Virus record (IMG/VR): IMGVR_UViG_3300034284_002638 | Coordinates: 37,674-101,673 of that record | Direction: 5' to 3' (one strand) | Source of the DNA: a virus | Length of the DNA: 64,000 bases | Shown: positions 1 through 64,000 of the stretch, one piece after another | Position numbering within the stretch: the stretch's first letter is position 1 | Layout: every line of letters begins with the position of its first letter | Position numbers and translations under genes: made by a program | The notes under the pieces: generated by a model | Databases searched by the model: none | The model's input: the letters and a program-made list of their open reading frames with translations, nothing else | What the model was told of the DNA's origin: nothing

Positions 1-243
1 GCGTATTACAATTCCGACCCTTGGCCTCCGAAGAGCGAGGACTGGCTGAGGCGCATACTCCGAACGGGAGCCTGGTTGGCAAGGGCGGATAACGCTGAAA
101 TTCAACTTGAGAAAGATCCCAACCTTTGTTCGTGTGCGGATCCCGGAGACTTCATGTGCCGGACATTCGGCGTCGTGGAGGCGACCATGATCCTCGTCCC
201 GAAGGAAATCGCAATCAAAATCATGACATTGGGGCTGCCGTGA
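1..243 (+). CDS. C-terminal part of a small paralogous-family protein (partial)
   Basis: The reading frame is open from the first base and ends at a TGA at 241-243; the start lies outside the window. The last residues, KEIAIKIMTLGLP, match the C-terminal motif of eight other small proteins between 240 and 5323 (acidic residue, x, Ala, three residues, Leu, x, hydrophobic, Gly, often ending in Pro). The body contains Trp-rich and CSCADP-type sequence not shared with the siblings. The TGA overlaps the GTG start of the next gene. Function is unknown; membership of the family is seen directly, and the role is not inferable. Confidence 0.7.
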   Translation, partial: AYYNSDPWPPKSEDWLRRILRTGAWLARADNAEIQLEKDPNLCSCADPGDFMCRTFGVVEATMILVPKEIAIKIMTLGLP

Positions 244-530
244 ACAGAGAATCAATCTCCAAACTGGAGCACATGTTTCGTGATAGTTTCTTTAGGCTTT
301 ACGACATGTATTTCAGACATGAGCCCGTCATCAAACACGATTGTGTCATGCTGAAGTGGACCGAATTCTTGAAGGGTCATGGATGCTATTTTCTTTTAAA
401 GGGCCGTCTTGTTGAGCCAGTGAATCATCCGAAAGGCTTCGTGCTCGTGTCCGACCCCATCAGGTGCAGAACAATAGCGGCCCCGACAGAATTCGCCCTA
501 AAGGCTCTGTATTTTGGCGAAATCCCATGA
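240..530 (+). CDS. Small paralogous-family protein (member 2)
   Basis: A protein of 96 residues. The GTG start at 240 overlaps the upstream stop as GTGA, so I prefer it to the longer in-frame TTG further upstream. It contains a WTEFLKGHG segment, like the W-x-x-(Y/F)-L segments in siblings, and ends in EFALKALYFGEIP, a variant of the shared C-terminal motif. There is no signal peptide, membrane segment or recognised domain. It is coupled to both neighbours by 4-nt overlaps. Function unknown. Confidence 0.75.
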   Translation: MNRESISKLEHMFRDSFFRLYDMYFRHEPVIKHDCVMLKWTEFLKGHGCYFLLKGRLVEPVNHPKGFVLVSDPIRCRTIAAPTEFALKALYFGEIP

Positions 531-847
531 GCATGGATACTTTTTTAGACCAACTCAACCTCAAGGTGTACCGGCTCTTCAGAGAGAAGGGCAAGGAACT
601 GAAGGGTGCGGGCTTGTTCTCCGAAGAGGGTTGGCTGGAGTACATACATTCGCTGGGGTGCGAAACCTCCGACAAGCAATCCTGCACCCGGTGTGGCAAG
701 ACCAGCATCATCCCTTATGACTCAAAGATGATTGTCTTCAGGGACGAACATTTTATTCGGGAAAAGGACGGATCAAAATACTACGACCGAATGATATTGG
801 TAGACACAGAAACGGCATTCAAGATCGTCGCACTGGGACTGCCATGA
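527..847 (+). CDS. Small paralogous-family protein with CxxC pair (member 3)
   Basis: A protein of 106 residues starting at the ATG that overlaps the previous stop (ATGA). It has the family layout: a helical N-terminal part with EEGWLEYIHSLG, a variable centre, and the end ETAFKIVALGLP. The centre holds C-ETSDKQS-CTRC, so three cysteines could form part of a metal site that most siblings lack. It sits in the coupled cassette. Function unknown; family membership rests on the C-terminal motif and gene position. Confidence 0.8.
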   Translation: MSMDTFLDQLNLKVYRLFREKGKELKGAGLFSEEGWLEYIHSLGCETSDKQSCTRCGKTSIIPYDSKMIVFRDEHFIREKDGSKYYDRMILVDTETAFKIVALGLP

Positions 848-1140
848 TAACCCGAGAAAACAAGGACAAGATCGCCCAACTCATTCAAGAGTCCACCTCG
901 CATCCGAAATTGAAGTTCTCGGACACGCTCCCGAAGAAGTCCGGGATGAGCTTCTTCCAAGAGGAACTCCTCAAACTCGGGATAAAGGAAGTAGAGAAGG
1001 ACAAGGGCAAATTCGACAGCAAGAAGCACATAATCATTGATCTGGGGTGGCCCGTCAGAAGCGGCAAAGTGCTGAAAGTTCCAACCCCGTTGGCCATAAA
1101 GATTCTGGCGTTGGGCTTTTTTCCTTGGAAGATACAATAG
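844..1140 (+). CDS. Small paralogous-family protein (member 4)
   Basis: A Lys-rich protein of 98 residues that starts at the ATG overlapping the upstream stop. The C-terminal region PLAIKILALGFFPW carries the family motif, followed by three extra residues. The centre alternates charged and hydrophobic stretches. The TAG stop at 1138-1140 lies 14 bases before the next start. Function unknown. Confidence 0.75.
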   Translation: MITRENKDKIAQLIQESTSHPKLKFSDTLPKKSGMSFFQEELLKLGIKEVEKDKGKFDSKKHIIIDLGWPVRSGKVLKVPTPLAIKILALGFFPWKIQ

Positions 1141-1154
1141 TTTTGGAGACACTC

Positions 1155-1397
1155 ATGGACGACGCCGAGAAACAAGATTTTGAACTCAATCCCGTCTCCC
1201 TCAAGACGGCCGGAACTATGAAGGTGCGCTATGTAAACGGGGACAAACTCAAGCCAGTGCAACTTGAAGATGGCGGACTAACATCCGGACAGCGGGATGC
1301 GATAAGAATCGCCTTGGTACATTTGATCTTGGCCTCGGTGAAAGACCCCTCGCTAGAAAAACACATTGAAACACTCAGGGACATGATTGAAGCATGA
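1155..1397 (+). CDS. Small hypothetical protein
   Basis: A protein of 80 residues. I chose the ATG at 1155 because GGAG lies 6 bases upstream; an in-frame upstream start would overlap the preceding gene by more than 90 bases. It is acidic and mostly helical in appearance, and it lacks the C-terminal motif of its neighbours. The stop overlaps the next start (ATGA). No family recognised. Confidence 0.65.
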   Translation: MDDAEKQDFELNPVSLKTAGTMKVRYVNGDKLKPVQLEDGGLTSGQRDAIRIALVHLILASVKDPSLEKHIETLRDMIEA

Positions 1398-1612
1398 GCA
1401 AATTGGGAAGAACCGCGTGGTGCCTGCGTTCGCCGAAGGGGAGGCTTGTCATCAAGACGCTCCATTCAAGCCGATCCGCATGTCTGGAGTTGAGCATCCC
1501 GTGCTTCAGATTCAAGCATAACTGGCTCCAGCCTTTTAACAGGACATGGAAGGAAGCCAGAAGTCTCGGGTGGAGCGTTGTCCTTGTGGATATCAAGGAA
1601 AAATCAAAATGA
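1394..1612 (+). CDS. Small basic hypothetical protein
   Basis: A basic protein of 72 residues, rich in Arg, Lys, Ser and Trp, with two cysteines near the middle. It starts at an ATG overlapping the previous stop and ends in an ATGA overlap with the next gene. There is no signal peptide or recognised domain. Position within the coupled cassette is the main support that it is a real gene. Confidence 0.6.
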   Translation: MSKLGRTAWCLRSPKGRLVIKTLHSSRSACLELSIPCFRFKHNWLQPFNRTWKEARSLGWSVVLVDIKEKSK

Positions 1613-1719
1613 ACATTTTTCAAAAACTCAATACTCCGATAACTGTTCCTAAATGGAAGTATGCTCTTTTGTGGCTTTTGGTGTTTATGACCGCCGTCAC
1701 TCACATGTTTAAGAAGTGA
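1609..1719 (+). CDS. Small membrane protein, 36 residues
   Basis: A very short gene whose ATG overlaps the upstream TGA. The product has a basic N-terminal segment and then one strongly hydrophobic stretch (YALLWLLVFMTAV) ending in HMFKK, so it looks like a single-pass inner-membrane peptide. Many T4-like phages carry such small membrane peptides. No function can be assigned. A 9-codon open frame at 1742-1771 between this gene and the next is too short to call. Confidence 0.5.
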   Translation: MNIFQKLNTPITVPKWKYALLWLLVFMTAVTHMFKK

Positions 1720-1763
1720 CCGTCGGCCAAAGGAAAAACACATGACTGAGTCAAAGGTGAATA

Positions 1764-2126
1764 ATGAGTGAACAAGAACCTGTGGCGTGGGCTCTTTATC
1801 CGCCTCTTGATGAAACGCCAAAAAAGCCAGTGATGGTATTTCAATGCCTAAAAGATGCGAATGATGAAGCGATTGAGTCCGGGTGTGATATCGTCCCTCT
1901 GTACCGCCAATCGCGGTGGATTCCTATAACGGAACAACTCCCCCCAGAGGGCGAGCGCGTTTTGTTTTACTTGGACGATCCGTTGACAGAGGTGAATCTT
2001 GGATGGTGGGAGGGCAAGCACACGCACGGCAAAGCGATTGCCATGGAGTACGGAGATGCCGACGGCGATTGGCTCCCGTGTAGCCACTGGATGTCGCTTC
2101 CGACCACAACGAGTGAACAAAAATGA
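1764..2126 (+). CDS. DUF551-domain protein
   Basis: A protein of 120 residues. The second half matches the DUF551 pattern found in many phages and prophages: W-x-P-I-x-E-Q-L-P-P-E-G-E-R-V-L-F-Y at about residues 51-68, then a later H-W-M-x-L-P near the end. The first half begins EPVAWALYP and reaches VPLYR, resembling an N-terminal module often seen fused to DUF551 in phage proteins. The biochemical role of DUF551 is unknown. The stop overlaps the next ATG. Confidence 0.8.
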   Translation: MSEQEPVAWALYPPLDETPKKPVMVFQCLKDANDEAIESGCDIVPLYRQSRWIPITEQLPPEGERVLFYLDDPLTEVNLGWWEGKHTHGKAIAMEYGDADGDWLPCSHWMSLPTTTSEQK

Positions 2127-2200
2127 GAAGAACAAACCAGATAGTCGGCATGGTCAACTTCCCGGTGGACTCGGATCAGTACGAGAGCACCAAGGTATGA
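2123..2200 (+). CDS. Micro-ORF, 25 residues
   Basis: A 25-residue frame starting at an ATG that overlaps the DUF551 gene stop and ending in TGA at 2198-2200. It may be a real coupled micro-gene, a truncated gene, or only a spacer that keeps ribosomes moving between its neighbours. The product, MRRTNQIVGMVNFPVDS followed by a charged tail, matches nothing I recognise. Confidence 0.35.
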   Translation: MRRTNQIVGMVNFPVDSDQYESTKV

Positions 2201-2244
2201 TTAGGTTGCATACGCTGCCAACCCCAGTGACGAGATGTAGATGA
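2197..2244 (+). CDS. Micro-ORF, 15 residues (translational relay?)
   Basis: A 15-codon frame that starts at an ATG overlapping the stop of the 2123 frame and ends at a TGA overlapping the next gene's ATG. The double overlap is the only evidence. It is more likely a coupling relay than a functional peptide. Confidence 0.2.
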   Translation: MIRLHTLPTPVTRCR

Positions 2245-2651
2245 AACCGAGAAAGCAAAAAAAAATGAACGACGAACAGAAAACTTGGTTGAAAGTTCTC
2301 CTTTATTTAGTTGCAATCATATCATTGGTTTCTTTCTTGTGTTATTTGGACAATGAGTGGAGAGAGAAGATGGGCTCCGCCATCTTTTGCCCCAAGGGCG
2401 TCAAGCCGAACAATGTGGTGGAACGCTTCCACGAACACCAAGAAGTCAAGGTCTTGGAAAAGGGTACCGACGAGGTCGTAAGGACCTACGGAAGGGTGCG
2501 GCTCACTTTCCTCTCCAAGGATTCGTTCATGATACAGGACGACAACACAGGGAACCCCATCCTGCTTCTCGTGCAACTCAAACCCAACGAATATGTCACG
2601 GCGTTCACGAAAACTGAAAATTTTGAAGCCAAGGCTTGGGGTTTAAAATGA
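2241..2651 (+). CDS. Membrane-anchored small hypothetical protein
   Basis: A protein of 136 residues. A Lys-rich start is followed by one hydrophobic segment (about residues 17-35, VLLYLVAIISLVSFLCYL), so it is probably a type II single-pass membrane protein with a soluble C-terminal part of about 100 residues. That part begins with NEWREKMG and looks like a small beta domain. ATGA overlaps occur on both sides. No family recognised. Confidence 0.7.
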   Translation: MKPRKQKKMNDEQKTWLKVLLYLVAIISLVSFLCYLDNEWREKMGSAIFCPKGVKPNNVVERFHEHQEVKVLEKGTDEVVRTYGRVRLTFLSKDSFMIQDDNTGNPILLLVQLKPNEYVTAFTKTENFEAKAWGLK

Positions 2652-3061
2652 ATGAGTCTTGTGCCGATCCCGACGCCCCGCTCGAGAGCTGCTTCGTGTG
2701 TGGAAAATCCATCCACACCTGCGAAAGGAAAGAGGCCGTAAACAACAGCTATCTCTGTCCCGTTCATGGCGACGGGTGGCAGAGGGGCGATGGGGCTTGG
2801 ATCTGTAGCGAGGAGTGCGACCAGAAGTATGAAGCCGACAAGCCCCGCCACTCCAGCTTAAAGTTCTTCCACCCCTTCAACTTCGTCTTCGTCAAGAGGC
2901 CGAAGACGGACGATCCCAACTGGCACCCCAGTGACGACCTTCACCAATATGGATTCAGCCTTGACCTGACTACCGAACTTTATTTCTACACCTACGACTG
3001 GGGCCGGGGTTTTAACTTCAGGGTATTGGGATTCGGATTCGAGGTGTGCTTCAACCCATGA
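2648..3061 (+). CDS. Cys-rich putative zinc-binding protein
   Basis: A protein of 137 residues. The first 60 residues contain CFVCGKS, HTC, LCPVH and CSEECD, enough Cys and His ligands for one or two zinc sites; the C-CxxC spacing is like a zinc ribbon. The C-terminal half is rich in aromatic residues and may be beta-structured. The start is the ATG overlapping the previous stop. Function unknown. Confidence 0.7.
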   Translation: MNESCADPDAPLESCFVCGKSIHTCERKEAVNNSYLCPVHGDGWQRGDGAWICSEECDQKYEADKPRHSSLKFFHPFNFVFVKRPKTDDPNWHPSDDLHQYGFSLDLTTELYFYTYDWGRGFNFRVLGFGFEVCFNP

Positions 3062-3267
3062 ATATCGAAAACGAGTTCCACACGGCGATCCTTCTGACGA
3101 TCGACCTGCACCGCCTGGTCACCGCCGGGCAAGGCGAGTCGGAGGAAGCCGACATCGTCCGCGAAACGCTGGGCAGTCTGCTGCTGACATTAGAGAAGGA
3201 CGACAGCGACCTTTGCGCTAAGGTATCGGCGAGGCTAGACTGGTACGAGAGATGGTATAGACAATGA
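3058..3267 (+). CDS. Small acidic helical protein
   Basis: A protein of 69 residues, starting at an ATG that overlaps the previous TGA. It is rich in Leu, Glu and Asp with predicted helices, and ends DWYERWYRQ. It shares no motif with the paralog family around it. Function unknown. Confidence 0.65.
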   Translation: MNIENEFHTAILLTIDLHRLVTAGQGESEEADIVRETLGSLLLTLEKDDSDLCAKVSARLDWYERWYRQ

Positions 3268-3347
3268 AAATAAAAAAGCTCACGGCGGACCTCAGCCGAA
3301 GTGCAACCCGTACACAGCATTCGATGAAAAGGTGGATGTATGACTAA
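3264..3347 (+). CDS. Micro-ORF, 27 residues, basic
   Basis: A 27-codon frame beginning at the ATG that overlaps the previous TGA and running past the start of the next gene at 3340. The product is basic (MKIKKLTADLSRSATR and so on). The two overlaps fit the coupled layout, but there is no other support. Confidence 0.35.
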   Translation: MKIKKLTADLSRSATRTQHSMKRWMYD

Positions 3348-3594
3348 AACTTGGGATTTCACCCTCGTGCTGAAGGGGGTGTCGGACTTGACCGACGATC
3401 TGGCCGACGCCCTTTTTGAGGCGGGATGCGACGACGCGACCCATAGCATGGTGGGCGGCAAGCCTCTTCTTGATTTCTCCAGGGAGGCGGAATCGCTCGA
3501 GGAAGCCGTCTTGACCGCCTTGGAAGACATCCGGCGGGCCGGCGAGATGCTGGGTGTCCCTTTGGATGTGGAACGCATTGGAGATGAACTGTGA
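3340..3594 (+). CDS. Conserved small hypothetical protein
   Basis: A protein of 84 residues. The pattern DFTLVLKGV, then LADALFEAGCDDA, then DFSREAESLEEAVLTALEDI, resembles a small conserved family found mainly in bacteria, sometimes next to or fused with helix-turn-helix genes. Its biochemical role is not known to me. Unlike its neighbours it looks like a gene of bacterial descent. The stop overlaps the GTG of the next gene. Confidence 0.7.
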   Translation: MTKTWDFTLVLKGVSDLTDDLADALFEAGCDDATHSMVGGKPLLDFSREAESLEEAVLTALEDIRRAGEMLGVPLDVERIGDEL

Positions 3595-3833
3595 AACTCT
3601 CCGACGACAACATCAAAAAGCTTGAAGTTCTTCTTCGCAACGCACTTGCGATTAGATCAATGGGTCCTGAGGCTCTGCCTGCGAGTAGCGGCATTTTTTT
3701 GGCAGACATGATGTACGATTTCAGCGAATTCCCGAAGGGTTTCGTGCCGGTGAATCTCGGGATGGAGTATTACGCCTTGATTCCCAATGAACTAGCCATG
3801 AGGGCGTTGACCCTCGGCCACCTTGAATTTTAA
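3591..3833 (+). CDS. Small paralogous-family protein (member 5)
   Basis: A protein of 80 residues. The GTG start at 3591 overlaps the upstream TGA. It has a short centre with FPKGFVPV, related to HPKGFVLV in member 2, and ends in NELAMRALTLGHLEF, the shared C-terminal motif. Function unknown. Confidence 0.75.
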   Translation: MKLSDDNIKKLEVLLRNALAIRSMGPEALPASSGIFLADMMYDFSEFPKGFVPVNLGMEYYALIPNELAMRALTLGHLEF

Positions 3834-3836
3834 ACC

Positions 3837-4223
3837 ATGAATTCCGATAAATTCTGGGCACGGGAGGCCCTCAACAAACTCACCGAAGTCCTCACTGGAG
3901 CCATCGGCCCGCCCTTCCCGGTTCAACAGAACCAGCCCTTGCCCCATCCTCCATTTTTGGAGAAGTGGAGGGAATTCTGTATAAAACACAAAATCAAGCC
4001 GGGAGCCCCCGACTTCTATGTCAAGGGCGCTCACTACACCGACAAGTCCGTTGCGGACTTCTATGATTTTGAAGAAGTGCCAATGTACTACGATCATAAA
4101 AACACGGTCGTTGTCCTCAACCCCTTCTTCGGCCAAAAGTCAGAGGAAGACTTTCTCAGATACAAATGGCTTGAAATAGACGCGGAACTGGCGGTGAGGT
4201 TCCTTGTGCTAGGTCTCCCATGA
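3837..4223 (+). CDS. Small paralogous-family protein (member 6)
   Basis: A protein of 128 residues starting 3 bases after the previous stop. It has a W-R-E-F-C segment where siblings have W-x-(E/R)-(Y/F)-L, a long variable middle rich in Tyr, Phe and Asp, and the C-terminal motif AELAVRFLVLGLP. The stop overlaps the next ATG. Function unknown. Confidence 0.8.
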   Translation: MNSDKFWAREALNKLTEVLTGAIGPPFPVQQNQPLPHPPFLEKWREFCIKHKIKPGAPDFYVKGAHYTDKSVADFYDFEEVPMYYDHKNTVVVLNPFFGQKSEEDFLRYKWLEIDAELAVRFLVLGLP

Positions 4224-4615
4224 GCGAAAATAAAAGCATATCCAAGAGGGCTTTTGAACTCTTGTACGACGAGTTCAGCAAGATCACTCACATGTCTCAC
4301 TGGTCTTATGGCGATCATCGTCGCCCCACGGGCACGAACCGAATGCTATACAGATGGGACAGATACCTCAAGAAACTCGGTGGGGTTCGAAGGGAGACGC
4401 TGAAGGATTTCCTGATCGACTTCAAGCCGAAACTGAGGGATGACCAGTTCGTAGCCGTAGATCCGGCCACGAAGTTCTACAACAGGGGCGGATCTGACGG
4501 CAGGGTCAGGATGCTCGTCATCGACAAGGACTTCGCGCTCAAGATGCTTACGATTGGCCCCCCAGACATCAGGGAAATGAAGTACAGGGTTCCACGGGAC
4601 TGGGAGGCGGAATGA
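4220..4615 (+). CDS. Small paralogous-family protein (member 7)
   Basis: A basic protein of 131 residues. WDRYLKKLG matches the family W-x-x-Y-L segment. The motif KDFALKMLTIGPP is internal, followed by about 18 extra residues, so the motif need not be the extreme C-terminus. ATGA overlaps occur at both ends. Confidence 0.8.
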   Translation: MSENKSISKRAFELLYDEFSKITHMSHWSYGDHRRPTGTNRMLYRWDRYLKKLGGVRRETLKDFLIDFKPKLRDDQFVAVDPATKFYNRGGSDGRVRMLVIDKDFALKMLTIGPPDIREMKYRVPRDWEAE

Positions 4616-5007
4616 GTTCCACGAACTGGTCCAAGAAGAAATTAAAAAAGGCTCCCCTTCCTTGGATTCGTGCTCCATGGGAACTCAAAGATCCGACCCA
4701 TCGGAAGATCATGCTCGTAATTAATCAATCCTTTGAAAGAATGTTCGGTCACAAGTTCACGCTCAGTTGCTCCGAGAGGAGATTGTGGGGAGAGTTCTTG
4801 AACGAGAGAGCCATACATTGGAAGATAAAACTCCCCCGACAGCCCGCGGATTGCGACTCCTGGAATGGTTGGAATTTTGTGGTGTGCCCAAAGGACTCGG
4901 TTCTTTTGGCCCAACCAAAGAACCTAGAGGGCTATGTGGAGGTCGGCAAATTCTTTATTCCTGAGGATCTAGCCACAAGAATGCTGGTTCTGGGGGAGCT
5001 GCTATAA
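4612..5007 (+). CDS. Small paralogous-family protein (member 8)
   Basis: A basic protein of 131 residues. LWGEFLNERAI corresponds to the family W-x-x-F-L segment, the middle is variable and Trp-rich, and the end EDLATRMLVLGELL is the shared motif. It starts at an ATG overlapping the previous stop. Function unknown. Confidence 0.8.
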   Translation: MSSTNWSKKKLKKAPLPWIRAPWELKDPTHRKIMLVINQSFERMFGHKFTLSCSERRLWGEFLNERAIHWKIKLPRQPADCDSWNGWNFVVCPKDSVLLAQPKNLEGYVEVGKFFIPEDLATRMLVLGELL

Positions 5008-5008
5008 A

Positions 5009-5323
5009 ATGTATTCAAGCAACGGAACAAGTCTCATCACCGAGATCGAGGCCAAACTAGGAGATCTGATGAGGGATGGTTTTCCCCACGACGGAACATA
5101 TTCAGAATATCACAAGGCCAAAGATAAATTTCTCGCATGTATAGAGGCCAACGGAATAAGGCTTATGTCCTTCTGGGATTATACGGAAACGAAGAAGAAA
5201 AAAACGACCGGGATCAACCTTGCCCCAAGCCCGTTCTCAACTCCAGGCAGGGAAGACCATTATGTCGTATTCGACGACGAACTAGCGACGAGGGTGTTGG
5301 CGTTGGGCTTTCTTCCTAGATAA
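5009..5323 (+). CDS. Small paralogous-family protein (member 9)
   Basis: A protein of 104 residues, starting one base after the previous stop. It ends DELATRVLALGFLPR, the family motif plus one residue. It is the last gene of the cassette and meets the leftward nuclease gene end to end at 5323/5324 with no intergenic base. Confidence 0.8.
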   Translation: MYSSNGTSLITEIEAKLGDLMRDGFPHDGTYSEYHKAKDKFLACIEANGIRLMSFWDYTETKKKKTTGINLAPSPFSTPGREDHYVVFDDELATRVLALGFLPR

Positions 5324-5989
5324 TCATTCGTCTATTGCTTGGCGTCTGACCTCTTGCCCCAACTTGTTGATCCTCTGCTCGGTGTATACCTCAAACTTCC
5401 AGCCCCGCACCTTGCACGCCTCCTCTGCCGCACGCCACTTGTTCTTGTTCATCTCAAGGTCGGTCTGGTTGGACGGCTTGATCTCCCAAAGCTGCTTGGT
5501 GCCGTCCATGAAGTTCACGATGAGGTCGGGCGTGTACCTGTGGGCCTGCCCTTGGTGTATGTAATCTATCTGGAACGGTTCGGAGTAGAACGACTCAACA
5601 TCGTCATGCTGATCCAGTATCTTGTAGACCTTCTCCTCCAGGCCGCTCCTGTAGCCCAAGACCCTCCCCGTCTTCGTAGATTCGTACTTGCCCTGCTTGA
5701 ACTTGGGCTTCCTCGTCTTCTTTCCCTTCTGCGAGAAGTCGTGCCACAGTATGGCCCGGGCCTGCCCGGCATAGTTTCTGAAGTCAAAGTTGGGATGCTT
5801 GACCTTCATATGAAGTTTGACATCCCTAACAGGTGCCCCGCAGTGCTCCAGGGGGCATCTCACAAACTCCCTGCCCTCCTCGTGGCTTTCCAAGATGTGC
5901 GACTTGAACTCCGCATAATCCTCGAACTGGACCCCGCAACAAAAGCACACGTATTTCTTGCCGGAACCGTCTGCGAAGGGGAGAGTCAT
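5324..5989 (-). CDS. Zinc-finger plus gp4/TnsA-like PD-(D/E)XK nuclease
   Basis: A protein of 221 residues. Residues about 14-67 hold two finger-like units: CFCC with H-x4-H, and CPLEHC with H-x4-H. Residues about 112-215 match the nuclease fold of T4 gp4 head-completion protein and TnsA: YRSGLEEKVYKILD, then RYTPDLIV, then LWEIKP, then a W-x-A-A helix and GWKFEVYTE. The Glu of SGLE, the Asp of TPD and E-x-K of EIK are the expected catalytic residues. It could act in head completion or as a free DNA nuclease. The fusion to fingers is unusual. The ATG overlaps the upstream stop. Confidence 0.8.
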   Translation of the reverse strand: MTLPFADGSGKKYVCFCCGVQFEDYAEFKSHILESHEEGREFVRCPLEHCGAPVRDVKLHMKVKHPNFDFRNYAGQARAILWHDFSQKGKKTRKPKFKQGKYESTKTGRVLGYRSGLEEKVYKILDQHDDVESFYSEPFQIDYIHQGQAHRYTPDLIVNFMDGTKQLWEIKPSNQTDLEMNKNKWRAAEEACKVRGWKFEVYTEQRINKLGQEVRRQAIDE

Positions 5990-6165
5990 CTTTCTCCTTG
6001 GTAGTTCGACCTGATATCTTCAAGGATTTGATCCATGACCTCATCGGCCGAACGGCACTTCTTTTGCGTCACGGATCCTTCCTTGTACCAGACATAGCCG
6101 TCAAAGTTGTCCTCCACGACATATCCTATGCTGCTGGCCCAGCTCTCTATGTTTTTGTACGGCAA
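5986..6165 (-). CDS. Small hypothetical protein, TTG start
   Basis: A protein of 59 residues. The frame opens just after a stop; the only good start is the TTG at 6165, which has GGAGG in the preceding gene's end about 7 bases upstream. The stop TGA overlaps the ATG of the nuclease gene (ATGA). The product has a charged, aromatic-rich sequence ending in a helix and QGER. Function unknown. Confidence 0.55.
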   Translation of the reverse strand: MPYKNIESWASSIGYVVEDNFDGYVWYKEGSVTQKKCRSADEVMDQILEDIRSNYQGER

Positions 6166-6168
6166 TTT

Positions 6169-6561
6169 TCACTCCTCCCCATAAGTCTTGTCGCCATCCT
6201 CGTCATCGGACACGACAATCATTTTCTTGCCCTTCTTCTCTAAGTGCTTTTCTGCCTTTTCCTGGGTGACCACTTCTATTTCGTCAATGTCGCCGCTGTG
6301 GAATACGGACATGGACTTGTCTCCGTCTGTAGATTTTTCCAAGTCATAGGCGGAGAAGCTGGCCTCCTTTGCCCAATCCTCGTCCTCCTTGGACTCGGGA
6401 CTTTTCATGCGGGCGAAGGTTATGCGTCCCGTCTCCGTAGCCCCGTACAAGACACCGTCCTTCTTGAAAAAAAGACAAAGGTCATTCTCTGTGAACAGTC
6501 TGGAGGCGGTGTCCCATTTATCCATCAGTTCTCGAAAATTAGAAAATGCCGGACTGTCCAT
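6169..6561 (-). CDS. Acidic hypothetical protein
   Basis: A protein of 130 residues, strongly acidic in the second half, with a Lys-rich patch (EKHLEKKGKK) before a DDEDGD stretch. The N-terminal part has LCLFFKKDGVLYGATETG, which looks like a small beta-sheet. It is the first gene of a three-gene leftward run. No family recognised. Confidence 0.65.
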   Translation of the reverse strand: MDSPAFSNFRELMDKWDTASRLFTENDLCLFFKKDGVLYGATETGRITFARMKSPESKEDEDWAKEASFSAYDLEKSTDGDKSMSVFHSGDIDEIEVVTQEKAEKHLEKKGKKMIVVSDDEDGDKTYGEE

Positions 6562-6622
6562 AATTCTTCCTCAATTCAAGATGAACCAACATCACTCATA
6601 GAAGGTTCTTCACCGCCGAGGA

Positions 6623-6630
6623 TATATACA
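6623..6630 (+). promoter_or_regulatory. Late-type TATATACA box
   Basis: TATATACA lies 7 bases before the ATG at 6638, with no Shine-Dalgarno-like sequence between them. It belongs to the box-proximal class described in the findings. Confidence 0.45.
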
Positions 6631-6637
6631 CCTAAAC

Positions 6638-7045
6638 ATGAGCAAAAAAACATTTAGATCGTTCCTGGAGGAGGATCAGTCCTACCTTTCCTCGCTTGAG
6701 GATACGCTCGGAATAGACCCGAGAGACATGGAAATAGAGCCCCAGATAGGCAAATTCTTCTCCTTCAGCCAAGAAGCCTCCAAAAGGCTTGGCCTAACCA
6801 GCAATGTTGGCCCCTACGAGATTAAAAAATTTAAAAGAAACAGCGAAGGAAAAATAACCCATGCGGTCGTAGTGAAAATAAACGACCCCTTCATTAAGAG
6901 TTCAGAGTACAAGGACGAAGACGGAAATGTCGTCCGAGTGGACAAGGATAAAGAAAACCAGACTTTCCTCGTGGACATAAAGGATCTTGAGGGGTTGCTC
7001 AAGCAAGATCTGGAGCCCTCTCCGGGTCAAGGCGGAATAGCCTAA
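6638..7045 (+). CDS. Hypothetical protein with internal-protein-like N-terminus
   Basis: A protein of 135 residues beginning MSKKTFRSFLEED. This resembles the capsid-targeting N-termini of T4 internal proteins (MKTYQEFIAE-like) and recurs in seven other proteins of the window. The rest is charged with no recognised domain and ends GQGGIA. It is expressed from its own TATATA box. Packaging into the head is an inference from the N-terminus only. It overlaps the convergent dNMP kinase by 4 bases. Confidence 0.6.
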   Translation: MSKKTFRSFLEEDQSYLSSLEDTLGIDPRDMEIEPQIGKFFSFSQEASKRLGLTSNVGPYEIKKFKRNSEGKITHAVVVKINDPFIKSSEYKDEDGNVVRVDKDKENQTFLVDIKDLEGLLKQDLEPSPGQGGIA

Positions 7046-7629
7046 TTGGAGAATTCCAAGAAAGGCAAAATAAGATCGTCAATCTTGGAATAAAGTTGAT
7101 CCAGGCTGCCGTCGTTCACCAGGAAAAAGTCCACCAGCCCGAAGTCCCCAGTTGAGCAATTGACCCGACCCTCAATGCCCTCCTTCAAGAAATATTCAAC
7201 AAACTCTCTTATCTGAGATTCTGAATCGTTCGGGTCATTGTTGATAAAGCCGGGTCTATAAATAAGTATATTTTTCCCACCCCTCTCTCTTACCGCAAGA
7301 AGTTCGTTCTTGTATCTGACATCGCTTATTATCAAAGATTTATGATCTATACGAAGAAGCATCTCGATCCATATTTCGTCTTTTATGCTCCTAAATCCGT
7401 CCCCTATAAACTGAAGGGCTTGTCGGACAGGTATCTTAAATCCCGGAGGAGGTTCCGAGACGGTCTTCCACTTCTCTATAAAATCAAGATCTACGCCAAA
7501 TGTCTCGCAAAAAATGCGTTTGACATTTGAGGCAAACGAGCCCCTACCCCAACCCAGCCTTTTGGCCAGATAGTCCGCCGTGACGTCCTTGCCCTGACGG
7601 AGCTGTCCCGCACAAGCCAACAATCTCAT
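7042..7629 (-). CDS. Deoxynucleoside monophosphate kinase (T4 gp1-like)
   Basis: A protein of 195 residues. The N-terminal MRLLACAGQLRQGKDVTADYLA is a P-loop of the G-x4-GKD-x-T type found in T4 gp1 and related dNMP kinases, which phosphorylate dNMPs to dNDPs for DNA synthesis. Later segments, including VRQALQFIGDGFRSI and IISDVRYKNELLAVRERGG, follow the layout of this family. It has its own sigma70-like promoter at 7653-7680. The substrate range cannot be read from sequence. Confidence 0.8.
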   Translation of the reverse strand: MRLLACAGQLRQGKDVTADYLAKRLGWGRGSFASNVKRIFCETFGVDLDFIEKWKTVSEPPPGFKIPVRQALQFIGDGFRSIKDEIWIEMLLRIDHKSLIISDVRYKNELLAVRERGGKNILIYRPGFINNDPNDSESQIREFVEYFLKEGIEGRVNCSTGDFGLVDFFLVNDGSLDQLYSKIDDLILPFLEFSN

Positions 7630-7652
7630 TTTTAAACCTTTTCCTCACTGAG

Positions 7653-7680
7653 ATTATACTCTTTTATTCAACAAGTTCAA
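7653..7680 (-). promoter_or_regulatory. Sigma70-like promoter for the dNMP kinase gene
   Basis: On the minus strand the -35 is TTGAAC (7675-7680), then a 16-base spacer, then a perfect -10 TATAAT (7653-7658). It drives the gene starting at 7629. Confidence 0.6.
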
Positions 7681-7701
7681 TACATACATTTGGAAAAAAA
7701 T

Positions 7702-7950
7702 ATGAAAGAGCCCAGATGCGGCAACTGTCTTCTTTTTGACAAAACAAAAGAAACCTGCGGGGTGGCAATCCTTATCGAGGGAAATAGATACCACATGCCA
7801 GTAGATCCCAAGGACAAGTGCCACATGGACGAATTGGGCATACCGGTCAACCAAGTAAGATGGTGGGTGGAGGATCCTAGCACTGGGGAAAAGACCGATA
7901 AAGATGGAGTTGTAAAAATTGAATATCCAGAAGACTTTTTTGGGAGCTAA
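7702..7950 (+). CDS. Small Cys-containing hypothetical protein
   Basis: A protein of 82 residues. I chose the ATG at 7702 (TTG at 7690 is possible). The start has CGNCLLFDK and then ETCGVA, with a later KCHM, so Cys/His ligands could bind zinc. The C-terminal half is charged. It stands directly before two Cys-rich or structural-type genes. Function unknown. Confidence 0.65.
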   Translation: MKEPRCGNCLLFDKTKETCGVAILIEGNRYHMPVDPKDKCHMDELGIPVNQVRWWVEDPSTGEKTDKDGVVKIEYPEDFFGS

Positions 7951-8229
7951 ATGGGAGACTGCTGCGGACAACAGTTCAAACGAGGCCGGCCTGGGTTGGC
8001 GGCCGATCCTAGTCAACAGTGCTTTGTGGACTGCTGCGACAAGTCTTGTCCGCCCGAAAACTGCTGCGATAGCATAACCATACACTTCGAGTGCGGACCC
8101 AAGGAGCCTCCAGAATGCACTTGCGACTGCATTTTTAATGGATACAGCTTCGGCGGCGTGACATTCAAGAAACGAATGCTTCCCACACCAACCCCAATTA
8201 CAACCCCTGGAGGGGGGTCGTCGCCATGA
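7951..8229 (+). CDS. Very Cys-rich small protein
   Basis: A protein of 92 residues with 16 cysteines, arranged as [22 protein letters not shown] and CTCDCIF. No signal peptide is seen. The spacing suggests several disulfides or metal sites. The C-terminal tail has the same TPTP-rich sequence that starts the repeat region of the next protein, so the pair may have related origin. The ATG follows the previous stop directly, and its own stop overlaps the next ATG. Confidence 0.65.
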
Positions 8230-9488
8230 TTGAAAATGAATGGCTAAAAAATAAAGCCGAATTCTCGGCCCTTAATTGCAACATGACCGTATCTGTCACA
8301 ATCCCGGCTGGGTATGCGGCAGATGTTTCAATAGAAGACGACATCAGTCCAGAAATATATGTAAATGTATCTGGGGTGGTCGGAACAGCAAGTTATACAG
8401 TTTCTAATATTGACCCCGATGCACTTCAACTTTGGGTCAATATTAGAAACTTTAGGTGCCTAGGCGGATCTTCGTTTGGCCTATCTTATGACCAGAGATT
8501 TTACAGAGATGTAGATTGCGGTGGAACAGTTTCTGTAACATATAACTCCGGTCCTGACATAGGCGGAGTACCAAGCATACCTTCTTGCTCAACGCCTACG
8601 CCTACACCTAGTAGAAGCCCTACACCTACCGCTACAGTCCCGCCCCCTACCCCTAGCAGAAGCCCAACGCCAAGCGTCACGGCAACCAGAACACCCACGC
8701 CAACGCCGAGCCGAAGCCCAAGCCCAACGCTCAGCGGCACAGTCACGCTCACGCCAACGCCGAGCCGAAGCCCAAGCCCAACGCTCAGCGGCACAGTCAC
8801 GCTCACGCCAACGCCGAGCCGAAGCCCAAGCCCAACGCTCAGCGGCACAGTCACGCCCACGCCAACGCCGAGCCGAAGCCCAAGCCCAACGCTCAGCGGC
8901 ACAGTCACGCTCACGCCAACGCCGAGCCGAAGCCCAAGCCCAACGCTCAGCGGCACAGTCACGCTCACGCCAACGCCGAGCCGAAGCCCAAGCCCAACGC
9001 TCAGCGGCACAGTTACCCCTTCACCCACCCCTTCGCCGTCCCCGTCGCCGACCCCTTCACCCACCCCTTCGCCGTCCCCGTCGCCGTCCCCGTCGCCGTC
9101 CCCTTCACCGTCCCCGACATGCGCCCCATGCGAATCGGTCCAAGTGACATTAACAACAAGCGGGTGTTGTCTTTACATGGCATCAAACACAATAGAAGCC
9201 GTGGGAAGCGGAGTTGTTTCAGCAACAATAAACCAGCCAGAAAACTGTCAAGTAACTTTGGCTCTTAACGGAATTGAAACGGATTCAATCGCGGTAGAGG
9301 ACGGAGATGAAATAACTGTGGAGATACACACAGAATCAAAATGCAAATGCTGCGAAACAAAAAGAGACTGCTCGCCCAATAGTTCGGGATTTATTGCCCA
9401 AGCAAGGAGCGGCAAAATATCCATAAACAAAAATGAACTAGCCAGAAGAATAAGGTTTATAGCAGAAAGATCAATATCAAGAAATTGA
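8226..9488 (+). CDS. Pro/Thr/Ser-repeat protein, probable virion surface or adhesin-like
   Basis: A protein of 420 residues. Residues 1-115 form a beta-rich N-terminal domain. Residues about 118-300 are low complexity: [10 protein letters not shown]-type sequence, six copies of an 18-residue unit ([18 protein letters not shown]), then a long (SP)n tract. Residues about 300-395 return to a Cys-containing beta-like domain (CAPC, CCLYM, CKCC). The layout, two globular domains joined by a stiff Pro-rich linker, fits a surface or fibre protein, but nothing proves this. The stop overlaps the convergent helicase gene. Confidence 0.7.
8697..9020 (+). repeat. Six tandem 54-bp coding repeats
   Basis: Exactly six units of 54 bases, in frame, encode the 18-residue Thr/Pro/Ser unit. 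They are nearly identical at DNA level, differing mainly in the last codon (Leu or Pro), which points to recent expansion by slippage or recombination. A less regular (SP/TP)n tract follows to about 9118. Confidence 0.95.
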
Positions 9489-11498
9489 TTTAACGCTATT
9501 CAATATTTCATGAATCTTCTCGTCCTTCATGTTCAAAAGGCGCTTGACAAGATGAGGATTCTTCAAAAGGTCAATTGGGCGCCTGAATCCAGCGGAATAC
9601 AACTTTTCTGCCCTTACCTTGCCAATGTTCGGAATCTTGCACAAGTCTATGAGTTCGGGGCGGACTCCGTAAACAACCCTTAAATACACGGAATTGAAAA
9701 AGTCCTTCCTGTTCCATTTTGCCGCCATAGAATCCAACATATTCAAAACAGAAACAAGACGCTCAGCGTCCATTTGAAGACCACGGGCAAAAGCAGTAAA
9801 AGAGCCGAGCTGCATACCATTTAAAAGACAATAATACGAATAGGCTCCCTTTATGGATGACTCAGGGTACTCTGATCCATGGGCGTCATAAACTTTAGAG
9901 GCAAAATCCTCCATCTCATCCTTCTCGGCTCTAGTGACAAATCCAGACCGTATTGAGTCTACATTGCCCAAAGCAAGAGACAAGGCAAAATCACTCTGAT
10001 CCAGGCCTCTTGAAAATAAAATTCTGAAATTCCTTCTAAGGTCGGCGACATCAAAAGGACTGTAGTACATTATGCTCGAGACCTTGCCGACAGAGGTAGC
10101 CTCGTAGTTTCCATCCACTTCCTTGATTGCGCCGACACGGGTCAAAAGATCTATTGTTTTGTCAACGATGGTGTCGTCTAGATCCTCATACTGGAAGTAT
10201 GCCAAGGATCTACCGTACCAATCATGAACATCGCTGATAGTTTTAATCTGTCCGTAATGAATCTCACTAACCAAGTGAAAGGCCAAAGTTTTATAGCGAG
10301 GATCATCCTCTTGGCCTACATAACTAAGAAGCTGAGACTCTATGTTCTTGGGCGAAGAAAGACGATCTATGTGATAATCTGATTCTCCGTAGGGAAGAAG
10401 TATGTGAACATCTCCCTTCGGATCATAACCCGGCCTACCTGCACGACCAGCCATCTGGAATATGTCGTATGTTTCAACTTCTGTCCTTCCTCGATGAACA
10501 CCAGCTATTATCACTCTGCGGGCGGGGAAATTACATCCCCATGCCAATGTGCTCGTGGCGACTATGACCCTCAAGTCACCAGATTTAAACTTCTGCTCTA
10601 CCTTGTGGCGCTTATCTTTGTCAAGGTCTGCGTTGTGCAGTTCGCACACGACACCACGCTCTTCAAGGGCCGACCTAATCCTCTCTCCCGTGGCCTTGGA
10701 ATGGACGAAGACTAGAAACTTATCCTCCTTGTGCTCCTTAATTAGATCTACGGCCGCACTGACCTTGTACTCCTCGGTGAGATCGTAGGTTTCGCCCGCG
10801 TCGTATTCCTCGTAGTGAATATCCAAAGGGCATGGCCTGTATTCCGAATGAACTAGATAGGTGTCTTTTTTAACAAGGCTGCACCCGACCCAATTTGCTA
10901 TCTGATCCACATTTGGCATTGTAGCCGAGAGAAAAACTATTCTAGGATCTCGGGCTATTTGAGAAAATTTCATGAGCCCAACTTCCAAATGGTCGCCCCT
11001 GGAGGGAACCGTCAGAAGATGCGACTCGTCAACGACAAGAGTCCCGCAATCCCTAAGGAATTCATTTTTTTCGGATTGAAGGTTCCGACATCTGGAGTTG
11101 AGCATCTCCGAAGTCATCACGATTATGTCGGCCTCGTTCAATTCCTTCATGCGGGCTTCCGTGAGACGGTAGTCGCCCGTGCATATTGAAATTTTAAGAT
11201 CAGAAAACAGCGACTTTTCCGAGAGCCAGTCATCTATTTTCTCCTTGGCCAAGGCTCGGAGAGGAGCGAGATATATTGCCTTCCCGCCGCGAGCCCTGAC
11301 CTCATGGCTCATAAACATCTCGGCGCAAACCGTCTTCCCAACACTAGTTGGAGCGGCAATTACGCAGTTGCAGTTCTTGTCATATATTTCAAAAACTCTA
11401 CTTTGAACTTGATTAAATGAATCAAAGGCGTACTTGCCGTAAGGAAACCTGGATGTTTCGACAAGACAAGTCTGATCAGACACTTTGATTAGAGACAT
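9477..11498 (-). CDS. Ski2/Hel308-like superfamily 2 helicase
   Basis: A protein of 673 residues. Motif I APTSVGKT is at 49-56, motif II DESH at 157-160, and motif III SAT at 191-193. Motif VI-type GRAGRPGYD and a long helical C-terminal region follow, and the end has a helix-hairpin-helix ([17 protein letters not shown]). This layout fits Ski2-like/Hel308 helicases that unwind forked DNA in repair; RNA helicase relatives share it. It is separate from the UvsW-type helicase at 29954, and Ski2-like helicases are rare in phages. It overlaps the 8226 gene end by 12 bases. Confidence 0.85.
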
Positions 11499-11543
11499 AA
11501 AACACCATTGAATTTGCCGAATACAAAACCAGTCAAACTAAAA

Positions 11544-11581
11544 CGGGGAGGGGGGATAAGTCTATTCAGCCCCCCTCCCCG
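11544..11581. other. Perfect 12-bp G/C hairpin
   Basis: CGGGGAGGGGGG pairs perfectly with CCCCCCTCCCCG across a 14-base loop. There is no T-tract on either side, so it is not a classical intrinsic terminator. The G-run strand (G4-A-G6) might also form alternative G structures. It lies between the helicase start and the end of the 11607 gene, so it could stop or protect the leftward transcript of the latter. Confidence 0.7.
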
Positions 11582-11606
11582 AACCCGCACCCCCACACCC
11601 AAACTT

Positions 11607-11891
11607 CTATCCCGCCTTAGTTTTCTTTGCCCTGGAGTCTGCCTCAATCAATGCGAATTCCCCGATGCTGTCAACTTTGTTAAACCAATCGTCAGGTCCA
11701 CTGGCCAGGGAAAGCCATCGGTCAATTTCCTTATCTCTCTGGAGGATTGAGCAGGCAAAAGAACGATCCCCCGCGACCTTCTGCGGCAGGGATTGACTTA
11801 TGTTTGCCAGATCATCGTCCGACATTCTAGAACAATATTCCTTAATCAATGTTATTTCCGATTTACCCAAGTTCTTTTTCACTTGAACCAT
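11607..11891 (-). CDS. Small hypothetical protein
   Basis: A protein of 94 residues, mostly helical in appearance, with a basic N-terminus (MVQVKKNLGKSE) and basic end (RAKKTKAG). No signal peptide or known motif. The start is close to a CATATATGG palindrome shared with the opposite strand. Function unknown. Confidence 0.6.
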   Translation of the reverse strand: MVQVKKNLGKSEITLIKEYCSRMSDDDLANISQSLPQKVAGDRSFACSILQRDKEIDRWLSLASGPDDWFNKVDSIGEFALIEADSRAKKTKAG

Positions 11892-11893
11892 AT

Positions 11894-12073
11894 ATGGAAT
11901 CGCCCCATGCTAAAAGACTTAAAAAGTTAGGTTCTGAGTACACCCCAGAATATTACCATCACCGAGGCCTTAACTCCAACAAGAATTGTGCCCCAAGTTG
12001 GATTCACATCCTAATAGAAAAGAATAGAAAAGTCAACGCCAATTTCACACAACGTCAAAAACTTTCACATTAG
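11894..12073 (+). CDS. Possible small protein, weak
   Basis: An open frame of 59 codons, MESPHAKRLKKLGSEYTPE and onward, that fills an otherwise empty 150-base gap and starts back to back with the leftward gene. It lacks a clear ribosome binding site and overlaps the convergent 12045 gene by 29 bases. It may be a real divergent gene or chance. Confidence 0.25.
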   Translation: MESPHAKRLKKLGSEYTPEYYHHRGLNSNKNCAPSWIHILIEKNRKVNANFTQRQKLSH

Positions 12074-12347
12074 TTCCGTCTTCGGACATGGCGGAATATT
12101 CGCAGACTATCTCTTTTTCTCCAGAATACCTCATGCCGAGATTGTATCTGTCTATAGATACGGAACGATTTTTTTGCGAGGCGACGACCCAACAATAGTC
12201 TTGAATTTTCTCTAGATCTCCATACCTGTTTTCTTGTGTAATTCCCACCTCCAAGACCATGCCGTTCGGAAGAGCCAATTCCACAGAGCCTTCCTTAAAC
12301 AAATGCTCCATGAAAAGTTGCTGGAGCTTGTTTCTTGCAGTCTTCAT
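12045..12347 (-). CDS. Small hypothetical protein
   Basis: A protein of 100 residues beginning MKTARNKLQQLFMEHLF, a helical start followed by a beta-rich domain. No family recognised. A GAGG ribosome site lies close to the start (TATAGGGAGGTATCCC before ATG). It is a single-gene unit between two hairpins. Confidence 0.65.
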   Translation of the reverse strand: MKTARNKLQQLFMEHLFKEGSVELALPNGMVLEVGITQENRYGDLEKIQDYCWVVASQKNRSVSIDRYNLGMRYSGEKEIVCEYSAMSEDGTNVKVFDVV

Positions 12348-12393
12348 GGGATACCTCCCTATAATGAGACCAATCTAGATCAAATGTATGTAT

Positions 12394-12416
12394 CCACCCA
12401 TTTTTGAAATGGGTGG
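12394..12416. other. Perfect 10-bp hairpin with 3-base loop
   Basis: CCACCCATTT pairs perfectly with AAATGGGTGG over a TTG loop. There is no T-tract. It lies downstream of the leftward 12477 gene and upstream of the 12347 start. It is one of three such strong hairpins in 3 kb. Confidence 0.65.
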
Positions 12417-12476
12417 GCTTTGGCATAATTTTAAGTAAAAAATGACCTATGCATTTGACTTTTAGGATTTACAAAG

Positions 12477-12926
12477 TCAATAAAGATTCAGCTGCTCGGG
12501 GTTCATATACATGTATTCAAAACCTTCAAAAACCATAGGGGTAGTCTTTTCCTTTATAGGAGACAGTATCGGGCGGCCACGAGGATCCAAACAAACACTC
12601 CAGCAGTAAACCTTCCTGTCCTCTTGATAAAATTCTATAAGAGAGAGAAAATGTCCGCCCAGAACCTTTTTGGCTAGTTTCGCAACAATATGGAACGGTA
12701 AAAAAGGAGCATATTTGTTGTATACCTGAAAAGTCTCCAGGTAATGATCATTATATAAAGCGCGATTAAAATGAAATACTATGGTGTATCCATCAACCTC
12801 CGCCTCGCACTTTTTGAGCGGAGCTATATGATACTCCATCTCAACAGGACCCATCGGAAAATTGTATGGAACTAAGTCCGAAGCAAGATTTTTCATAATC
12901 TCTATCTTTTCATCGAACTTGGCCAT
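12477..12926 (-). CDS. Hypothetical protein
   Basis: A protein of 149 residues with alternating hydrophobic and charged sequence, rich in Tyr and Phe; no recognised motif. The start ATG follows a GAGG ribosome site and a GATAAATAA box (about 12945), close to the T4 late consensus TATAAATA. This suggests late expression. Function unknown. Confidence 0.65.
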   Translation of the reverse strand: MAKFDEKIEIMKNLASDLVPYNFPMGPVEMEYHIAPLKKCEAEVDGYTIVFHFNRALYNDHYLETFQVYNKYAPFLPFHIVAKLAKKVLGGHFLSLIEFYQEDRKVYCWSVCLDPRGRPILSPIKEKTTPMVFEGFEYMYMNPEQLNLY

Positions 12927-13042
12927 CTATTTTTCCTCAAAATTATTTATCCCTTTTAGGATTAGAAAAATCCAAAATGCATCAAAAAACGCATTGACCA
13001 ATTATACATTGGCTGCTATATTAGATGCAATAGGAGAAAAAC

Positions 13043-13276
13043 ATGTCCACAAAATGCTTGCTTCTGGAGACCAAGGACAAAAAAAGAATTTTTACCTTGA
13101 TAGGAAACAAAAAGCACCTCAAGGAATATTGCAAGGCCTTTGGAGCAAAAATGTTTGTAGTCAAGGCAGAAATAGAAAAATCAAAGATAATGGATCTTCA
13201 ACAACTGGTTCCGGCCTTGTGCGACAAAAACTACAAAAGTTTCAAGGTGGAATTTGAGGTAGTTAAGTCCGAATAG
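13043..13276 (+). CDS. Small hypothetical protein
   Basis: A Lys-rich protein of 77 residues with four cysteines. ATAGGAG lies 8 bases before the ATG, and TATATTAG lies further upstream. The preceding gap (12927-13042) holds only these signals. It converges on uvsX. Function unknown. Confidence 0.65.
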   Translation: MSTKCLLLETKDKKRIFTLIGNKKHLKEYCKAFGAKMFVVKAEIEKSKIMDLQQLVPALCDKNYKSFKVEFEVVKSE

Positions 13277-13286
13277 TCTGGGTGCT

Positions 13287-14474
13287 TCAATCCGACTCGC
13301 CCAAAAGATTGCCAACATCCTGGTGCGTGTCGATCTGCTCTACGTCTTCACTGTTCGTAAGAGCGATAGCTTCCGACCACTCCTTCAAATATTCCTTGAC
13401 CTCATCCGCATTCTCAGCATCTATGAGAGCCGGATACTTTATCAGAATCTCAGGGTCAAACGGGGCGGACTTGGCCTGCTGGAAGGTGGCCTCCTCGTCG
13501 CCGCCATTCCAAGGCGAAAGTATTCTGTATTTTCCAGCCCCCTTGCCGGGTTCAACCCTTTTGGACATCAAAATGGCATCCATGAGGCCGCCAAGAGGGT
13601 TGATTCCAGAGTCATAAAAAAGAGGCACATTTTCAATCTTGATCCCGGGCGTGAAATGTCTGTTTTTCTTGTTCACTATGGTCATGTTGGTTCCAAGCGA
13701 CAACTTCGTACTCTTGTCCTGGAAGGCTTTGGGAGATCCGGTGCGGAACCTCAGGGAGGCATAAAACTTGAGAGCCTCGCCGCCGCCAGAAGTGGTCTCA
13801 TCATTTCCATAAATTACGCCAATCTTCTTGCGAACCTGGTTGATGACATAAAGGGTCGCATCCTTGTCGTTCAAGAACGGATTGAGACTCCTCAGAATCT
13901 TGTTGGCAAATTTCGCCCGCTCGCCGGGACGCTCATTGCCCACCGCGTCGCGCTCGGCCTTGGTAGCATTCTCGGGAAGGTCAACCTCGCTCCACTCCCT
14001 ATCGGTGGGATTGACGCCTATGGAGTCCCAAACGATCCCGATTGGCTTCTTGGGAAACTTTGCCCGAATGGCATTCACCACTGTGATTATCTTCTTTTCA
14101 ACCTGCTGGAGGGTTACGGGATCAAAGACCAAAAGCTTATCAGGATCAACATGGCCACACCGCTCGGCAAAATCAGAGCCGCTCGAGCGTTCGCAGTCCA
14201 AAAGGACTGCAATTCCGCCCTGCTTCTGAATGGCTCCGAGAAAGCAGTAGCCCAAGAGGGACTTGCCAGATGCCTCAGGACCAAATGCCTCAATTATTCT
14301 TCCTCCGGGAAACCCTCCCTTAATGAATTTGCCGCTGCAGGCGTAATTGATGGCCAAGTTGCCGGTGTTTACATAATAAGGCACCTGCCCCGCGTTACGC
14401 AGCAGTTCGCCACCGGTGGACTCCAGTATTTCGTCCAAAACGGAATCATCGTTCTTTGTTTTTGACTTGGCCAT
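13287..14474 (-). CDS. uvsX: UvsX/RecA-like recombinase
   Basis: A protein of 395 residues. Walker A is GPEASGKS at 65-72, followed by the RecA-fold segments VLLDCERSSGSDFAERCG, a Walker B-like IGIVWDSIGV, and ATLYVINQVRKK. In T4-like phages UvsX forms the presynaptic filament on ssDNA for recombination-dependent replication with gp32 and UvsY. It lies next to the SSB gene, separated by a strong hairpin. The acidic C-terminal tail is typical. Confidence 0.93.
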   Translation of the reverse strand: MAKSKTKNDDSVLDEILESTGGELLRNAGQVPYYVNTGNLAINYACSGKFIKGGFPGGRIIEAFGPEASGKSLLGYCFLGAIQKQGGIAVLLDCERSSGSDFAERCGHVDPDKLLVFDPVTLQQVEKKIITVVNAIRAKFPKKPIGIVWDSIGVNPTDREWSEVDLPENATKAERDAVGNERPGERAKFANKILRSLNPFLNDKDATLYVINQVRKKIGVIYGNDETTSGGGEALKFYASLRFRTGSPKAFQDKSTKLSLGTNMTIVNKKNRHFTPGIKIENVPLFYDSGINPLGGLMDAILMSKRVEPGKGAGKYRILSPWNGGDEEATFQQAKSAPFDPEILIKYPALIDAENADEVKEYLKEWSEAIALTNSEDVEQIDTHQDVGNLLGESD

Positions 14475-14520
14475 TTATTTTTCCTGTGTTTGTTAAATGT
14501 TGTGCGTTTTTGAATCATAT

Positions 14521-14556
14521 GCCTCTCCCCGGAGCCCGATTGCTCCGGGGAGAGGC
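14521..14556. terminator. Perfect 15-bp GC hairpin between SSB and uvsX
   Basis: GCCTCTCCCCGGAGC pairs with its perfect complement across a 6-base loop. There is no T-tract on either strand. It lies after the leftward SSB gene and before the uvsX start, so it probably lowers or trims SSB read-through, or protects the SSB message 3' end. Intrinsic termination is not certain. Confidence 0.6.
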
Positions 14557-14574
14557 GATCTTATCGAATCCAGA

Positions 14575-15510
14575 CTAACCCAACCTTCTCAGTTCTTCAA
14601 GAAAATCCTTGTCCGCCATCTCCTCGTCTCCAGACTCTTCCGACTCAACCTCGACCTTCGCCTTGGCCTTGGGAACCTCGGCTACAGCGGTTGCCGGCTT
14701 TGCCGCAAACTCGGAAGGATCAAAACCGCTGGGGGATTCCTGCTTGAGGCCGAGGTGAACAGCAAGTTCGTGCTTGAGCTCATCGGCAGTCTTCAAAACC
14801 CTCAACGAATTGAGGTCGTGAAGATTTTCCATCCACCTCTTGCACTCATCAGGATCGCCGGCGGGGGACTGCTCGAGGAAATGACTGCCCTCGTAGTTCG
14901 GGTAACTATTGTCGCCCGACTTGCGGATCGTCTTAATCAACTTGAAGTCGTAGCCGTTCTTGAAATCGGTCACATCTCCAAGCCTAGGCTGGTTCATCTC
15001 CGTGTCGCCCAAGATGCCCCTGAGAATAATCTCATGGAGAGTCTTGCCGACAGAAAGAATCTTTGGCCCAACATTCTTCTTTACATTCCCGTTCTCATCC
15101 CTTTCCTCGCGAACAATGCAGTTGTAGTAATACCTCTCCACGGGCTTGAGCTGCCTGTAGAGACCTTGGAGACGGTCCCGCTCTGCGGGTGCGGCCTGCT
15201 CGGATTTCTTCCAGCAATCCTTGATATAGTCAACGATGGGATTGTGGCCGACCCAGCGTCCTGTTTCACGGCTGTATTCGCGAATGTCGTGCAAACTCTT
15301 TCCGTTTACGCGATGAAGAGCCGTGACGAGATAGAAAGGATTGCTTTCGCGGCCGAAAGTGCCTTTGGGAGCGGGAGGAAGAAGGCGCAGCACCACGCTG
15401 CCCTTGCCCTCGGGCATCCTCACAAAATTTTCCAGAAACGAGCCAGAGGATGTTTCTGAAGTCTTCAAGCCCTTGTAATCGTTCTGAAGGGCACCTAGAT
15501 CAAGTGACAT
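14575..15510 (-). CDS. gp32: gp32-like single-stranded DNA-binding protein
   Basis: A protein of 311 residues. The N-terminal helix and core (GKGSVVLRLLPPAPKGTFG, then RYYYNCIVRE, then KILSVGKTLHEII) fit the T4 gp32 OB-fold layout. The C-terminus is acidic (EESGDEEMADKDFLEELRRLG), the usual protein-interaction tail. The Cys-rich zinc finger of T4 gp32 is not seen. It coats ssDNA at forks and recruits recombination and replication proteins. It is expressed from a strong promoter at 15557-15585. Confidence 0.85.
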   Translation of the reverse strand: MSLDLGALQNDYKGLKTSETSSGSFLENFVRMPEGKGSVVLRLLPPAPKGTFGRESNPFYLVTALHRVNGKSLHDIREYSRETGRWVGHNPIVDYIKDCWKKSEQAAPAERDRLQGLYRQLKPVERYYYNCIVREERDENGNVKKNVGPKILSVGKTLHEIILRGILGDTEMNQPRLGDVTDFKNGYDFKLIKTIRKSGDNSYPNYEGSHFLEQSPAGDPDECKRWMENLHDLNSLRVLKTADELKHELAVHLGLKQESPSGFDPSEFAAKPATAVAEVPKAKAKVEVESEESGDEEMADKDFLEELRRLG

Positions 15511-15556
15511 GTTGTTCTCCGTTGTAAAAGTTAAAGTTCACGAATCAAGTTCGCAA

Positions 15557-15585
15557 GTTATAAGTAATATCGGCGCATCTGTCAA
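15557..15585 (-). promoter_or_regulatory. Sigma70-like promoter for the SSB gene
   Basis: On the minus strand: -35 TTGACA (15580-15585, perfect), 17-base spacer, -10 TATAAC (15557-15562). This leaves a leader of about 40 bases before the ATG at 15510. Confidence 0.75.
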
Positions 15586-16322
15586 TAGACTTTAGCATAT
15601 TTTCTTAGATACCAGTGCAGAGACGCATAGTCACAGTCCAAATCGTTCAAAGAGGCTGCATTTTTCCACTCCAAGCGACGAAGTTCAACCAGATCCGGAC
15701 GGTAGAGAAGCATGAAATTAAAATAAATTTCATATTCGGACGCTCCTGAAAAACCAACCCCTCCAGGAGAAACATGCCTGAGAAAAGCCCTCCAGAACTC
15801 TTGGTCGTTGTAGGACTCCACCAGACCGAAAAGGCCGGAAAGGCATTCGAGATCGAATACCATGTGGTGGCATATTCCAGAAAGATCCGGATTCATCCTT
15901 TTAAGACTAGGATGTAGCCTGGCCATGTGCTCAAAGTATGGAAGATGATATTCGGATCCGAAATTAAAATAAATCTTGTCGGGGTCGGATCTAAAAAAAC
16001 TTGTCGGACGAAGAAAAAAGGTGTCGGAATCCAAGACAAGATATCTTTTTGAAATTCCGGAAATAACGAACCCAGAGTAAAGCTTTAAAAGCTGCTGAAA
16101 GTACCAGCCGTTTCTGTCCCTTTTGCCGTGAATGCACTTGACATCTTCTATAGAAAAAGGAAATGAAGACTCATTAACATGCTTGCACCCACAAATAGAA
16201 AGCGGAAATCTTGAAACCAGATAAATGTCCCCGCAGTCACGAACATTAGACCTTGTGTAAGACACTTGGGAGTGAATGACATCAAGATCATTTGGCCCGA
16301 CTGGGATGACAACATCAATCAT
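15582..16322 (-). CDS. DUF6492-like glycosyltransferase
   Basis: A protein of 246 residues. It begins MIDVVIPVGPNDLDV, as GT-A glycosyltransferases do, and contains YLVLDSDTFFLRP, the D-x-D metal and nucleotide-sugar site. The rest follows the DUF6492 pattern with a late EYEIYFNFML. It probably transfers a sugar to a phage or host polymer. It overlaps the 16315 gene by 8 bases. Its 3' end overlaps the SSB promoter -35. Confidence 0.75.
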   Translation of the reverse strand: MIDVVIPVGPNDLDVIHSQVSYTRSNVRDCGDIYLVSRFPLSICGCKHVNESSFPFSIEDVKCIHGKRDRNGWYFQQLLKLYSGFVISGISKRYLVLDSDTFFLRPTSFFRSDPDKIYFNFGSEYHLPYFEHMARLHPSLKRMNPDLSGICHHMVFDLECLSGLFGLVESYNDQEFWRAFLRHVSPGGVGFSGASEYEIYFNFMLLYRPDLVELRRLEWKNAASLNDLDCDYASLHWYLRKYAKVY

Positions 16323-16743
16323 TCTTGGAAAGGTCTATCTGTCCGGACTGGGCTTCAGACTCCGTCATGGAGCATCTGGCCTTATCCTCCAAGGCGTTTA
16401 TCTTGTCCTTGAGTGTGACATGGCCTTCCGCCTCCAAAGTTTCATTCAGAGTCTTTTTCATCTCCTTTTCCTTGAGGTACTCGTCCTCAAGAGCCTTGAG
16501 AATTTCAAGATTCTTTTCTATCTTTTGGCGAGACTTCTTGGCTTCAACTTCTTCCATGGCCTTTCTCTTTTCGGGATCCTTTATGAAAGGAACAATCTTC
16601 TCGCGAAACTTTTTATCAAGCATTGCTTGGCGACGCTCGCCCTTTTTTAGGATCTGCATCTTGTGCCTCTGGGCAGCAACCCTGGCTCGTCCCTTCTGCT
16701 CCCTAGCCTTTTTCTTCTTCTCTAATTGCTTTCTTGTGGCCAT
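16315..16743 (-). CDS. Basic coiled-coil protein
   Basis: A protein of 142 residues dominated by Lys, Glu and Arg. It starts with a very basic stretch (RKQLEKKKKAREQKGRARVAAQR), then long heptad-like helices. The composition suggests a DNA- or RNA-binding coiled coil. No family recognised. It overlaps the glycosyltransferase gene. Confidence 0.6.
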   Translation of the reverse strand: MATRKQLEKKKKAREQKGRARVAAQRHKMQILKKGERRQAMLDKKFREKIVPFIKDPEKRKAMEEVEAKKSRQKIEKNLEILKALEDEYLKEKEMKKTLNETLEAEGHVTLKDKINALEDKARCSMTESEAQSGQIDLSKND

Positions 16744-16745
16744 GT

Positions 16746-17462
16746 TTATCTCCTCCTAATATCGGGCATGTCTACTTGTTCGTAATTTCCCCAAAGATTA
16801 ATCTCTTCCTTCTGCGTCTCGGCCCCGACATACTTTGGGCCCTCGTCGGCTTCAATCAGTCCAGACCCAACAGCAACAAAGTACTCGGCACTAACTTTAA
16901 CATCCTTGCCCGAGTCGTCGGTAGTGTTGTAAACCAATGTGGATCCCAATGACTCCTCGGAATAAACAGGATATTTCTTGCCCAAAGTGAACTTCAAGCC
17001 CTTTTGCCTGACCTTTTGCTGCCCTATGGGGTCAGGGTCGTACACTTCCTGTCGTATTGCTCTACGGGCAAGGTTCTGGGATTTCTGGTTCCTCACGACA
17101 GGGCATGACCTGTCGGCCAACTCCTTGGAGGGGGAAGGCACGGGCTTGAAATCATCTTCGGATTCAAACTCTTCAGTAACAATGACCCTGCCCGAATCAA
17201 AACTGAATTTCTTGTTTTTTATGACTATGCCGTCGCTGGTTTCTCTGTAGCCAAGCTTCTTCTTGGCATACTCATAGATCTCCACATCAACTATAAGGAT
17301 ATTTCTTCTGGCGAGTTGCGACATTATCTTTCCGGCAATAGCGTCCAGCTCTATTTCTTCCGTTATCTTTCCTACCTTGCAGTTTCTGGTCTTGATCTCG
17401 TCTTCATAAACGCCGGGCCGATCTGTCGCGTCTTTATAGTGAAATACAATTTCATATCCCAT
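16746..17462 (-). CDS. Hypothetical protein
   Basis: A protein of 238 residues. I placed the start at ATG 17462 (MGYEIVFHYKDATDRPG) because AAGGAAG lies about 7 bases upstream; a longer frame would run into the preceding gene. An N-terminal alpha/beta part is followed by a Ser/Pro-rich linker and a C-terminal beta part with LKFTLGKKYPVYSEE, which looks SH3-like. Function unknown. Confidence 0.6.
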   Translation of the reverse strand: MGYEIVFHYKDATDRPGVYEDEIKTRNCKVGKITEEIELDAIAGKIMSQLARRNILIVDVEIYEYAKKKLGYRETSDGIVIKNKKFSFDSGRVIVTEEFESEDDFKPVPSPSKELADRSCPVVRNQKSQNLARRAIRQEVYDPDPIGQQKVRQKGLKFTLGKKYPVYSEESLGSTLVYNTTDDSGKDVKVSAEYFVAVGSGLIEADEGPKYVGAETQKEEINLWGNYEQVDMPDIRRR

Positions 17463-17505
17463 CTGGGTCTTCCTTGTTTTGCAACCTATACTAGTAAGAC
17501 TGGCG

Positions 17506-18120
17506 TCATTTCTGGGCGAGCCCTGTGCCGTATCTTGTATTAAAAATGACAAACGGCCTATTCTTCGCCTTGCAGAAGTCGGAAAAAACATCCTTGTTAT
17601 CTGCTAAGTGATCGACGCAAATGAATCCATCCAAATTCAAATACTCCCAGCAAGCCTCCAAATCTTCCTTGATCTTATCGCCATTGACCTTCTCCGTGAC
17701 CATGATCAAATCAAAACTAGAAGACATTTTGCCGATGAACTCTGCATCCACCACGCTCCCGTAGTGGTAATCTACAAGAAAGTTCTTTCCCTTTATGTCC
17801 CTTATATTGGAAATAGCTATTCTAGGAGAGTAGAAATCCTTGCTTGACCTCTGAAAACAAAGCATCCGTTCCACTGAGGGGCAGCCTTGCAAAAAACAAC
17901 AAGAAGGAAGACCCAAGTTGAATCCCAAGTGAAGAAGAGATTTAGTTTGGATCAGCTTGCCAAGATGATAATAAAAAGGCAGATAGTTTGGATCTTGATA
18001 TTGGCTGCTTTTTCTGGAGGATTCGTCTATGAGACGCAACTTGTCAAGGAGAACGCGGGGGCCAACCGCCTGGCCCTTGAGCTTGGCCGACAAGACCGGA
18101 TGAATCTGTTCTATGGTCAT
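17506..18120 (-). CDS. Methyltransferase-fold protein, tentative
   Basis: A protein of 204 residues. LLHLGFNLGLPSCCFLQG resembles the first glycine-rich loop of class I SAM-dependent methyltransferases, and later FDLIMVTEKVNGDKIKEDLEACW and LNLDGFICVDHL fit beta4-beta5 of that fold. The SAM-binding acidic residue is not obvious, so it may be inactive or another Rossmann-like enzyme. Its ATG overlaps the upstream stop. Confidence 0.5.
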   Translation of the reverse strand: MTIEQIHPVLSAKLKGQAVGPRVLLDKLRLIDESSRKSSQYQDPNYLPFYYHLGKLIQTKSLLHLGFNLGLPSCCFLQGCPSVERMLCFQRSSKDFYSPRIAISNIRDIKGKNFLVDYHYGSVVDAEFIGKMSSSFDLIMVTEKVNGDKIKEDLEACWEYLNLDGFICVDHLADNKDVFSDFCKAKNRPFVIFNTRYGTGLAQK

Positions 18121-18767
18121 GCAGCACCACTCAAAAGGCAGTGCTCCAACCCAATCAACTGCAAAAACACTCTCATGTCCTTCTCCGAAGACTCATCTCT
18201 AGATGAGTAATAATTCCATATCAAAAGATCAACCTTCGCTACAGACATTCCGGATCTGTCTACAAGACCCAAAAATTCGCCTTCAAGAAACAAATAGGAT
18301 TTTTTTCCAGGCGTGGTCTTAGGAGCATCGTAGCCGATCATCCTCATGAATTTTAAAAGATGCACATCAAGCCCAGCAAACCTCGCTCCTCTCCTGCTGT
18401 GGAGCAGAAAACACCTTGCCGTTTTGGGGCCAATGCCTCTCACGGACTCAAGATCATAAACGGAACAAGTTTTAAGGTCTAATCCCTTTTGGGCAAGATC
18501 CATCATGGATTTGCCTTTGTTGTTGTAGCATCCGATACCATGAACCCTAAGTTCTTCTGAAAGATCAGCCCCAAACATCCGTATAATTTCAAAAGGCTCG
18601 TCCGCTACAAACTTGCCCTTGCCGCGCAACATAAGACGGTTCAAATTGGCTGCTGCGGTGGAGGCCTTCTTCCCGGCGGCACATATCCAAAACAACAACA
18701 TAAGTTGCAACTCGTAATCGTTGCAGTCAAATTTAGTTATATTGCTCGGGTCTATGAGGTAGTTCAT
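18117..18767 (-). CDS. HhH-GPD (endonuclease III-like) DNA glycosylase
   Basis: A protein of 216 residues from the ATG at 18767 (a longer in-frame start would overlap the lipoprotein gene). The helix-hairpin-helix VRGIGPKTARCFLL has the Lys at the catalytic position of endonuclease III, and GLDVHLLKFMRMIG carries the conserved Asp about 18 residues later. No C-terminal 4Fe-4S cysteine cluster is seen. It probably removes damaged or modified bases in phage or host DNA. Confidence 0.75.
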   Translation of the reverse strand: MNYLIDPSNITKFDCNDYELQLMLLFWICAAGKKASTAAANLNRLMLRGKGKFVADEPFEIIRMFGADLSEELRVHGIGCYNNKGKSMMDLAQKGLDLKTCSVYDLESVRGIGPKTARCFLLHSRRGARFAGLDVHLLKFMRMIGYDAPKTTPGKKSYLFLEGEFLGLVDRSGMSVAKVDLLIWNYYSSRDESSEKDMRVFLQLIGLEHCLLSGAA

Positions 18768-18769
18768 AG

Positions 18770-18985
18770 TTATTGAACATAAGGCGGAGAAGGAATAATC
18801 TCTCCCTTGGGAGAAACAATCGCCCAAACAGGATGCTTTGAACTCCATCCGCCCCCCAGCACATAGATCTTGCATCCTTTCATCTCGGGAGGAAGTTCGT
18901 ACTCTCCGGTAACTTCAAGGTAGGGGGCGGGATCATGTGACACGCAGCCAGAAACGAAAAAAGCCAATAATAGGACGAATTTCAC
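18770..18985 (-). CDS. Small lipoprotein (possible outer spanin)
   Basis: A protein of 71 residues with a lipoprotein signal: MKFVLLLAFFVSGC, lipobox VSGC, cleavage before Cys14. The mature part of about 58 residues is Pro- and Gly-rich and ends PSPPYVQ. Short Pro-rich lipoproteins in phages are often outer-membrane spanins, and this implies a Gram-negative host. No inner spanin is adjacent; a candidate lies far away at 43408. The ATG overlaps the upstream stop. Confidence 0.65.
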   Translation of the reverse strand: MKFVLLLAFFVSGCVSHDPAPYLEVTGEYELPPEMKGCKIYVLGGGWSSKHPVWAIVSPKGEIIPSPPYVQ

Positions 18986-19482
18986 TCGGAACCTCCGCGA
19001 ACTATGTCGTTAACTCGATCATCCTTGTTTTTGAAAACTATGTCCGTATGAAGTTTGTCCATCTCCTTTCGAACCATATGTCCTCTGCTCATGGCGTTCT
19101 CGTGCGCCTTGTCCCACGCCTTGAGATGCTGCTTTAGAAGAGTGACCTTGTGCTTGGCGCCTATGATCTCCCTCTTGGCCTCACACACATTTGAATCCTT
19201 CTTGGCGTTCGCCTCCGCCAACTTATCGGTACATCCCTCCTCCTTGCTTTTCTCGTACGAGGCTGCAAAAAGCACATCGTGCTCGTACTCTTTAAAAGCC
19301 AATATGGCCTCCGCCTCGGCAAGCTTCTGGCTGAAGTAGTCATACCATAGAGCCAGATTCTCCATGAAGTTATTAAGACTAATCTCGTTAAAGGCAAGTC
19401 TGGAGTTGTCCAGCGTTATGTCTTGCCCTCCGACCTTTATAGATGTCTGAACTTGCGGGGGCGAATTATCAAAATTTGTCAT
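18982..19482 (-). CDS. UvsY-like recombination mediator, candidate
   Basis: An all-helical protein of 166 residues. Like T4 UvsY it has an early Trp/Tyr segment (NLALWYDYFSQKLAEAEA), a central Lys/Asp region and a late SRG motif (AMSRGHMVRKEMDKL) before a helix. The order and spacing, and a place between the replicative helicase and the recombination block, suggest the mediator that loads UvsX on SSB-covered ssDNA. Sequence identity is low, so this is inference. Confidence 0.45.
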   Translation of the reverse strand: MTNFDNSPPQVQTSIKVGGQDITLDNSRLAFNEISLNNFMENLALWYDYFSQKLAEAEAILAFKEYEHDVLFAASYEKSKEEGCTDKLAEANAKKDSNVCEAKREIIGAKHKVTLLKQHLKAWDKAHENAMSRGHMVRKEMDKLHTDIVFKNKDDRVNDIVRGGSE

Positions 19483-21086
19483 GCTTCCTCCAAACTTGGT
19501 TGTATATCAGGCGAGTCAGGATCGTCATATCCGACATCATCCTTAAACTTGCCTACCTTTTTCTTGAGTGTATCAACTTGGGCGTCGACATCCGAAGCCT
19601 TGTTGGTCTTCTTGAAAGAGTATTCGCGCCATATTTTATTGTATTCTGCTTCGCTTATCTGGTTCATCTGCAGGGTGTTTTTTGTGCCCTTGCCGCTCTC
19701 AAATTTAACCCAGCATGTAAATCTACTTTTTCCGTGTCGATGCTTGATGACAAATATCCTGCCTATGCCTGCTTCCTTTTCTGCCTGCATTTGGTTGATA
19801 GACCAACAGCCGTCAAGGGGCCGAATCTGTCCGTAAGAGTCCGCAAGGTTCGTGTCGTCTATGACTCCGTCCCCACCATGAAGGCCACCGTCCTTCTTTT
19901 GTGCTTCTCTGGCGTCCTTGTTCGGCTGCATGGCGGTGAATATGCAGATGTTATCCTCGGTCGCCAGACCTCTCAGATCCCTAACTATTCTGTATCTGGA
20001 TTCATATGTCGGTATTCCAGGATAATCCTTCATCTCGCCGATGTAGTCAATCACGAGAAGATCCGGCTTAAAACCAACCATCTGAAGCTGCTGCATGTAA
20101 GCCCTGAGCGTGGCCACGGTCATGCTTCCGGCTGGAAACTGCTTTATGACAAGAGTGCGTTTGTCTTCGTGATCCTTGATGTGCTCTTCAAAAGCAGCCT
20201 TGACCTTGGTCTTGAGTTCCTGAAGTTTGTTGATATCAACCTCGGCGAGCTGGGCATCAAACCTTTCGGCTATCGCATCCTCGCCCATCTCGAGCGATAT
20301 ATACAAAACCCTTTTGCCAAGTTGCTTTACATTTTTGAGAGCGGCACCGACCAACGCAAGACTCTTTCCGCTTCCACTGAGGCCTATCCAAGAGTATATC
20401 TCGCCCCTGTGAGGTCCGCCTCCAAGAAGCGCGTCGTCTATCGCCTCAAACCCGCTCGTGAACCTCTCGCGGGTCTCCTCTTCCTTCTCCATCCTCGCAT
20501 ACCTCTCCTCAAAGGTATCGAAGTAGATCAAGCCCTCCTCAAAATTTCTGTCCACAAGAAGCGCGTTCTTAAGGAGATCTTGAATCTTAGCCCATGTCGT
20601 CTCGCTTTCTGGGTCGCGACGAATCAATCCAAGAGACTGGTCGAAAGCAGACTTAAGTCCCATCAACTTGGCAAAGTTAACTATCTTGTCTAAGAGACAT
20701 TCTCTGGTCTCGAGGCCGGGTACATATTTTTTGTAAATAAGTTCAGCTTCGGCAGTATAGTGAAACTTCGTCTGATCGTCCCTATTTGCGATCTTGTCCT
20801 TGACCTCCTGCATAACGAGGGTCTTGATTGGAATCAACTTATATTTGTCTATGTAGTCAAAAAGAATTCTACAGATAAGCTGGTGTCGCTCATCTATAAA
20901 ATAGGACGGCTTGATAAGGTCGCGACACTGGGTGCAGAACCACCTGTCGTTCAACAGAAGGCCAACTATCGTCCTCTGGAAGTCCTCGTCCCATTGATAT
21001 TTTTCATTGGATTCTTGGGCGTCCGGATCCGTCAGCGCCTCAATCTCCATCTGCTCCTCGGGGGACAAGTATTCGTTTTCTTCCAT
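19479..21086 (-). CDS. gp41: Replicative DNA helicase (gp41/DnaB-like)
   Basis: A protein of 535 residues. An N-terminal domain (QRTIVGLLLNDRWFCTQC and onward) is followed by the RecA-like core: Walker A GLSGSGKS at 235-242, YISLEMGEDAIAERF (H1a), Walker B LLVIDYIGEM, then DNICIFTAMQPN and an arginine-rich KHRHGKSRF. It is the hexameric fork helicase of the phage replisome. The C-terminal tail is charged and acidic. Overlaps the downstream UvsY-like gene by 4 bases. Confidence 0.92.
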   Translation of the reverse strand: MEENEYLSPEEQMEIEALTDPDAQESNEKYQWDEDFQRTIVGLLLNDRWFCTQCRDLIKPSYFIDERHQLICRILFDYIDKYKLIPIKTLVMQEVKDKIANRDDQTKFHYTAEAELIYKKYVPGLETRECLLDKIVNFAKLMGLKSAFDQSLGLIRRDPESETTWAKIQDLLKNALLVDRNFEEGLIYFDTFEERYARMEKEEETRERFTSGFEAIDDALLGGGPHRGEIYSWIGLSGSGKSLALVGAALKNVKQLGKRVLYISLEMGEDAIAERFDAQLAEVDINKLQELKTKVKAAFEEHIKDHEDKRTLVIKQFPAGSMTVATLRAYMQQLQMVGFKPDLLVIDYIGEMKDYPGIPTYESRYRIVRDLRGLATEDNICIFTAMQPNKDAREAQKKDGGLHGGDGVIDDTNLADSYGQIRPLDGCWSINQMQAEKEAGIGRIFVIKHRHGKSRFTCWVKFESGKGTKNTLQMNQISEAEYNKIWREYSFKKTNKASDVDAQVDTLKKKVGKFKDDVGYDDPDSPDIQPSLEEA

Positions 21087-21114
21087 TGTTGGCCTAATAG
21101 AGCGAGCGAAGGGT

Positions 21115-22149
21115 TCAGTTTTCGAAAATTCTGTTGTGCGTGTTGTTCACTCTAATGAATTTGCAGCATTTGCTCAAGTCCTTGAGGCTCTCGGTGCCAA
21201 CATATGTGCAAGTGCTTCTTAATCCACCGAGAATTTCCTGGATGGTATGTTCTACAGGCCCCTTGTACGGAACTTTTGCGGAACGACCCTCGGAGGCTCT
21301 ATAGTTCGCAACTCCTCCGTTGAACTTCTCCATAGCCTCCTTGCTGCTCATTCCGTAAAAATTCATGAAGGACTTCTTGCCGGACTGATCGTACTCCCAG
21401 TCGGCCTCGCACTCGTCGTGGCCCGCGAGCATACCACCGAGCATCACAAAGTCGGCTCCGGCGCCGAAGGCCTTGGCTATATCGCCAGGGCATGTGCAGC
21501 CTCCGTCGGCGACGATGTGTCCACGCAATCCATGAGCGGCGTCTGCGCATTCAAGGCACGCACTAAGTTGGGGAAACCCCACGCCAGTTACGATTCTCGT
21601 GGTACAAGCCGAGCCTGGGCCTATTCCTATCTTGACAATATCCACTCCTCCCGAAAGCAACAGTTCTTGAACCATCTCCGGAGTGCAGACATTGCCGGCC
21701 ATCAGAACAGAATCTTTGAACTTGTCCCTCAACTGCTTGCATTTTTCCACGAAAAACTTCGTATAACCGTTCGCCACATCAAGACAGATGTGCATGGGCG
21801 CGGAGCCGAATGCCTTTTGAAAGGCGGACAACTTTTCAAAATCCTCGTCCTTGATCCCTAGGGTGTAAAAAGCTTGATCTTTTCGGAAAAATTCAACAAG
21901 TTGCTGAATTGAGTAGTGCTTATGCAAACAAGTGGCCAAGCCAAATTTAGAAAAGACCTCACTCATGGCAAAGGTGCCGACCGTGCTCATGTTGGCCGCC
22001 ACTATAGGAACGCCTTCCCAGTGAGAGCCGGAATTCAAAAAAGTGAATTTTCGGGTCAGTTCAACATTTCGGCGGCTTGGAGATTCAGACCTCTTCGGAC
22101 AGATGAGAACATCCGAATAGTCCAGCTTCACTTCGTTTTCAATCCTCAT
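21115..22149 (-). CDS. guaC: GMP reductase
   Basis: A protein of 344 residues, colinear with bacterial GuaC over its whole length: [40 protein letters not shown] with catalytic Cys182, [30 protein letters not shown], and [11 protein letters not shown]. It reduces GMP to IMP and ammonia with NADPH and so redirects guanine nucleotides to adenine. The complete active-site set suggests a working enzyme. It has its own strong promoter at 22169-22197. A guaC gene in a phage is unusual. Confidence 0.95.
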
Positions 22150-22168
22150 GTCAACACCTCATTGCCCA

Positions 22169-22197
22169 AATTTAACACACATCATTTTTTTTGTCAA
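22169..22197 (-). promoter_or_regulatory. Sigma70-like promoter for guaC
   Basis: On the minus strand: -35 TTGACA (22192-22197, perfect), 17-base spacer, -10 TAAATT (22169-22174). A short leader with GAGGTG leads to the ATG at 22149. Confidence 0.65.
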
Positions 22198-22215
22198 TTG
22201 AACTTGTTTAACAAT

Positions 22216-22494
22216 ATGGGAAGAAAAAAGAAAATTATAGACAAGGTCATAAAGAAAAAGGTAGACAAAAGATGCAAGTTCTGCGGAGAAGAGGAATACT
22301 GCTTGCTTGATGTTCACAGGATAGTGCCCGGGTCATCGGGCGGAAAATACACCGAGACAAATACAGTCACCTCATGCAGCAACTGTCATCGAAAAATACA
22401 TGATGGAAAAATCAAAATTGACAGAAAGTACCCTTCAACAAAAGGATGGGTTCTGCATTATTTTGACGAAAAAGGAATAGAACACTGGGACTAG
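22216..22494 (+). CDS. HNH-family endonuclease, small
   Basis: A protein of 92 residues from the ATG at 22216. It has CKFCGEEE, then LLDVHRI and CSNCHRKIH, so the two CxxC pairs and the His residues fit a zinc-bound beta-beta-alpha HNH fold. A basic N-terminus (GRKKKIIDKVIKKKVDK) could bind DNA. It stands alone on the plus strand inside a leftward block, as free-standing homing nucleases often do. No intron is seen next to it. Confidence 0.75.
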   Translation: MGRKKKIIDKVIKKKVDKRCKFCGEEEYCLLDVHRIVPGSSGGKYTETNTVTSCSNCHRKIHDGKIKIDRKYPSTKGWVLHYFDEKGIEHWD

Positions 22495-23048
22495 TTCCCG
22501 CCAAGGTAATCAAATTCCGACAGAGAAACCATGCCGGTTCTTATGCTCTTTTCTCTCGTGATTCTCTTTCCAAGAGATTTTTGGGCATTCCATGTGATTG
22601 CCTTGCAGTAAGTTGCAAACTTAGAGTCCATTTTCAAATGGGCTTTTTTGTTGGGCCTTTCCTTGGCCGGAACCAATACCTTAGAAAGTTTATCCAGCAT
22701 CTTCTCTTGGTGCGGACCAAACTTCTGCTTGTTGGCGCCATGCCTTGTCTTGTTTTTCCATAAATTGGCAAGCCTTTTCAAAACTGACTTGATTACGGGA
22801 TCCTTGGCGTACTTCTTGCAAGCCTCAAAGCAAGCCTCAATATAACACTGCCTTTTGTAATACGAGGCCGCTCGCAAAAGAGCCATTCGCATATCTTGCG
22901 CTATATCTTCCTGGCTGTCGGTGTGGTTGTTGCGAGTGTTTTTCTTTATCAACTGCCACGCTTGGTATTCACAAAGTTCTCCAAACTTGCTGTCTAAAAG
23001 CAAATATTCCTCTTCTGTAACCGGAAAAGAATCTTGAATTATCTTCAT
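22491..23048 (-). CDS. Helical protein, possible sigma-region-2-like
   Basis: A basic protein of 185 residues. An early ELCEYQAWQLIKK followed by SQEDIAQDMRMALLRAASYY resembles the conserved core of sigma70 region 2, but I cannot see a clear -10-binding motif, and the rest is a long basic helical region. It lies between an HNH gene and the DNA polymerase. It may be a transcription factor or a replication accessory protein. The call is weak. Confidence 0.4.
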   Translation of the reverse strand: MKIIQDSFPVTEEEYLLLDSKFGELCEYQAWQLIKKNTRNNHTDSQEDIAQDMRMALLRAASYYKRQCYIEACFEACKKYAKDPVIKSVLKRLANLWKNKTRHGANKQKFGPHQEKMLDKLSKVLVPAKERPNKKAHLKMDSKFATYCKAITWNAQKSLGKRITREKSIRTGMVSLSEFDYLGGN

Positions 23049-24367
23049 GCTGGAACTCCTTCTTTTATATTTTGCATATCATTCAAGCTGTGTCCGAACT
23101 TACAAGTTGTTTTTAGTCTGAGTCCTGGGAACATAGGATCTTCCTCCTCCAAGGCGGCAGATCCTATCTCTTGGATAAATCCGACTTCGTTCTTGTTGCA
23201 AAGGACACAATAACCGTCATGTACATGAAAGCAGATGCCTGCCTTGCCCGAAAGGGCTTCGTGCAAACGCACCAGTTTTCTCAAACAAATCATGCTCGCT
23301 GGCGACTGGATACAAAAATTTTTAATCTTGTACAGTTCGTGGTCTTCAAATTTTCTTCTCCGACCAAAAACATCAGTCGCCGTGTTGTTGCCATCGGTGG
23401 TCTGGGAGTTAACCCAGTCAAAGGCAACGGGAAAGGTACTATTTAGCTTATATATGAGTTTGGAAGCAATTTCTTCCTTTATGCCCAACTTCTTGGAGAG
23501 AGACCTAGCTCCTTGTCCGAAAACAACGGGAAGAAATATATTCTTACACAATGTCCGGTGAGAATCGGTTGGATGATCTTGCTGCGTAATCCTACTCCAT
23601 ATCTCCCTATACAAGTCCTTGCCGGAGTCTAATATCCCTGCAAGGGCAGCATCTCTGCTGAGCCACTGGAGAACATTTACCTCCATGTTCTTATAGTCAA
23701 AGTATACGAAAACTTCATCATAGTCTTTTGGCCTCAGATTGGCTTTCTCATTGGCTCCTATCGAATGAGGGTTATAGGAGGAGAGGCCGTTTTTTACCGC
23801 CTTGAGACGCCCGTTTATCTGGCCTTCTATAACATATGTCGGATATACGCACCTTCTTTTCGCATTGTCTATTAAACAATGCGTTTCAATGTCAGGCATG
23901 ACCTTGGAAAACAAGGGACGATAGACCGACCGATAAAAATCGCAAAATCGAGTCCAGCCAGATTCGTTCATGGCCGCACGAAGAATAGCGGCGGCGGAGT
24001 TAAATGTTTTAGGCTTGTCTAGCGGAAAACCGAAATAAGAACAAATGATTGATATGTCGTAGATTCGGCCGACCATCTCTAGGTCTATTTCCGTCTTTCC
24101 CTTGAGATAGGTGAACAAATCCTTGATGCCCCAGCACATAACCACGCTATTCTCGTCAATAAAATGATAAAGAGAAGAGGCGAGGTAGGAAGAACTTTCA
24201 ACATCGGCCAAAGAAAGGGACGCCTTCTTCCCGCCATAATGCAAAACAAGTTCGACACACTCCTCGGAACTCGTCCAGTCCGGACACTCCTTGGAAAGGT
24301 AAAGGTAGAGATCCTTCCCCTTCAGCTGCGGCAGAACTTCTGCGAATTCGGTCATGGTTAAAATCAT
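23045..24367 (-). CDS. Short family A DNA polymerase
   Basis: A protein of 440 residues. Motif A is VYFDYKNMEVNVLQWLSRD (metal-binding Asp224). The O-helix is R271-x3-K275-x7-F283-G, with Leu279 at the E. coli Phe762 position. DVFGRRRKF is at 332-340. Motif C is HVHDG at 381-385, with Asp384 kept but Gly in place of the usual Glu. The first 115 residues look like a degenerate exonuclease domain without its acidic residues. T4-like phages normally use a family B polymerase, so this is either the replicase of this lineage or a second polymerase. Confidence 0.85.
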   Translation of the reverse strand: MILTMTEFAEVLPQLKGKDLYLYLSKECPDWTSSEECVELVLHYGGKKASLSLADVESSSYLASSLYHFIDENSVVMCWGIKDLFTYLKGKTEIDLEMVGRIYDISIICSYFGFPLDKPKTFNSAAAILRAAMNESGWTRFCDFYRSVYRPLFSKVMPDIETHCLIDNAKRRCVYPTYVIEGQINGRLKAVKNGLSSYNPHSIGANEKANLRPKDYDEVFVYFDYKNMEVNVLQWLSRDAALAGILDSGKDLYREIWSRITQQDHPTDSHRTLCKNIFLPVVFGQGARSLSKKLGIKEEIASKLIYKLNSTFPVAFDWVNSQTTDGNNTATDVFGRRRKFEDHELYKIKNFCIQSPASMICLRKLVRLHEALSGKAGICFHVHDGYCVLCNKNEVGFIQEIGSAALEEEDPMFPGLRLKTTCKFGHSLNDMQNIKEGVPA

Positions 24368-24399
24368 ACCCGAAAAGGTTTTTTAAATCCAGAGAGATC

Positions 24400-24609
24400 T
24401 CACCGCTTGTACAGAGAATACAAGAGATTTTTATCTAAATCCTTCAAGGACTTGACTTGGTAGAAGCGAAGTATTGCCATTTCATAAGTGATTCCCTTCC
24501 TCTCGGCCAATCTTCTTATGTTCCTCCTCAATCCCTTGTTCGTCTTCTTACTCTTGCAGGAACTCTTCCAAACAATCTCGGGAACAAGTCTCTTAATATC
24601 TTCTTGCAT
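24400..24609 (-). CDS. Small basic protein
   Basis: A protein of 69 residues from the ATG at 24609 (AAAGGA lies upstream; an in-frame earlier start has no such site). It is very basic (KSSCKSKKTNKGLRRNIRRLAERKG), which suggests nucleic-acid binding. It is the first leftward gene after the non-coding region at 24661-25111. Function unknown. Confidence 0.6.
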   Translation of the reverse strand: MQEDIKRLVPEIVWKSSCKSKKTNKGLRRNIRRLAERKGITYEMAILRFYQVKSLKDLDKNLLYSLYKR

Positions 24610-24660
24610 CTTCAATCCTTTGTTCCTCTGAGAATTATGTTTGTGTAAACCGGGGGCCAT

Positions 24661-25111
24661 CCCTTAGGGTACACCCTTAATAGAACCTATTCTTTATGAT
24701 CGAATATGGTCTATTTCAGGATGTGCCCTAAAGTTCATTCTTCCTTTTGATCCTTTGCAAGTCCCCCGGCTTGAATTATACGACTTTTATTTTTGTACCC
24801 ATTACGGACCGTGACCCAGGCCCCATGACGCATCAAACTAGCGTCGGGTTACACGGGAAAACGCATAGATTTCTCTATGCCAAAAGTCTTTCATCAAGCG
24901 GTTCTGCCCCTTAGTTATTTCATACGCATCTCAGCGTAAGGCGTAGGACTACAAGGTCGTATAGGACCTTGCGTTCGTGACCCAACACGATGATCAATCG
25001 GTTTTTTGAAGTTCAAGGTTGAAGTTTTCGGTTTCTTAGGTTATAGTAGTTCATGTTCAAGTTTTCGTTGCCGCGAATCATATCTAATTCCGTTCAAATT
25101 GCAAGGTCAAA
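24661..25111. other. Structured non-coding region of about 450 bp at a strand divergence
   Basis: No gene fits here. Two copies of CGTGACCCA (24810-24818 and 24976-24984) flank four consecutive stem-loops: GACGC/GCGTC (24827-24845), GCATAG/CTATGC (24863-24880), TACGC/GCGTA (24923-24938) and CAAGGTC/GACCTTG (24952-24971). A perfect minus-strand TATAAT lies at 24775-24780 without a good -35. It may be a non-coding RNA, a replication origin or a regulatory hub; the sequence does not decide. Confidence 0.6.
25019..25047 (+). promoter_or_regulatory. Sigma70-like promoter for rightward genes
   Basis: TTGAAG (25019-25024), 17-base spacer, TATAGT (25042-25047). It would drive the genes at 25112 and 25779 with a leader of about 55 bases. 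Confidence 0.55.
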
Positions 25112-25792
25112 ATGAGAGAGCTAGAGCCCATCCTCAAGTACAAGATGGACGAGGTCGAGTCCAAGGCCTACAAAATAGCGATAATGTGGCAAGAAGAATG
25201 CGAGAGAGAGCTGCCCAAAGAACAGACCGTCAAGCTCAAGAAAAACTCAGACCCCAGAAAATCTACGCTTTTTAAATACTGCTACAAACTTGCCAAGGAA
25301 ATGAAGGGGATATTGCCCGATAACGATTTCAGGTTTTATATAAGGGCTCAAATACAGATCCTCAAAAGCATTAGAGAAGGCGAAATTCACGCATTGGTGG
25401 AGCCTCATTGTCTTGTAGGCGAAAAGGCATGGAAAAGATGGAAGGTTTGGAAAAGCAAGTACCAGAGAAAATTGAGAGAATCCTTGACCTCCGATGAAAT
25501 GGAAATATCAGCAAAGGACTCAAAGGTCATCGGAGACCTGGAGAATTCATTCAATCTCCTTTCTAGAAGGGGATGTCTTGTTTTTGAAGAATTAGAAAAG
25601 AATCAAGAAAACATAGGCAGATGGGTCAGCAATGGAGAATTATCTTGCTATTACATGGTTATTTCTCCTTGGATGAGAAAAATATTTGGAGATTTAGATG
25701 AATTCAATTTTGACAAGACATACTACAGATCCGCAATAAATCCTCATATTGATCAATTTTTTAGGACCAAGTTCAGCCATGAGTATCTTTGA
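25112..25792 (+). CDS. Hypothetical helical protein
   Basis: A protein of 226 residues, mostly helical and Lys/Glu-rich, with WKRWKVWKSKYQRKL in the middle and a C-terminal part rich in Tyr and Phe. No recognised domain. It follows the promoter and structured region, and overlaps the next gene by 14 bases. Its early-type promoter suggests a role early in infection. Confidence 0.65.
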   Translation: MRELEPILKYKMDEVESKAYKIAIMWQEECERELPKEQTVKLKKNSDPRKSTLFKYCYKLAKEMKGILPDNDFRFYIRAQIQILKSIREGEIHALVEPHCLVGEKAWKRWKVWKSKYQRKLRESLTSDEMEISAKDSKVIGDLENSFNLLSRRGCLVFEELEKNQENIGRWVSNGELSCYYMVISPWMRKIFGDLDEFNFDKTYYRSAINPHIDQFFRTKFSHEYL

Positions 25793-26189
25793 TAAAGATG
25801 ATGAAAATAAAGATGATATAACTAGGTTTCAAATACTTAATAAGAGAGGCTCTTACTTTGTCATGTACAAAGGGTGGGCCTACAATCTCTCTCCCTCATC
25901 ATATACTCAGATGAGTCTTTCCCCCGCGATCCTTGGTGTGGATTCTTTTTTGAAAGAAGGATCAAAAATAAAAGGAATTGACGGTAACTTAACGCTGGCG
26001 AGTTGCCCAGACTGGTTTTTGGGCTGTGATGTTAGGATAGAATTTCAAGAAAGGCTTCTTGACGGATGGGTTTATTCGCTCCATGCCGAGTCACTTAATG
26101 TAAAAAACTTTCACAGAGTTTGGATATGTCCATACTTGAAGTTCTTTTTTGAAAATCCTCCACCTAAGCTTTTCCTATCCTTGGAATGA
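25779..26189 (+). CDS. Hypothetical protein
   Basis: A protein of 136 residues from the ATG at 25779 (MSIFDKDDENKDDITRF). It is beta-rich in appearance, with SYFVMYKGWAYNLSP, CPDWFLGCDVRIEF and a final hydrophobic PKLFLSLE. No family recognised. It converges on and overlaps the leftward 26175 gene. Confidence 0.6.
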   Translation: MSIFDKDDENKDDITRFQILNKRGSYFVMYKGWAYNLSPSSYTQMSLSPAILGVDSFLKEGSKIKGIDGNLTLASCPDWFLGCDVRIEFQERLLDGWVYSLHAESLNVKNFHRVWICPYLKFFFENPPPKLFLSLE

Positions 26190-26543
26190 TTTGGGATGCA
26201 CAAGATAAGCCTCGTCGGCCACGGTGAGATATATCGACTCCTCATCTATCTTCAAACATAGCGAAGAAAGGAATTCAACAAAGTGCTTGAATTTTTCATC
26301 GCCATGAAATGCAACTTCGTATCGCTCATGTTTGTCTCGGACTATTTCCCCAGCATTGACCCAATAGCCTTTTATCTCACTTGATTCATGCGTGTAGGCG
26401 CAATACTCCGACACAAAAAAATCATGTATTTTATCCCTGACCTCATCGGTCAGTTTCTCTACTGGAACATAAAAAACGGCAACCTTGCCGACATATTTAA
26501 CGAATTGACTGTTGTCAATCATCCACTTTTTGAAAACTTCCAA
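26175..26543 (-). CDS. Hypothetical protein with internal-protein-like N-terminus
   Basis: A protein of 122 residues starting at a TTG (26543): (M)EVFKKWMIDNSQF. The F-K-K-W-M segment matches the start of the 27974 protein and resembles T4 internal head proteins. A compact alpha/beta body follows. It is 4 bases from the protease gene end and probably follows it in one transcript. Packaging in the head is inferred only. Confidence 0.5.
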   Translation of the reverse strand: MEVFKKWMIDNSQFVKYVGKVAVFYVPVEKLTDEVRDKIHDFFVSEYCAYTHESSEIKGYWVNAGEIVRDKHERYEVAFHGDEKFKHFVEFLSSLCLKIDEESIYLTVADEAYLVHPKSFQG

Positions 26544-26547
26544 TTAA

Positions 26548-27306
26548 TCATTCCGTTTTTATCTTCATGTTCTCCGCCACCCAGTCGACATACAGACTGA
26601 TTCTCGTATGAGCGCATTCGTCGCCGTAGTCCGAGTTTGACTTCCCATCCGTGGCCATCACGAAGGAATTTATCCCGGCCAGCTCATTGCCTATAAACAA
26701 ACCTCCTCCGCTGTCTCCGCTTGCTATCATATATTCCAACTGGGTTTTTTTTCCTACGGAGTTTGAGCACACAAGGACATTCCTTTCTGTCCTTTCTATT
26801 ATGTTAGATCCTGCTCTTCTTATTCCGTCTGATTTAACATATCCTGTGGAAAAGGTTCCGGTCATTCCATATCCTGCCATGCTTACTACTTTTGACACCT
26901 CATCGTCTTTTTCGTACAGCTTTGGATAAAAATCCATGACTAATTCGCTTTCGCAATATCCTAAGGCTATGTCGTGATATCCTATTTCATCTTCCTTGAA
27001 GTCCTTGTTTATTATGATTTTTTTTATGTCATAATCCTTGCCTTTAATTGAAACCTTTACATCTTCCGCTCCGCTAACTACATGAGCCGCAGTAAGGATC
27101 CAATGAGGGTCAATCACCACGGCACTTGCGTAGAAAATGTGCTTATCTTCCTTCTTCTCGCAGCAGCATATTCCTTTCAAGCTTACCACGCACTCAAATT
27201 TGGATCCATAATCCCTGTATTTCGAATCAGGAACCGAAGGGTCTATCGTACCCCCGAGCGAAAGAGAACTCATTACAAGTAAGATCAACATCCATGAGTA
27301 TCGCAT
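26548..27306 (-). CDS. Secreted trypsin-like serine protease
   Basis: A protein of 252 residues. A signal peptide (MRYSWMLILLVMSSLSLGG) is followed by a chymotrypsin-fold S1 domain. The triad is visible: His in ILTAAHVV, Asp in YHDIALGY, Ser in ASGDSGGGLF. GNELAGINSFV follows as expected. Several cysteines (CVVSLKGICCCEKK) are present. It would act in the periplasm or outside the cell. A TATAAATA late box sits 6 bases before the ATG. Secreted trypsins are rare in phages; the gene looks acquired. Confidence 0.88.
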   Translation of the reverse strand: MRYSWMLILLVMSSLSLGGTIDPSVPDSKYRDYGSKFECVVSLKGICCCEKKEDKHIFYASAVVIDPHWILTAAHVVSGAEDVKVSIKGKDYDIKKIIINKDFKEDEIGYHDIALGYCESELVMDFYPKLYEKDDEVSKVVSMAGYGMTGTFSTGYVKSDGIRRAGSNIIERTERNVLVCSNSVGKKTQLEYMIASGDSGGGLFIGNELAGINSFVMATDGKSNSDYGDECAHTRISLYVDWVAENMKIKTE

Positions 27307-27312
27307 GATACT

Positions 27313-27320
27313 TATTTATA
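27313..27320 (-). promoter_or_regulatory. Late-type TATAAATA box before the protease gene
   Basis: A perfect match, on the minus strand, to the T4 late promoter consensus TATAAATA, 6 bases upstream of the protease ATG. Confidence 0.6.
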
Positions 27321-27392
27321 TCTAAGCGATTTTAATATATTAGGATTTTTTCCAATAATCCGTCGTCAAAATTACGAATAATTCGCTTGGAA

Positions 27393-27641
27393 TCATTGAT
27401 TATTCTCTTCTTGACTAAGCCAATTTTTGAAACTTTCGTTTTTAGTTGCCAATTTCTGGAATGTGTTTATCTGTCTGGACGGGTCGTTAAGTATCTTCTT
27501 TATTTCTCGTTCTCCCGCCTTGCTGGTTATCTTCTCCCATGCTTTTATTCTTGTTTGTCTGCTGTATTTCTTGAATGTGCTCTCCAATCCTTTTGCAATG
27601 TCCACAATAGCGTTTTTGACATTAGTCTTATTAGATTCCAT
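27393..27641 (-). CDS. Small basic hypothetical protein
   Basis: A helical, Lys-rich protein of 82 residues (MESNKTNVKNAIVDIAKGL), ending with KNWLSQEENNQ. No recognised motif. It lies just after two smaller leftward genes that form a coupled pair. Function unknown. Confidence 0.6.
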   Translation of the reverse strand: MESNKTNVKNAIVDIAKGLESTFKKYSRQTRIKAWEKITSKAGEREIKKILNDPSRQINTFQKLATKNESFKNWLSQEENNQ

Positions 27642-27642
27642 C

Positions 27643-27792
27643 TTATTCCTCCTCTACATCCGTGAAAGATACCGTTATTTCGCTTGCGTCTTCGGGATAT
27701 AAGTCCTTAGCCCTAGACTCGGCCTCAAAAAGCGATTCGGATATTATGTAACCCTTGTCCTCTTGTCCCAAATACACGCCATATGTCTTCAT
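27643..27792 (-). CDS. Small acidic protein, 49 residues
   Basis: A short gene with AGAGG about 10 bases upstream of its ATG. The ATG overlaps the stop of the 27789 gene (ATGA). The product begins MKTYGVYLGQEDKGY and ends in an acidic tail (DVEEE). The overlap and ribosome site support it. Function unknown. Confidence 0.5.
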   Translation of the reverse strand: MKTYGVYLGQEDKGYIISESLFEAESRAKDLYPEDASEITVSFTDVEEE

Positions 27793-27968
27793 TTTTTGTT
27801 ATTCCTCTTTGAAACCCAATCCTTGAATTTCATCTTGATGACTTTTTCTTTCTCTTGAGGACAAGAGTCCGACATGGCTCCCCATACTTGAAAGTTTGGG
27901 TTTTTTCTGTCCTTGCAAGAAACTATTCCGAAATTTCCTGTCATTTCATTGATCATTTTTATGCTCAT
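27789..27968 (-). CDS. Small basic protein, 59 residues
   Basis: A 59-codon gene, MSIKMINEMTGNFGIV and onward, ending KFKDWVSKRNNKK. The K-F-K-x-W-V near the C-terminus resembles the F-K-x-W-hydrophobic segment that starts several neighbouring proteins, but at the wrong end. The stop overlaps the ATG of the 27643 gene. Function unknown. Confidence 0.5.
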   Translation of the reverse strand: MSIKMINEMTGNFGIVSCKDRKNPNFQVWGAMSDSCPQEKEKVIKMKFKDWVSKRNNKK

Positions 27969-27973
27969 CCGTA

Positions 27974-28774
27974 TCAGTAAGTACTAAATGCAGCGGCTAT
28001 AGCTTCCGCTATTTCATTTTGATGCTGGGATGGTGCAAAGTATTCCTCCCACTCCGAAGGCTGAGGATACCAAACATGTCCCTTTGCAGGAGATTGAACA
28101 TCATGGCCGAAACTCTTGATCATTCCAGTTGACGGATCATAACTCATATCGATCATGAATTGTTCCACCCTCGCGGATCCGGGAGCCTCAACTCCTTGCC
28201 CCCGGGGTTCAAAAAATATCAAATAGTTTTGCTTATTCTTTATTTCTTTTACTCCTCTGAAAACAAATATTTCTGGAATTATATCTTTTCTTCGGCATAA
28301 GTTAGATATTTTTAGCGTAAGTGAATCTAACTTTTCGTAATCATTTGAAGGCGACTCAGTGTCTCCATTACTTGCTTTTTTTATATGCTCAAACAATTCT
28401 GCGGCAAAAGACTCGTCAAATTTTTTATTAGAATGCATTAAGTCCTTGTAGGGTATTATTTTTTTGCACACCCACACGCTTTCTCCCTTCAAATTCGTCT
28501 GGAGCCTTCTCACTATGCTTTTAAAGGATCCTAGAGGACTTATGACCATCTGCATGGCTCCGGGCTCCCTGCCCCACTGAACTTGGTCCGGGTAGTCGGA
28601 AAAAGCCTTCCTTCCTCCAATTTCGTTAAGGAGCATGGTCTCTATCAATACTTCCGGATTGATAGGTATTATCGGACTTTCGTCCACGATTCTCGCAGGC
28701 ACGACACGTTCTTTTTCAAACCCGAATATGTCCCTACCTTCTTTCAAATCCATCCATTTTTTAAATGTTTTCAT
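27974..28774 (-). CDS. Hypothetical protein with internal-protein-like N-terminus
   Basis: A protein of 266 residues beginning MKTFKKWMDLKEGRDIFG, the clearest case of the T4 internal-protein-like N-terminus in the window. The body has PGAMQMVISPLGSFKSIVRRLQ and a long alpha/beta domain; no enzymatic motif is seen. The C-terminus ends in an Ala-rich helix. A TATATATC box is 4 bases before the ATG. It may be a head-packaged effector. Confidence 0.6.
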   Translation of the reverse strand: MKTFKKWMDLKEGRDIFGFEKERVVPARIVDESPIIPINPEVLIETMLLNEIGGRKAFSDYPDQVQWGREPGAMQMVISPLGSFKSIVRRLQTNLKGESVWVCKKIIPYKDLMHSNKKFDESFAAELFEHIKKASNGDTESPSNDYEKLDSLTLKISNLCRRKDIIPEIFVFRGVKEIKNKQNYLIFFEPRGQGVEAPGSARVEQFMIDMSYDPSTGMIKSFGHDVQSPAKGHVWYPQPSEWEEYFAPSQHQNEIAEAIAAAFSTY

Positions 28775-28778
28775 GCCA

Positions 28779-28786
28779 GATATATA
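28779..28786 (-). promoter_or_regulatory. Late-type TATATATC box
   Basis: TATATATC on the minus strand, 4 bases before the ATG at 28774. The same TATATA core read on the plus strand lies 15 bases before the rightward 28804 start, so the palindromic core may serve both genes. Confidence 0.5.
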
Positions 28787-28803
28787 GGTTCGAGGATGGC
28801 ATT

Positions 28804-29265
28804 ATGATTCCTAATTTCAAGAGGTGGGTGGTCGACAAGTATCCCGAAACATTAAAGGAGGGATCTAATCCTGGTTCTAAGACGGGCCTGTACGCTTTGA
28901 GTTATGGAGGAATTGGCCTATACCCGCCCGCTTGGTACCTAACTAGAAGCGCCGACGCCATCTTTTATCTTTCTATAGATGAACGGATATACAAGGGAGA
29001 CGACGCCGGAAGTTTCGACATCAGCAAGATCCCAGGATCCACGCCACAAAATTTAAATTCTGGGGAGGGCGGAGTTTGGAGCATATCCCATCTTGAAGGA
29101 CGCCCCACCCACGCCACCCAGAAAAATTATGCAGCCAGGAACGGAGAGAGAGGTCCTTGGGACATAACCCACATCAAGGGCAAGTCCACATGCCAGAAGA
29201 ATAACGATTTCGTTCCAGATCCTGGAGATGGCGGAATGTGGAAAATAAGCCACCTTCCATCTTAA
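28804..29265 (+). CDS. Four-repeat protein with internal-protein-like N-terminus
   Basis: A protein of 153 residues beginning MIPNFKRWVVDKYPE. From about residue 72 it has four copies of a G-x-(W/F)-x-I-(S/T)-(H/K)-(L/I) unit: GSFDISKIPG, GVWSISHLEG, GPWDITHIKG and GMWKISHLPS, spaced by about 25 residues. The repeats probably build a small beta array. No known family. GAGGAT before the ATG is a ribosome site. Confidence 0.6.
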   Translation: MIPNFKRWVVDKYPETLKEGSNPGSKTGLYALSYGGIGLYPPAWYLTRSADAIFYLSIDERIYKGDDAGSFDISKIPGSTPQNLNSGEGGVWSISHLEGRPTHATQKNYAARNGERGPWDITHIKGKSTCQKNNDFVPDPGDGGMWKISHLPS

Positions 29266-29957
29266 GCGAAGTTCATAGACTTAAGTTTCTGCCTTACCAT
29301 TTCAAATTGATTGAACTTTTCTTCCTTGGATATCGCGCAATTGGCGTGGTGTAGAAATATAGGAGCGTCTATGACTCCTATGGTCATGTTCCATATCTCC
29401 TTAGGAAACCTTTTCCACAACAACTTTTCATTGTTCTTGTATTCTACAATATTGTCTTGCATTCCCGATATATTATCATAAAGAACCTTGTTCATCACCA
29501 TCTGATCCCACTGACCTTCGCCCAGCGATATTTCATAAACCTCTTTCCAAAAATTCCTCACCCTATCGTTGTTCTTCATGGCCATGAATCCCATGTTCAC
29601 CATTCCGTTCAGATACTCCATCTGCGAAACTAGATCCACTTCTTTTTGAATAATATCGTTGCCTATTTTCACCCACTGCCTTGCCAAGAATTCTTGCATG
29701 ACCACAGAGAAGCATGGCTTGTAGAAAACTATGTCCACATCTGCCATGATGAATATTTCGTTCTCAGCGGAACACTCAAAAGCCCTCCAGAGTAAGTTCT
29801 TCCTCATATGATCGCCCGCCGATCCGCCCGCCATGGCGTTCTTTATCTCAAAATTTTCTATCTTGGATGGCATCAATTCCCATCTATCCTTCATGGAATT
29901 GATGAAATTGTCGTGCATGTCCTTGAAGTCTTCATTGTAACTATAGAAAATTTTCAT
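29262..29957 (-). CDS. Glycosyltransferase-like protein
   Basis: A protein of 231 residues. EIFIMADVDIVFYKP carries a D-V-D metal site, and NMGFMAMKNND with GQWDQMVMNKVL follows the pattern of nucleotide-diphospho-sugar transferases (PF03407-type). It probably moves a sugar onto a phage or host surface target. It overlaps the uvsW gene and is one of several glycosyltransferases in the window. Confidence 0.65.
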   Translation of the reverse strand: MKIFYSYNEDFKDMHDNFINSMKDRWELMPSKIENFEIKNAMAGGSAGDHMRKNLLWRAFECSAENEIFIMADVDIVFYKPCFSVVMQEFLARQWVKIGNDIIQKEVDLVSQMEYLNGMVNMGFMAMKNNDRVRNFWKEVYEISLGEGQWDQMVMNKVLYDNISGMQDNIVEYKNNEKLLWKRFPKEIWNMTIGVIDAPIFLHHANCAISKEEKFNQFEMVRQKLKSMNFA

Positions 29958-31351
29958 TCAATTATGGTCACATCGTGACCTTCCTTCTGCAATATTTTTA
30001 TTCTCTTCTTGCTGTGCTCAAGAAGATATTCGTTATTGTGAAATACAAAATCGTAATAGTTCAACACTTCCTTGTCGTCTGCCGTTCTTAGTCCTCTTCC
30101 TACCCTTTGTATTATGTGGTGATCGGCTTGTCCTCCGGCAGCATTGATTACATTGTGAGTCATGACATTGATTCCTGCGGTCATTATTTGTTGTGTAGCT
30201 AGAGCCGTTACTTTTTCTTTTGAGGTCTTGAGTTTGTCTATTACCATTTTTCTTGTCTCCAAGTCGTCCTTACCTTGAACCCACAATGCCCCAGGAATCA
30301 GAGAGGCCAAGGCGTCTCCTTGGGCTATTCTTTCAACAAGAATCAAGGTTCTCCCCTCAAGTTTCTCTGCCAATTCCTTTATCATCTCATGCAGGTGCCA
30401 GTTTTCAGCGATACCTCTCGTGACAGCATCCATGTACACCTCATATCTCAAGTCGGGCTCTCTCACCGGCATGAAAGTACATTTGGACTTAGAAAGAGTT
30501 CCTCGCTCTTGGAGATGGCTGGTCGTCAATGCTCCACCGACGCTCTTTGACTTGAGGGCTGGACCGAAATATCCCTTCACCAACCATTTTTGGCATTGGT
30601 CTTTCCCCCCGAACTTGAACGGCGTCGCACTCACCGCGGCACGGACGCTGCAGCTCTTGAGCTTGTTGAAGTACTTCTTGGGCTGCTTGCTCATGTTTTC
30701 ATGTATTTCGTCTACTATCAAAACGCGGATCTTGTCGAGCAGAGGCTCCATCTTGTGCAAGCTTTGCACGGTCGAGCATGTTATTATGTTTGGACTGGCG
30801 TGCTTTCCATAAAGCCTTCCCACATTATCGAATCCGTATTTGACTATTTCCTCGTAATTTTGCTCCACAAGGCTCTTCTTGTTGGCGAGGACCAAAGCAG
30901 GGCAGTTTTTGGGCATGGCCTTGAGTATCGCAAGCATTATCAGAGTCTTGCCGGCCCCGGTCGGAGCACATATCACGCCCCTCTTGTGCTTGATCAGCGA
31001 GTTCGTCAAGTCCACTTGGTAGTCGTACAAAGTCATTCCGCCGCCCAAGAAATTTTCATCTATCTCGTTGGCGACAAAGTTAAACTCGCCTCTCTCATCC
31101 ATGATCTTGTATTCCTCGCCTATGTGGGCGAGGGCGGCCTTGACCTCGGGAAGAAGCCCCGTGAGGAACCTACCCGTCTTCTTGCTGAAGAACTCGGTGT
31201 ATCCGTCCCACAACTTTTGCTTGTAGAGCCTGCTATGGAAATACCCCCTCTCCCTGAACCTCATGTTTTCATGGAGTACGCTCAGGACCTCGGGCTTTTC
31301 ACAATATAGCCACGAGTAGCAGTTTTGAATTCTTAGTATCGTTTCCTTCAT
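29954..31351 (-). CDS. uvsW: UvsW-like DNA/RNA helicase
   Basis: A protein of 465 residues. An N-terminal domain of about 110 residues is followed by motif I APTGAGKT, motif II DEIH, motif III SAT and motif VI QRVGRGLRTAD, giving an SF2 helicase of the SSL2/UvsW type. T4 UvsW remodels R-loops, forks and Holliday junctions and shifts replication to recombination-dependent mode. A TATAGT hexamer lies just upstream without a good -35. Confidence 0.9.
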   Translation of the reverse strand: MKETILRIQNCYSWLYCEKPEVLSVLHENMRFRERGYFHSRLYKQKLWDGYTEFFSKKTGRFLTGLLPEVKAALAHIGEEYKIMDERGEFNFVANEIDENFLGGGMTLYDYQVDLTNSLIKHKRGVICAPTGAGKTLIMLAILKAMPKNCPALVLANKKSLVEQNYEEIVKYGFDNVGRLYGKHASPNIITCSTVQSLHKMEPLLDKIRVLIVDEIHENMSKQPKKYFNKLKSCSVRAAVSATPFKFGGKDQCQKWLVKGYFGPALKSKSVGGALTTSHLQERGTLSKSKCTFMPVREPDLRYEVYMDAVTRGIAENWHLHEMIKELAEKLEGRTLILVERIAQGDALASLIPGALWVQGKDDLETRKMVIDKLKTSKEKVTALATQQIMTAGINVMTHNVINAAGGQADHHIIQRVGRGLRTADDKEVLNYYDFVFHNNEYLLEHSKKRIKILQKEGHDVTIIE

Positions 31352-31380
31352 AATTGTTGACTATAGCACAAAATCCCCAA

Positions 31381-32196
31381 TCATGGAACAGATCCAAGCA
31401 GTTCCTTCCATCCGGGGCTGTGTACGCATGTCGCTTTTACGAGCGTCGATCCGCTGGAGTTGAACCACGGCTCATACATGAATTTCTTTTCCTGCCTTAT
31501 GACTCTTGGATCATGGCTCATATTGAGTTGGCAAATTCCGTTTCTGCAAATATCGGGAGTTTTGTACTCGGGGTACATGTCCGCCAAAATAATGGAGAGA
31601 ACCAGTTCGTCGTTGGAGCCTCTTCTTCCGTAGAAGTTTTTTATTTTGTGTGTCCATTTTTTAAAGGCATCGCATATTAATTCAATCTTTTCACAACTGA
31701 TCACTATCAATCCGCCATTGACATTCTTCCACTCTTTAAAGCCATTTTCTTTTGCGAATTCCTCGTGTCTTTGAAAGGTTTGTCCTTGCCACGACCACCC
31801 TCTATTGATCCTGCTACTTACCTCCTCGTTTTCGGTGACTATGGACTGGCACCAAGCAGAGTAGAAGTCAGACTGATATATGCTCTCGTCAAAGTGCATT
31901 TTGTCAACGCACTCGCAGTCGCTGTCCAAGTATATTAGTTTTTTGAAGTCTTTGAGTATGTCTTTCATGCTCAAGAGCGATCCAAGCTTGAACGAGTACG
32001 ATTGACCCTCCAAGCAGAAATCATTTATATCTCTGTCTAGCAGAACATGGATGTCACATAAGTTCGGCTTATTCGGAGACAAGCATGCGGTCACCGCCTC
32101 CTCGTTGAAATTCTTTATCGTCCTGAACAAGTTGGAAGCCATCCGCTCAAAGACAGAGCCTTGAGCCACGGTGAATATCAATGTGTCGCTTTTCAT
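31381..32196 (-). CDS. Glycosyltransferase-like protein
   Basis: A protein of 271 residues from the ATG at 32196, which overlaps the upstream stop (ATGA). LIFTVAQGSVFERM opens a GT-A-like fold; KKLIYLDSDCECVDKM gives a D-S-D metal site; NVNGGLIVISCEKI and GSNDELVLSIIL match positions of related transferases. The acceptor is unknown. It is probably co-transcribed with the 32193 fusion gene. Confidence 0.65.
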   Translation of the reverse strand: MKSDTLIFTVAQGSVFERMASNLFRTIKNFNEEAVTACLSPNKPNLCDIHVLLDRDINDFCLEGQSYSFKLGSLLSMKDILKDFKKLIYLDSDCECVDKMHFDESIYQSDFYSAWCQSIVTENEEVSSRINRGWSWQGQTFQRHEEFAKENGFKEWKNVNGGLIVISCEKIELICDAFKKWTHKIKNFYGRRGSNDELVLSIILADMYPEYKTPDICRNGICQLNMSHDPRVIRQEKKFMYEPWFNSSGSTLVKATCVHSPGWKELLGSVP

Positions 32197-33332
32197 TTGT
32201 TTTTTTGCAGCACGATCATGACGCTGTCGTATGTTCCTTTGTTTCTCCTCTGATCTATCACTTCGGCATTTAAGAACTTCCAATGCGAACCCCAGGACTC
32301 AAAATTTTGAATGTCTTCTATGACATACATTCCGCCGTTTTTCAACAAAGGCCATAAATTCCAAAGGGTTTTGAGTTGCGAGTATGGATGATGATCGGCG
32401 TCATCGACTATTATGTCAAACTGCTTCCAACGAAGAAGATCGCAGACCTCGATCTTTTGAGTGTCCGCACGAATTATTTTGGTTTTTTGCAAATCTATCG
32501 AGGGTAGTGAATTCAGGTAGGTTCCGTCATCAACCCCATATATTTCCGCTTTGGTGAACCACTCCCTCCACATCAATATGGAACTTCCCCTGAAGACCCC
32601 AAGTTCTAGAAATGATATTTCCTTGTGCCTATAGTTTTCAAACAATCGTTCGTAAACTTCGCAATAATTGTGTCTTGAGTGCTTGTCGGTCCCGAATCGT
32701 ACGGCGAGCCTTGCCAATTCGCCCGAGCCCGGATCTTCTTTTATTCTGTTATAGAAGCACAAATTCCTCTGCTCTAGCCACGGTTTAACTTTTGGGCTGG
32801 ATATCATTCTGCACACAAAATGACCATCCCCTCCATAGGTCAAAGGATAGTCTATGCCTTCGCACGCAGTCTTGTTGAAGATGTACATGGCCGCATCAAC
32901 TACGCCCACCCTTATATCCTCCAACTTTCTTGGAGAGTACCTGTTGAGCTGCCAGAAGCAGAACAAGTTGCAGTCTGGATGTTCCGCAAGCATTATTTTG
33001 AAACTATTCACGAACCCTGGGAAGAGTTCGTTGTCGTCGTCCACTTGATAAATCCAACCTTTTTCCGTTGATTTTATCAATGTGTCTTTTCCATGATTTC
33101 CGCCCGAAGCCTTGTTGGCCTCGTGCTTCAAGAAAGAGAAACTTATCCATTCTGATCTGCTGACAAGGAAGTCTTCCACTTCCTTGTTTAAAATTCCATC
33201 TTCTCTATTGAAATCAAATATTATCCTCCAGAAATAACCGCCTTCCCACTCTGATTTTTGCCTCTCTATTTCTAGAGCCACCTTGGGAATATTTTCCGGA
33301 CGAGCAGATACAGTAATAAATGTCAGTTCCAT
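32193..33332 (-). CDS. Glycosyltransferase-methyltransferase fusion
   Basis: A protein of 379 residues from the ATG at 33332. Residues 1-200 form a GT-A glycosyltransferase (MELTFITVSARPENIP, then WIYQVDDDNELFPGF with a D-D-D site, then YGGDGHFVCRM). Residues about 215-375 form a class I methyltransferase (SFLELGVFRGSSILMW, AEIYGVDDG, FDIIVDDADHH). The two activities on one chain suggest that a sugar is added and then methylated. It could modify a surface polymer or the virion. Confidence 0.75.
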   Translation of the reverse strand: MELTFITVSARPENIPKVALEIERQKSEWEGGYFWRIIFDFNREDGILNKEVEDFLVSRSEWISFSFLKHEANKASGGNHGKDTLIKSTEKGWIYQVDDDNELFPGFVNSFKIMLAEHPDCNLFCFWQLNRYSPRKLEDIRVGVVDAAMYIFNKTACEGIDYPLTYGGDGHFVCRMISSPKVKPWLEQRNLCFYNRIKEDPGSGELARLAVRFGTDKHSRHNYCEVYERLFENYRHKEISFLELGVFRGSSILMWREWFTKAEIYGVDDGTYLNSLPSIDLQKTKIIRADTQKIEVCDLLRWKQFDIIVDDADHHPYSQLKTLWNLWPLLKNGGMYVIEDIQNFESWGSHWKFLNAEVIDQRRNKGTYDSVMIVLQKNK

Positions 33333-33333
33333 T

Positions 33334-33543
33334 CTATAACACCCAACGCCACAGAAAATTAAGAATGGTACATACGCCAGAAAGGAAACACACACAATAA
33401 AACGCAACCAACAAGCATCCGGTCACAACAAACTGAGCCTTTATTTCTTCCTTTTTTGCCTTGTTTTTGGCATACAGAATGTAGGCCAGCGAAGTTGTGA
33501 ACAACACTGACGAGATAATCAAGTAAAAATTGTAAATATCCAT
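33334..33543 (-). CDS. Two-span membrane protein (holin-like candidate)
   Basis: A protein of 69 residues from the ATG at 33543. Two hydrophobic segments (about residues 5-25 and 42-66) are separated by a Lys-rich loop (KNKAKKEEIKAQ). This size and topology are seen in class II holins, but also in other small phage membrane proteins. GAGGTG precedes the ATG, with a TATATA box further upstream. Confidence 0.5.
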   Translation of the reverse strand: MDIYNFYLIISSVLFTTSLAYILYAKNKAKKEEIKAQFVVTGCLLVAFYCVCFLSGVCTILNFLWRWVL

Positions 33544-33559
33544 TTTGCACCTCAAATTC

Positions 33560-33567
33560 TATATATT
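33560..33567 (+). promoter_or_regulatory. Late-type TATATATT box
   Basis: TATATATT lies 3 bases before the ATG at 33571, with no ribosome site. The same TATATA core faces the leftward 33543 gene. Confidence 0.45.
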
Positions 33568-33570
33568 AGC

Positions 33571-34173
33571 ATGATCGGCTTCAGAGAGTGGCTCGGAAAT
33601 ACCGTCGGAACGGAAAATGTTGACAGCAGCAAGATTGAATCCTTGTACAACAAGGCCAAATATGCTGTCAAACTAGTCCAATTATATGACAGTAAGACAA
33701 ATCAGAAATTGCTTACCAATATAAGTACCATAGCCAACTTGAACATGTCCGGAGTTTATGGACTCTACAATTCGGCTGAAAACAAAGATGTGATAGGGCC
33801 GGCCGCTTCCAAGACTAAATTTTTGTTTGGAAAACAAACATACAATCAGTACAAAAATAATTTGTCAAATTTGCCTCCTGCCGTCGTCAATCAATACAAG
33901 CCCGACTTGGATCCCGGAAATTTGGTTCCTTCTGATGTGATACATGTTAATGTTCGGGAAATAGTATCCAGATTTGGAGATACAAAAGAAGCGATCATAG
34001 AGATAGCGGGAACAATAGTTCACGAATGCACCCACCAAATAGAATTCAGAACAAAAGGTAAGACAAGTGAGGCGGGACCCGTAAGAGCCAAAGAAGCGTT
34101 TAAAGTTTGGGCCGACCCTGCCGGCCCAAACTGGAAAACCATAATTTCCGCGATTCCTCAGCTTAATTTTTAG
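33571..34173 (+). CDS. Putative zinc metallopeptidase with internal-protein-like N-terminus
   Basis: A protein of 200 residues beginning MIGFREWLGNTV. IAGTIVHECTHQIEF contains H-E-x-x-H, the zinc-binding site of gluzincin-type peptidases, within a plausible helix; the third ligand could be a Glu further on (SEAGP or RAKEAF). The N-terminus resembles T4 internal proteins, so a protease injected with DNA is possible. Activity and packaging are both inferred. Confidence 0.6.
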   Translation: MIGFREWLGNTVGTENVDSSKIESLYNKAKYAVKLVQLYDSKTNQKLLTNISTIANLNMSGVYGLYNSAENKDVIGPAASKTKFLFGKQTYNQYKNNLSNLPPAVVNQYKPDLDPGNLVPSDVIHVNVREIVSRFGDTKEAIIEIAGTIVHECTHQIEFRTKGKTSEAGPVRAKEAFKVWADPAGPNWKTIISAIPQLNF

Positions 34174-34349
34174 TCTTTGAGAACGACATAAATGCCGTGT
34201 ATCAGTCCCGCCAGATATAGGCCAAAAATGGTCAGAGCCAGGTTCACGCAAAAATGAAGGCCGAATCCCTTTTTCAAAGCCACGCCCAGAGGGGGCACAA
34301 AAATCGTCACCAAAAGAGTTGCGATATCCCTATTGTCCATATTCTCCAT
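34170..34349 (-). CDS. Pmp3/UPF0057-family small membrane protein
   Basis: A protein of 59 residues. The segment LLVTIFVPPLGVALKKG followed by HFCVNLALTIFGLYLAG and IHGIYVVL matches the two-helix Pmp3 (YqaE) family almost throughout. These proteins sit in the plasma membrane and affect ion homeostasis in fungi, plants and bacteria. I chose the ATG at 34349 because a strong AAGGAGGT site precedes it. Rare in phages; probably host-derived. Confidence 0.8.
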   Translation of the reverse strand: MENMDNRDIATLLVTIFVPPLGVALKKGFGLHFCVNLALTIFGLYLAGLIHGIYVVLKD

Positions 34350-34394
34350 GAGAACCTCCTTGTTGAAATCATCCACAATTATCTATTGGAAGCC

Positions 34395-34402
34395 TATATA
34401 AA
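34395..34402 (+). promoter_or_regulatory. Late-type TATATAAA box
   Basis: TATATAAA, close to the T4 late consensus, lies 5 bases before the ATG at 34408. No ribosome site is seen. Confidence 0.5.
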
Positions 34403-34407
34403 ATCTG

Positions 34408-34776
34408 ATGAAGACTTTTCACCAATTTCTTATATCTGAGGCCACCCCTCCCGCTCCCCCTCCATCTAAATCCGGCGGAGGACCGGCGTCTGCCCCGCCT
34501 CCGCCGTCAGGCCCCCCAGGAGCCCCTCCGGGGCTCGGAGGCCCGCCTGGAGGACTTGGAGGCGGCATGGGCGGAGGCCCGCCTCCGGGTCTTGGAGGCC
34601 CGCCGGGAGGGCCATCTTTCAGCCCGGGAATGGGCGGCCCAGGAGACGGCCAACCGCAAGGCCAAAGCCAATCCGCAATCGTCAAAAGAATTGGATCCCA
34701 TGATGTATGGACTTTTCTAAAGAATTCCTTGAAGAATAAGGCATCTGGACAGAGATCCAAAAATTCATTAGAATAA
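34408..34776 (+). CDS. Pro/Gly-rich protein with internal-protein-like N-terminus
   Basis: A protein of 122 residues beginning MKTFHQFLISEATPP, the form closest to T4 internal proteins (MKTYQEFIAEA). Residues 12-80 are low-complexity Pro/Gly (GGPPGGLGGGMGGGPPP), and the C-terminus is basic and helical (SLKNKASGQRSKNSLE). It could be a packaged, flexible DNA-associated protein. No enzymatic motif is seen. The G/C-rich middle contrasts with the flanks. Confidence 0.55.
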   Translation: MKTFHQFLISEATPPAPPPSKSGGGPASAPPPPSGPPGAPPGLGGPPGGLGGGMGGGPPPGLGGPPGGPSFSPGMGGPGDGQPQGQSQSAIVKRIGSHDVWTFLKNSLKNKASGQRSKNSLE

Positions 34777-34797
34777 AAATCCCTATTGTGGATTTTT
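34775..34797 (+). other. Hairpin immediately before the gp47 start codon
   Basis: AAAAATCC (34775-34782) pairs with GGATTTTT (34790-34797) over a 7-base loop. The stem ends at the base before the ATG at 34798 and takes the place of a ribosome site. It may terminate the upstream transcript or control gp47 translation. Confidence 0.5.
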
Positions 34798-35889
34798 ATG
34801 CAAATATTAGTATTCAGCGACCTGCACATCCATCCCCACAAAAGATCCACGGAGAGGCTGAATCACTGCCTCGAGGTCTTGGACTGGGCATTTGGGACAG
34901 CCACGCAACGAAAAATCAAAAACATCGTGTTTTTGGGCGACCTATTTCATGACCGCCAGAAGATAGACGTCCTCACCTACCAGAGAACTTTTGAGATATT
35001 TGAAAAGCATCTTTGCTCCAACGAACTAAACATAAGTCTTCTTTTGGGAAACCACGACTTGTGGCATTATGAAAAACTCGATGTATCCAGCGTGAATCCA
35101 CTCAGGAATCTGCCTGGCGTTCGTATCATCAACAAGCCTTGTGTGGAAAAGATTTCCGACGAGTCAGAAGATTTCTTTTTTGGGTTTTTGCCATACACGC
35201 ACAATCCAATACAAGATTTAAAGTCCATAGAACAAGAATGGGACGAAAAGGTCTCCAAAAAACAGAAGAAGGTTTTAGGAGGCCACATATCTGTTGATGG
35301 AGCGGTTTGGAATGTCAGATACAACACCATGTCCGAGGTAACCATAGAGCATGATGGAGACATGGTGAAGGTAGGTCCCAACATATTCAAAAAATGGGAC
35401 AAGGTTTTTCTCGGCCACTATCACGCCGAGCAAAAACTCAATGACAATGTAGAGTATGTCGGATCCCCACTGCAGCTGAGTTTTGGAGAAGCCTTCCAGA
35501 ACAAGCACATTTTGGTGTTCGACACGGATTCCGGAAAATCGGAATACATAGAAAACAATTTTAGTCCAAAGCATTACATTTTGAATCAAGCTCAACTGGA
35601 GGAGTACAACCTTGAAGGACAGTTCGTTCGCCTTGAGGTAGAGGACATAGCGAGCCGCGAAATGAGCGAAATAAGACAGAAACTTGTTGAGTCCTCAAAA
35701 GTTTCTTCTTTGGAAATCAAACAAGCTCAAAAAAAAGAAGACCATGTCGTGAAGGATGCAAAGGCGATCCTTTACAAGGAAGAGGAGATGCTTGAGAGGT
35801 ATGTAGATCAAGCCAATGTGGAAAATCTTGATAAGTCAATCCTAATCAAGATTGGTACTGACATTTGCCAACAGAGCGCAGCAGAATGA
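34798..35889 (+). CDS. gp47: gp47/Mre11/SbcD-like nuclease subunit
   Basis: A protein of 363 residues. It has the calcineurin-type phosphoesterase motifs of Mre11: FSDLHIHPH, FLGDLFHDR, LLGNHDLWHY, VLGGHIS and LGHYHAE. With gp46 it forms the complex that resects DNA ends for recombination-dependent replication. I chose the ATG at 34798; a TTG 12 bases upstream would lie inside the hairpin. The gene overlaps gp46 by 4 bases. Confidence 0.92.
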   Translation: MQILVFSDLHIHPHKRSTERLNHCLEVLDWAFGTATQRKIKNIVFLGDLFHDRQKIDVLTYQRTFEIFEKHLCSNELNISLLLGNHDLWHYEKLDVSSVNPLRNLPGVRIINKPCVEKISDESEDFFFGFLPYTHNPIQDLKSIEQEWDEKVSKKQKKVLGGHISVDGAVWNVRYNTMSEVTIEHDGDMVKVGPNIFKKWDKVFLGHYHAEQKLNDNVEYVGSPLQLSFGEAFQNKHILVFDTDSGKSEYIENNFSPKHYILNQAQLEEYNLEGQFVRLEVEDIASREMSEIRQKLVESSKVSSLEIKQAQKKEDHVVKDAKAILYKEEEMLERYVDQANVENLDKSILIKIGTDICQQSAAE

Positions 35890-37889
35890 AAAGCCTAGAC
35901 ATTAAGTACATATACGCTCAGAACTTTCTTTGCTTCGGATCAGATGCATTCGAGATGGATCTGAAGAAGTACGGCAACATAGTCCTGGTCACAGGCAGCA
36001 ACTTTGATGTCGTAGACAGTGAATCCAAGACGGCAAGCAACGGAGTTGGAAAAAGCAGCATACCCGAGGTAATAGTTTACACTCTTTTTGGAAAGACAAT
36101 AAAGCACCCCAAGAAGATAAACCACAAGGATGTCATAAACAATCAAATTGGAAAGGCCTTAAAGACCGAAGTAAGGTGGGGCGATTTTAGGGTGGTCAGA
36201 ACGAGGAAGCCAGATTCTTTGAGGCTTTGGGAAAGTTCCAAGGGCATTTGGGACGACACCACGGAGATAACCCTCGGCGGCCAACCGGCAACTCAGAAAT
36301 TGCTTGAAGAAAAACTCGGTCTCAATTACGAGACATTTGTCAATGTAGTCGTCTTTACGGACAATAATGCCGGAAGTTTTCTGGAGTGCGATGCGTCCAA
36401 CAAAAGAGAGATAGTAGAAAACCTTCTCTCTTTGGACAAATATAAAGCCTTCGCCGAACGAGCGAAAAATTTGAAGAAGGAAAGGAAGGATTCCATAAAA
36501 ATCCTTCAAAGCGAATATGACAACATCCGACAACAACTCGATCAGGCAAAACAGAAGATAAAAGCGGCAAGGGATCAAGAGTCCTCTTGGCGGTCAAAGC
36601 AAGAACAGGAGCTAGAGACGCTTCGCTCCAAAATAAAGCTGCTTAAAAAGCAGTTGGAGTCAACCTCGGAAGGAGCGGGGCTCATCAGGTACCAGGAAGC
36701 CCAGGACAAAATAGAAGTTCTGAATTCGGAAATACCGGAAATTGAGAAAAAGCAAGTCAAAATTCAAGAGATAATAGACATCGCCCAGGAAAAGCTAAAT
36801 TCCTTGAAGCAAAAGCAAGGCGAAGTCCATGTTGCTATAAAAGGCTTGGATCTTTCAATCAAGAACATAAGCCTGCAGATTTCCGAAAGCAAAAAGGAAA
36901 TAGCCCGCCTTGAAAACAACGAGGGGGCGACATGTAAGTTCTGCCTTGGCACCGTATCCAAGGAGAACTACAAGAAGTATACCGATCAGATGATCAAAAA
37001 GGTGAACGAACTTGAAAGTGAATTGCGCGACGAAACCGAGAAGAAGACCTCCGCATCCGATAGGCTAGAGGCACTCGAAGTCAAAGAAAAAACAATATCT
37101 TCCGGCATATCCTCCGCGAAGAAAAACATGCTAGAGTTCTCTTCAAACTTGTCGCAAAAGAGAAGGGAACTTTCCGAACTTAATAAGATAGAAAAGCCTC
37201 AAAACAAGAACATATCCGACCAATTAATAGAACAGCAAATTCAAAACATATCCGAGCAGATAGAAGGCAAAAAGAAGGAAATTGAATCTCCGACCCCTTT
37301 TGAGAGCATCATAAATTCTCTTTCCGAAGATATAGATTCCAAGAATAAGGAATTTGATGCAAAAAATAAGGAACTAGAAGATTTGGAGGGCGAACTTCCT
37401 TATTATGAATTCTGGGCCACTGCATTTGGAGACTCCGGAATCAGGAAGTTCATAATAGATGGAATAATACCGGCTCTTAATTCCAAGGTCGCGTACTGGC
37501 TCCAGTTCCTAATAGATGGGAAGATAAGTTTAGAATTTAATAACGAATTGGAAGAGAGGATAGAAAGAAATCCTTCTGATGGAGACCCGTTCGTTTATTA
37601 TGCAATGAGCGGCGGCGAGAGAAGAAGATTGAACTTGGCGGTCTCGCAAGCCTTCGCCCATGTTATGATGCTGAGCTCCGGAATGGCCCCCAGCCTAGTT
37701 TTTCTAGATGAGGTCACAACTAATATTGACCAGATAGGTGTGGTTGGGGTATATAATATGATCTTGGAATTGGCGAAGGATCGGCAAGTCTTCATAACCA
37801 CCCATGACCAAAATCTATTGGACATGCTAGAAGGGTGCGAGTCGATAAGGCTGGAAAAAAGAAAAGGCTTCACCAGTCTAAAAAAGTAA
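35886..37889 (+). CDS. gp46: gp46/Rad50/SbcC-like ATPase subunit
   Basis: A protein of 667 residues from the ATG overlapping gp47. Walker A SNGVGKSS lies near residue 55. Long coiled coils follow, with the zinc hook CKFC at 350-353 between them, and the C-terminal half holds the signature (YYAMSGGERRRLNLAVSQAF) and Walker B (PSLVFLDEVTT). It uses ATP to regulate gp47 end resection. Confidence 0.93.
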   Translation: MKSLDIKYIYAQNFLCFGSDAFEMDLKKYGNIVLVTGSNFDVVDSESKTASNGVGKSSIPEVIVYTLFGKTIKHPKKINHKDVINNQIGKALKTEVRWGDFRVVRTRKPDSLRLWESSKGIWDDTTEITLGGQPATQKLLEEKLGLNYETFVNVVVFTDNNAGSFLECDASNKREIVENLLSLDKYKAFAERAKNLKKERKDSIKILQSEYDNIRQQLDQAKQKIKAARDQESSWRSKQEQELETLRSKIKLLKKQLESTSEGAGLIRYQEAQDKIEVLNSEIPEIEKKQVKIQEIIDIAQEKLNSLKQKQGEVHVAIKGLDLSIKNISLQISESKKEIARLENNEGATCKFCLGTVSKENYKKYTDQMIKKVNELESELRDETEKKTSASDRLEALEVKEKTISSGISSAKKNMLEFSSNLSQKRRELSELNKIEKPQNKNISDQLIEQQIQNISEQIEGKKKEIESPTPFESIINSLSEDIDSKNKEFDAKNKELEDLEGELPYYEFWATAFGDSGIRKFIIDGIIPALNSKVAYWLQFLIDGKISLEFNNELEERIERNPSDGDPFVYYAMSGGERRRLNLAVSQAFAHVMMLSSGMAPSLVFLDEVTTNIDQIGVVGVYNMILELAKDRQVFITTHDQNLLDMLEGCESIRLEKRKGFTSLKK

Positions 37890-37937
37890 TTTAATACGCT
37901 TACATACCCTCGCATCAAACAAAAAGCAGGAGTTTTT

Positions 37938-38909
37938 ATGATTTTTGAAGAGCAGATCAGCCGCAAGCCGGACAGATATCCTTGGACTCAGGATTTCATA
38001 GAAGCCATGCACAATGGATTCTGGACAGATAAAGAATTTAGCTTCCAGAGCGACATACAAGATTTCAAGGTTTCTCTCACCGAACAAGAACGAGAGATCA
38101 TAATCAGAGCCCTCGCGACGATAGGCCAACTTGAAATAAGCGTCAAGAAGTTCTGGGCGAAACTGGGCGACAATCTCCCCCATCCGAGCATCAACGATAT
38201 GGGATATGTAATGGCCAATACCGAGGTCATTCATGGCGATGCGTACGAGAGGCTCCTTGAGGTCCTCGGAATAGATGACGCATTTGACAAGATTCTGGAA
38301 CTGGACATCATCAAGGGGCGCGTCAATTATTTGAGGAAGCACCTGCACAAGTTTCATTCAGACAATAAAAAGCAGTTCATATATTCGCTGATACTCTTCA
38401 CACTTTTTGTGGAAAATATCGCATTGTTCTCTCAGTTCTACACCATAAGTTGGTTCGGAAGATACAAGAACCTTCTTAAGGACACGAACAAGCAAGTCGA
38501 ATACACCTCCAGGGAGGAAAACTTGCACGCGATGATCGGTATGAAACTGATCAAGGTCATGCGGAAAGAGCACCCGGAACTGTTTGACGATGAGCTTGAG
38601 GAAAAGATACTCCATGAGGCCGGAGAGGCCGTAAAGCATGAACTTCAAATAGTCGAATGGATAGTCAACGGATACGGCGAGGAAAAATTGAACTCCGAAT
38701 TGTTGAAGGAGTTCATAAAAGATCGCATGAACAATTCCCTTAAGGAAATAGGGTACAAAAAAATATTTGAAGTTGACAAAAACCTCATTGCCAAAACGAC
38801 ATGGTTTGAGGAACAAGTTCTTGGAAATAACCAATCGGATTTCTTCCACTCCAGACCCGTCGAATACAGCAAGAAATCCAAGAGTTTTGCCGCAGAAGAT
38901 TTGTTTTGA
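37938..38909 (+). CDS. nrdB: Ribonucleotide reductase class I beta subunit
   Basis: A protein of 323 residues. Metal ligands can be seen: E-x-x-H in NTEVIHGDAY with the radical Tyr four residues after the His, Glu in TLFVENIALF, and E-x-x-H in REENLHAMIG. At the place of the usual first Asp (E. coli D84) a Glu (QLEISVKKFW) fits the spacing. It supplies the radical for NrdA to reduce ribonucleotides. AGGAG precedes the ATG. Confidence 0.9.
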   Translation: MIFEEQISRKPDRYPWTQDFIEAMHNGFWTDKEFSFQSDIQDFKVSLTEQEREIIIRALATIGQLEISVKKFWAKLGDNLPHPSINDMGYVMANTEVIHGDAYERLLEVLGIDDAFDKILELDIIKGRVNYLRKHLHKFHSDNKKQFIYSLILFTLFVENIALFSQFYTISWFGRYKNLLKDTNKQVEYTSREENLHAMIGMKLIKVMRKEHPELFDDELEEKILHEAGEAVKHELQIVEWIVNGYGEEKLNSELLKEFIKDRMNNSLKEIGYKKIFEVDKNLIAKTTWFEEQVLGNNQSDFFHSRPVEYSKKSKSFAAEDLF

Positions 38910-38920
38910 GCTTCCTTCAC

Positions 38921-38945
38921 TCTTTTAGAAAAATCATCTAAAAGA
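38921..38945 (+). other. Hairpin between nrdB and nrdA
   Basis: TCTTTTAG pairs with CTAAAAGA over a 9-base loop in the 54-base gap between the two genes. No T-tract. It may set the relative level of the two subunits. Confidence 0.4.
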
Positions 38946-38963
38946 ATCATCCCGAGAACAAAA

Positions 38964-41048
38964 ATGACCAACAAAGAGTATTATTGGCTCAATTCACACA
39001 GTAGACTTTTCCTGGAGCGCGGCTACCTTGAGCCAGGAACTACGCCTGAGGAAAGAATAAGACAGATAGCAGAAAATGCCGAAAAAATACTCAAGAAGAA
39101 GGGTTTTGCCGACAAATTTGAAGGCTACATGAAGAGAGGCTTCTACAGCCTTGCGACACCTGTATGGTGTAATTTCGGCAACAAGAGGGGCCTGCCCGTC
39201 AGTTGTTTTGGAAGTTACATTGACGACAAGATGGAGGCGATACTCACCAAGGCTGCTGAAGTCGGTATGATGAGCAAAATGGGCGGAGGAACCTCTGGAT
39301 TCTTTGGATCTTTAAGGCCCCGAGGAACCAAAATAAGTGTCGGAGGAGAAAGCAGCGGGGCCGTGCACTTCATGGAGATTTTTGACAAGGTCAGCGAGGT
39401 CATAAGCCAAGGCAGCGCCCGCAGGGGATCGTTTGCTGCTTATATGCCGATAGAGCACGCGGATATAGAAGAATTTCTCCAGGTTAGAAGCGAAGGCCAC
39501 AGCATTCAAAACATGAGCATCGGCGTGACCGTCACCGACAAGTTCATGAAGGATCTGGTTGATGGGGACAAGGAGAAGAGAAGGATTTGGGCAAAAGTCA
39601 TCCAGAAGCGATTTGAGACCGGATATCCGTACATCATGTTCGTGGACACGGCAAACAAGCAGGCTCCTCAGGCATACAAGGACAAGAAGCTCAAGATTAA
39701 AGCCAGTAACCTCTGCGTCTCGGCCGACACACGGCTTCTTACAAGAAAGGGCGAAATCAGAATAGGCGACCTTGAAAATCAAAATGTTGAAGTTTGGAAC
39801 GGCAACGAATGGTCGGAAACCACCGTTGTGAAGACTGGGTCTGAACAAAAACTTTTGAGAATGAGGATTATCAAAAGAGAGCTTGACGACGAGGATACAG
39901 AAAACCTTTATTGGATAGACCTTGACACGACAGAATACCACAAGTTCTACCTCAAGGATGGATCAGAGGTTCGTGCGTCCGAATTGTCCGAAGGGGACAG
40001 GCTTGTTAATTTCCTAGGCCCCAACGGCAGAACCTATATGTGCGAAGTCATCAAAATAGAAGAGCTTGATGGGCTTCACGACACATACTGCGTCAATGAG
40101 CCCAAGGAGCACAAGGCCGTATTTAACGGAGTTTTAACCGGCAACTGCTCAGAAATACAACTTTATTCGGACGAACAGAACTCTTTCGTGTGTGTGCTTT
40201 CTAGTCTCAATCTGCTTCATTGGGATGAGATCAAGGAAACAGATGCCGTGGAAACGATGGTGTACTTCCTTGATGCCGTCTGCGAGGAATTCATACAAAA
40301 GACAGAGGGCGTGAAGTACCTGGAGGCTGCGAGAAACTTTGCCATAAACCAAAGGGCTCTTGGTCTAGGGGTTCTTGGCTGGCACTCTTGTCTTCAAAGC
40401 AAAAATATCGCCTTTGAAAGCATGCAGGCTAAGATGCTCAATATTGAGATATGGAAGGCGATCAGAAGCAGAGCCGACAAAACCACGGAAGAAATGGCCA
40501 AGGAGTACGGCGAGCCGGAACTTCTAAAGGGATACGGAAGAAGAAATGTGACCACATTGGCTGTCGCCCCGACAACCTCGAGCAGTTTCATACTCGGACA
40601 GGTCAGCCCCAGCATAGAACCCCTCAACAGCAACTATTTCGTCAAAAACCTTGCAAAGGGGAAATTCACCTACAAGAACCCTTATCTCAAGGAAATACTC
40701 AAAAAATACGACAAAAATAATGATGATGTATGGAAGAGCATTCTTGTCAAGGGCGGATCCGTACAGCACTTGGACTTCCTCAGCAAGGAGGAAAAGGATG
40801 TGTTCAAGACATTCGGGGAAATCAGCCAAAAAGAAATAGTCATCCAAGCGGCCCAACGTCAAAAGTACATAGACCAAGCCCAGAGTCTGAATCTCACAAT
40901 CCCCCCCTCAGCTTCCCCAAAGGATGTCAACAGCCTTCTGATAGAAGGCTGGGAGATGGGAATTAAAACCTTCTACTACCAGAGATCTGCAAACCCTGCA
41001 CAGGAGCTTGCAAGGAGCATACTTACTTGTTCCTCGTGCGAAGCATAA
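38964..41048 (+). CDS. nrdA: Ribonucleotide reductase class I alpha subunit with a mini-intein
   Basis: A protein of 694 codons, about 550 residues after splicing. The extein has the class I pattern: ATPVWCNFG, LPVSCFGSY, GGGTSGFFG, the thiyl-radical Cys (NLC/CSEI junction), and APTTSSSFI. No ATP-cone is seen at the N-terminus, so overall activity is probably not regulated by dATP. The C-terminal end has CSSC, the re-reducing pair. The intein at residues 251-394 interrupts the active-site strand. It follows nrdB in the same transcript. Confidence 0.92.
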   Translation: MTNKEYYWLNSHSRLFLERGYLEPGTTPEERIRQIAENAEKILKKKGFADKFEGYMKRGFYSLATPVWCNFGNKRGLPVSCFGSYIDDKMEAILTKAAEVGMMSKMGGGTSGFFGSLRPRGTKISVGGESSGAVHFMEIFDKVSEVISQGSARRGSFAAYMPIEHADIEEFLQVRSEGHSIQNMSIGVTVTDKFMKDLVDGDKEKRRIWAKVIQKRFETGYPYIMFVDTANKQAPQAYKDKKLKIKASNLCVSADTRLLTRKGEIRIGDLENQNVEVWNGNEWSETTVVKTGSEQKLLRMRIIKRELDDEDTENLYWIDLDTTEYHKFYLKDGSEVRASELSEGDRLVNFLGPNGRTYMCEVIKIEELDGLHDTYCVNEPKEHKAVFNGVLTGNCSEIQLYSDEQNSFVCVLSSLNLLHWDEIKETDAVETMVYFLDAVCEEFIQKTEGVKYLEAARNFAINQRALGLGVLGWHSCLQSKNIAFESMQAKMLNIEIWKAIRSRADKTTEEMAKEYGEPELLKGYGRRNVTTLAVAPTTSSSFILGQVSPSIEPLNSNYFVKNLAKGKFTYKNPYLKEILKKYDKNNDDVWKSILVKGGSVQHLDFLSKEEKDVFKTFGEISQKEIVIQAAQRQKYIDQAQSLNLTIPPSASPKDVNSLLIEGWEMGIKTFYYQRSANPAQELARSILTCSSCEA
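39714..40145 (+). other. Mini-intein in nrdA (144 residues)
   Basis: The insertion runs from Cys251 to Asn394. It begins CVSADTRLLT (block A) and has TTEYHKFYLKDGSEVRASEL (block B with T-x-x-H) and a C-terminal block VFNGVLTGN, followed by Cys395 as +1 residue. No LAGLIDADG or other homing endonuclease is present. The penultimate residue is Gly, not the usual His. Cys395 is the NrdA catalytic Cys, so the enzyme is inactive until splicing. Confidence 0.88.
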
Positions 41049-41420
41049 ATGCAATACGATCAAAGGAAAACTTGGTTTTTAGACTTTGATGGAACTTTGG
41101 TTGCTCAAAAAAGCCACCATGGCGATGTGGATTACATCCTCCCAGGGACAAGGGAATTCTTTGCGAACACAGTCAAAGATGATGACTTCGTAATAGTAAC
41201 GACCGCCCGCGAAGGGGATGTGCACAAGGAAAGAATAGCATTGTTCATGAAAACTCACGGGCTCAAATGCGACATGATCATATGCGACATACCTTCTGGC
41301 CCACGTGTTGTAGTAAATGACAAGAAGCCGGATGGTTCAGAGACTGCTTACTCTTTTAATCTTGAAAGAGATTCTGGAATAGGTTCTAATATATGGAGCA
41401 AAAATGGAAATAAAGTTTAA
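41049..41420 (+). CDS. HAD-like phosphatase
   Basis: A protein of 123 residues. WFLDFDGTLV carries both catalytic Asp residues (D-x-D-G-T), VIVTTARE gives motif II, and VVVNDKKPDG gives the late acidic motif. It probably removes phosphate from a small molecule or from nucleic acid ends. The ATG follows the nrdA stop without a gap, and the end overlaps dut by 17 bases, which suggests a role in nucleotide metabolism. Confidence 0.75.
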   Translation: MQYDQRKTWFLDFDGTLVAQKSHHGDVDYILPGTREFFANTVKDDDFVIVTTAREGDVHKERIALFMKTHGLKCDMIICDIPSGPRVVVNDKKPDGSETAYSFNLERDSGIGSNIWSKNGNKV

Positions 41421-41826
41421 GAAGACGCATATCCTAGCATTCGCGCCAACAAGGTCTAATTCAAGCGACGCCGGCGCGGATCTGTATTCTGTAGAAGACT
41501 GTGTTATACAACCCCTCGAGCGACTTGTCGTAAACACCGGACTGTGCGTAGAGATACCCGAGGGATATTACGGAAGAATAGCCCCAAGGTCGGGACTTGC
41601 TGCGAAACGAGGCGTTGATGTTTTTGCCGGAGTCGTAGACTCCAGCTACAGAGGCGAATTGCGCGTGGTTCTGTTTAACTCGGACAAAAAGATGCCCTTT
41701 TATATTGAGGCCGGTGATAGAATAGCCCAATTGATAATAGAGGATCACTTTAACTTTGAATTTGTTGAAACGGAACTCTCCGCCTCAGAAAGAGGCAGCC
41801 TGGGCTTTGGGTCTAGCGGACGATGA
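41404..41826 (+). CDS. dut: dUTPase
   Basis: A protein of 140 residues with the five trimeric-dUTPase motifs: SDAGADLYS, APRSGLA, GVVDSSYRGE, AGDRIAQLII and the C-terminal arm RGSLGFGSSGR. It hydrolyses dUTP to dUMP, keeping uracil out of phage DNA and feeding thymidylate synthesis. It overlaps the HAD and SET-domain genes. Confidence 0.95.
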   Translation: MEIKFKKTHILAFAPTRSNSSDAGADLYSVEDCVIQPLERLVVNTGLCVEIPEGYYGRIAPRSGLAAKRGVDVFAGVVDSSYRGELRVVLFNSDKKMPFYIEAGDRIAQLIIEDHFNFEFVETELSASERGSLGFGSSGR

Positions 41827-42206
41827 AAGAATACCTTCCGTATATTGACGGGCGCCTTCGCATAGGGTGGATAGAAGGCATAGGACATGGAGTTTTCTCA
41901 ACTGAGGATATAGAGAAAAACACATTCGTAGAAGTTGCTCCCGTCATAATATGCCAGCCGGAAGTCATGAAAGACCCCAATCTTTCTAAATATATGGTTC
42001 TTTGGGGCGACAAAATAGCCATGTGCCTTGGCTGGACAATGATCTACAATCACAGTGACGAAAATTGCTGCGAATTCGCTTGCAATTTCCATGATGGACT
42101 AATGGCCATTTTAACAACAAAAGATATTAGATCCGGAGATCAATTGACTGTTAATTATGGCCCACAATGGTTTGACTCCAGAAACATTGAAAAAATAATG
42201 ATGTGA
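41823..42206 (+). CDS. SET-domain protein
   Basis: A protein of 127 residues. GIGHGVFSTEDIEKNTFVEV matches the SET N-terminal core, GWTMIYNHSDENC the N-H-S motif, and IRSGDQLTVNYGPQWF the C-terminal Y-x-x-x-W post-core. SET proteins transfer methyl from SAM to protein lysines. The target could be host RNA polymerase, ribosomal or phage proteins. SET proteins are unusual in phages. The ATG overlaps the dut stop. Confidence 0.82.
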   Translation: MKEYLPYIDGRLRIGWIEGIGHGVFSTEDIEKNTFVEVAPVIICQPEVMKDPNLSKYMVLWGDKIAMCLGWTMIYNHSDENCCEFACNFHDGLMAILTTKDIRSGDQLTVNYGPQWFDSRNIEKIMM

Positions 42207-42553
42207 AGCCCATGAAACACTGCCCCTTGTGCGGACAGAAGATGGATGTTTTCACTTCTTCCTACAAAAACTCTCCATTTGTAGACAACAAGACCTATGC
42301 TTCGCTTTGTTTCACTTGTTGTCTTGTTCCCAAGACCCTTGAGCAAACCTATAAGCCCGATGGATCTATCTCCGAGGAGAAGCATCTGGATTTTTCCTGC
42401 GAGAATCTGCACACTGCCAAGGAACTTTACGAACAAGGCTCCGCCGACACTCTAAAATACGCAAAGAGATGCGTAGAGGCAGTAATTAATTCTTGCAAGG
42501 GATCTAAAAAAACAGCCAAATCAAGGATTAAATCATCATGGAATATTTGCTAG
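42203..42553 (+). CDS. Small zinc-ribbon-like protein
   Basis: A protein of 116 residues from GTG 42203, which overlaps the SET gene stop; ATG 42212 is an alternative. CPLCG and CFTCC are placed as two knuckles of a zinc ribbon, and further cysteines occur at CEN, RCVEA and NSC. The end is basic. It is coupled to the SET gene, so the two may act together. Confidence 0.65.
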   Translation: MKPMKHCPLCGQKMDVFTSSYKNSPFVDNKTYASLCFTCCLVPKTLEQTYKPDGSISEEKHLDFSCENLHTAKELYEQGSADTLKYAKRCVEAVINSCKGSKKTAKSRIKSSWNIC

Positions 42554-42594
42554 ATAAACATACATAATGATAATCATCCTTTCCAACAAATAAA

Positions 42595-42948
42595 ATGTCA
42601 AGTTTTAAAGATTTCGTCCTGAATGAGAGCAAGGTATACCTCCCTCAAAGGGTGGCTGACATACTGAGTGCGGTCCAAGATCTCATTGATTCCGACATGG
42701 GAGCAAGACAACTTGTTTCAAATGCTCAAGCCATAGTCAATCGCATAAGGAGAATAATCCATACGCATTGGCCACAAAGCGACGAACCGAGCCTCTTGGT
42801 GCTCCAAAAGTGTGCAGTTGCCATAATGAAGGCAATAGACGAAAAGGGCGATGTGGCCGAGGTTCTGAAATCTTGTGAAAAATATCTTTCAAGAATTTCA
42901 GGAAAAAATGAGTCCCCCATAAACGACCTGGGTGCAGACAAGACCTAG
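42595..42948 (+). CDS. Helical hypothetical protein with internal-protein-like N-terminus
   Basis: A protein of 117 residues beginning MSSFKDFVLNESKV, similar to the T4 internal-protein start. The rest is helical (LPQRVADILSAVQDLID). No enzymatic motif. An AAATAAA sequence lies directly before the ATG. Packaging is inferred from the N-terminus only. Confidence 0.55.
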   Translation: MSSFKDFVLNESKVYLPQRVADILSAVQDLIDSDMGARQLVSNAQAIVNRIRRIIHTHWPQSDEPSLLVLQKCAVAIMKAIDEKGDVAEVLKSCEKYLSRISGKNESPINDLGADKT

Positions 42949-42953
42949 CGGCT

Positions 42954-42982
42954 TTGACAAACCTCTGCGGATCGGCTAGAAT
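42954..42982 (+). promoter_or_regulatory. Strong sigma70-like promoter
   Basis: TTGACA (42954-42959, perfect), 17-base spacer, TAGAAT (42977-42982). It leads to AGGAG and the ATG at 43010. It is the best plus-strand sigma70-like promoter in the window. Confidence 0.8.
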
Positions 42983-43009
42983 CAGCCATACAAACAGGAG
43001 AACATCTAT

Positions 43010-43432
43010 ATGGATTCTTTGAAGGTGCGTTGGATGAAAAGGGACGACTTGAGTTCCGTCATCAAGATGCAGCAGATTAGCGGAGAGTTTTCTGAAAATC
43101 ACACCCAAGAGTTCATCAATAGAACTAACGCCATATGCAATGTAGTAGAAGTAGAAAAGAAGGTTGTTGGATTCATATTCTACGAAATAGACGCCGTAAA
43201 GATAGAGATTGATAGCCTTCTCGTGGATCCGTCTTTTCGTCGGAGAGGCATAGGCACAGAACTCATATCTAAACTCACATCAAAACTCAATAAAAAGAGG
43301 CGAACCATTGAGTTCAAGGTATCAGAATATGACCTCCCTCTTCATCTTTTTTTGAAAAAGGCCGGATTCAAGGCGACTGGAGTGATTAAAAATCACGCAT
43401 CCAGCGACTATCTCTTTTGCTTCCCGGGATGA
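43010..43432 (+). CDS. GNAT-family N-acetyltransferase
   Basis: A protein of 140 residues. SLLVDPSFRRRGIGTELI is the acetyl-CoA pyrophosphate loop (R/Q-x-x-G-x-G/A), preceded by the VVGFIFYEI strand. A RimI-type fold is likely. It could acetylate a host or phage protein. The perfect early-type promoter suggests early expression. Its end overlaps the convergent 43408 gene by 25 bases. Confidence 0.85.
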   Translation: MDSLKVRWMKRDDLSSVIKMQQISGEFSENHTQEFINRTNAICNVVEVEKKVVGFIFYEIDAVKIEIDSLLVDPSFRRRGIGTELISKLTSKLNKKRRTIEFKVSEYDLPLHLFLKKAGFKATGVIKNHASSDYLFCFPG

Positions 43433-43722
43433 GAGCAGAGTTTGCACTCGCGCAGCTTTTCAATCTCCAGGTCTATCGCATGAAGCCTGTAGTTCAATTC
43501 GGCTTCCAGAAGATGCTTGTCATTCTCTGAATAAACGGCCTTGATCTGTTCGTATCTGGCCTTGTAGAATTCCGCCTTCAGTTCCGCCTTGCGGATCATG
43601 AGGCTTTTCAAGGATTCCTTTTTCGTAGTCAAAAAGGGCATTTGAACTCTTGGATCCTTGGTTTTTGACTGCCACGCCAATAAGATCATCATTAAAAGGG
43701 TCAAGATTACGATTTTTTTCAT
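43408..43722 (-). CDS. Membrane-anchored coiled-coil protein (inner-spanin-like candidate)
   Basis: A protein of 104 residues. MKKIVILTLLMMILLAWQ is a short signal-anchor segment, and residues 30-95 form a long charged helix typical of coiled coils, with CKLC near the end. Inner spanins have this layout, and the lipoprotein at 18770 could be a partner, although they are not adjacent. A TATATAAT box lies 2 bases before the ATG. Confidence 0.5.
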   Translation of the reverse strand: MKKIVILTLLMMILLAWQSKTKDPRVQMPFLTTKKESLKSLMIRKAELKAEFYKARYEQIKAVYSENDKHLLEAELNYRLHAIDLEIEKLRECKLCSHPGKQKR

Positions 43723-43724
43723 GT

Positions 43725-43754
43725 ATTATATAGGTTTTCTCCCTCATATATAAT
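43725..43754. promoter_or_regulatory. Divergent twin TATATAAT boxes
   Basis: TATATAAT occurs on the minus strand at 43725-43732 and on the plus strand at 43747-43754, each followed by AC and then ATG (43722 minus, 43757 plus). The spacing of box to ATG is identical, 2 bases, in both directions. Confidence 0.6.
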
Positions 43755-43756
43755 AC

Positions 43757-44305
43757 ATGGAAGAAGACGCAGAAGTAGAAGACATATTCAATAAGAAGCC
43801 AAAAAAAATAAAGTCCGGAAAAAAGGGCAAGCGCGTCGAACTAGAGTTGGTAAAAAACCTCAACCATAGGTTCCAGAAAATCCTCGCCTCCAACCCCGAC
43901 TTAGGTAGCTTCTCGCGCTCAATAGGGTCTGGAAATAGATGGGGCCAACATGTTCATCTTTCTAAGAATGCTAGCAACACCTATTCAGGCGACATCGTCT
44001 GCCCCGACAATTTTAAGTTCGTTCTAGAGTCCAAAGGTGGCTATAATGATATAGACCTTTGCTCGGTCTTTGGTGGCGGGCAGTCGGAACTTGATGGATT
44101 CTTGGATCAAGTCACATCGGATTCGGAGAGGTGCGGAAGGAAGCCGCTCCTCCTATGGAAGAAGGACAGGAAGCCCAGGTTGGCCTTTTTGAAGGCCAAG
44201 GACTTGCCGCCCATGGAGTTGAAATGCTCCATGAAATACAAGGACTGGATTGTCGTTAACTACGACGATCTTATGAGCCTGGACGACGGTTTTTTCTTTT
44301 CATAG
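43757..44305 (+). CDS. PD-(D/E)XK nuclease, possible Holliday junction resolvase
   Basis: A protein of 182 residues. A basic start (KKIKSGKKGKR) leads to VELELVKNLNHRF, an early Glu helix, then SRSIGSGNRWGQ, SGDIVCPDN and FVLESKGGYND, which supplies the D-(x)n-E-x-K core. Resolvases of the archaeal Hjc type have the same order. It probably cuts branched DNA during packaging or recombination. Confidence 0.65.
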   Translation: MEEDAEVEDIFNKKPKKIKSGKKGKRVELELVKNLNHRFQKILASNPDLGSFSRSIGSGNRWGQHVHLSKNASNTYSGDIVCPDNFKFVLESKGGYNDIDLCSVFGGGQSELDGFLDQVTSDSERCGRKPLLLWKKDRKPRLAFLKAKDLPPMELKCSMKYKDWIVVNYDDLMSLDDGFFFS

Positions 44306-44815
44306 TTATTCAACGCCCCAGTCCTTTGTCCAAGAAAAAATATCCTTGGATCTATCAAGTCTTTTTATCTTTTTGCCCATGCAATATTGCTTGCACGCAT
44401 AAAGAGAAATTTCATATGTGGATATGTCATTCTTCTTTCTCTTCGGACCTTTAAGACCCCTGAGCCACAGATAAAAGTGATAGACGGGATCGTCCTTTCC
44501 TTCAAAAATACCTTCCTTCGCCCTTTTCATGAAGCCTATGGCCCGTTCCGGCCCGTACTTGATAGCACACTTGCCGGCAGCCGCGCCGATGGAGTTCATC
44601 CCCCTCGGCATGTGCTCCATGACCGAATCTATGATGTCCTTGTATTTTTCAATGAACGCCTCCACCTCGGCGTCGTCCAGCTTTGCCCCTTTGTTAGACA
44701 CAAGCATCATGTTTTTGGCGACCCAATATTCCTTCTTTTCTTGGGGCGTGATCATACTCTTGCCTCTTTCTTTTTGGGCGATCCTTCGCCTTTGCGAATT
44801 GCCCGAATCGCTCAT
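44306..44815 (-). CDS. Conserved hypothetical protein sharing the C-terminal region of the 46291 protein
   Basis: A protein of 169 residues. The last 35 residues, with YACKQYCMGKKIKRLDRSKD followed by IFSWTKDWGVE, align with the end of the ParB-like protein at 46291 (the DIF-x-W and D/G-W pattern). The upstream DPVYHFYLWLRGL also corresponds. So it may be a version that has lost the N-terminal ParB-like part. Function unknown; both are close together. Confidence 0.6.
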   Translation of the reverse strand: MSDSGNSQRRRIAQKERGKSMITPQEKKEYWVAKNMMLVSNKGAKLDDAEVEAFIEKYKDIIDSVMEHMPRGMNSIGAAAGKCAIKYGPERAIGFMKRAKEGIFEGKDDPVYHFYLWLRGLKGPKRKKNDISTYEISLYACKQYCMGKKIKRLDRSKDIFSWTKDWGVE

Positions 44816-46266
44816 CTTTTCTTCCCCGTAAGTTCTCCGATGACAGACTCCAGACGCTCCTTTTCCAAAAGGTAGGGAGCCCGGAACCTACGCCAGTCCT
44901 CTATTTCCTTGTCTTTCTTTGCCATCTCCTTCTTCACCTCTTGCTCCTTGTCGTCCAGCTTGGAGATGGCCTTGTCAAGTTCCTCCCTCAGCCTCAGTTT
45001 TTCCTCTCTCGTGGATGATACGCCCGCCAGCGTCAACATCAAATCTGATTTTTCGGAGTTGAGGTTGGCAATGATGGTCTCAGTCTCGGATATGTGCTCC
45101 GTAGCCTCCTCCAGCGAGGCGATCCAAGCCTTTATTTTTGAGAGATCATCGGAAGTCAGCCCGGAAATTTTCTCAGGGATGTTCTCTTCCTTCTCTTCCT
45201 GGAGCTCCGGTTCGTCGTCTTCTTGAGGGTGGCTTGCTGGAATCTGGACACAAGCCTCAGCCCTGCACCAACCGGGATTCATTTTCGCTATGACCGAATC
45301 GTGCAAGAATGCCTTGAGCGAATTGATTCTTTTTTCGCCCCTGTGGGTGATCTTGTAACCCCGCACGCCTTCGCCCACCCGACCATCCGAAGAGGTGCAG
45401 TATATCCGCTCCAAGTAGCCGTCCCTGCAAAGGGCCATCGTCAGCGCCCTCATCGCCCCTTGGTGGGTTTCGTATTCCCACTTCCCGATTCCCGAAACAA
45501 ACTTCTTCACGCCCAAGTTGTCAATTATTGAGTCGGACGCAGCCTTCTTCTTCGCGAATCCATCCTCGGCAACGAAACTTATGGCTATTAAGGCTTTGTC
45601 CATGACATCTTGGTCAGACATGGAGACCCGCTCGTCTATTTCAAGCGAAGAGGTTTTTGATACTTGGGGGGTTCCGACCTCGGATGCTATGTCTGAGGAG
45701 TTTAGGCAAACATCCGGTATCGTAGCAACATCCACATCTTGTTTGCCACTGATTCCTTCCTCAATTATCTGCCGCGTCATATCTTCATCAGCCAGGGAAT
45801 TTGTCGGCTTGATGGAATTTTCGTTGCGGATCTTTTGAGCCTCGCGAGGCAAGACTCTGACCACAGGAGGAGGAGGCATATCTCTGAGTTCTGGGTACAT
45901 GATTGCAGCCTTGAGAGCAATTGTTTCGTGTATTTTGAGTGTTTGCGGGTGTACTCTTTCCATGAGGTGAAAAAGAACTCCTATTTCCACATCGTTCGGC
46001 GGCACCAGCGTGTACTCAAAACTCGTGTCGTTGCCACCGGGCTTGCATCGTATGCGAATTCCCTTAACACCGCCGGAGTAGTCCAGCCTAATTGCCTTGA
46101 ACCTCTCGCACCCCTTCTTCCTGACCCTGTGGGGCATTCGCAAACCCCATTCGCCCTCATCCAAGCCGGCGTTTTCAAGAACGCGTCTTAGCATGGCTAT
46201 GGTCGGATTCACTACTTTCTTGTCGGAAACTTTGAGCGAAGCCCGCTCCAGACCGATGAAGAACAT
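44812..46266 (-). CDS. Large hypothetical protein with coiled-coil tail
   Basis: A protein of 484 residues. Residues 1-135 form an alpha/beta N-terminal part, residues 215-320 look like a winged-helix-type region (GAMRALTMALCRDGYLERI, then GVRGYKITHRGEKRI), and residues 370-484 form a coiled coil. The mid segment is acidic. AAGGAAAATC lies before the ATG. A DNA-binding regulator is possible, but no family is recognised. Confidence 0.55.
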   Translation of the reverse strand: MFFIGLERASLKVSDKKVVNPTIAMLRRVLENAGLDEGEWGLRMPHRVRKKGCERFKAIRLDYSGGVKGIRIRCKPGGNDTSFEYTLVPPNDVEIGVLFHLMERVHPQTLKIHETIALKAAIMYPELRDMPPPPVVRVLPREAQKIRNENSIKPTNSLADEDMTRQIIEEGISGKQDVDVATIPDVCLNSSDIASEVGTPQVSKTSSLEIDERVSMSDQDVMDKALIAISFVAEDGFAKKKAASDSIIDNLGVKKFVSGIGKWEYETHQGAMRALTMALCRDGYLERIYCTSSDGRVGEGVRGYKITHRGEKRINSLKAFLHDSVIAKMNPGWCRAEACVQIPASHPQEDDEPELQEEKEENIPEKISGLTSDDLSKIKAWIASLEEATEHISETETIIANLNSEKSDLMLTLAGVSSTREEKLRLREELDKAISKLDDKEQEVKKEMAKKDKEIEDWRRFRAPYLLEKERLESVIGELTGKKR

Positions 46267-46290
46267 GATTTTCCTTTCCTTAGGAGGACA

Positions 46291-47301
46291 TTATCGCTTA
46301 GGAACCCGCCAGCCATCTTCCCACTCAAAAATGTCAGTATCGCGTTCTACAAGTTTGGAAACCTTGCGGCCGCTCACATGATGATGAACCGCAGCAAGAG
46401 CCTTCTTGTACAAACTGAGTCGGGTTCTGGATCCTCCCGTGACTTTCACCGCCGCATGAAGGAGCCTTGCGGGATCCTCCTTGCTCTCAAAGAGGACATC
46501 TCCGAACCTTTTGAGAAAAGGCTCCATCAGATCTGTACCGTACCACAGAACAGCCTTCAAGAAGGCTGCGAGAACATCGCTTCTGTAGGTAGGACAAACC
46601 CGCTCCAACCATTCAATTTGAGCCCCGTACATTTCAGCAAACTCGGCAAGTTGCCCTTGCGAAATTCGCTTAGTGGCTCCATTAACGCCTCTCATCGCCG
46701 CTCGACAGATGGCGGGAAGCTTATTCCCAATCCTGTTGTGCAGTTTCAGTTCAATCTGAACCGCCGGCTTCCTCGGAGCACCAACGTCTTCGTCTTCTCT
46801 CGCGGAAACGAGCGTGTTGAATGTGAAGTATAGCCTCTGTGGCCGATCCAACTGCACTATTGCCGTAAGCCTGTGCTGACCGTTATGCAGATACCCCTTG
46901 TAGTCAATCGCGATGGACTGGCTGTTGTCGTTCCACTCGCCCGACTTCATGTCAGAACGATACCGGTCAACCACAGTCTGCATGATCCTTTTTCGAGGGT
47001 TGTTGTTCCACTCCAGAAGTTTTTTGGCCATGTCTGGAGTTACTAGCACGAATTCACTATACTGCTTGGGAAACTTGGTGTTGTGGAACCAAGGCTTGCC
47101 CGTACGCCCCGCGAGCGACAAGTAGTGGCTCTGATTGTCCTCCGCCTCAGCCTCTATTCCGGCAATGGCTCGCTTCTCCGAATTGACCTCGGCAGGCTTC
47201 GGAATGTAGTGCCTCTTTCCCGTGACATCACTCGAGGAAAAGCCCATCTTTTCAAGTTTCGCAAGAATAGCGATCCGCTCTGCATCCAAGTCAACAGACA
47301 T
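46291..47301 (-). CDS. ParB-like domain protein
   Basis: A protein of 336 residues from the ATG at 47301, which has AGAGGTGA upstream and lies downstream of the promoter; longer in-frame starts would precede the transcript start. LVTPDMAKKLLEWN, VDRYRSDMKSGEWND and YLHNGQHRLTAIV match a family common in phages and plasmids with a ParB/sulfiredoxin-like fold. The C-terminal part is shared with the 44306 protein. The role is unclear; it may bind DNA or a nucleotide. Confidence 0.75.
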   Translation of the reverse strand: MSVDLDAERIAILAKLEKMGFSSSDVTGKRHYIPKPAEVNSEKRAIAGIEAEAEDNQSHYLSLAGRTGKPWFHNTKFPKQYSEFVLVTPDMAKKLLEWNNNPRKRIMQTVVDRYRSDMKSGEWNDNSQSIAIDYKGYLHNGQHRLTAIVQLDRPQRLYFTFNTLVSAREDEDVGAPRKPAVQIELKLHNRIGNKLPAICRAAMRGVNGATKRISQGQLAEFAEMYGAQIEWLERVCPTYRSDVLAAFLKAVLWYGTDLMEPFLKRFGDVLFESKEDPARLLHAAVKVTGGSRTRLSLYKKALAAVHHHVSGRKVSKLVERDTDIFEWEDGWRVPKR

Positions 47302-47346
47302 CGCGTCACCTCTGGACATTTGGCAAATGGAAATCACTGTCCTATG

Positions 47347-47374
47347 ACTATACGCCGCCACCCCAAGATGTCAA
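47347..47374 (-). promoter_or_regulatory. Sigma70-like promoter for the ParB-like gene
   Basis: On the minus strand: TTGACA (47369-47374, perfect), 16-base spacer, TATAGT (47347-47352). The transcript would start near 47340, which supports the ATG at 47301. The remaining gap to 47510 holds no gene that I can see. Confidence 0.75.
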
Positions 47375-47510
47375 CCAAAATTTTTGGAAACCTCTATTTT
47401 TTGGCTGAAAAGACGCATTCTTTGATAGATGGGCATTCCGAGAGTACGCATCAAATCTGGGCAGTCTGGGCAATCTGAGAATTCGCTAAATCGCGATTCT
47501 GCCAAGAATC

Positions 47511-48260
47511 TCAAAATACTTGGAGCTGCAAGTTCTCGGAGATGTAGGTGCTCTCGCCGAAATCAAGTTCGAACCACACATCGTAAATTCCGCAATCCAT
47601 GTTGAGTCCCACGGTATCCAGGAAGAAATAACCCTCAGAGTCCCTTCGGTGCTCAACTTGTCCGCCAGAAACAACCATTCTCAAATCTTTTTCTGCCGGA
47701 ACGCACTCTCCGCATGTTTTTTCTATGTAAATCTTTATCGGGCTCGCTATCGCCAAATTTGTATAATACCTTTGCAAGTCCGAGGCGTTGGGAACATTTG
47801 GAATAACTTCCACTGTTAACCATCTTCGCTCACCTTTTCGTATTCTGTTTGGTCTGAAGCCATAAGAAAAATCATAAACGATGGGCATGTCGGATGCATA
47901 CCAAAGATCTGATATGATCTTGAACTCATTGGTCACCGTTCCGGATTGATTTTCATTGAACTGAACATACCATACATCAATGTAGTCCCCAATGACGTAC
48001 ACTTGATCCAAAAGACCTATGGAGACCTTGTAGTGCCCGCCGAAATCGTCAGAAACCGTCTCTATGTCGGGAGATTCAATGGTTCCTATTAGCCTACGGC
48101 CCTCGGGATTGTCTTTTGTTATGCAAGTAGAATCCAATTGGTATATTTCAACTTTAGATACATTCTGCACGCTCTGACGGTGGTTTGAGTTGTAGGTGAA
48201 CATTCTGAGGTTCAAAACATCACCAACCACTGGATTTTGATTTCTTTCCTTTATTGCCAT
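47511..48260 (-). CDS. Probable virion or structural beta protein
   Basis: A protein of 249 residues with a beta-sandwich appearance: repeated short hydrophobic strands, few helices, and a C-terminal Cys cluster (KTCGECVP, DCGIYDVWFELDF). It lies directly downstream of the gp26-type genes on the same strand, so it is probably expressed with the baseplate module. No specific structural match. Confidence 0.55.
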   Translation of the reverse strand: MAIKERNQNPVVGDVLNLRMFTYNSNHRQSVQNVSKVEIYQLDSTCITKDNPEGRRLIGTIESPDIETVSDDFGGHYKVSIGLLDQVYVIGDYIDVWYVQFNENQSGTVTNEFKIISDLWYASDMPIVYDFSYGFRPNRIRKGERRWLTVEVIPNVPNASDLQRYYTNLAIASPIKIYIEKTCGECVPAEKDLRMVVSGGQVEHRRDSEGYFFLDTVGLNMDCGIYDVWFELDFGESTYISENLQLQVF

Positions 48261-48263
48261 GCG

Positions 48264-48431
48264 TTATCTCTTAGTTTTCGCTTTCCTTCTCGCCGACTCC
48301 ATGGCTTCGTTCTCCTTTTCTTTCTGCTGGATGAATCTGCTTATCAGCCATTTTCTTTCATTGATGGGCAAAGACATGAAGTTCTCTCGGCTCTGGTGCA
48401 TGTGGTAGATGAAGAAGAACATCTCCTCCAT
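48264..48431 (-). CDS. Small baseplate-associated protein or frameshift extension of gp26
   Basis: A protein of 55 residues from the ATG at 48431, with GGAG 7 bases upstream: MEEMFFFIYHMHQSREN, then LPINERKWLISRFIQQKEKENEAM, then a basic tail. The frame is also open upstream to 48509, where the slippery AAATTTT lies within gp26, so it may be made as the C-terminal part of a frameshifted gp26 (79 extra residues) as well as on its own. It ends 4 bases before the 47511 gene. Confidence 0.65.
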   Translation of the reverse strand: MEEMFFFIYHMHQSRENFMSLPINERKWLISRFIQQKEKENEAMESARRKAKTKR

Positions 48432-48448
48432 CAAGTTGCTCCAAAGTT

Positions 48449-49579
48449 CTAGGCTTGAGTCCTCGATATCGTATTTTTCTTTCGCTTTGCCCGCGGGAAG
48501 AAAAAATTTGCTTCAAGCGGAAGTTCTATTTCAAAGTCCCTCATTGTGTATGGATTTGTTATGTTTATCTTCGTATCCACGCCGAACGGAGGCTCGTTAA
48601 CAACTGTTCTCAAATAAGCCACATCTTGAATAGGCAACTTCTTTAGAAGCGTCTGTATTTCCAACTTGTCCGTCAGTCCCTCAATTTCCTCTATGAGATG
48701 GGCTGTTCTAAACAACAGTGTGTCATCGGCCTGACCTGAAAGATCAAAGTTCTTAGCCCTTCTTTCTCTGTATTCCTGAATCAACTGCTCATCCTTGCCC
48801 ACAGCCAGCCGATATCGGAACCTATACTCGGTCGTCGGCAGGACATCCTCCAAATTTTCTGGACCAAAATCCTCTGTGCAGTAGTCAACATAAAGGTCGT
48901 TGAGGTTAATGGTGGTTGCAAAGGTCTGATCCGAATCCGGATCCTTCACCTCTACATCGTATTCCGGCGTATACGATATGCCCCTTAAATAAATCAACAT
49001 GTATGTTCTGTCTTGAGTCAAAAAATTAGCCGAGTCGTAGCTTTCCCTCATGCAGCGATTGAAGATCATATTGATGGCTTGCCCCTTCTTGACGAACCGA
49101 GGCGTAGCCAGTATCTCTTCCTCCTCGCCCGTCATGGGGCGCAAGTGGATGACGCCGTCCTTTGGGCCGTTCTCCCCGTCATAAAACTTTCCTTTTGATG
49201 GAAGCTGGATGGGCTCGAACACCATTGTTCCCTTTGTGCCAATCCCAGCAATCAACTCCTCCAACTTGCCACTCCCCGTCACCCTCATTTCTGACTTTCT
49301 GCTCTGTTGGTCGGGCTTGGAGCCTCCCGATCTAGCATCCATCTTCTTGGAGGCCACAGCCTGCTTGAATGCCTCCGGAATCCTTCCCGTGACCTTCACC
49401 CCGGCCTCAGCAGCTGGATTTTCAAGTTCTTTTTCTACTTCGGCCGCAGCACTCTGTCGCATCGCCGCCATCCTCGCCAGTTGCTCAGCAGCATTTTCGT
49501 TTTCCGTATTTTGAAAATCCCCATCTATCTCCTCTTGGGAAATGCTTCTTTTCTGTGGTCTGAAAGTCTCGTCGGCCAT
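48449..49579 (-). CDS. gp26: gp26-like baseplate hub protein (T4_baseplate family)
   Basis: A protein of 376 residues. After an N-terminal 130-residue Ala/Glu-rich region, the T4_baseplate-type pattern follows: EPIQLPSKGKFYDG, VIHLRPMTGEEEEILATP, INMIFNRCMRES, LTQDRTYMLIYLRGISY. It helps build the baseplate hub. It ends 17 codons after a slippery site at 48503-48509. AAAGGAGAAAAA precedes the ATG; the same leader occurs at the 52332 start. Confidence 0.8.
   Translation of the reverse strand: MADETFRPQKRSISQEEIDGDFQNTENENAAEQLARMAAMRQSAAAEVEKELENPAAEAGVKVTGRIPEAFKQAVASKKMDARSGGSKPDQQSRKSEMRVTGSGKLEELIAGIGTKGTMVFEPIQLPSKGKFYDGENGPKDGVIHLRPMTGEEEEILATPRFVKKGQAINMIFNRCMRESYDSANFLTQDRTYMLIYLRGISYTPEYDVEVKDPDSDQTFATTINLNDLYVDYCTEDFGPENLEDVLPTTEYRFRYRLAVGKDEQLIQEYRERRAKNFDLSGQADDTLLFRTAHLIEEIEGLTDKLEIQTLLKKLPIQDVAYLRTVVNEPPFGVDTKINITNPYTMRDFEIELPLEANFFFPRAKRKKNTISRTQA
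48503..48509 (-). promoter_or_regulatory. Possible programmed -1 frameshift site A AAT TTT
   Basis: The heptamer fits X-XXY-YYZ exactly in the gp26 frame (codons AAT 48508-48506 and TTT 48505-48503). The -1 frame has a stop two codons before the site and is then open to 48266. A palindromic CCCGCGGG begins 5 bases downstream and could slow the ribosome. Confidence 0.6.
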
Positions 49580-49622
49580 TTTTTCTCCTTTAGATTTTAC
49601 GGGTGAAGTATTCTATTAGAGA

Positions 49623-49985
49623 GTGATAAGGATAAATTTTCAAAATGTGGAAGATCTTATTTTCCACGACAAAGAAGCGTGGAAAAACATGCCCGACTTG
49701 GTTTATCTGCGCGACCAATGGAGGATGAGCAAAATGAGCCCCATGCTAAGGGCTCTCGGAAGGAAATCTTTGTTGGATTTCCTTCGTTCCGCAAAGGATA
49801 GGCATGAAGATGTACTGTCACTTTATTTCAAAGATACAGTGACTATTGATAAAATAGATCGCCACCTTGTTAAGAACATAGAGTTCGGCCTGGACGACGA
49901 GCCCGAACTTGAGTTTGCTGAGATCTATTCTGGATTTTCCACTTTCAGAAAAAAAGATAAGATACATATTACATTCTGGAGATAG
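49623..49985 (+). CDS. Hypothetical protein
   Basis: A protein of 120 residues. The GTG at 49623 gives MIRINFQNVEDLIF and has only a weak purine-rich site. It is mainly charged helices, ending with a KDKIHITFWR strand. No recognised motif. It lies on the opposite strand to gp26, separated by a short gap. It starts a rightward run of four genes. Confidence 0.55.
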   Translation: MIRINFQNVEDLIFHDKEAWKNMPDLVYLRDQWRMSKMSPMLRALGRKSLLDFLRSAKDRHEDVLSLYFKDTVTIDKIDRHLVKNIEFGLDDEPELEFAEIYSGFSTFRKKDKIHITFWR

Positions 49986-49988
49986 TTA

Positions 49989-50309
49989 ATGGATTCTTTT
50001 ACTTCATTTTTACTGTTCGCTCTTTCTGTCATAGGAATGACCAACATCATTGTAGATCCGGCCTACATCATGCAGCCTGCTAGAGACTTCATAGAAAAAA
50101 GATGCCACCCTTGGGTCAACAAACTGGTTTCTTGCTACCAATGTTCTGGAACATGGGTCGGCTTCTTGTTCGGATACATATTGATCGGAAAAGATCCTCT
50201 TGTGGTTTTTTCTTGTGGCATGGCAGGAAGTTTTTTGGCCACTCTTTCGGCCACATATATGAACTATCTAGAGGCGAAAAGCGTCGTGGAAACAAACTTT
50301 AATGAGTAA
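49989..50309 (+). CDS. DUF1360-like membrane protein
   Basis: A protein of 106 residues. A first hydrophobic segment (about residues 4-20), then VSCYQCSGTWVGFLFGYIL with a C-x-x-C pair next to a second span, then a third span. The C-x-x-C-(S/T)-G-x-W-x-G pattern is shared with DUF1360-type proteins in phages and bacteria. Function unknown. It overlaps the next gene. Confidence 0.65.
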   Translation: MDSFTSFLLFALSVIGMTNIIVDPAYIMQPARDFIEKRCHPWVNKLVSCYQCSGTWVGFLFGYILIGKDPLVVFSCGMAGSFLATLSATYMNYLEAKSVVETNFNE

Positions 50310-50586
50310 AAAGCAAATACTACTTTGCGATTATTGCGGGTGGAAAAAGATCTGCGACCAAGGATCGTCGGGCTTGCATGAGCTAAAGAACGACACGCTC
50401 AGCAGTAAGAAGTTCAGATGCCCAAACTGTGGGCGAGCCGTATCCGCCAGGTCTTTTAAAGACCCGCAAGGCGAAGCCGACAGGAAGTCCCATGAAACAA
50501 AAATTGAAGAAGACAATAAAAAGTGGATGGAAGAAAACACGCAGTTTCAAGAAAAGTTCCTAAAGGAGACGCAAGATGAGCAATGA
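50302..50586 (+). CDS. Zinc-ribbon protein
   Basis: A protein of 94 residues. LLCDYCGWKKIC and FRCPNCGRAVSAR are the two knuckles of a zinc ribbon (C-x2-C ... C-x2-C), followed by a charged helical tail. Such small ribbons bind DNA, RNA or RNA polymerase. It overlaps the genes on both sides. Confidence 0.75.
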   Translation: MSKKQILLCDYCGWKKICDQGSSGLHELKNDTLSSKKFRCPNCGRAVSARSFKDPQGEADRKSHETKIEEDNKKWMEENTQFQEKFLKETQDEQ

Positions 50587-50962
50587 AAAGAAGATAACGC
50601 TAATAGATGTGAAGAAGGCACTCAAGGACTCAAGATTCAGGCTGACGCTCCCGAAAGAGATGGAGAAGGAAGTCGATGAATTCTTGAATAATCCCGGGTG
50701 TGCCTGCCATGTTCCCCTTTACAAGAAAATTGTGAAAGAATGTAAAGACCAACTGCGAAAATATTATCCAAACATGGATGTGCCAGACCATGAGGAGGAA
50801 GTCAAAAAGTTAGCCGAGAACAGTTGGTCTGTAATAAACTGCCACATAGACGAACTCGAGAAGAAACTCAGCAAACTTGGACCCGGACGAAAGCAATTAG
50901 ATGTGGCAAGATGGGAAGACCAAGTCACCGTTGTCGTAAACGATCTGGATATTATCTTCTAG
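50576..50962 (+). CDS. Helical hypothetical protein
   Basis: A protein of 128 residues with charged helices, C-A-C-H in the middle (NPGCACHVPLY) and a final hydrophobic strand (VTVVVNDLDIIF). It overlaps the zinc-ribbon gene by 11 bases. No family recognised. Confidence 0.6.
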   Translation: MSNEKKITLIDVKKALKDSRFRLTLPKEMEKEVDEFLNNPGCACHVPLYKKIVKECKDQLRKYYPNMDVPDHEEEVKKLAENSWSVINCHIDELEKKLSKLGPGRKQLDVARWEDQVTVVVNDLDIIF

Positions 50963-51207
50963 TCGCTGGAAGGGACTTCTAAATTTATTGCTATATCGTC
51001 ACGCCAGTCCGAACGATGAAGAACGCAATCCTTGATTCTTTTGCTTATGAAGATATTTTTTTCAGCCATCAAATCAATGAGTTCATGATTTTGCTCAACT
51101 AATTCAAGACATTTTTTCCTTGCTTGTTCGTAATTATCCGCTGCCAATTCAATAGTTTCTTCGCAACAGCAGCCGAAATAAATTATGGAGACCTTGAATT
51201 TCTTCAA
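50959..51207 (-). CDS. Small hypothetical protein, TTG start
   Basis: A protein of 82 residues. The TTG at 51207 has a strong AAGGAGG upstream, and a TATATAAAG box lies just before that, so a late transcript with a leader is likely. The sequence has a CCCEE cluster and a helical ELAADNYEQARKKCLEL. Function unknown. It converges on the 50576 gene. Confidence 0.6.
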   Translation of the reverse strand: MKKFKVSIIYFGCCCEETIELAADNYEQARKKCLELVEQNHELIDLMAEKNIFISKRIKDCVLHRSDWRDDIAINLEVPSSD

Positions 51208-51242
51208 TACAACCTCCTTGTATATCTTTATATATCCAAGAT

Positions 51243-52172
51243 TCAGATTGTTTTTTGCACTATGAATTTTGATTGACTAATTAACTGTTGGATATTTTCT
51301 ATCATTTTTTTGGGGTATTCTTTATATTTTGATATTTCTATGGGAAAAGAATCCTTGCTTAGTCTTCTTTTTCCTATTATGATTGAATTTTCATACATTC
51401 GTCTTGCCTTTTCGTATTTTTGATCCTTGTATAAAATGTCCCCCAACAGACACCAGAACTCGGAGAATGTTGGGCAAACTGAAAGGCACGATAGTGCGTT
51501 CTTTGTCGCTTCATTTAGGTTGCCCGTGTGTAAATGCACTTGGGCCATATAGTACCTCAGAAGTATTCCCGATGCGCCCGCCTTAGAATCCATTATCAAA
51601 TACTGATCCGCAAAAGAAAAGAACTCTTTGTACATTCTGTTGGCCAGACACGAACAAGCCATGTAGTAGTAAGGATCCGGCGAGGTTGGCTTTCTGGAGA
51701 TCCATTCCCTACAGATAGACATCTTTTCATTTCGATTGTCGGGCTGAACCCCTGACAAAATAACTACATTCGGGTCGCAATCTGCCGTGTCGTCGACCAA
51801 GGTTTCATATATCGGATTGACGAACTTGATATCCCTCCAAATCCTTATTTCCTTAGATACAATCCCTCCTTGTACAACATATATTCTTGTTGTTCTTTCG
51901 TAATTTTTAATTTTTTCAGCCCCACTAGCCAACACCTCCCACGGATCCAAATAAAGGTTCATGCCTTCGGCGGCCAAATTGTTCCTGACCTTGGCGTAAT
52001 CTCCGTCAAACCGGACTGGAATCACTTCTGCTCCGTATTCGGCACAAATCCGATCTGTTCCGTCCGTAGACCCCAGATTGCCGACTACAATTCTGCCGAT
52101 CCCGGCCAAAGAATCCAAGGTCTTTTTAATGGTTTTGGAGTTATTCTTGATTAGAATTTGTACTGTCAGCAT
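51243..52172 (-). CDS. GT2-type glycosyltransferase with TPR-like tail
   Basis: A protein of 309 residues. MLTVQILIKNNSKTIKKTLDSL and IVVGNLGSTDGTDRI match GT2 transferases; the remaining catalytic part is short. Residues about 165-290 hold helical repeats of the TPR kind (YYYMACSCLANRMYKEFF, FWCLLGDILYKDQKYEKARRMYE). The combination occurs in some bacterial glycan or O-GlcNAc-like enzymes. The target is unknown. It overlaps the 52141 gene by 32 bases. Confidence 0.7.
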   Translation of the reverse strand: MLTVQILIKNNSKTIKKTLDSLAGIGRIVVGNLGSTDGTDRICAEYGAEVIPVRFDGDYAKVRNNLAAEGMNLYLDPWEVLASGAEKIKNYERTTRIYVVQGGIVSKEIRIWRDIKFVNPIYETLVDDTADCDPNVVILSGVQPDNRNEKMSICREWISRKPTSPDPYYYMACSCLANRMYKEFFSFADQYLIMDSKAGASGILLRYYMAQVHLHTGNLNEATKNALSCLSVCPTFSEFWCLLGDILYKDQKYEKARRMYENSIIIGKRRLSKDSFPIEISKYKEYPKKMIENIQQLISQSKFIVQKTI

Positions 52173-52332
52173 TGAATTTTTCTCTTAAAATTAACTCCAT
52201 GGCCTCCGCCTCTTTTTCCATGCCCATGGCCAAGTAGTGGCTCTTAAGATCCTCGTATCCTTTTTCTGCAAATGGATTTTCCAAAATGAATAAAAGTGAC
52301 GAAAAAATCGCCTCATAATTGGATTTCTCCAT
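52141..52332 (-). CDS. Small helical protein
   Basis: A protein of 63 residues with two helices of a TPR-like kind (YEDLKSHYLAMGMEKEAEAMEL). It lies just before the TPR-tailed glycosyltransferase and has the same leader (AAAGGAGAAAAA) as gp26. It may be a partner of the glycosyltransferase. Function unknown. Confidence 0.55.
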   Translation of the reverse strand: MEKSNYEAIFSSLLFILENPFAEKGYEDLKSHYLAMGMEKEAEAMELILREKFNADSTNSNQE

Positions 52333-52407
52333 TTTTTCTCCTTTAGTTCATCACTATTATAGGGGTGCATATTACTTTTAGATAAGGCCTATGCCATCTG
52401 GAGGACA

Positions 52408-52944
52408 ATGAATGAATATTTGAACAACAAGACCTTTGAAAGCATTATAAATCAATTTCAAGATTCCAAGAGGGAAAAGCAGAGGCTTTTGATAATCATA
52501 GACGAGATAAAAGGCACATTAGACAGAAAAAAAATCAGGAAGGTCAAAAACAACTATAACAAATCGCTTTTGAAGGCCAAAGAAGATCTTCTCAGAGAGA
52601 CGGACGCAAGCCACGAAGACTCAAAGCAAAAGTTGGCCGTCGCCTTCTTCACACTTTCTGAAAACATAGTCAGATACGCCAAATTCCAACTCATAGACGC
52701 GGACGACGCAATACAAGAGGGCGTAATGATATGCTTTGACAAAATAGGAAGGTTTGACTCGAGGAAGGGAAAGGCCTTCAACTACATGACTACATGCATA
52801 CTTAACCACTTCAGACAACTCTACAGAACGGCAAGAAACTATAACGAACTTAAGAAAAAATACTTAAATCATATGCAGATGATTGAGGGAAACTCTTCGT
52901 TCAAAAATGGAAAGGTTCTGTTTGATAACAACAACCATTCATAA
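52408..52944 (+). CDS. gp55: Late sigma factor (gp55-like)
   Basis: A protein of 178 residues. DADDAIQEGVMICFDKIGRFDSRKGKAFNYMTTCILNHF is a sigma70 region-2 core, and the start MNEYLNNKTFESIINQF resembles the gp55 start. Like T4 gp55 it lacks region 4. It would direct RNA polymerase to TATAAATA-type late promoters, which are present throughout the window. It is transcribed rightward just before the tail module. Confidence 0.85.
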   Translation: MNEYLNNKTFESIINQFQDSKREKQRLLIIIDEIKGTLDRKKIRKVKNNYNKSLLKAKEDLLRETDASHEDSKQKLAVAFFTLSENIVRYAKFQLIDADDAIQEGVMICFDKIGRFDSRKGKAFNYMTTCILNHFRQLYRTARNYNELKKKYLNHMQMIEGNSSFKNGKVLFDNNNHS

Positions 52945-52987
52945 AAGTGGTGTTGATTTGTTTTGCATAATGTGTAATATTTAATTC

Positions 52988-53212
52988 ATGAGCAATATAG
53001 ACCACATTGAAAGACAAGAGTTGATTAAGAAACTCATAGAAAATGGCTATGAGGACATAGTCAATGCCCTTCTGGATGATGAAAAGAAGGTATACACCAA
53101 GAAAGGCAGACTTAACAAAAGCGGAGCATGCCGCAAGTTGAAGTTAAAGGCCAAGCAACTAGAAGATAAGCTTGCGGAAATGCGAGAACTTCTAAAGAAA
53201 GATATGGACTGA
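52988..53212 (+). CDS. Small helical protein, possible transcription accessory
   Basis: A basic helical protein of 74 residues: MSNIDHIERQELIKKLIENG, then KVYTKKGRLNKSGACRKLKL. The second half looks like a helix-turn-helix with a basic recognition helix. Similar small proteins occur in cyanophage-type T4-like genomes, but I cannot name the family. A place next to the sigma factor suggests a transcription role. Confidence 0.55.
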   Translation: MSNIDHIERQELIKKLIENGYEDIVNALLDDEKKVYTKKGRLNKSGACRKLKLKAKQLEDKLAEMRELLKKDMD

Positions 53213-53218
53213 TCCTAG

Positions 53219-53791
53219 CTAGGCCAGACTTGTCCCCGCACGCGGATTAATGTCCCCAGTGAACAAGGCGCCTGTTTGCGAACAATCTTTGGTGTATGCC
53301 CTGTCGTACCTCAAGGTCATTTCCACCGTAACATAGTCTTGGTTGCTCATATCCAGATCCCCCCATTCTATGTTGTTGGGCCAAATATTGCTGAATACCC
53401 ATTCCTCCATGACCAATCCGCAGCCATTGTACATCCTAAGGCGACCTGTCTTCTTGAAGGCCCCAGGAACCGGAGCTCTCCATGTGCCTTTGTCATCACA
53501 AGGCTCATAAATTTGCTTCAACCATTGAAATATAGGATTTTTATTTCCCTTTAGATCAAAAAGCGTCAAATTTATAGGCTTCCAGTCGGGCTTTCCAGGA
53601 AAGTATATAGTCTCGTTTAGGTGTTGTGCCTCTATTTCCTTGAAGTTAAGGCTGGGTCTAGCCGCCTTGTCCGGAGGCAATGCGTCCGTTCCGTCGTCAC
53701 AAACCCCGTCTATAAAGAAAAGCCAACGGAACTTGCGCATCATGCATAAGTTTTCGCTACCCAGTCTCCCAAGACCCATTTTTTGAGCCAT
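53219..53791 (-). CDS. gp19: Tail tube protein (gp19-like), copy A
   Basis: A protein of 190 residues. It begins MAQKMGLGRLGSENLCMMRKFRWLFFIDG and has INLTLFDLKG, WLKQIY and VTVEMTLRYDRAYTKD, as T4 gp19-like tail tubes do. It is a paralog of the 53878 protein and is separated from it by a terminator. Stacked hexamers form the inner tail tube. A TATATTTAAA box and GGAGG precede the ATG. Confidence 0.82.
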   Translation of the reverse strand: MAQKMGLGRLGSENLCMMRKFRWLFFIDGVCDDGTDALPPDKAARPSLNFKEIEAQHLNETIYFPGKPDWKPINLTLFDLKGNKNPIFQWLKQIYEPCDDKGTWRAPVPGAFKKTGRLRMYNGCGLVMEEWVFSNIWPNNIEWGDLDMSNQDYVTVEMTLRYDRAYTKDCSQTGALFTGDINPRAGTSLA

Positions 53792-53828
53792 ATTTCCTCC
53801 AATTTAAATATAGTCTGTAAATAAAAAA

Positions 53829-53848
53829 GGCCAGCGTTTCCGCTGGCC
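53829..53848 (-). terminator. Rho-independent terminator between the tail tube genes
   Basis: GGCCAGCG pairs with CGCTGGCC over a 4-base loop, followed on the minus strand by a T-rich run (TTTTTTATTT). On the plus strand CTTTTTG follows, so it may work in both directions. It ends the transcript of the 53878 gene and lets the 53219 gene be controlled separately. Confidence 0.85.
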
Positions 53849-53877
53849 TTTTTGTTTCATATTTTACATCATCAATA

Positions 53878-54558
53878 TCAACGAACGGGATCCCCAGTGA
53901 GACCAACCGAGGGCAGAGTTGTCGCTGCGGCCCCGCCGGCGTTCAATCCCATGAGGCTGCCAGCCTGCGTGCTGCATGGGCAGCAGCTGGATCTAGGATC
54001 TCTTCCGCACAGGTTCTTGTATGAAACATTGGAGTATCTGATTGTGACTTCAACAGTGGCCTCCTCGGACGAAGAATAGTCCAACTCGCCGAAATTTACG
54101 GCTTGAGGCCAACAATCACCCAGAGTCCATCTTTCCATGGGATCTCCGCAACCTGTGTACATGGTGCAGATACCAATTCCGGCATAGCAATTTCTTCTAG
54201 AGTTTTGCTGGAGGCCTAGCGGATCGGTGAAGTTATAGACATCGGCAAGCCAGTCCCACAAGGGCATGTTATCGTCACCGCTCACATCGTAATATGTGAC
54301 GGTGATAGTCTCCCAGGTCCCCTTGCCAGGAATGTAAGTCTTTCCATTGAGGAAGTTTATTTCAGTTTCTTCTATAGAAACATTCGGGCGAGCAGCCATT
54401 TTTACGAAACTCGCCGGAACATCTTGTTTGGCAGCTAGCACTCCGCTGCCAGGCCCGCCGCTTCCGCCACTCCTTCTGACCTCAAAAGTCCATCTAAACT
54501 TTCTCTTGTGGGTGACTTGATCTCCGCCCAACCTTCCCAAACCCATTTGAATCGCCAT
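53878..54558 (-). CDS. gp19: Tail tube protein (gp19-like), copy B
   Basis: A protein of 226 residues. MAIQMGLGRLGGDQVTHKRKFRWTFEV, then ITVTYYDVSG, WLADVY and ATVEVTIRYSNVSYKN match copy A and T4 gp19. It has an extra Cys- and Gly-rich C-terminal tail of about 40 residues (SSCCPCSTQ). It lies directly after the sheath gene. It is probably the main tube subunit or a specialised ring. Confidence 0.85.
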   Translation of the reverse strand: MAIQMGLGRLGGDQVTHKRKFRWTFEVRRSGGSGGPGSGVLAAKQDVPASFVKMAARPNVSIEETEINFLNGKTYIPGKGTWETITVTYYDVSGDDNMPLWDWLADVYNFTDPLGLQQNSRRNCYAGIGICTMYTGCGDPMERWTLGDCWPQAVNFGELDYSSSEEATVEVTIRYSNVSYKNLCGRDPRSSCCPCSTQAGSLMGLNAGGAAATTLPSVGLTGDPVR

Positions 54559-54588
54559 TTTTATCTCCTCTTTTTATGATTTCTCTTA

Positions 54589-57315
54589 TCAGAAGGTGTT
54601 CGAACCGGCATCGAAACTTCCAGTCCTGTGGATGCTAAACTCAAGGAACATGAATTCCACGGCCCTTGTCGGCTGCACGCCGATTCTTGCCCTGAATTCA
54701 TTCCTGTCAATAACGTCAGGCGTGTTGAGTTCCTCGTCCGCCTTAATGATGAACGCCGTCAGACCTCTCGCTATCTGCACCTCACGCAAGATCCTCGTGG
54801 CTATCTCGATGAACTTCTGGCGGAAGATTTCGTCATGCGGCTCGAACAACAATGTTCTCGAGGCGGCCCTGATTCTCTTCTCTATCGCAAACATAAGCCT
54901 TCTCACATTTACGCGATCCAAGGCTGTAGGCTTGCGCTGCAGCGTTTTCTGACCCCAAACGACATAGTCCTGGAAGTCCGCGTACTGGACGATAGGATTG
55001 ATGGCGTTTCTGTTGCCGTACATCAAGTCCCTCTCTTCCAATGTCGGCCTGCTGAACACATCAGTGATTCCGGGCACCACGCCACGGTTCACGCCGGCGG
55101 GAGCAAACCAAGGAGCAGAAAGATTATCGCTCCTGGCGTAGACCGCCATGATGGAACCCGAGGGCGGAACCCAAACATCAACATTGTTGAAGGTGTCGCG
55201 AATCCTGACCCACGGCCAGTAAAGAGCCGCGAAATCCGAGTCGAATCTCGTCGTGTTCAGAGGATGGGCGCCGTTCTGCCAGTGGATTATCTCTTGAACT
55301 GTAAGTCCGAACGGAGCGTCCACTATGGCCATGCAGTCCATTCTCATGTTCTGGCACATGTCAATCATTGCGAGGACGACACCCGTGGATGTATGACCAG
55401 GAACGGCGACCAGATCTATGTCGATCTGCTCCGGCTCGCTCAAGGCATATATTCCCGTGTATCCGACCATGTTTCCGATGAGGAAGTAATCCTGGTCGTC
55501 CGGATCCGACGGTATACCGTCCGAACCGCCCGACAGATCATATGTTCCATCAAGCGGCGGCGACGGGTTGCTCGTATTATCAACGGCCCTAACAAAGTCA
55601 GAAACTAGGCTCAAGAATGTTTCAACATAGAATCTGCTTGTTTCATCCTTTGTCAGATTTCCCCAAGATTCAACTTGGACTCCATTGTTGTAAACTTCCA
55701 TTATGAAGTTTCCTTCCCTGACATTGTTTCTGACCACGACCTGGGTCGAGTTTCCGTCGATTCCAGGGGAATCGGCAGTGAGCGTGACAGAAACATCTCC
55801 GAACCTATTTGAATCTCCGTTAATTACGCCATAGCTTGATACGGCCGCGGCACCACTGACTCCTCTCGGCGCGCTGCCGGAGGCTGTGATGTACAAGCCC
55901 TTGTTGGATCCGTTAGAGTCAACAACGGCCGGATTGGCCGGATCCAAAAGCGGAGCGTTGAAACCGAACAAATTGAATGTAGAACTTTCGTTCTTGACTA
56001 TAATCCTTGCGTCGTTGCCCGAGTGTAGTGTTCTGAGCGAAACATAGTCACCTACGGAAATCGCCTCAAAACCACCAGGAATAGAACCTGAGTTTATCTG
56101 GTCGTTGATCTCGTCAACCACATCTTCAGCGGTAGCGGCCGAATTGGTGGCCAAGGTAGAAAGATCAATCACTTGAACGACATTGTCAATTAGCACATTG
56201 TCGGTACCATCCAGCACGACTTGCAGATCATACTCATCAAGCGATGTGAAATTGAAATTAGCGGCTGTGCTTCCCGTGAACTGAGCGGGCTCCATTCCGC
56301 TACCCAGCCCTGTCGCTCCTTCCGGACCACATAGGGAATCTTGCACGGACACAAGTTCCAGAACGGCTCTAGGACCGAACGAAAAGGTTGTTCTCAATCC
56401 TATTCTTGATGTCGTATAGGTGTTCGTGTACTTGTAGTCAACAGATATTCTGTTGGCTCCTGCAGAAAGCGAATTCTGATATGTAAGTGTTATGTTTCCG
56501 TTCGGATTGTCAATAGATCCAGCTATGGCCTTGTTTGAAGGCGAAGCAACTATCGTCTTGAAGGAAAACACGCCGCTATCATTTACTTTGAATGTCTGAA
56601 CAACAGTCCCGTCTATGACAATTCTGCCGGTTACCGAACCAGGAACGAGGCCTCCATTTCCGAGGCTGAATGTTACTTGGCTATCTGTTTCCGAAGTTGT
56701 CTGAATTTCTGCTTCTATGAGACTTGTTGTTTCATTTGTAGCGAAGAACTCTATTCCGTCCACCGAAGCATCCAGTTGTACATTGAGATCGTCCGCCAAC
56801 TGAGTGGCTGTGTATCCGCCCGACTGAACGAGAGGATCTGGATGATTGGCATTAGCTAGGGCGACGAGCGTCTTGGAAGCAAGCACGCCGTTTAGCCTCC
56901 ACCTGAAGTACATGTCCTTGCTCAAGTTGTATGGTCCGGCTTGGCTCGAGACGAACACAACTTCGCCACCGGCAGAAGGAAGTTCGACCTGAGCCGTACG
57001 GGCGCGCTCCCAGCTCACTGCGTCGGTGTCAGCCACGCGTACGATATAAAGTTCCGTAGCAACCAACAAGTACTGCTGGGCAGCATAGATGAGGTAAGGA
57101 TCGCCAGCCTCTGGATGAGGATATCCGAACACAGTATTTAACTGCCTTGTGGACTGGATCAATGTGGGAACATTGATTGGACCCTTGCTGGCAAAGCCGA
57201 CCAAACCGGCCCTGTGAAAGGACTGGTCTGGAGCGATGAAGCTCAGATCTTTCTCGGTTATTCTTACCGAGGGCGAAATTGTGTTGGACGGCGGAAAGCC
57301 CTTTAGGATTGCCAT
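54589..57315 (-). CDS. gp18: Tail sheath protein (gp18-like)
   Basis: A protein of 908 residues, longer than T4 gp18 (659). The N-terminal sheath core is SVRITEKDLSFIAP and AGLVGFASKGPINVPTLI; the C-terminal core includes PWVRIRDTFNNVDVWVPPSG, GNRNAINPIVQYADFQDYVVWGQKT and VNVRRLMFAIEKRI. The extra length lies in the middle, as beta domains (about residues 155-520) that should project outward from the sheath. Contraction of the sheath drives the tube into the host. Confidence 0.95.
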   Translation of the reverse strand: MAILKGFPPSNTISPSVRITEKDLSFIAPDQSFHRAGLVGFASKGPINVPTLIQSTRQLNTVFGYPHPEAGDPYLIYAAQQYLLVATELYIVRVADTDAVSWERARTAQVELPSAGGEVVFVSSQAGPYNLSKDMYFRWRLNGVLASKTLVALANANHPDPLVQSGGYTATQLADDLNVQLDASVDGIEFFATNETTSLIEAEIQTTSETDSQVTFSLGNGGLVPGSVTGRIVIDGTVVQTFKVNDSGVFSFKTIVASPSNKAIAGSIDNPNGNITLTYQNSLSAGANRISVDYKYTNTYTTSRIGLRTTFSFGPRAVLELVSVQDSLCGPEGATGLGSGMEPAQFTGSTAANFNFTSLDEYDLQVVLDGTDNVLIDNVVQVIDLSTLATNSAATAEDVVDEINDQINSGSIPGGFEAISVGDYVSLRTLHSGNDARIIVKNESSTFNLFGFNAPLLDPANPAVVDSNGSNKGLYITASGSAPRGVSGAAAVSSYGVINGDSNRFGDVSVTLTADSPGIDGNSTQVVVRNNVREGNFIMEVYNNGVQVESWGNLTKDETSRFYVETFLSLVSDFVRAVDNTSNPSPPLDGTYDLSGGSDGIPSDPDDQDYFLIGNMVGYTGIYALSEPEQIDIDLVAVPGHTSTGVVLAMIDMCQNMRMDCMAIVDAPFGLTVQEIIHWQNGAHPLNTTRFDSDFAALYWPWVRIRDTFNNVDVWVPPSGSIMAVYARSDNLSAPWFAPAGVNRGVVPGITDVFSRPTLEERDLMYGNRNAINPIVQYADFQDYVVWGQKTLQRKPTALDRVNVRRLMFAIEKRIRAASRTLLFEPHDEIFRQKFIEIATRILREVQIARGLTAFIIKADEELNTPDVIDRNEFRARIGVQPTRAVEFMFLEFSIHRTGSFDAGSNTF

Positions 57316-57319
57316 GACT

Positions 57320-57544
57320 TTATTCTCCCTTGTTCAATTCTTTTTTTGTTATGTGCCTTGTCGAAATGAGCCCCATCTTCTCGGCCCTCTCAACGTATTC
57401 CGTGCTCCTCTCATCCTCTAACATGTAGATGTTGTTTCCACCACCTACGCCAGGAACATTCAGTGTCGTGAAAGCCTTGGGTGACCTTCTAGACCTTATC
57501 AGTATCTGAACCGGACCCCTTGTTTTGTTCTTGATCTCGATCAT
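57320..57544 (-). CDS. Small sheath-associated protein
   Basis: A protein of 74 residues: a beta strand start (KNKTRGPVQILIRSR), then FTTLNVPGVGGGNNIYMLEDE and EKMGLISTRHITKKE. Proteins of this size and pattern lie next to tail sheath genes in several myoviruses. It may cap or help assemble the sheath. It overlaps the gp15-like gene by one base. Function is inferred from position. Confidence 0.6.
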   Translation of the reverse strand: MIEIKNKTRGPVQILIRSRRSPKAFTTLNVPGVGGGNNIYMLEDERSTEYVERAEKMGLISTRHITKKELNKGE

Positions 57545-58518
57545 TAATTCTGCCTTTCTATTTTATCAACACTGTCTTCCAACTTGTCCAACGCCTCAGT
57601 AATTTTGTCCTCGTCGACCCCGTTATAAAAATCCGTTTTTGTTGCTAGAACTGACTTGTTTCGAACAATTGGCTGTGGTATATATGCCTTGACCGTCAAA
57701 TTAAATTCAAACTTGATTATTCTTTGATTTTGGTCGCCCGGCTCATAGTCCACATTATTTGCTATGGAATCCAGATTGACCGAAGTCTCCCAATTGATTC
57801 CCCTAACGCGTATATATGCAATCGGAGAAAATTTTAGCATTATCTGCTCTAGAATCTGATCCATGTCCTCCATGTACATAGTCCATGCCGTCAAGGTATA
57901 GGTTTTGTTGATCGGTATGCCCCTTGCGACACCGAACACCGTGTCTCTCTCAAACTTCTCCTTGGTGGTAAAGCCCGGCTTGCCGTCCGGCCTCAACCTG
58001 CGCATGTAATCTAGAGCCTTGTGGTATGTGTACCTCTCGGGGTCAAAATCCATTCCGTTTGAATATATTGCAAGCACAGGAAGTCTTATTCTTTCTACTA
58101 CAAGACTTCCGTCCTTCCGGACATTATCCTGCAGAATCCAAGTTACCGCCCTTTCCTGCGTCCCCCACAGTATGGGAACCTTGTATGCCTTCCCGTCTTC
58201 GTCAAGAACGACCAAATTAGAAAACAAATCTACCATCGCCTCATCGCAGCCACGAAGACTCTTTGAATACCTGTAGAGAACATGGCGTTCCGGGTCATTC
58301 ATGTCGTCGACAATTCTTCCGGTCTGCATCGGGTCGCACTGGGCCTCTTTGCCGAGTCCTATCTTGGACTTGGCGGCTTCCTCCACCCAACCTGTGCCCA
58401 TGCCCGGCCCATCGCAACTCTTCGGAGCCTTCTCTTTGTTCCTGCTGGTTTCCGCCGGCGGCACGACATTGCAGTCGTTTAGGCTTTTGTTCTGGTGATT
58501 TCCCGGATTGACAACCAT
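57544..58518 (-). CDS. gp15: Tail sheath stabilizer/terminator (gp15-like)
   Basis: A protein of 324 residues. After an N-terminal 75-residue low-complexity part, the core has LYRYSKSLRGCDEAMVDLFSNL, VPILWGTQERAVTW, RIRLPVLAIYSNGMDFDPERY and TMYMEDMDQILEQIMLKFSPIAY, which is the order of gp15-type tail completion proteins. It closes the head end of the tail. It is first in the leftward tail operon with the small and sheath genes. Confidence 0.78.
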   Translation of the reverse strand: MVVNPGNHQNKSLNDCNVVPPAETSRNKEKAPKSCDGPGMGTGWVEEAAKSKIGLGKEAQCDPMQTGRIVDDMNDPERHVLYRYSKSLRGCDEAMVDLFSNLVVLDEDGKAYKVPILWGTQERAVTWILQDNVRKDGSLVVERIRLPVLAIYSNGMDFDPERYTYHKALDYMRRLRPDGKPGFTTKEKFERDTVFGVARGIPINKTYTLTAWTMYMEDMDQILEQIMLKFSPIAYIRVRGINWETSVNLDSIANNVDYEPGDQNQRIIKFEFNLTVKAYIPQPIVRNKSVLATKTDFYNGVDEDKITEALDKLEDSVDKIERQN

Positions 58519-58588
58519 TGTTTTCCCCTCTTGGTCTATCTAGACGAGTGATCTTTTTAATTGGTTGCCCAGCCGATATAATTGAAGA

Positions 58589-59440
58589 ATGATCACAGTC
58601 AAATACAGAACATGGCACCTCGGCGCCCATCCCTCTCCGATCAAGCTTCAGATACCAGGCTGGTCCGGCAAGGACAGAAACCACGGCGATGGAGCAACGC
58701 CCCAGCCATGGCACTGCCCCCCTTTCGTGGAGGGAAGCACATACGGCCACGAGTTGATTTATCCCTTCAAGAGCGAGTGCTGTGTGACGAGGCGTCACGG
58801 CCAAGTTTTTTTCGAGGGCGATTTCTCCGGCGAAGACTGGAACATGAATGAGCAAGGCAACACGATCAACGGACAAGAGCCCAAAAAGACCACGCCCCCG
58901 ATGATGAGCTTCGCGCCGGGTCACTACGGCATGTCAAGCTCGCTGGACATGGAGCCGCCCGAAGGATATGTGATCAGAACGGAACCGCACCCCAGGTTCT
59001 TCACCGACGAAACAGGAACCGTCCCGTGCCTGCTTACGGGACATATTCAAAGGTGGTGGTCAAGAATCTTCTTCGTCGTTTTCAAGGCTCCTAGAGAAGG
59101 CGAGACCCACATCTTCAGAGCGGGCGAACCGTACGGCCAAGTTCTTTTTGTCCCCCAGAAAAATGATGTTGAATTCATCCCGTTCACGGAGGAAGAAAGA
59201 ATAGAAAGGGAAGGCCGAGACAGAAGAATAAGCGAACACGGAAGCAAGATTGCAACCCGCTCGTGGTCGGCAACCCCGCAATTGACGTTTGACGACAAGT
59301 ACAAGGTTCTCAGCAAGGCCTATACTAAAGGCGGCTATTCCGAGGTTGACAACACTATATCAAATAAAATATCATCCGCCTCCACTCCGATAGAGATGAA
59401 GACGAAAATACCCAAGCGTCTCTTCTCTCCCAGAAGATGA
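58589..59440 (+). CDS. DUF6065-like hypothetical protein
   Basis: A protein of 283 residues. LIYPFKSECCVTRRHGQVFFEGDF, then SFAPGHYGMSSSLDMEPPEGY and RIFFVVFKAPREGETHIFRAGEPYGQVLFVP follow the order of DUF6065-type proteins of phages, often next to structural genes. It is beta-rich with a charged C-terminal tail. A GATATAAT box lies 6 bases before the ATG. The role is unknown. Confidence 0.6.
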   Translation: MITVKYRTWHLGAHPSPIKLQIPGWSGKDRNHGDGATPQPWHCPPFVEGSTYGHELIYPFKSECCVTRRHGQVFFEGDFSGEDWNMNEQGNTINGQEPKKTTPPMMSFAPGHYGMSSSLDMEPPEGYVIRTEPHPRFFTDETGTVPCLLTGHIQRWWSRIFFVVFKAPREGETHIFRAGEPYGQVLFVPQKNDVEFIPFTEEERIEREGRDRRISEHGSKIATRSWSATPQLTFDDKYKVLSKAYTKGGYSEVDNTISNKISSASTPIEMKTKIPKRLFSPRR

Positions 59441-59562
59441 AACACTATCCCATAAGAAAGGCCAAAGAAAAAAGAAAACCATACATGCCAGAAGGAATAA
59501 GGCTTCCGTTGCCGAAGCCGAAGTTCCCAAGGACTGTGTTTTGGAAAGTGAATAAAAGTTAA
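59437..59562 (+). CDS. Small basic protein, 41 residues
   Basis: An ATG overlapping the previous stop begins a basic, Pro-rich 41-residue protein (MKHYPIRKAKEKRKPYMP and onward). It has no recognised motif. It sits between the DUF6065-like gene and the tRNA. It is supported by the ATGA overlap alone. Confidence 0.45.
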   Translation: MKHYPIRKAKEKRKPYMPEGIRLPLPKPKFPRTVFWKVNKS

Positions 59563-59577
59563 CTTATTTCATTAAAT

Positions 59578-59650
59578 GCGAGTGTAGCTCAATTGGCAGA
59601 GCGTTAGGTTTCCATCCTAAATGTTGCCGGATCGTGGCCGGTCACTCGCT
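59578..59650 (+). tRNA. tRNA-Gly (anticodon UCC)
   Basis: A 73-base cloverleaf: acceptor GCGAGTG/CACTCGC, D-stem GCTC/GAGC, anticodon stem TTAGG/CCTAA with loop TTTCCAT (anticodon TCC at 34-36), T-stem GCCGG/CCGGT, discriminator T as usual for tRNA-Gly. The T-loop is ATCGTGG, with A54 and T58 in place of T54 and A58, so the reverse-Hoogsteen pair is swapped. It decodes GGA. A T-run follows. Confidence 0.8.
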
Positions 59651-59716
59651 TTTTTCTAATTCATCTTTCTCCATATTGAACTTTTTGGCTAGGGCGAGCT
59701 TGGAGCACGGAATGGA

Positions 59717-60268
59717 TTAGCCTCTTTGATTAATTTCATTCAAGTCAAAGTCCGGCTTCTTCTGAGAGGCCTTTCCCTCTCCTGTCGTGACGCTTTCTTG
59801 GAAGCGTTGACATAGTATCTGTATCCTCATCTGACTCCAGAGCATCGTTTCCCCTATGTTCCTCTGGATGATGACCCAGTCCTCCTTTCTGTGCGGGCTG
59901 TGTATCCTTGATCCCACCTTAGGCGGGTGTCCTATCTTATTTAGAACATCCCTGTAGTTGAAGTCGAACACAACCTCGTCAGGCGAGTCTATTCCGAATG
60001 CGCTCTGGTAGTTCTGTCCCACCACGGGCTCGTAGGACGCATAGAGCATGACGGGATTGTTCGACCACAGTTTGCCCCTGTCCTCGCGGTAGAGTTTGTC
60101 GAGGGAGCCCGTCTGGATGAACACCTCATAGTAGAAGACGGGCGACCCGTATATCTTTATCCACTCCGCATCCCAGTCGTTCCAGAGGCAGCGCTCCGGA
60201 TTGTCCGGATCAAACTGCTCCAAGCTGCCAACAGGCTTGTACGGCGTTCCGTCGGGATTCTTGATCAA
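59717..60268 (-). CDS. Virion-type hypothetical protein
   Basis: A protein of 183 residues from a TTG with AAGGAGG upstream and a TATATAAT box before it. EWIKIYGSPVFYYEVF, LWSNNPVMLYASYEP, PPKVGSRIHSPHRKEDW and MRIQILCQRF resemble a protein found in several marine and freshwater phages next to tail or neck genes. A head-tail connector or baseplate role is possible but not proven. Confidence 0.55.
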   Translation of the reverse strand: MIKNPDGTPYKPVGSLEQFDPDNPERCLWNDWDAEWIKIYGSPVFYYEVFIQTGSLDKLYREDRGKLWSNNPVMLYASYEPVVGQNYQSAFGIDSPDEVVFDFNYRDVLNKIGHPPKVGSRIHSPHRKEDWVIIQRNIGETMLWSQMRIQILCQRFQESVTTGEGKASQKKPDFDLNEINQRG

Positions 60269-60313
60269 GGCGGTTTCCTCCTTGATTATATATCTTCCCC
60301 GAGGCCTTATTCC

Positions 60314-60922
60314 TCAGACCCCGACCAATCTTCTTCCGCTCGGATCATGAATGTCAGGGCGTTCCGGATGGCTATCATCGCCGCCGTCGTCTTCTCCGTC
60401 TATGTCGGTGTGGTCTATGACCATTTTGACCCACTCAGCTAACTGAAGGGGCGTCTTCAAGGGCGGGCCGTCAAACTCCGAAAGCGCCCCGGGAAAAGAT
60501 ACGCGTTCATCCCGCTCGCTCAGTCTTATGTGGCCGTCCCTGTCAAGCAGACCCCTCATACTTGTGGGTTCGACCCCTGAATGCATTCCGGCAAGCCCTG
60601 TCCTTCCGTTAAATAAAAACATCGTGGCCTTTATCTTCATTTCCGCCCCGCCCTCCACGGAATCGTACTCAGAATCGGGTCGCTCAAGTATCGCGAACGC
60701 CCGCAGATAGAAGAACGCGGGCTTTTCAACCTTGGGGTTGTAGAATGCGGCAGAAAAGTCAAATGAATCCTTCGTGCCCTTGTCGGTTATCCATCCCCTC
60801 GGCTCTACGCTCCACTTGATCCACTCCGCATTGACCTTGAAATCAAGCGTCCTCTTCATCGCCTCGCCCGCTGCGGAGCCCATCACCTTCGCCTCTGCAA
60901 GCCACTGCCTAAAGCCGGACAT
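60314..60922 (-). CDS. Hypothetical protein with internal-protein-like N-terminus
   Basis: A protein of 202 residues beginning MSGFRQWLAEAKVMGSAAGE. This resembles T4 IPIII (MKTYQEFIAEARVGAG) both in the F-x-x-(W/F) start and in the AEA then Gly-rich segment, where T4 prohead protease cuts. A beta-rich body and an acidic C-terminus (DGEDDGGDD) follow. It overlaps the 60922 gene. Packaging is inferred. Confidence 0.55.
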   Translation of the reverse strand: MSGFRQWLAEAKVMGSAAGEAMKRTLDFKVNAEWIKWSVEPRGWITDKGTKDSFDFSAAFYNPKVEKPAFFYLRAFAILERPDSEYDSVEGGAEMKIKATMFLFNGRTGLAGMHSGVEPTSMRGLLDRDGHIRLSERDERVSFPGALSEFDGPPLKTPLQLAEWVKMVIDHTDIDGEDDGGDDSHPERPDIHDPSGRRLVGV

Positions 60923-61323
60923 CAGTTGAGCTGAACCTGCGGCCTGATGGATATTTCTCCACCGGCTGACGGAAGAGTGAACGGAGCCCCCGGGAACTGC
61001 TCGGCCCAGAGTATTCTGTTTGAGGTGTCGGTCACATAGTAGCCTTGTATGCTGGCTGCGGCCGTGAATGAGAATGTTATGCTAGAGCTGTACACAGCAG
61101 AAGAAACTCCCGCCGTCGTGCTTGCCGTCCAATTCGCCCCCAGCAATGTGACGGGCGCATATCCGCTTGTCGTCGCCTCGACAAAGCTTGATTCTGTCCA
61201 TGTTTCCGTGGATAGATCCAAGCTGTTGGTGTAGAGGTGCAATATCATGTTGGTAGGGGGCGTCTTGTTCACAATATATTCAAGAAGTCTGCGCTCACCT
61301 GCGTCCGGAACTACTATTGGCAT
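60922..61323 (-). CDS. Phage virion protein, beta-rich
   Basis: A protein of 133 residues from the ATG at 61323. MPIVVPDAGERRLLEYIV, then LHLYTNSLDL, SGYAPVTLLGANW, ITFSFTAAASIQGYYVTD and ILWAEQFPG match a small structural family found with tail and fibre genes in many phages. It lies upstream of the 60314 gene with a TGATG overlap. Precise place in the virion unknown. Confidence 0.65.
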   Translation of the reverse strand: MPIVVPDAGERRLLEYIVNKTPPTNMILHLYTNSLDLSTETWTESSFVEATTSGYAPVTLLGANWTASTTAGVSSAVYSSSITFSFTAAASIQGYYVTDTSNRILWAEQFPGAPFTLPSAGGEISIRPQVQLN

Positions 61324-61345
61324 TTTCAACCTCGCTTTTCTCTCG

Positions 61346-61353
61346 TATATATC
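61346..61353 (+). promoter_or_regulatory. Late-type TATATATC box
   Basis: TATATATC lies 15 bases before the ATG at 61369, with AAGAAGAG between them acting as a ribosome site. It illustrates the late class with a normal leader. Confidence 0.45.
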
Positions 61354-61368
61354 AAGAAGAGTCTAAAA

Positions 61369-62043
61369 ATGTCCATTTTAAACAAAGAAGGAAAAGTCTA
61401 TAGGCTTTCGGAACCAAACCCTCTTGTTAAGCAACAAGAGGCATGGGACCCTTCCGGCCTTGTGTTCCACAACTTCGAATGGGATGAGGTCAAGATGTCC
61501 GCAACCCACAGAATACGCCCTCCCAAAAAGGCAGTCCCCGTAATGGAGGAGATGCCTGTTGAGCGCATGCCCATCCCAAGTTCGGATACGCCAAAGTCTC
61601 GATTAGACACCCCCAGCCCCGGCCCCGCACCAAAATATAAAGCTGAACAGACCGAGCAGGAAAAAGAATACGACATGCCCTATATCAAGCACAAGGTTTT
61701 GTCGTACTGCCTCCCCGCCATCATAAAAAAAGGATCCGATAAACTTTATGGCGAATCATGGAAGAGGGTTCAATACGGAAATAAGATGATCTTTCCCTCG
61801 GTTATAATAGAGGCGAGCGACTTCTCGCTCTCCTTTTGGACTAGCGATCCAAACGAACAGATAGGAGAAAGGTCTATCATATATCCTTTTGCATACGAAA
61901 TACACAACCAGCAGACGGACGCTTACGATAGGGTTCCGTACGACGAATACAGGTGGTGGAAGGTGACAGGAAAGGAGCAGAAGGAGGGAGGGTGGCTTTT
62001 TTCAACAATACCATCTGAAGTTCAGCCCGACTTTTCTGATTAA
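61369..62043 (+). CDS. Hypothetical protein
   Basis: A protein of 224 residues from the ATG at 61369. The N-terminal half is Pro-rich and extended (PRSP-type sequence around EEMPVERMPIPSS and TPSPGPAPKYKAEQ), and the C-terminal half is a folded alpha/beta part with IIYPFAYEIHNQQT and a Trp-rich end. No recognised family. It converges on the 62040 gene. Confidence 0.55.
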   Translation: MSILNKEGKVYRLSEPNPLVKQQEAWDPSGLVFHNFEWDEVKMSATHRIRPPKKAVPVMEEMPVERMPIPSSDTPKSRLDTPSPGPAPKYKAEQTEQEKEYDMPYIKHKVLSYCLPAIIKKGSDKLYGESWKRVQYGNKMIFPSVIIEASDFSLSFWTSDPNEQIGERSIIYPFAYEIHNQQTDAYDRVPYDEYRWWKVTGKEQKEGGWLFSTIPSEVQPDFSD

Positions 62044-62330
62044 TCAAATATTCTGTTATTGGGATCCTTTGCCCGCTCGGGCGTGGTTATGCCCACACTC
62101 ATGCCCATCTTAAGAAGTTGTTCCTTGTACTCGTCAACAGCCTTGATGAATCCTGTTTCAAATATGTCGGCTATGAATTTTCCAAACCTTTCGTAGTCCT
62201 CTTTGGTTTGGATATTGGTTACTAGCCTGTCTATGAAACTTTCGTTTGCCGGGTATCTTTCCTTTAGTATTTCAAAAAGATATTTCTTTATGGCTATAGA
62301 CTGCGGATTTTGAAACATGAATGGTATCAT
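62040..62330 (-). CDS. Small helical hypothetical protein
   Basis: A protein of 96 residues, mostly helical: QSIAIKKYLFEILKERYP, then DRLVTNIQTKEDYERFGKFIADI. No signal or known motif. It is a single leftward gene between two rightward ones. Function unknown. Confidence 0.6.
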   Translation of the reverse strand: MIPFMFQNPQSIAIKKYLFEILKERYPANESFIDRLVTNIQTKEDYERFGKFIADIFETGFIKAVDEYKEQLLKMGMSVGITTPERAKDPNNRIFD

Positions 62331-62410
62331 TCCGTAAATTAGTCATAGAAATCAGATAACATCTTCAATATCTAATGTGGACTTTAATCATTGATCAAAA
62401 GGGTAGCCGC

Positions 62411-64000
62411 ATGTCAAGATCATATACACAACGAGAGCAAATCAACGTAGACAATTTGACGCTTGACGGAAATACAATAAGCAGCAAAAGCGGAGATATA
62501 GTACTTAATCCAAATGGTTCCGGAAAAGTTCTTATAGGCAATCAAGAAATAAACGCCCAAGGAATTCAAGGAATTCAAGGTAGTCAAGGAATAACAGGTA
62601 GTCAAGGAATAACAGGTAGTCAAGGAATAACAGGTAGTCAAGGAACAACAGGTAGTCAAGGAACAACAGGTAGTCAAGGAACAACAGGTAGTCAAGGAAC
62701 AACAGGTAGTCAAGGAACAACAGGTAGTCAAGGAACAACAGGTAGTCAAGGAATTCAAGGAATTCAAGGAATTCAAGGAACAACAGGTAGTCAAGGAACA
62801 ACAGGTAGTCAAGGAACAACAGGTAGTCAAGGAACAACAGGTAGTCAAGGAATTCAAGGAATTCAAGGAGCCCGAGGAATTCAAGGAATTCAAGGAGCCC
62901 GAGGAATTCAAGGAATTCAAGGAATTCAAGGAATTCAAGGAATTCAAGGTAGTCAAGGAATAACAGGTAGTCAAGGAATTCAAGGAATTCAAGGAATTCA
63001 AGGAATTCAAGGAATAACAGGTAGTCAAGGAATTCAAGGTAGTCAAGGAATAACAGGTAGTCAAGGAATAACAGGTAGTCAAGGAATAACAGGTAGTCAA
63101 GGAATAACAGGTAGTCAAGGAATAACAGGTAGTCAAGGAATAACAGGTAGTCAAGGAACCCAAGGAATCCAAGGAACCCAAGGAATCTCTGGTTCTGATC
63201 AATGGACGCCCAATGCCTCGGCCAATATAACGATCTCTAATGGCAACACATTCGCCAGATCTTCCGGTAGTGGTTGGGACGCTCAAGTATACTCTACAGA
63301 AGGATACACTAGGGGTGCTTATTGTTCTGCTGTGGCATCTCAAACTAATGGCGCCATAATGTTTGGACTAAACTCTGATCCAACAACAAATGCCAATTTC
63401 ACAAGCATAGATTATGCTTGGTATTTTAATGCCTCTGGTTCTTTGGAGATATATGAAAATGGAACCGGAACAGGTGTTAATTATGGTTCATATACAACCT
63501 CAACTGTTCTTTATATAACATACGATGGCTCAACAATAACATATTGGAAAGATGGAGTTAGTCAAAGAACTATCAGTAGGTCAATAGGAAGCCCTTTGCA
63601 TTTTGATTGTAGTATTTTTAATTTAGGCAGTTCAATTAACTCTGTTGCTTTTGGACCCATGGGAGAAAGAGGTTCACAAGGAATTCAAGGAATTCAAGGA
63701 ACCCAAGGAACCCAAGGAATTCAAGGAAGACAGGGAATTCAAGGTTCTATTGGTAGTCAAGGAATAACAGGTAGTCAAGGAATAACAGGTAGTCAAGGAA
63801 TAACAGGTAGTCAAGGAATAACAGGTAGTCAAGGAATAACAGGTAGTCAAGGAATAACAGGTAGTCAAGGAACAACAGGTAGTCAAGGAACAACAGGTAG
63901 TCAAGGAACAACAGGTAGTCAAGGAACAACAGGTAGTCAAGGAACAACAGGTAGTCAAGGAACAACAGGTAGTCAAGGAACAACAGGTAGTCAAGGAACA
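62411..64000 (+). CDS. Collagen-like tail fibre protein (partial)
   Basis: The frame is open from the ATG at 62411 to the window end (530 codons). AAGGGTAG precedes the ATG. Residues 1-50 form an attachment-type head (LDGNTISSKSGDIVLNPNGSG). Residues 51-259 are collagen-like Gly-x-y repeats (GIQ, GSQ, GIT). Residues 260-420 form a beta-rich globular domain (SDQWTPNASANITIS ... YDGSTITYWKDG), lectin-like in appearance. Collagen-like repeats resume at residue 421. It probably forms a trimeric fibre. Confidence 0.85.
   Translation, partial: MSRSYTQREQINVDNLTLDGNTISSKSGDIVLNPNGSGKVLIGNQEINAQGIQGIQGSQGITGSQGITGSQGITGSQGTTGSQGTTGSQGTTGSQGTTGSQGTTGSQGTTGSQGIQGIQGIQGTTGSQGTTGSQGTTGSQGTTGSQGIQGIQGARGIQGIQGARGIQGIQGIQGIQGIQGSQGITGSQGIQGIQGIQGIQGITGSQGIQGSQGITGSQGITGSQGITGSQGITGSQGITGSQGITGSQGTQGIQGTQGISGSDQWTPNASANITISNGNTFARSSGSGWDAQVYSTEGYTRGAYCSAVASQTNGAIMFGLNSDPTTNANFTSIDYAWYFNASGSLEIYENGTGTGVNYGSYTTSTVLYITYDGSTITYWKDGVSQRTISRSIGSPLHFDCSIFNLGSSINSVAFGPMGERGSQGIQGIQGTQGTQGIQGRQGIQGSIGSQGITGSQGITGSQGITGSQGITGSQGITGSQGITGSQGTTGSQGTTGSQGTTGSQGTTGSQGTTGSQGTTGSQGTTGSQGT
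62561..63186 (+). repeat. Collagen-like coding repeats, block 1
   Basis: In-frame units of 9 bases (GIQ) and 18 bases (GITGSQ or GTTGSQ) repeat with near-identical codons; glycine is always GGA or GGT. Unit boundaries vary, which suggests ongoing expansion and contraction. Confidence 0.95.
63671..64000 (+). repeat. Collagen-like coding repeats, block 2 (continues beyond the window)
   Basis: The same 9- and 18-base units, here mostly GITGSQ and then GTTGSQ, run to the last base. Blocks 1 and 2 share units, so recombination between them could delete the globular domain. Confidence 0.95.

What the first reader, a model, noticed from the sequence alone, without database searches (positions are those of the whole stretch)
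1..5323. Nine-member array of small proteins with one shared C-terminal motif and variable bodies
Nine genes (1, 240, 527, 844, 3591, 3837, 4220, 4612, 5009) end in or near (acidic)-x-A-x-(K/R)-x-L-x-(L/I/F)-G, often with a final Pro, while their bodies differ in length (80-131 residues) and sequence. Several also share a W-x-x-(Y/F)-L segment. This looks like repeated duplication with a fixed docking tail and diversified recognition part, as expected of accessory factors that share one partner. No family I know has this layout.
Basis: partly seen in the sequence, partly recalled or inferred. Interest (0 to 1): 0.85.

Follow-up and report, generated by a model that had tools for sequence, protein, structure and literature searches.

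The report
Phage island of 32 related genes
A T4-like phage known only from metagenomes carries a 24-kb island built largely from 32 diverged copies of one small protein family that matches no database family, solved structure or sequenced phage isolate; the island sits at different places in related phages, so these are probably swappable tools for dealing with particular hosts, but what they bind is unknown.

Summary
The nine genes and their shared tail are real. They are the end of a larger array: the record (G000) has 32 copies, all on one strand, in a ~24.3-kb island, and an HMM finds 86 members in four different viruses, clearly separated from decoys. The bodies are not unrelated: members align full-length, and two AlphaFold models give one confident fold (helix-helix-three strands-helix) without a match in PDB or BFVD. 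The "tail" is the last strand and helix of that fold, with a near-invariant K/R (85/86), so it is not a separate docking peptide, though a shared binding face stays possible. Orthologues are under purifying selection (dN/dS 0.08-0.29); paralogues keep the tail (39% identity) but not the body (15%). Tail DNA doubles as ribosome-binding site and ATGA/GTGA start of the next gene. The island's border genes are adjacent in four relatives; in two of these the array lies elsewhere. No relative was found in Pfam, PHROGs, NCBIfam, PADLOC, 50,697 phage records or GTDB genomes. Best reading: an accessory island of small effector paralogues, probably counter-defence or host-takeover factors. Family, fold prediction and island are shown; function is inferred.

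The parts
1..5323 (+). Right-hand end of the ~24.3-kb accessory island (record C1 ~18.66-43.0 kb) that holds the 32-copy array
   Evidence: Border genes adjacent in G003, G004, G006, G008; G+C ~50.5% for most of it against ~46% outside
1..243 (+). Family member 1; starts 39 bases before the window (record 37635), 93 aa, tail LVPKEIAIKIMTLGLP
   Evidence: E 8e-12
240..530 (+). Family member 2, GTG start overlapping member 1 by 4 nt, 96 aa; AlphaFold model pLDDT 87.7; nearest paralogue record 28324-28617 (56%)
527..847 (+). Family member 3, 106 aa, overlaps member 2 by 4 nt; orthologue in G003 (44%)
844..1140 (+). Family member 4, 98 aa, overlaps member 3 by 4 nt
   Evidence: E 1.5e-12
3591..3833 (+). 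Family member 5, GTG start, 80 aa; shortest and weakest of the nine, lacks the W-x-x-Y-L segment
   Evidence: E 4e-7
3837..4223 (+). Family member 6, 128 aa; pairs with G003 60103-60501 in the tree
4220..4615 (+). Family member 7, 131 aa, C-terminal extension after the tail; relative in G004 (36%)
4612..5007 (+). Family member 8, 131 aa, tail ends LGELL; relatives in G003 and G004 (35%)
5009..5323 (+). Family member 9, 104 aa, last gene of the island
   Evidence: E 3e-13
507..530 (+). Example of a tail whose DNA is also the junction to the next gene (...GGCGAAATCCCATGA); same arrangement at 220-243, 824-847 and 4200-4223
   Evidence: this example itself has a weak SD; the group as a whole is biased
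1141..3594 (+). Companion genes inside the island, not of the family, one with a DUF551 match (1764-2126)
5324..5989 (-). Border gene outside the island: TnsA-like/phage endonuclease I-like nuclease; core gene with relatives in G003, G004 (81-82%), G006 and G008

Best explanation
This is an accessory island of a divergent T4-like phage, made largely of one expanded family of ~80-155-aa single-domain proteins (helix-helix-beta-beta-beta-helix). Neighbouring members are often translationally coupled: the codons of the conserved tail (L-G-x-x-P) also supply a Shine-Dalgarno-like sequence and an ATGA or GTGA overlap that starts the next gene, so a cassette can be gained, lost or moved and still be expressed. 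Each copy keeps its own body between viruses, while paralogues share only the scaffold and last helix, so the copies probably have different targets. Inferred mechanism: they are small non-enzymatic binders that block host defence or redirect host proteins, with the conserved last helix either holding the fold together or contacting one common partner. Shown: family, fold prediction, island, coupling signature, purifying selection. Inferred: counter-defence or host-takeover role, early expression, any common partner.
For: 86 members separated from decoys; one predicted fold, no known fold match; dN/dS 0.08-0.29; orthologue body 61% / tail 72% against paralogue body 15% / tail 39%; core genes 73-93% identical among G000, G003, G004 while most array members lack close orthologues; site empty in four relatives and array elsewhere in two; border sequences agree in independent records; different G+C (120); overlaps and SD bias. 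Small accessory proteins of this size in variable phage regions have been shown to act on host functions and defences (PMC12373910).
Against: No functional, expression or interaction data; host unknown. No member matches a known counter-defence protein. The promoter scan is only weakly enriched in the island (25 found against 15.1 +/- 4.3 in shuffles) and not in the window part. Purifying selection between orthologues does not show the positive selection expected of an arms race.
Confidence: 0.5

Rival explanations
1. The tail is conserved only because it is the structural signature of the fold (helix N-cap P-x-E, buried A/L face, Gly-x-Pro C-cap) and because its DNA starts the next gene. There is no shared partner; each paralogue is an independent small protein.
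For: Tail is strand 3 plus helix 3 of the model; SD bias and 4-nt overlaps; P alternates with D/S as helix-capping residues.
Against: K/R in 85/86 and E/D in 79/86 at positions expected to be exposed is more than a fold usually needs; the motif is kept where no gene overlaps.
Confidence: 0.4
2. The proteins are phage regulators or nucleic-acid binders, each copy controlling a different gene set.
For: Small, basic residues conserved in helices 1 and 3; weak fold hits to winged-helix proteins.
Against: Those hits have E >= 0.7 and probability <= 0.12; topology is not that of a winged helix; 32 diverged regulators would be unusual.
Confidence: 0.12
3. They are injected internal head proteins comparable in role to the T4 internal proteins, delivered with the DNA to block host nucleases.
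For: T4 internal proteins are small, variable accessory proteins and act against restriction (PMC12373910).
Against: No shared N-terminal propeptide is visible in the alignment; array is not next to head genes; dozens of different injected proteins would be unusual.
Confidence: 0.07
4. A neutral or selfish pile-up of duplicated gene fragments without function.
For: Copies are many, short and rearranged; one ORF reads into what looks like a tail-fibre remnant (record ~22.0 kb).
Against: dN/dS 0.08-0.29; open frames and conserved motif across viruses whose silent sites differ by 39-60%.
Confidence: 0.03

Closest known systems
Variable accessory-gene regions of T4-like phages (host-takeover and counter-defence genes; e.g. 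PMC12373910)
   Same: Small proteins in a variable region of a T4-like phage; core conserved, accessory content turns over.
   Different: Known regions hold many unrelated families; here one family of one fold makes up 42% of a 24-kb island in 32 copies.
Archaeal-virus early anti-defence genes found by shared regulatory sequences (PMC11065993)
   Same: Many small genes in one virus tied together by a shared sequence element.
   Different: There the shared element is an upstream promoter motif and the proteins differ; here the shared element is the 3' end of the gene, both protein motif and start signal of the next gene.
Multigene families of large eukaryotic DNA viruses (own knowledge: African swine fever virus MGF families)
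   Same: Arrays of diverged paralogues of one family in variable genome parts, with gain and loss between strains.
   Different: No sequence or structural relation tested or suspected; bacterial host; much smaller proteins.
Translational coupling by ATGA stop-start overlap (PMC6728339)
   Same: 4-nt overlaps with an optional Shine-Dalgarno sequence inside the upstream gene.
   Different: Here the upstream element is a conserved protein motif repeated in nearly every paralogue, so each gene can carry the start signal for whichever gene follows.

Membership tests
Any Pfam / PHROGs / NCBIfam / PADLOC family | Match above curated or clearly significant score in several members | tested here: not met
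   Nine window members: nothing. 80 members: only scattered weak hits, best FeoA 2 members E 2e-4, homing endonuclease 2 members E 3e-4
FeoA domain | Small SH3-like beta-barrel (own knowledge) | tested here: not met
   Only 2 of 80 members match weakly; models show three strands and three helices, no barrel
HicB antitoxin | Sequence match over the domain and a HicA toxin partner gene | tested here: not met
   Best E 1.2, 40 columns; partner gene not specifically searched
Known fold in PDB or BFVD | Foldseek match with significant E-value and TM-score | tested here: not met
   Best E 0.74 (PDB) and 0.84 (BFVD), probability <= 0.25
T4-like accessory island | Located in a T4-superfamily phage, discrete and variable between close relatives | tested here: met
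   Carrier genes; empty site and relocation
Early host-takeover / counter-defence genes | Expressed early; acts on a host or defence target | not testable with these tools
   Promoter-like sites weakly enriched in the upstream part only; no activity data
Docking-tail model (shared partner) | Conserved exposed surface that binds one partner in several members | tested here: inconclusive
   K/R 85/86 and E/D 79/86 in the last helix; exposure inferred from helix periodicity only; no complex prediction or pull-down possible

The most novel reading that the evidence does not exclude
A modular effector platform: a new protein fold with a constant C-terminal strand-helix that engages one host factor and ~30 interchangeable bodies that redirect or block different targets, encoded as cassettes in which the constant protein module also carries the start signal for the next cassette.
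Probability: 0.2. Interest if true: 0.88.

Novelty: new variant of a known kind. Interest (0 to 1): 0.64.

Why it matters
A single orphan fold expanded to 32 copies in one phage, under purifying selection and carried as an island that changes place, points to a function worth keeping in many versions; host-specific counter-defence is the obvious candidate. It gives a defined set of testable genes (nine in this window, 86 in all) and a simple rule (conserved tail plus ATGA) for finding more. It also shows how a conserved protein end can double as the translation link between tandem cassettes, which may explain how such arrays change without losing expression.

Tried and rejected
Known families and folds (53, 64-66): no real match. 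DNA and protein searches of 50,697 phage records: none. Three GTDB pattern hits are chance frames in Bacteroidota; L019 in IMG/VR is a chance antisense frame. Free C-terminus as degradation or docking signal: unlikely, many members carry extensions after the Pro. Chimeric assembly as source of the island: disfavoured, independent records agree at the borders. Neutral duplicates: rejected by dN/dS. Recent tandem duplication of the whole array: rejected, the tree interleaves the genomes. Absence of the family from G006/G008 is not claimed as biological: G006 stops before the G003/G004 site and G008 ends ~2.8 kb past its flanking gene. Literature searches for phage multigene arrays gave nothing closer; a search for the sample number gave none.

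Full report
OBSERVATION. All nine ORFs exist at the stated coordinates on the + strand and end in the stated motif. A six-frame scan of the 64-kb window finds these nine and one spurious 39-aa frame. The window is bases 37674-101673 of a 101,673-base IMG/VR virus record, G000. Upstream DNA holds many more copies.

FAMILY. From a 27-member alignment, iterated HMM searches of ORFs from the fetched records converge at once on 86 members: 32 in G000 (all +, record 19.3-43.0 kb), 27 in G003, 19 in G004, 7 in G005 (an eighth with a degenerate tail was seen) and one outside the array in G002. Members score E <= 6e-6; reversed or shuffled decoys start at E 0.59. G000, G001 and G002 are three records of one virus (100% identity in the compared stretches), so the 86 come from four viruses. 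The alignment shows shared features along the whole length: K-L in helix 1, W-x-x-Y-L-x-x-x-G, N/D-P, and the tail. In the tail K/R is kept in 85/86, E/D in 79/86, A in 79/86, G in 82/86, and P in all 78 that align there.

FOLD. AlphaFold models of window 240-527 and of an upstream member are confident (pLDDT 87.7 and 87.3, pTM 0.78 and 0.79) and share one topology: two helices, three strands, one helix. The conserved tail is strand 3, helix 3 and its Gly-x-Pro cap, i.e. part of the domain. Foldseek finds nothing credible in the PDB (best E 0.74) or BFVD (0.84). Pfam, PHROGs, NCBIfam, PADLOC and PDB sequence searches find nothing credible. The two models rest on nearly the same alignment, so they are not independent tests.

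DISTRIBUTION. Degenerate-DNA scans of IMG/VR for the tail hit only records of these viruses plus one false positive. A GTDB scan gave three chance frames. One DNA stretch and three proteins, one of them a made-up consensus, found nothing significant in 50,697 phage records. The pattern scans miss diverged single copies, so the family may be wider.

SELECTION AND TURNOVER. Orthologues are 61% identical in the body and 72% in the tail; within-genome paralogues 15% and 39%. dN/dS is 0.08-0.29 in 11 orthologue pairs and one paralogue pair. The tree interleaves the genomes: most duplications predate the split of these viruses and only about three pairs are recent. Core genes stay close (UvsX 92-93%, helicase 73-79%, TnsA-like nuclease 81-82% between G000 and G003/G004), whereas about 15 of the 32 G000 members have a clear G003 orthologue and none has a close one in G004.

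ISLAND. A UvsX search found three more relatives, G006-G008 (89-91%). G000 is collinear with G006 and G008 on both sides of the array, and the border genes of the array (G000 18203-18661 or 17165-18202, and 42997-43692) lie next to each other in G003, G004, G006 and G008. So ~24.3 kb, 42% of it family genes, sits at a site that is empty in four relatives; its G+C is ~50.5% for most of its length against ~46% outside. Two records of the same virus cross the left border identically and one carries the right border gene. In G003 and G004 the array lies elsewhere, beyond the gene matching G008 146409-147983, together with several of the same non-family companions. The G000 virus also keeps one member, matching the last member of the G003/G004 arrays, on the far side of the core block and in the other orientation (G002 26430-26801). 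This fits relocation of the array as a block (inference). No flanking repeats were found. G006 and G008 hold no member, but G006 does not reach the G003/G004 site and G008 ends soon after it, so true absence is not shown.

TRANSLATION. Of 31 neighbouring pairs in G000, 12 overlap by exactly 4 nt and 20 lie within 10 nt. The tail codons read roughly YTN-GGR-(NNN)-NTN-CCR-TGA: a G-rich stretch about five bases before an ATG or GTG made by the Pro codon and the stop. In genes ending ATGA/GTGA the tail pairs better with the anti-Shine-Dalgarno sequence than synonymous recodings (mean -5.7 vs -4.2 kcal/mol, p 3e-7); in the others it does not (p 0.15). Gly codons are GGR in 32/40 overlapping and 23/41 other tails, against 49% in bodies. 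The amino-acid motif persists where no gene overlaps, so it is also kept as protein. Stop-start overlaps are known to couple translation, with variable help from the SD (PMC6728339).

CARRIER. A T4-superfamily myovirus: UvsX-like recombinase, ssDNA-binding protein, DnaB-like helicase, SbcC/SbcD-like pair, ribonucleotide reductase, tail sheath, far from every isolate. Host unknown.

MECHANISM. The pattern (one scaffold, many diverged and individually maintained bodies, accessory island, coupled chains) fits small host-directed binders, as found among phage accessory genes by function screens (PMC12373910). Whether the last helix has one common partner is open. The E/D and K/R, spaced i and i+4, would be on the outer face if the hydrophobic positions face inward (inference from periodicity); they may form a salt bridge or an interface.

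VERDICT. Observation confirmed and enlarged.

Noticed in passing
G003 record 24642-28019 (L033:100-3420): The UvsW-like helicase gene of the relative G003 carries a ~400-aa in-frame insert with intein-splicing and LAGLIDADG matches; the G000 copy (window 9477-11498) has none.
   Followed up: yes
L002:9114-9476, 9768-10229, 11424-11828 and G003 relatives: A subgroup of the family carries a second conserved motif after the tail, P-D-S-P-S-I-E-x-M-R, shared between viruses.
   Followed up: no
record G000 C1 21981-22424 (L002:2481-2924): The N-terminal part of one family ORF looks like a tail-fibre fragment (V-G-D-G-V-T-A-W-T-E-L-P-Y) and matches an ORF outside the array in G003, a possible recombination scar.
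   Followed up: partly
L002 4560-4965 / 13027-13435, 7487-7595 / 12703-12811; record 23812-24084 / 41001-41267: Companion genes inside the island are also duplicated (86-91% DNA identity for two segments), so the island has had segmental duplications beyond the family.
   Followed up: partly
window 8226-9488: 420-aa ORF with a long proline-threonine-serine repeat (S-R-S-P-T-P-T... type), a mucin-like low-complexity protein.
   Followed up: no
G002 record 1-31.6 kb (L029, L030): About 31 kb of the same virus, beyond the left end of G000, has almost no match to the otherwise collinear relative G008: a second large variable region.
   Followed up: partly
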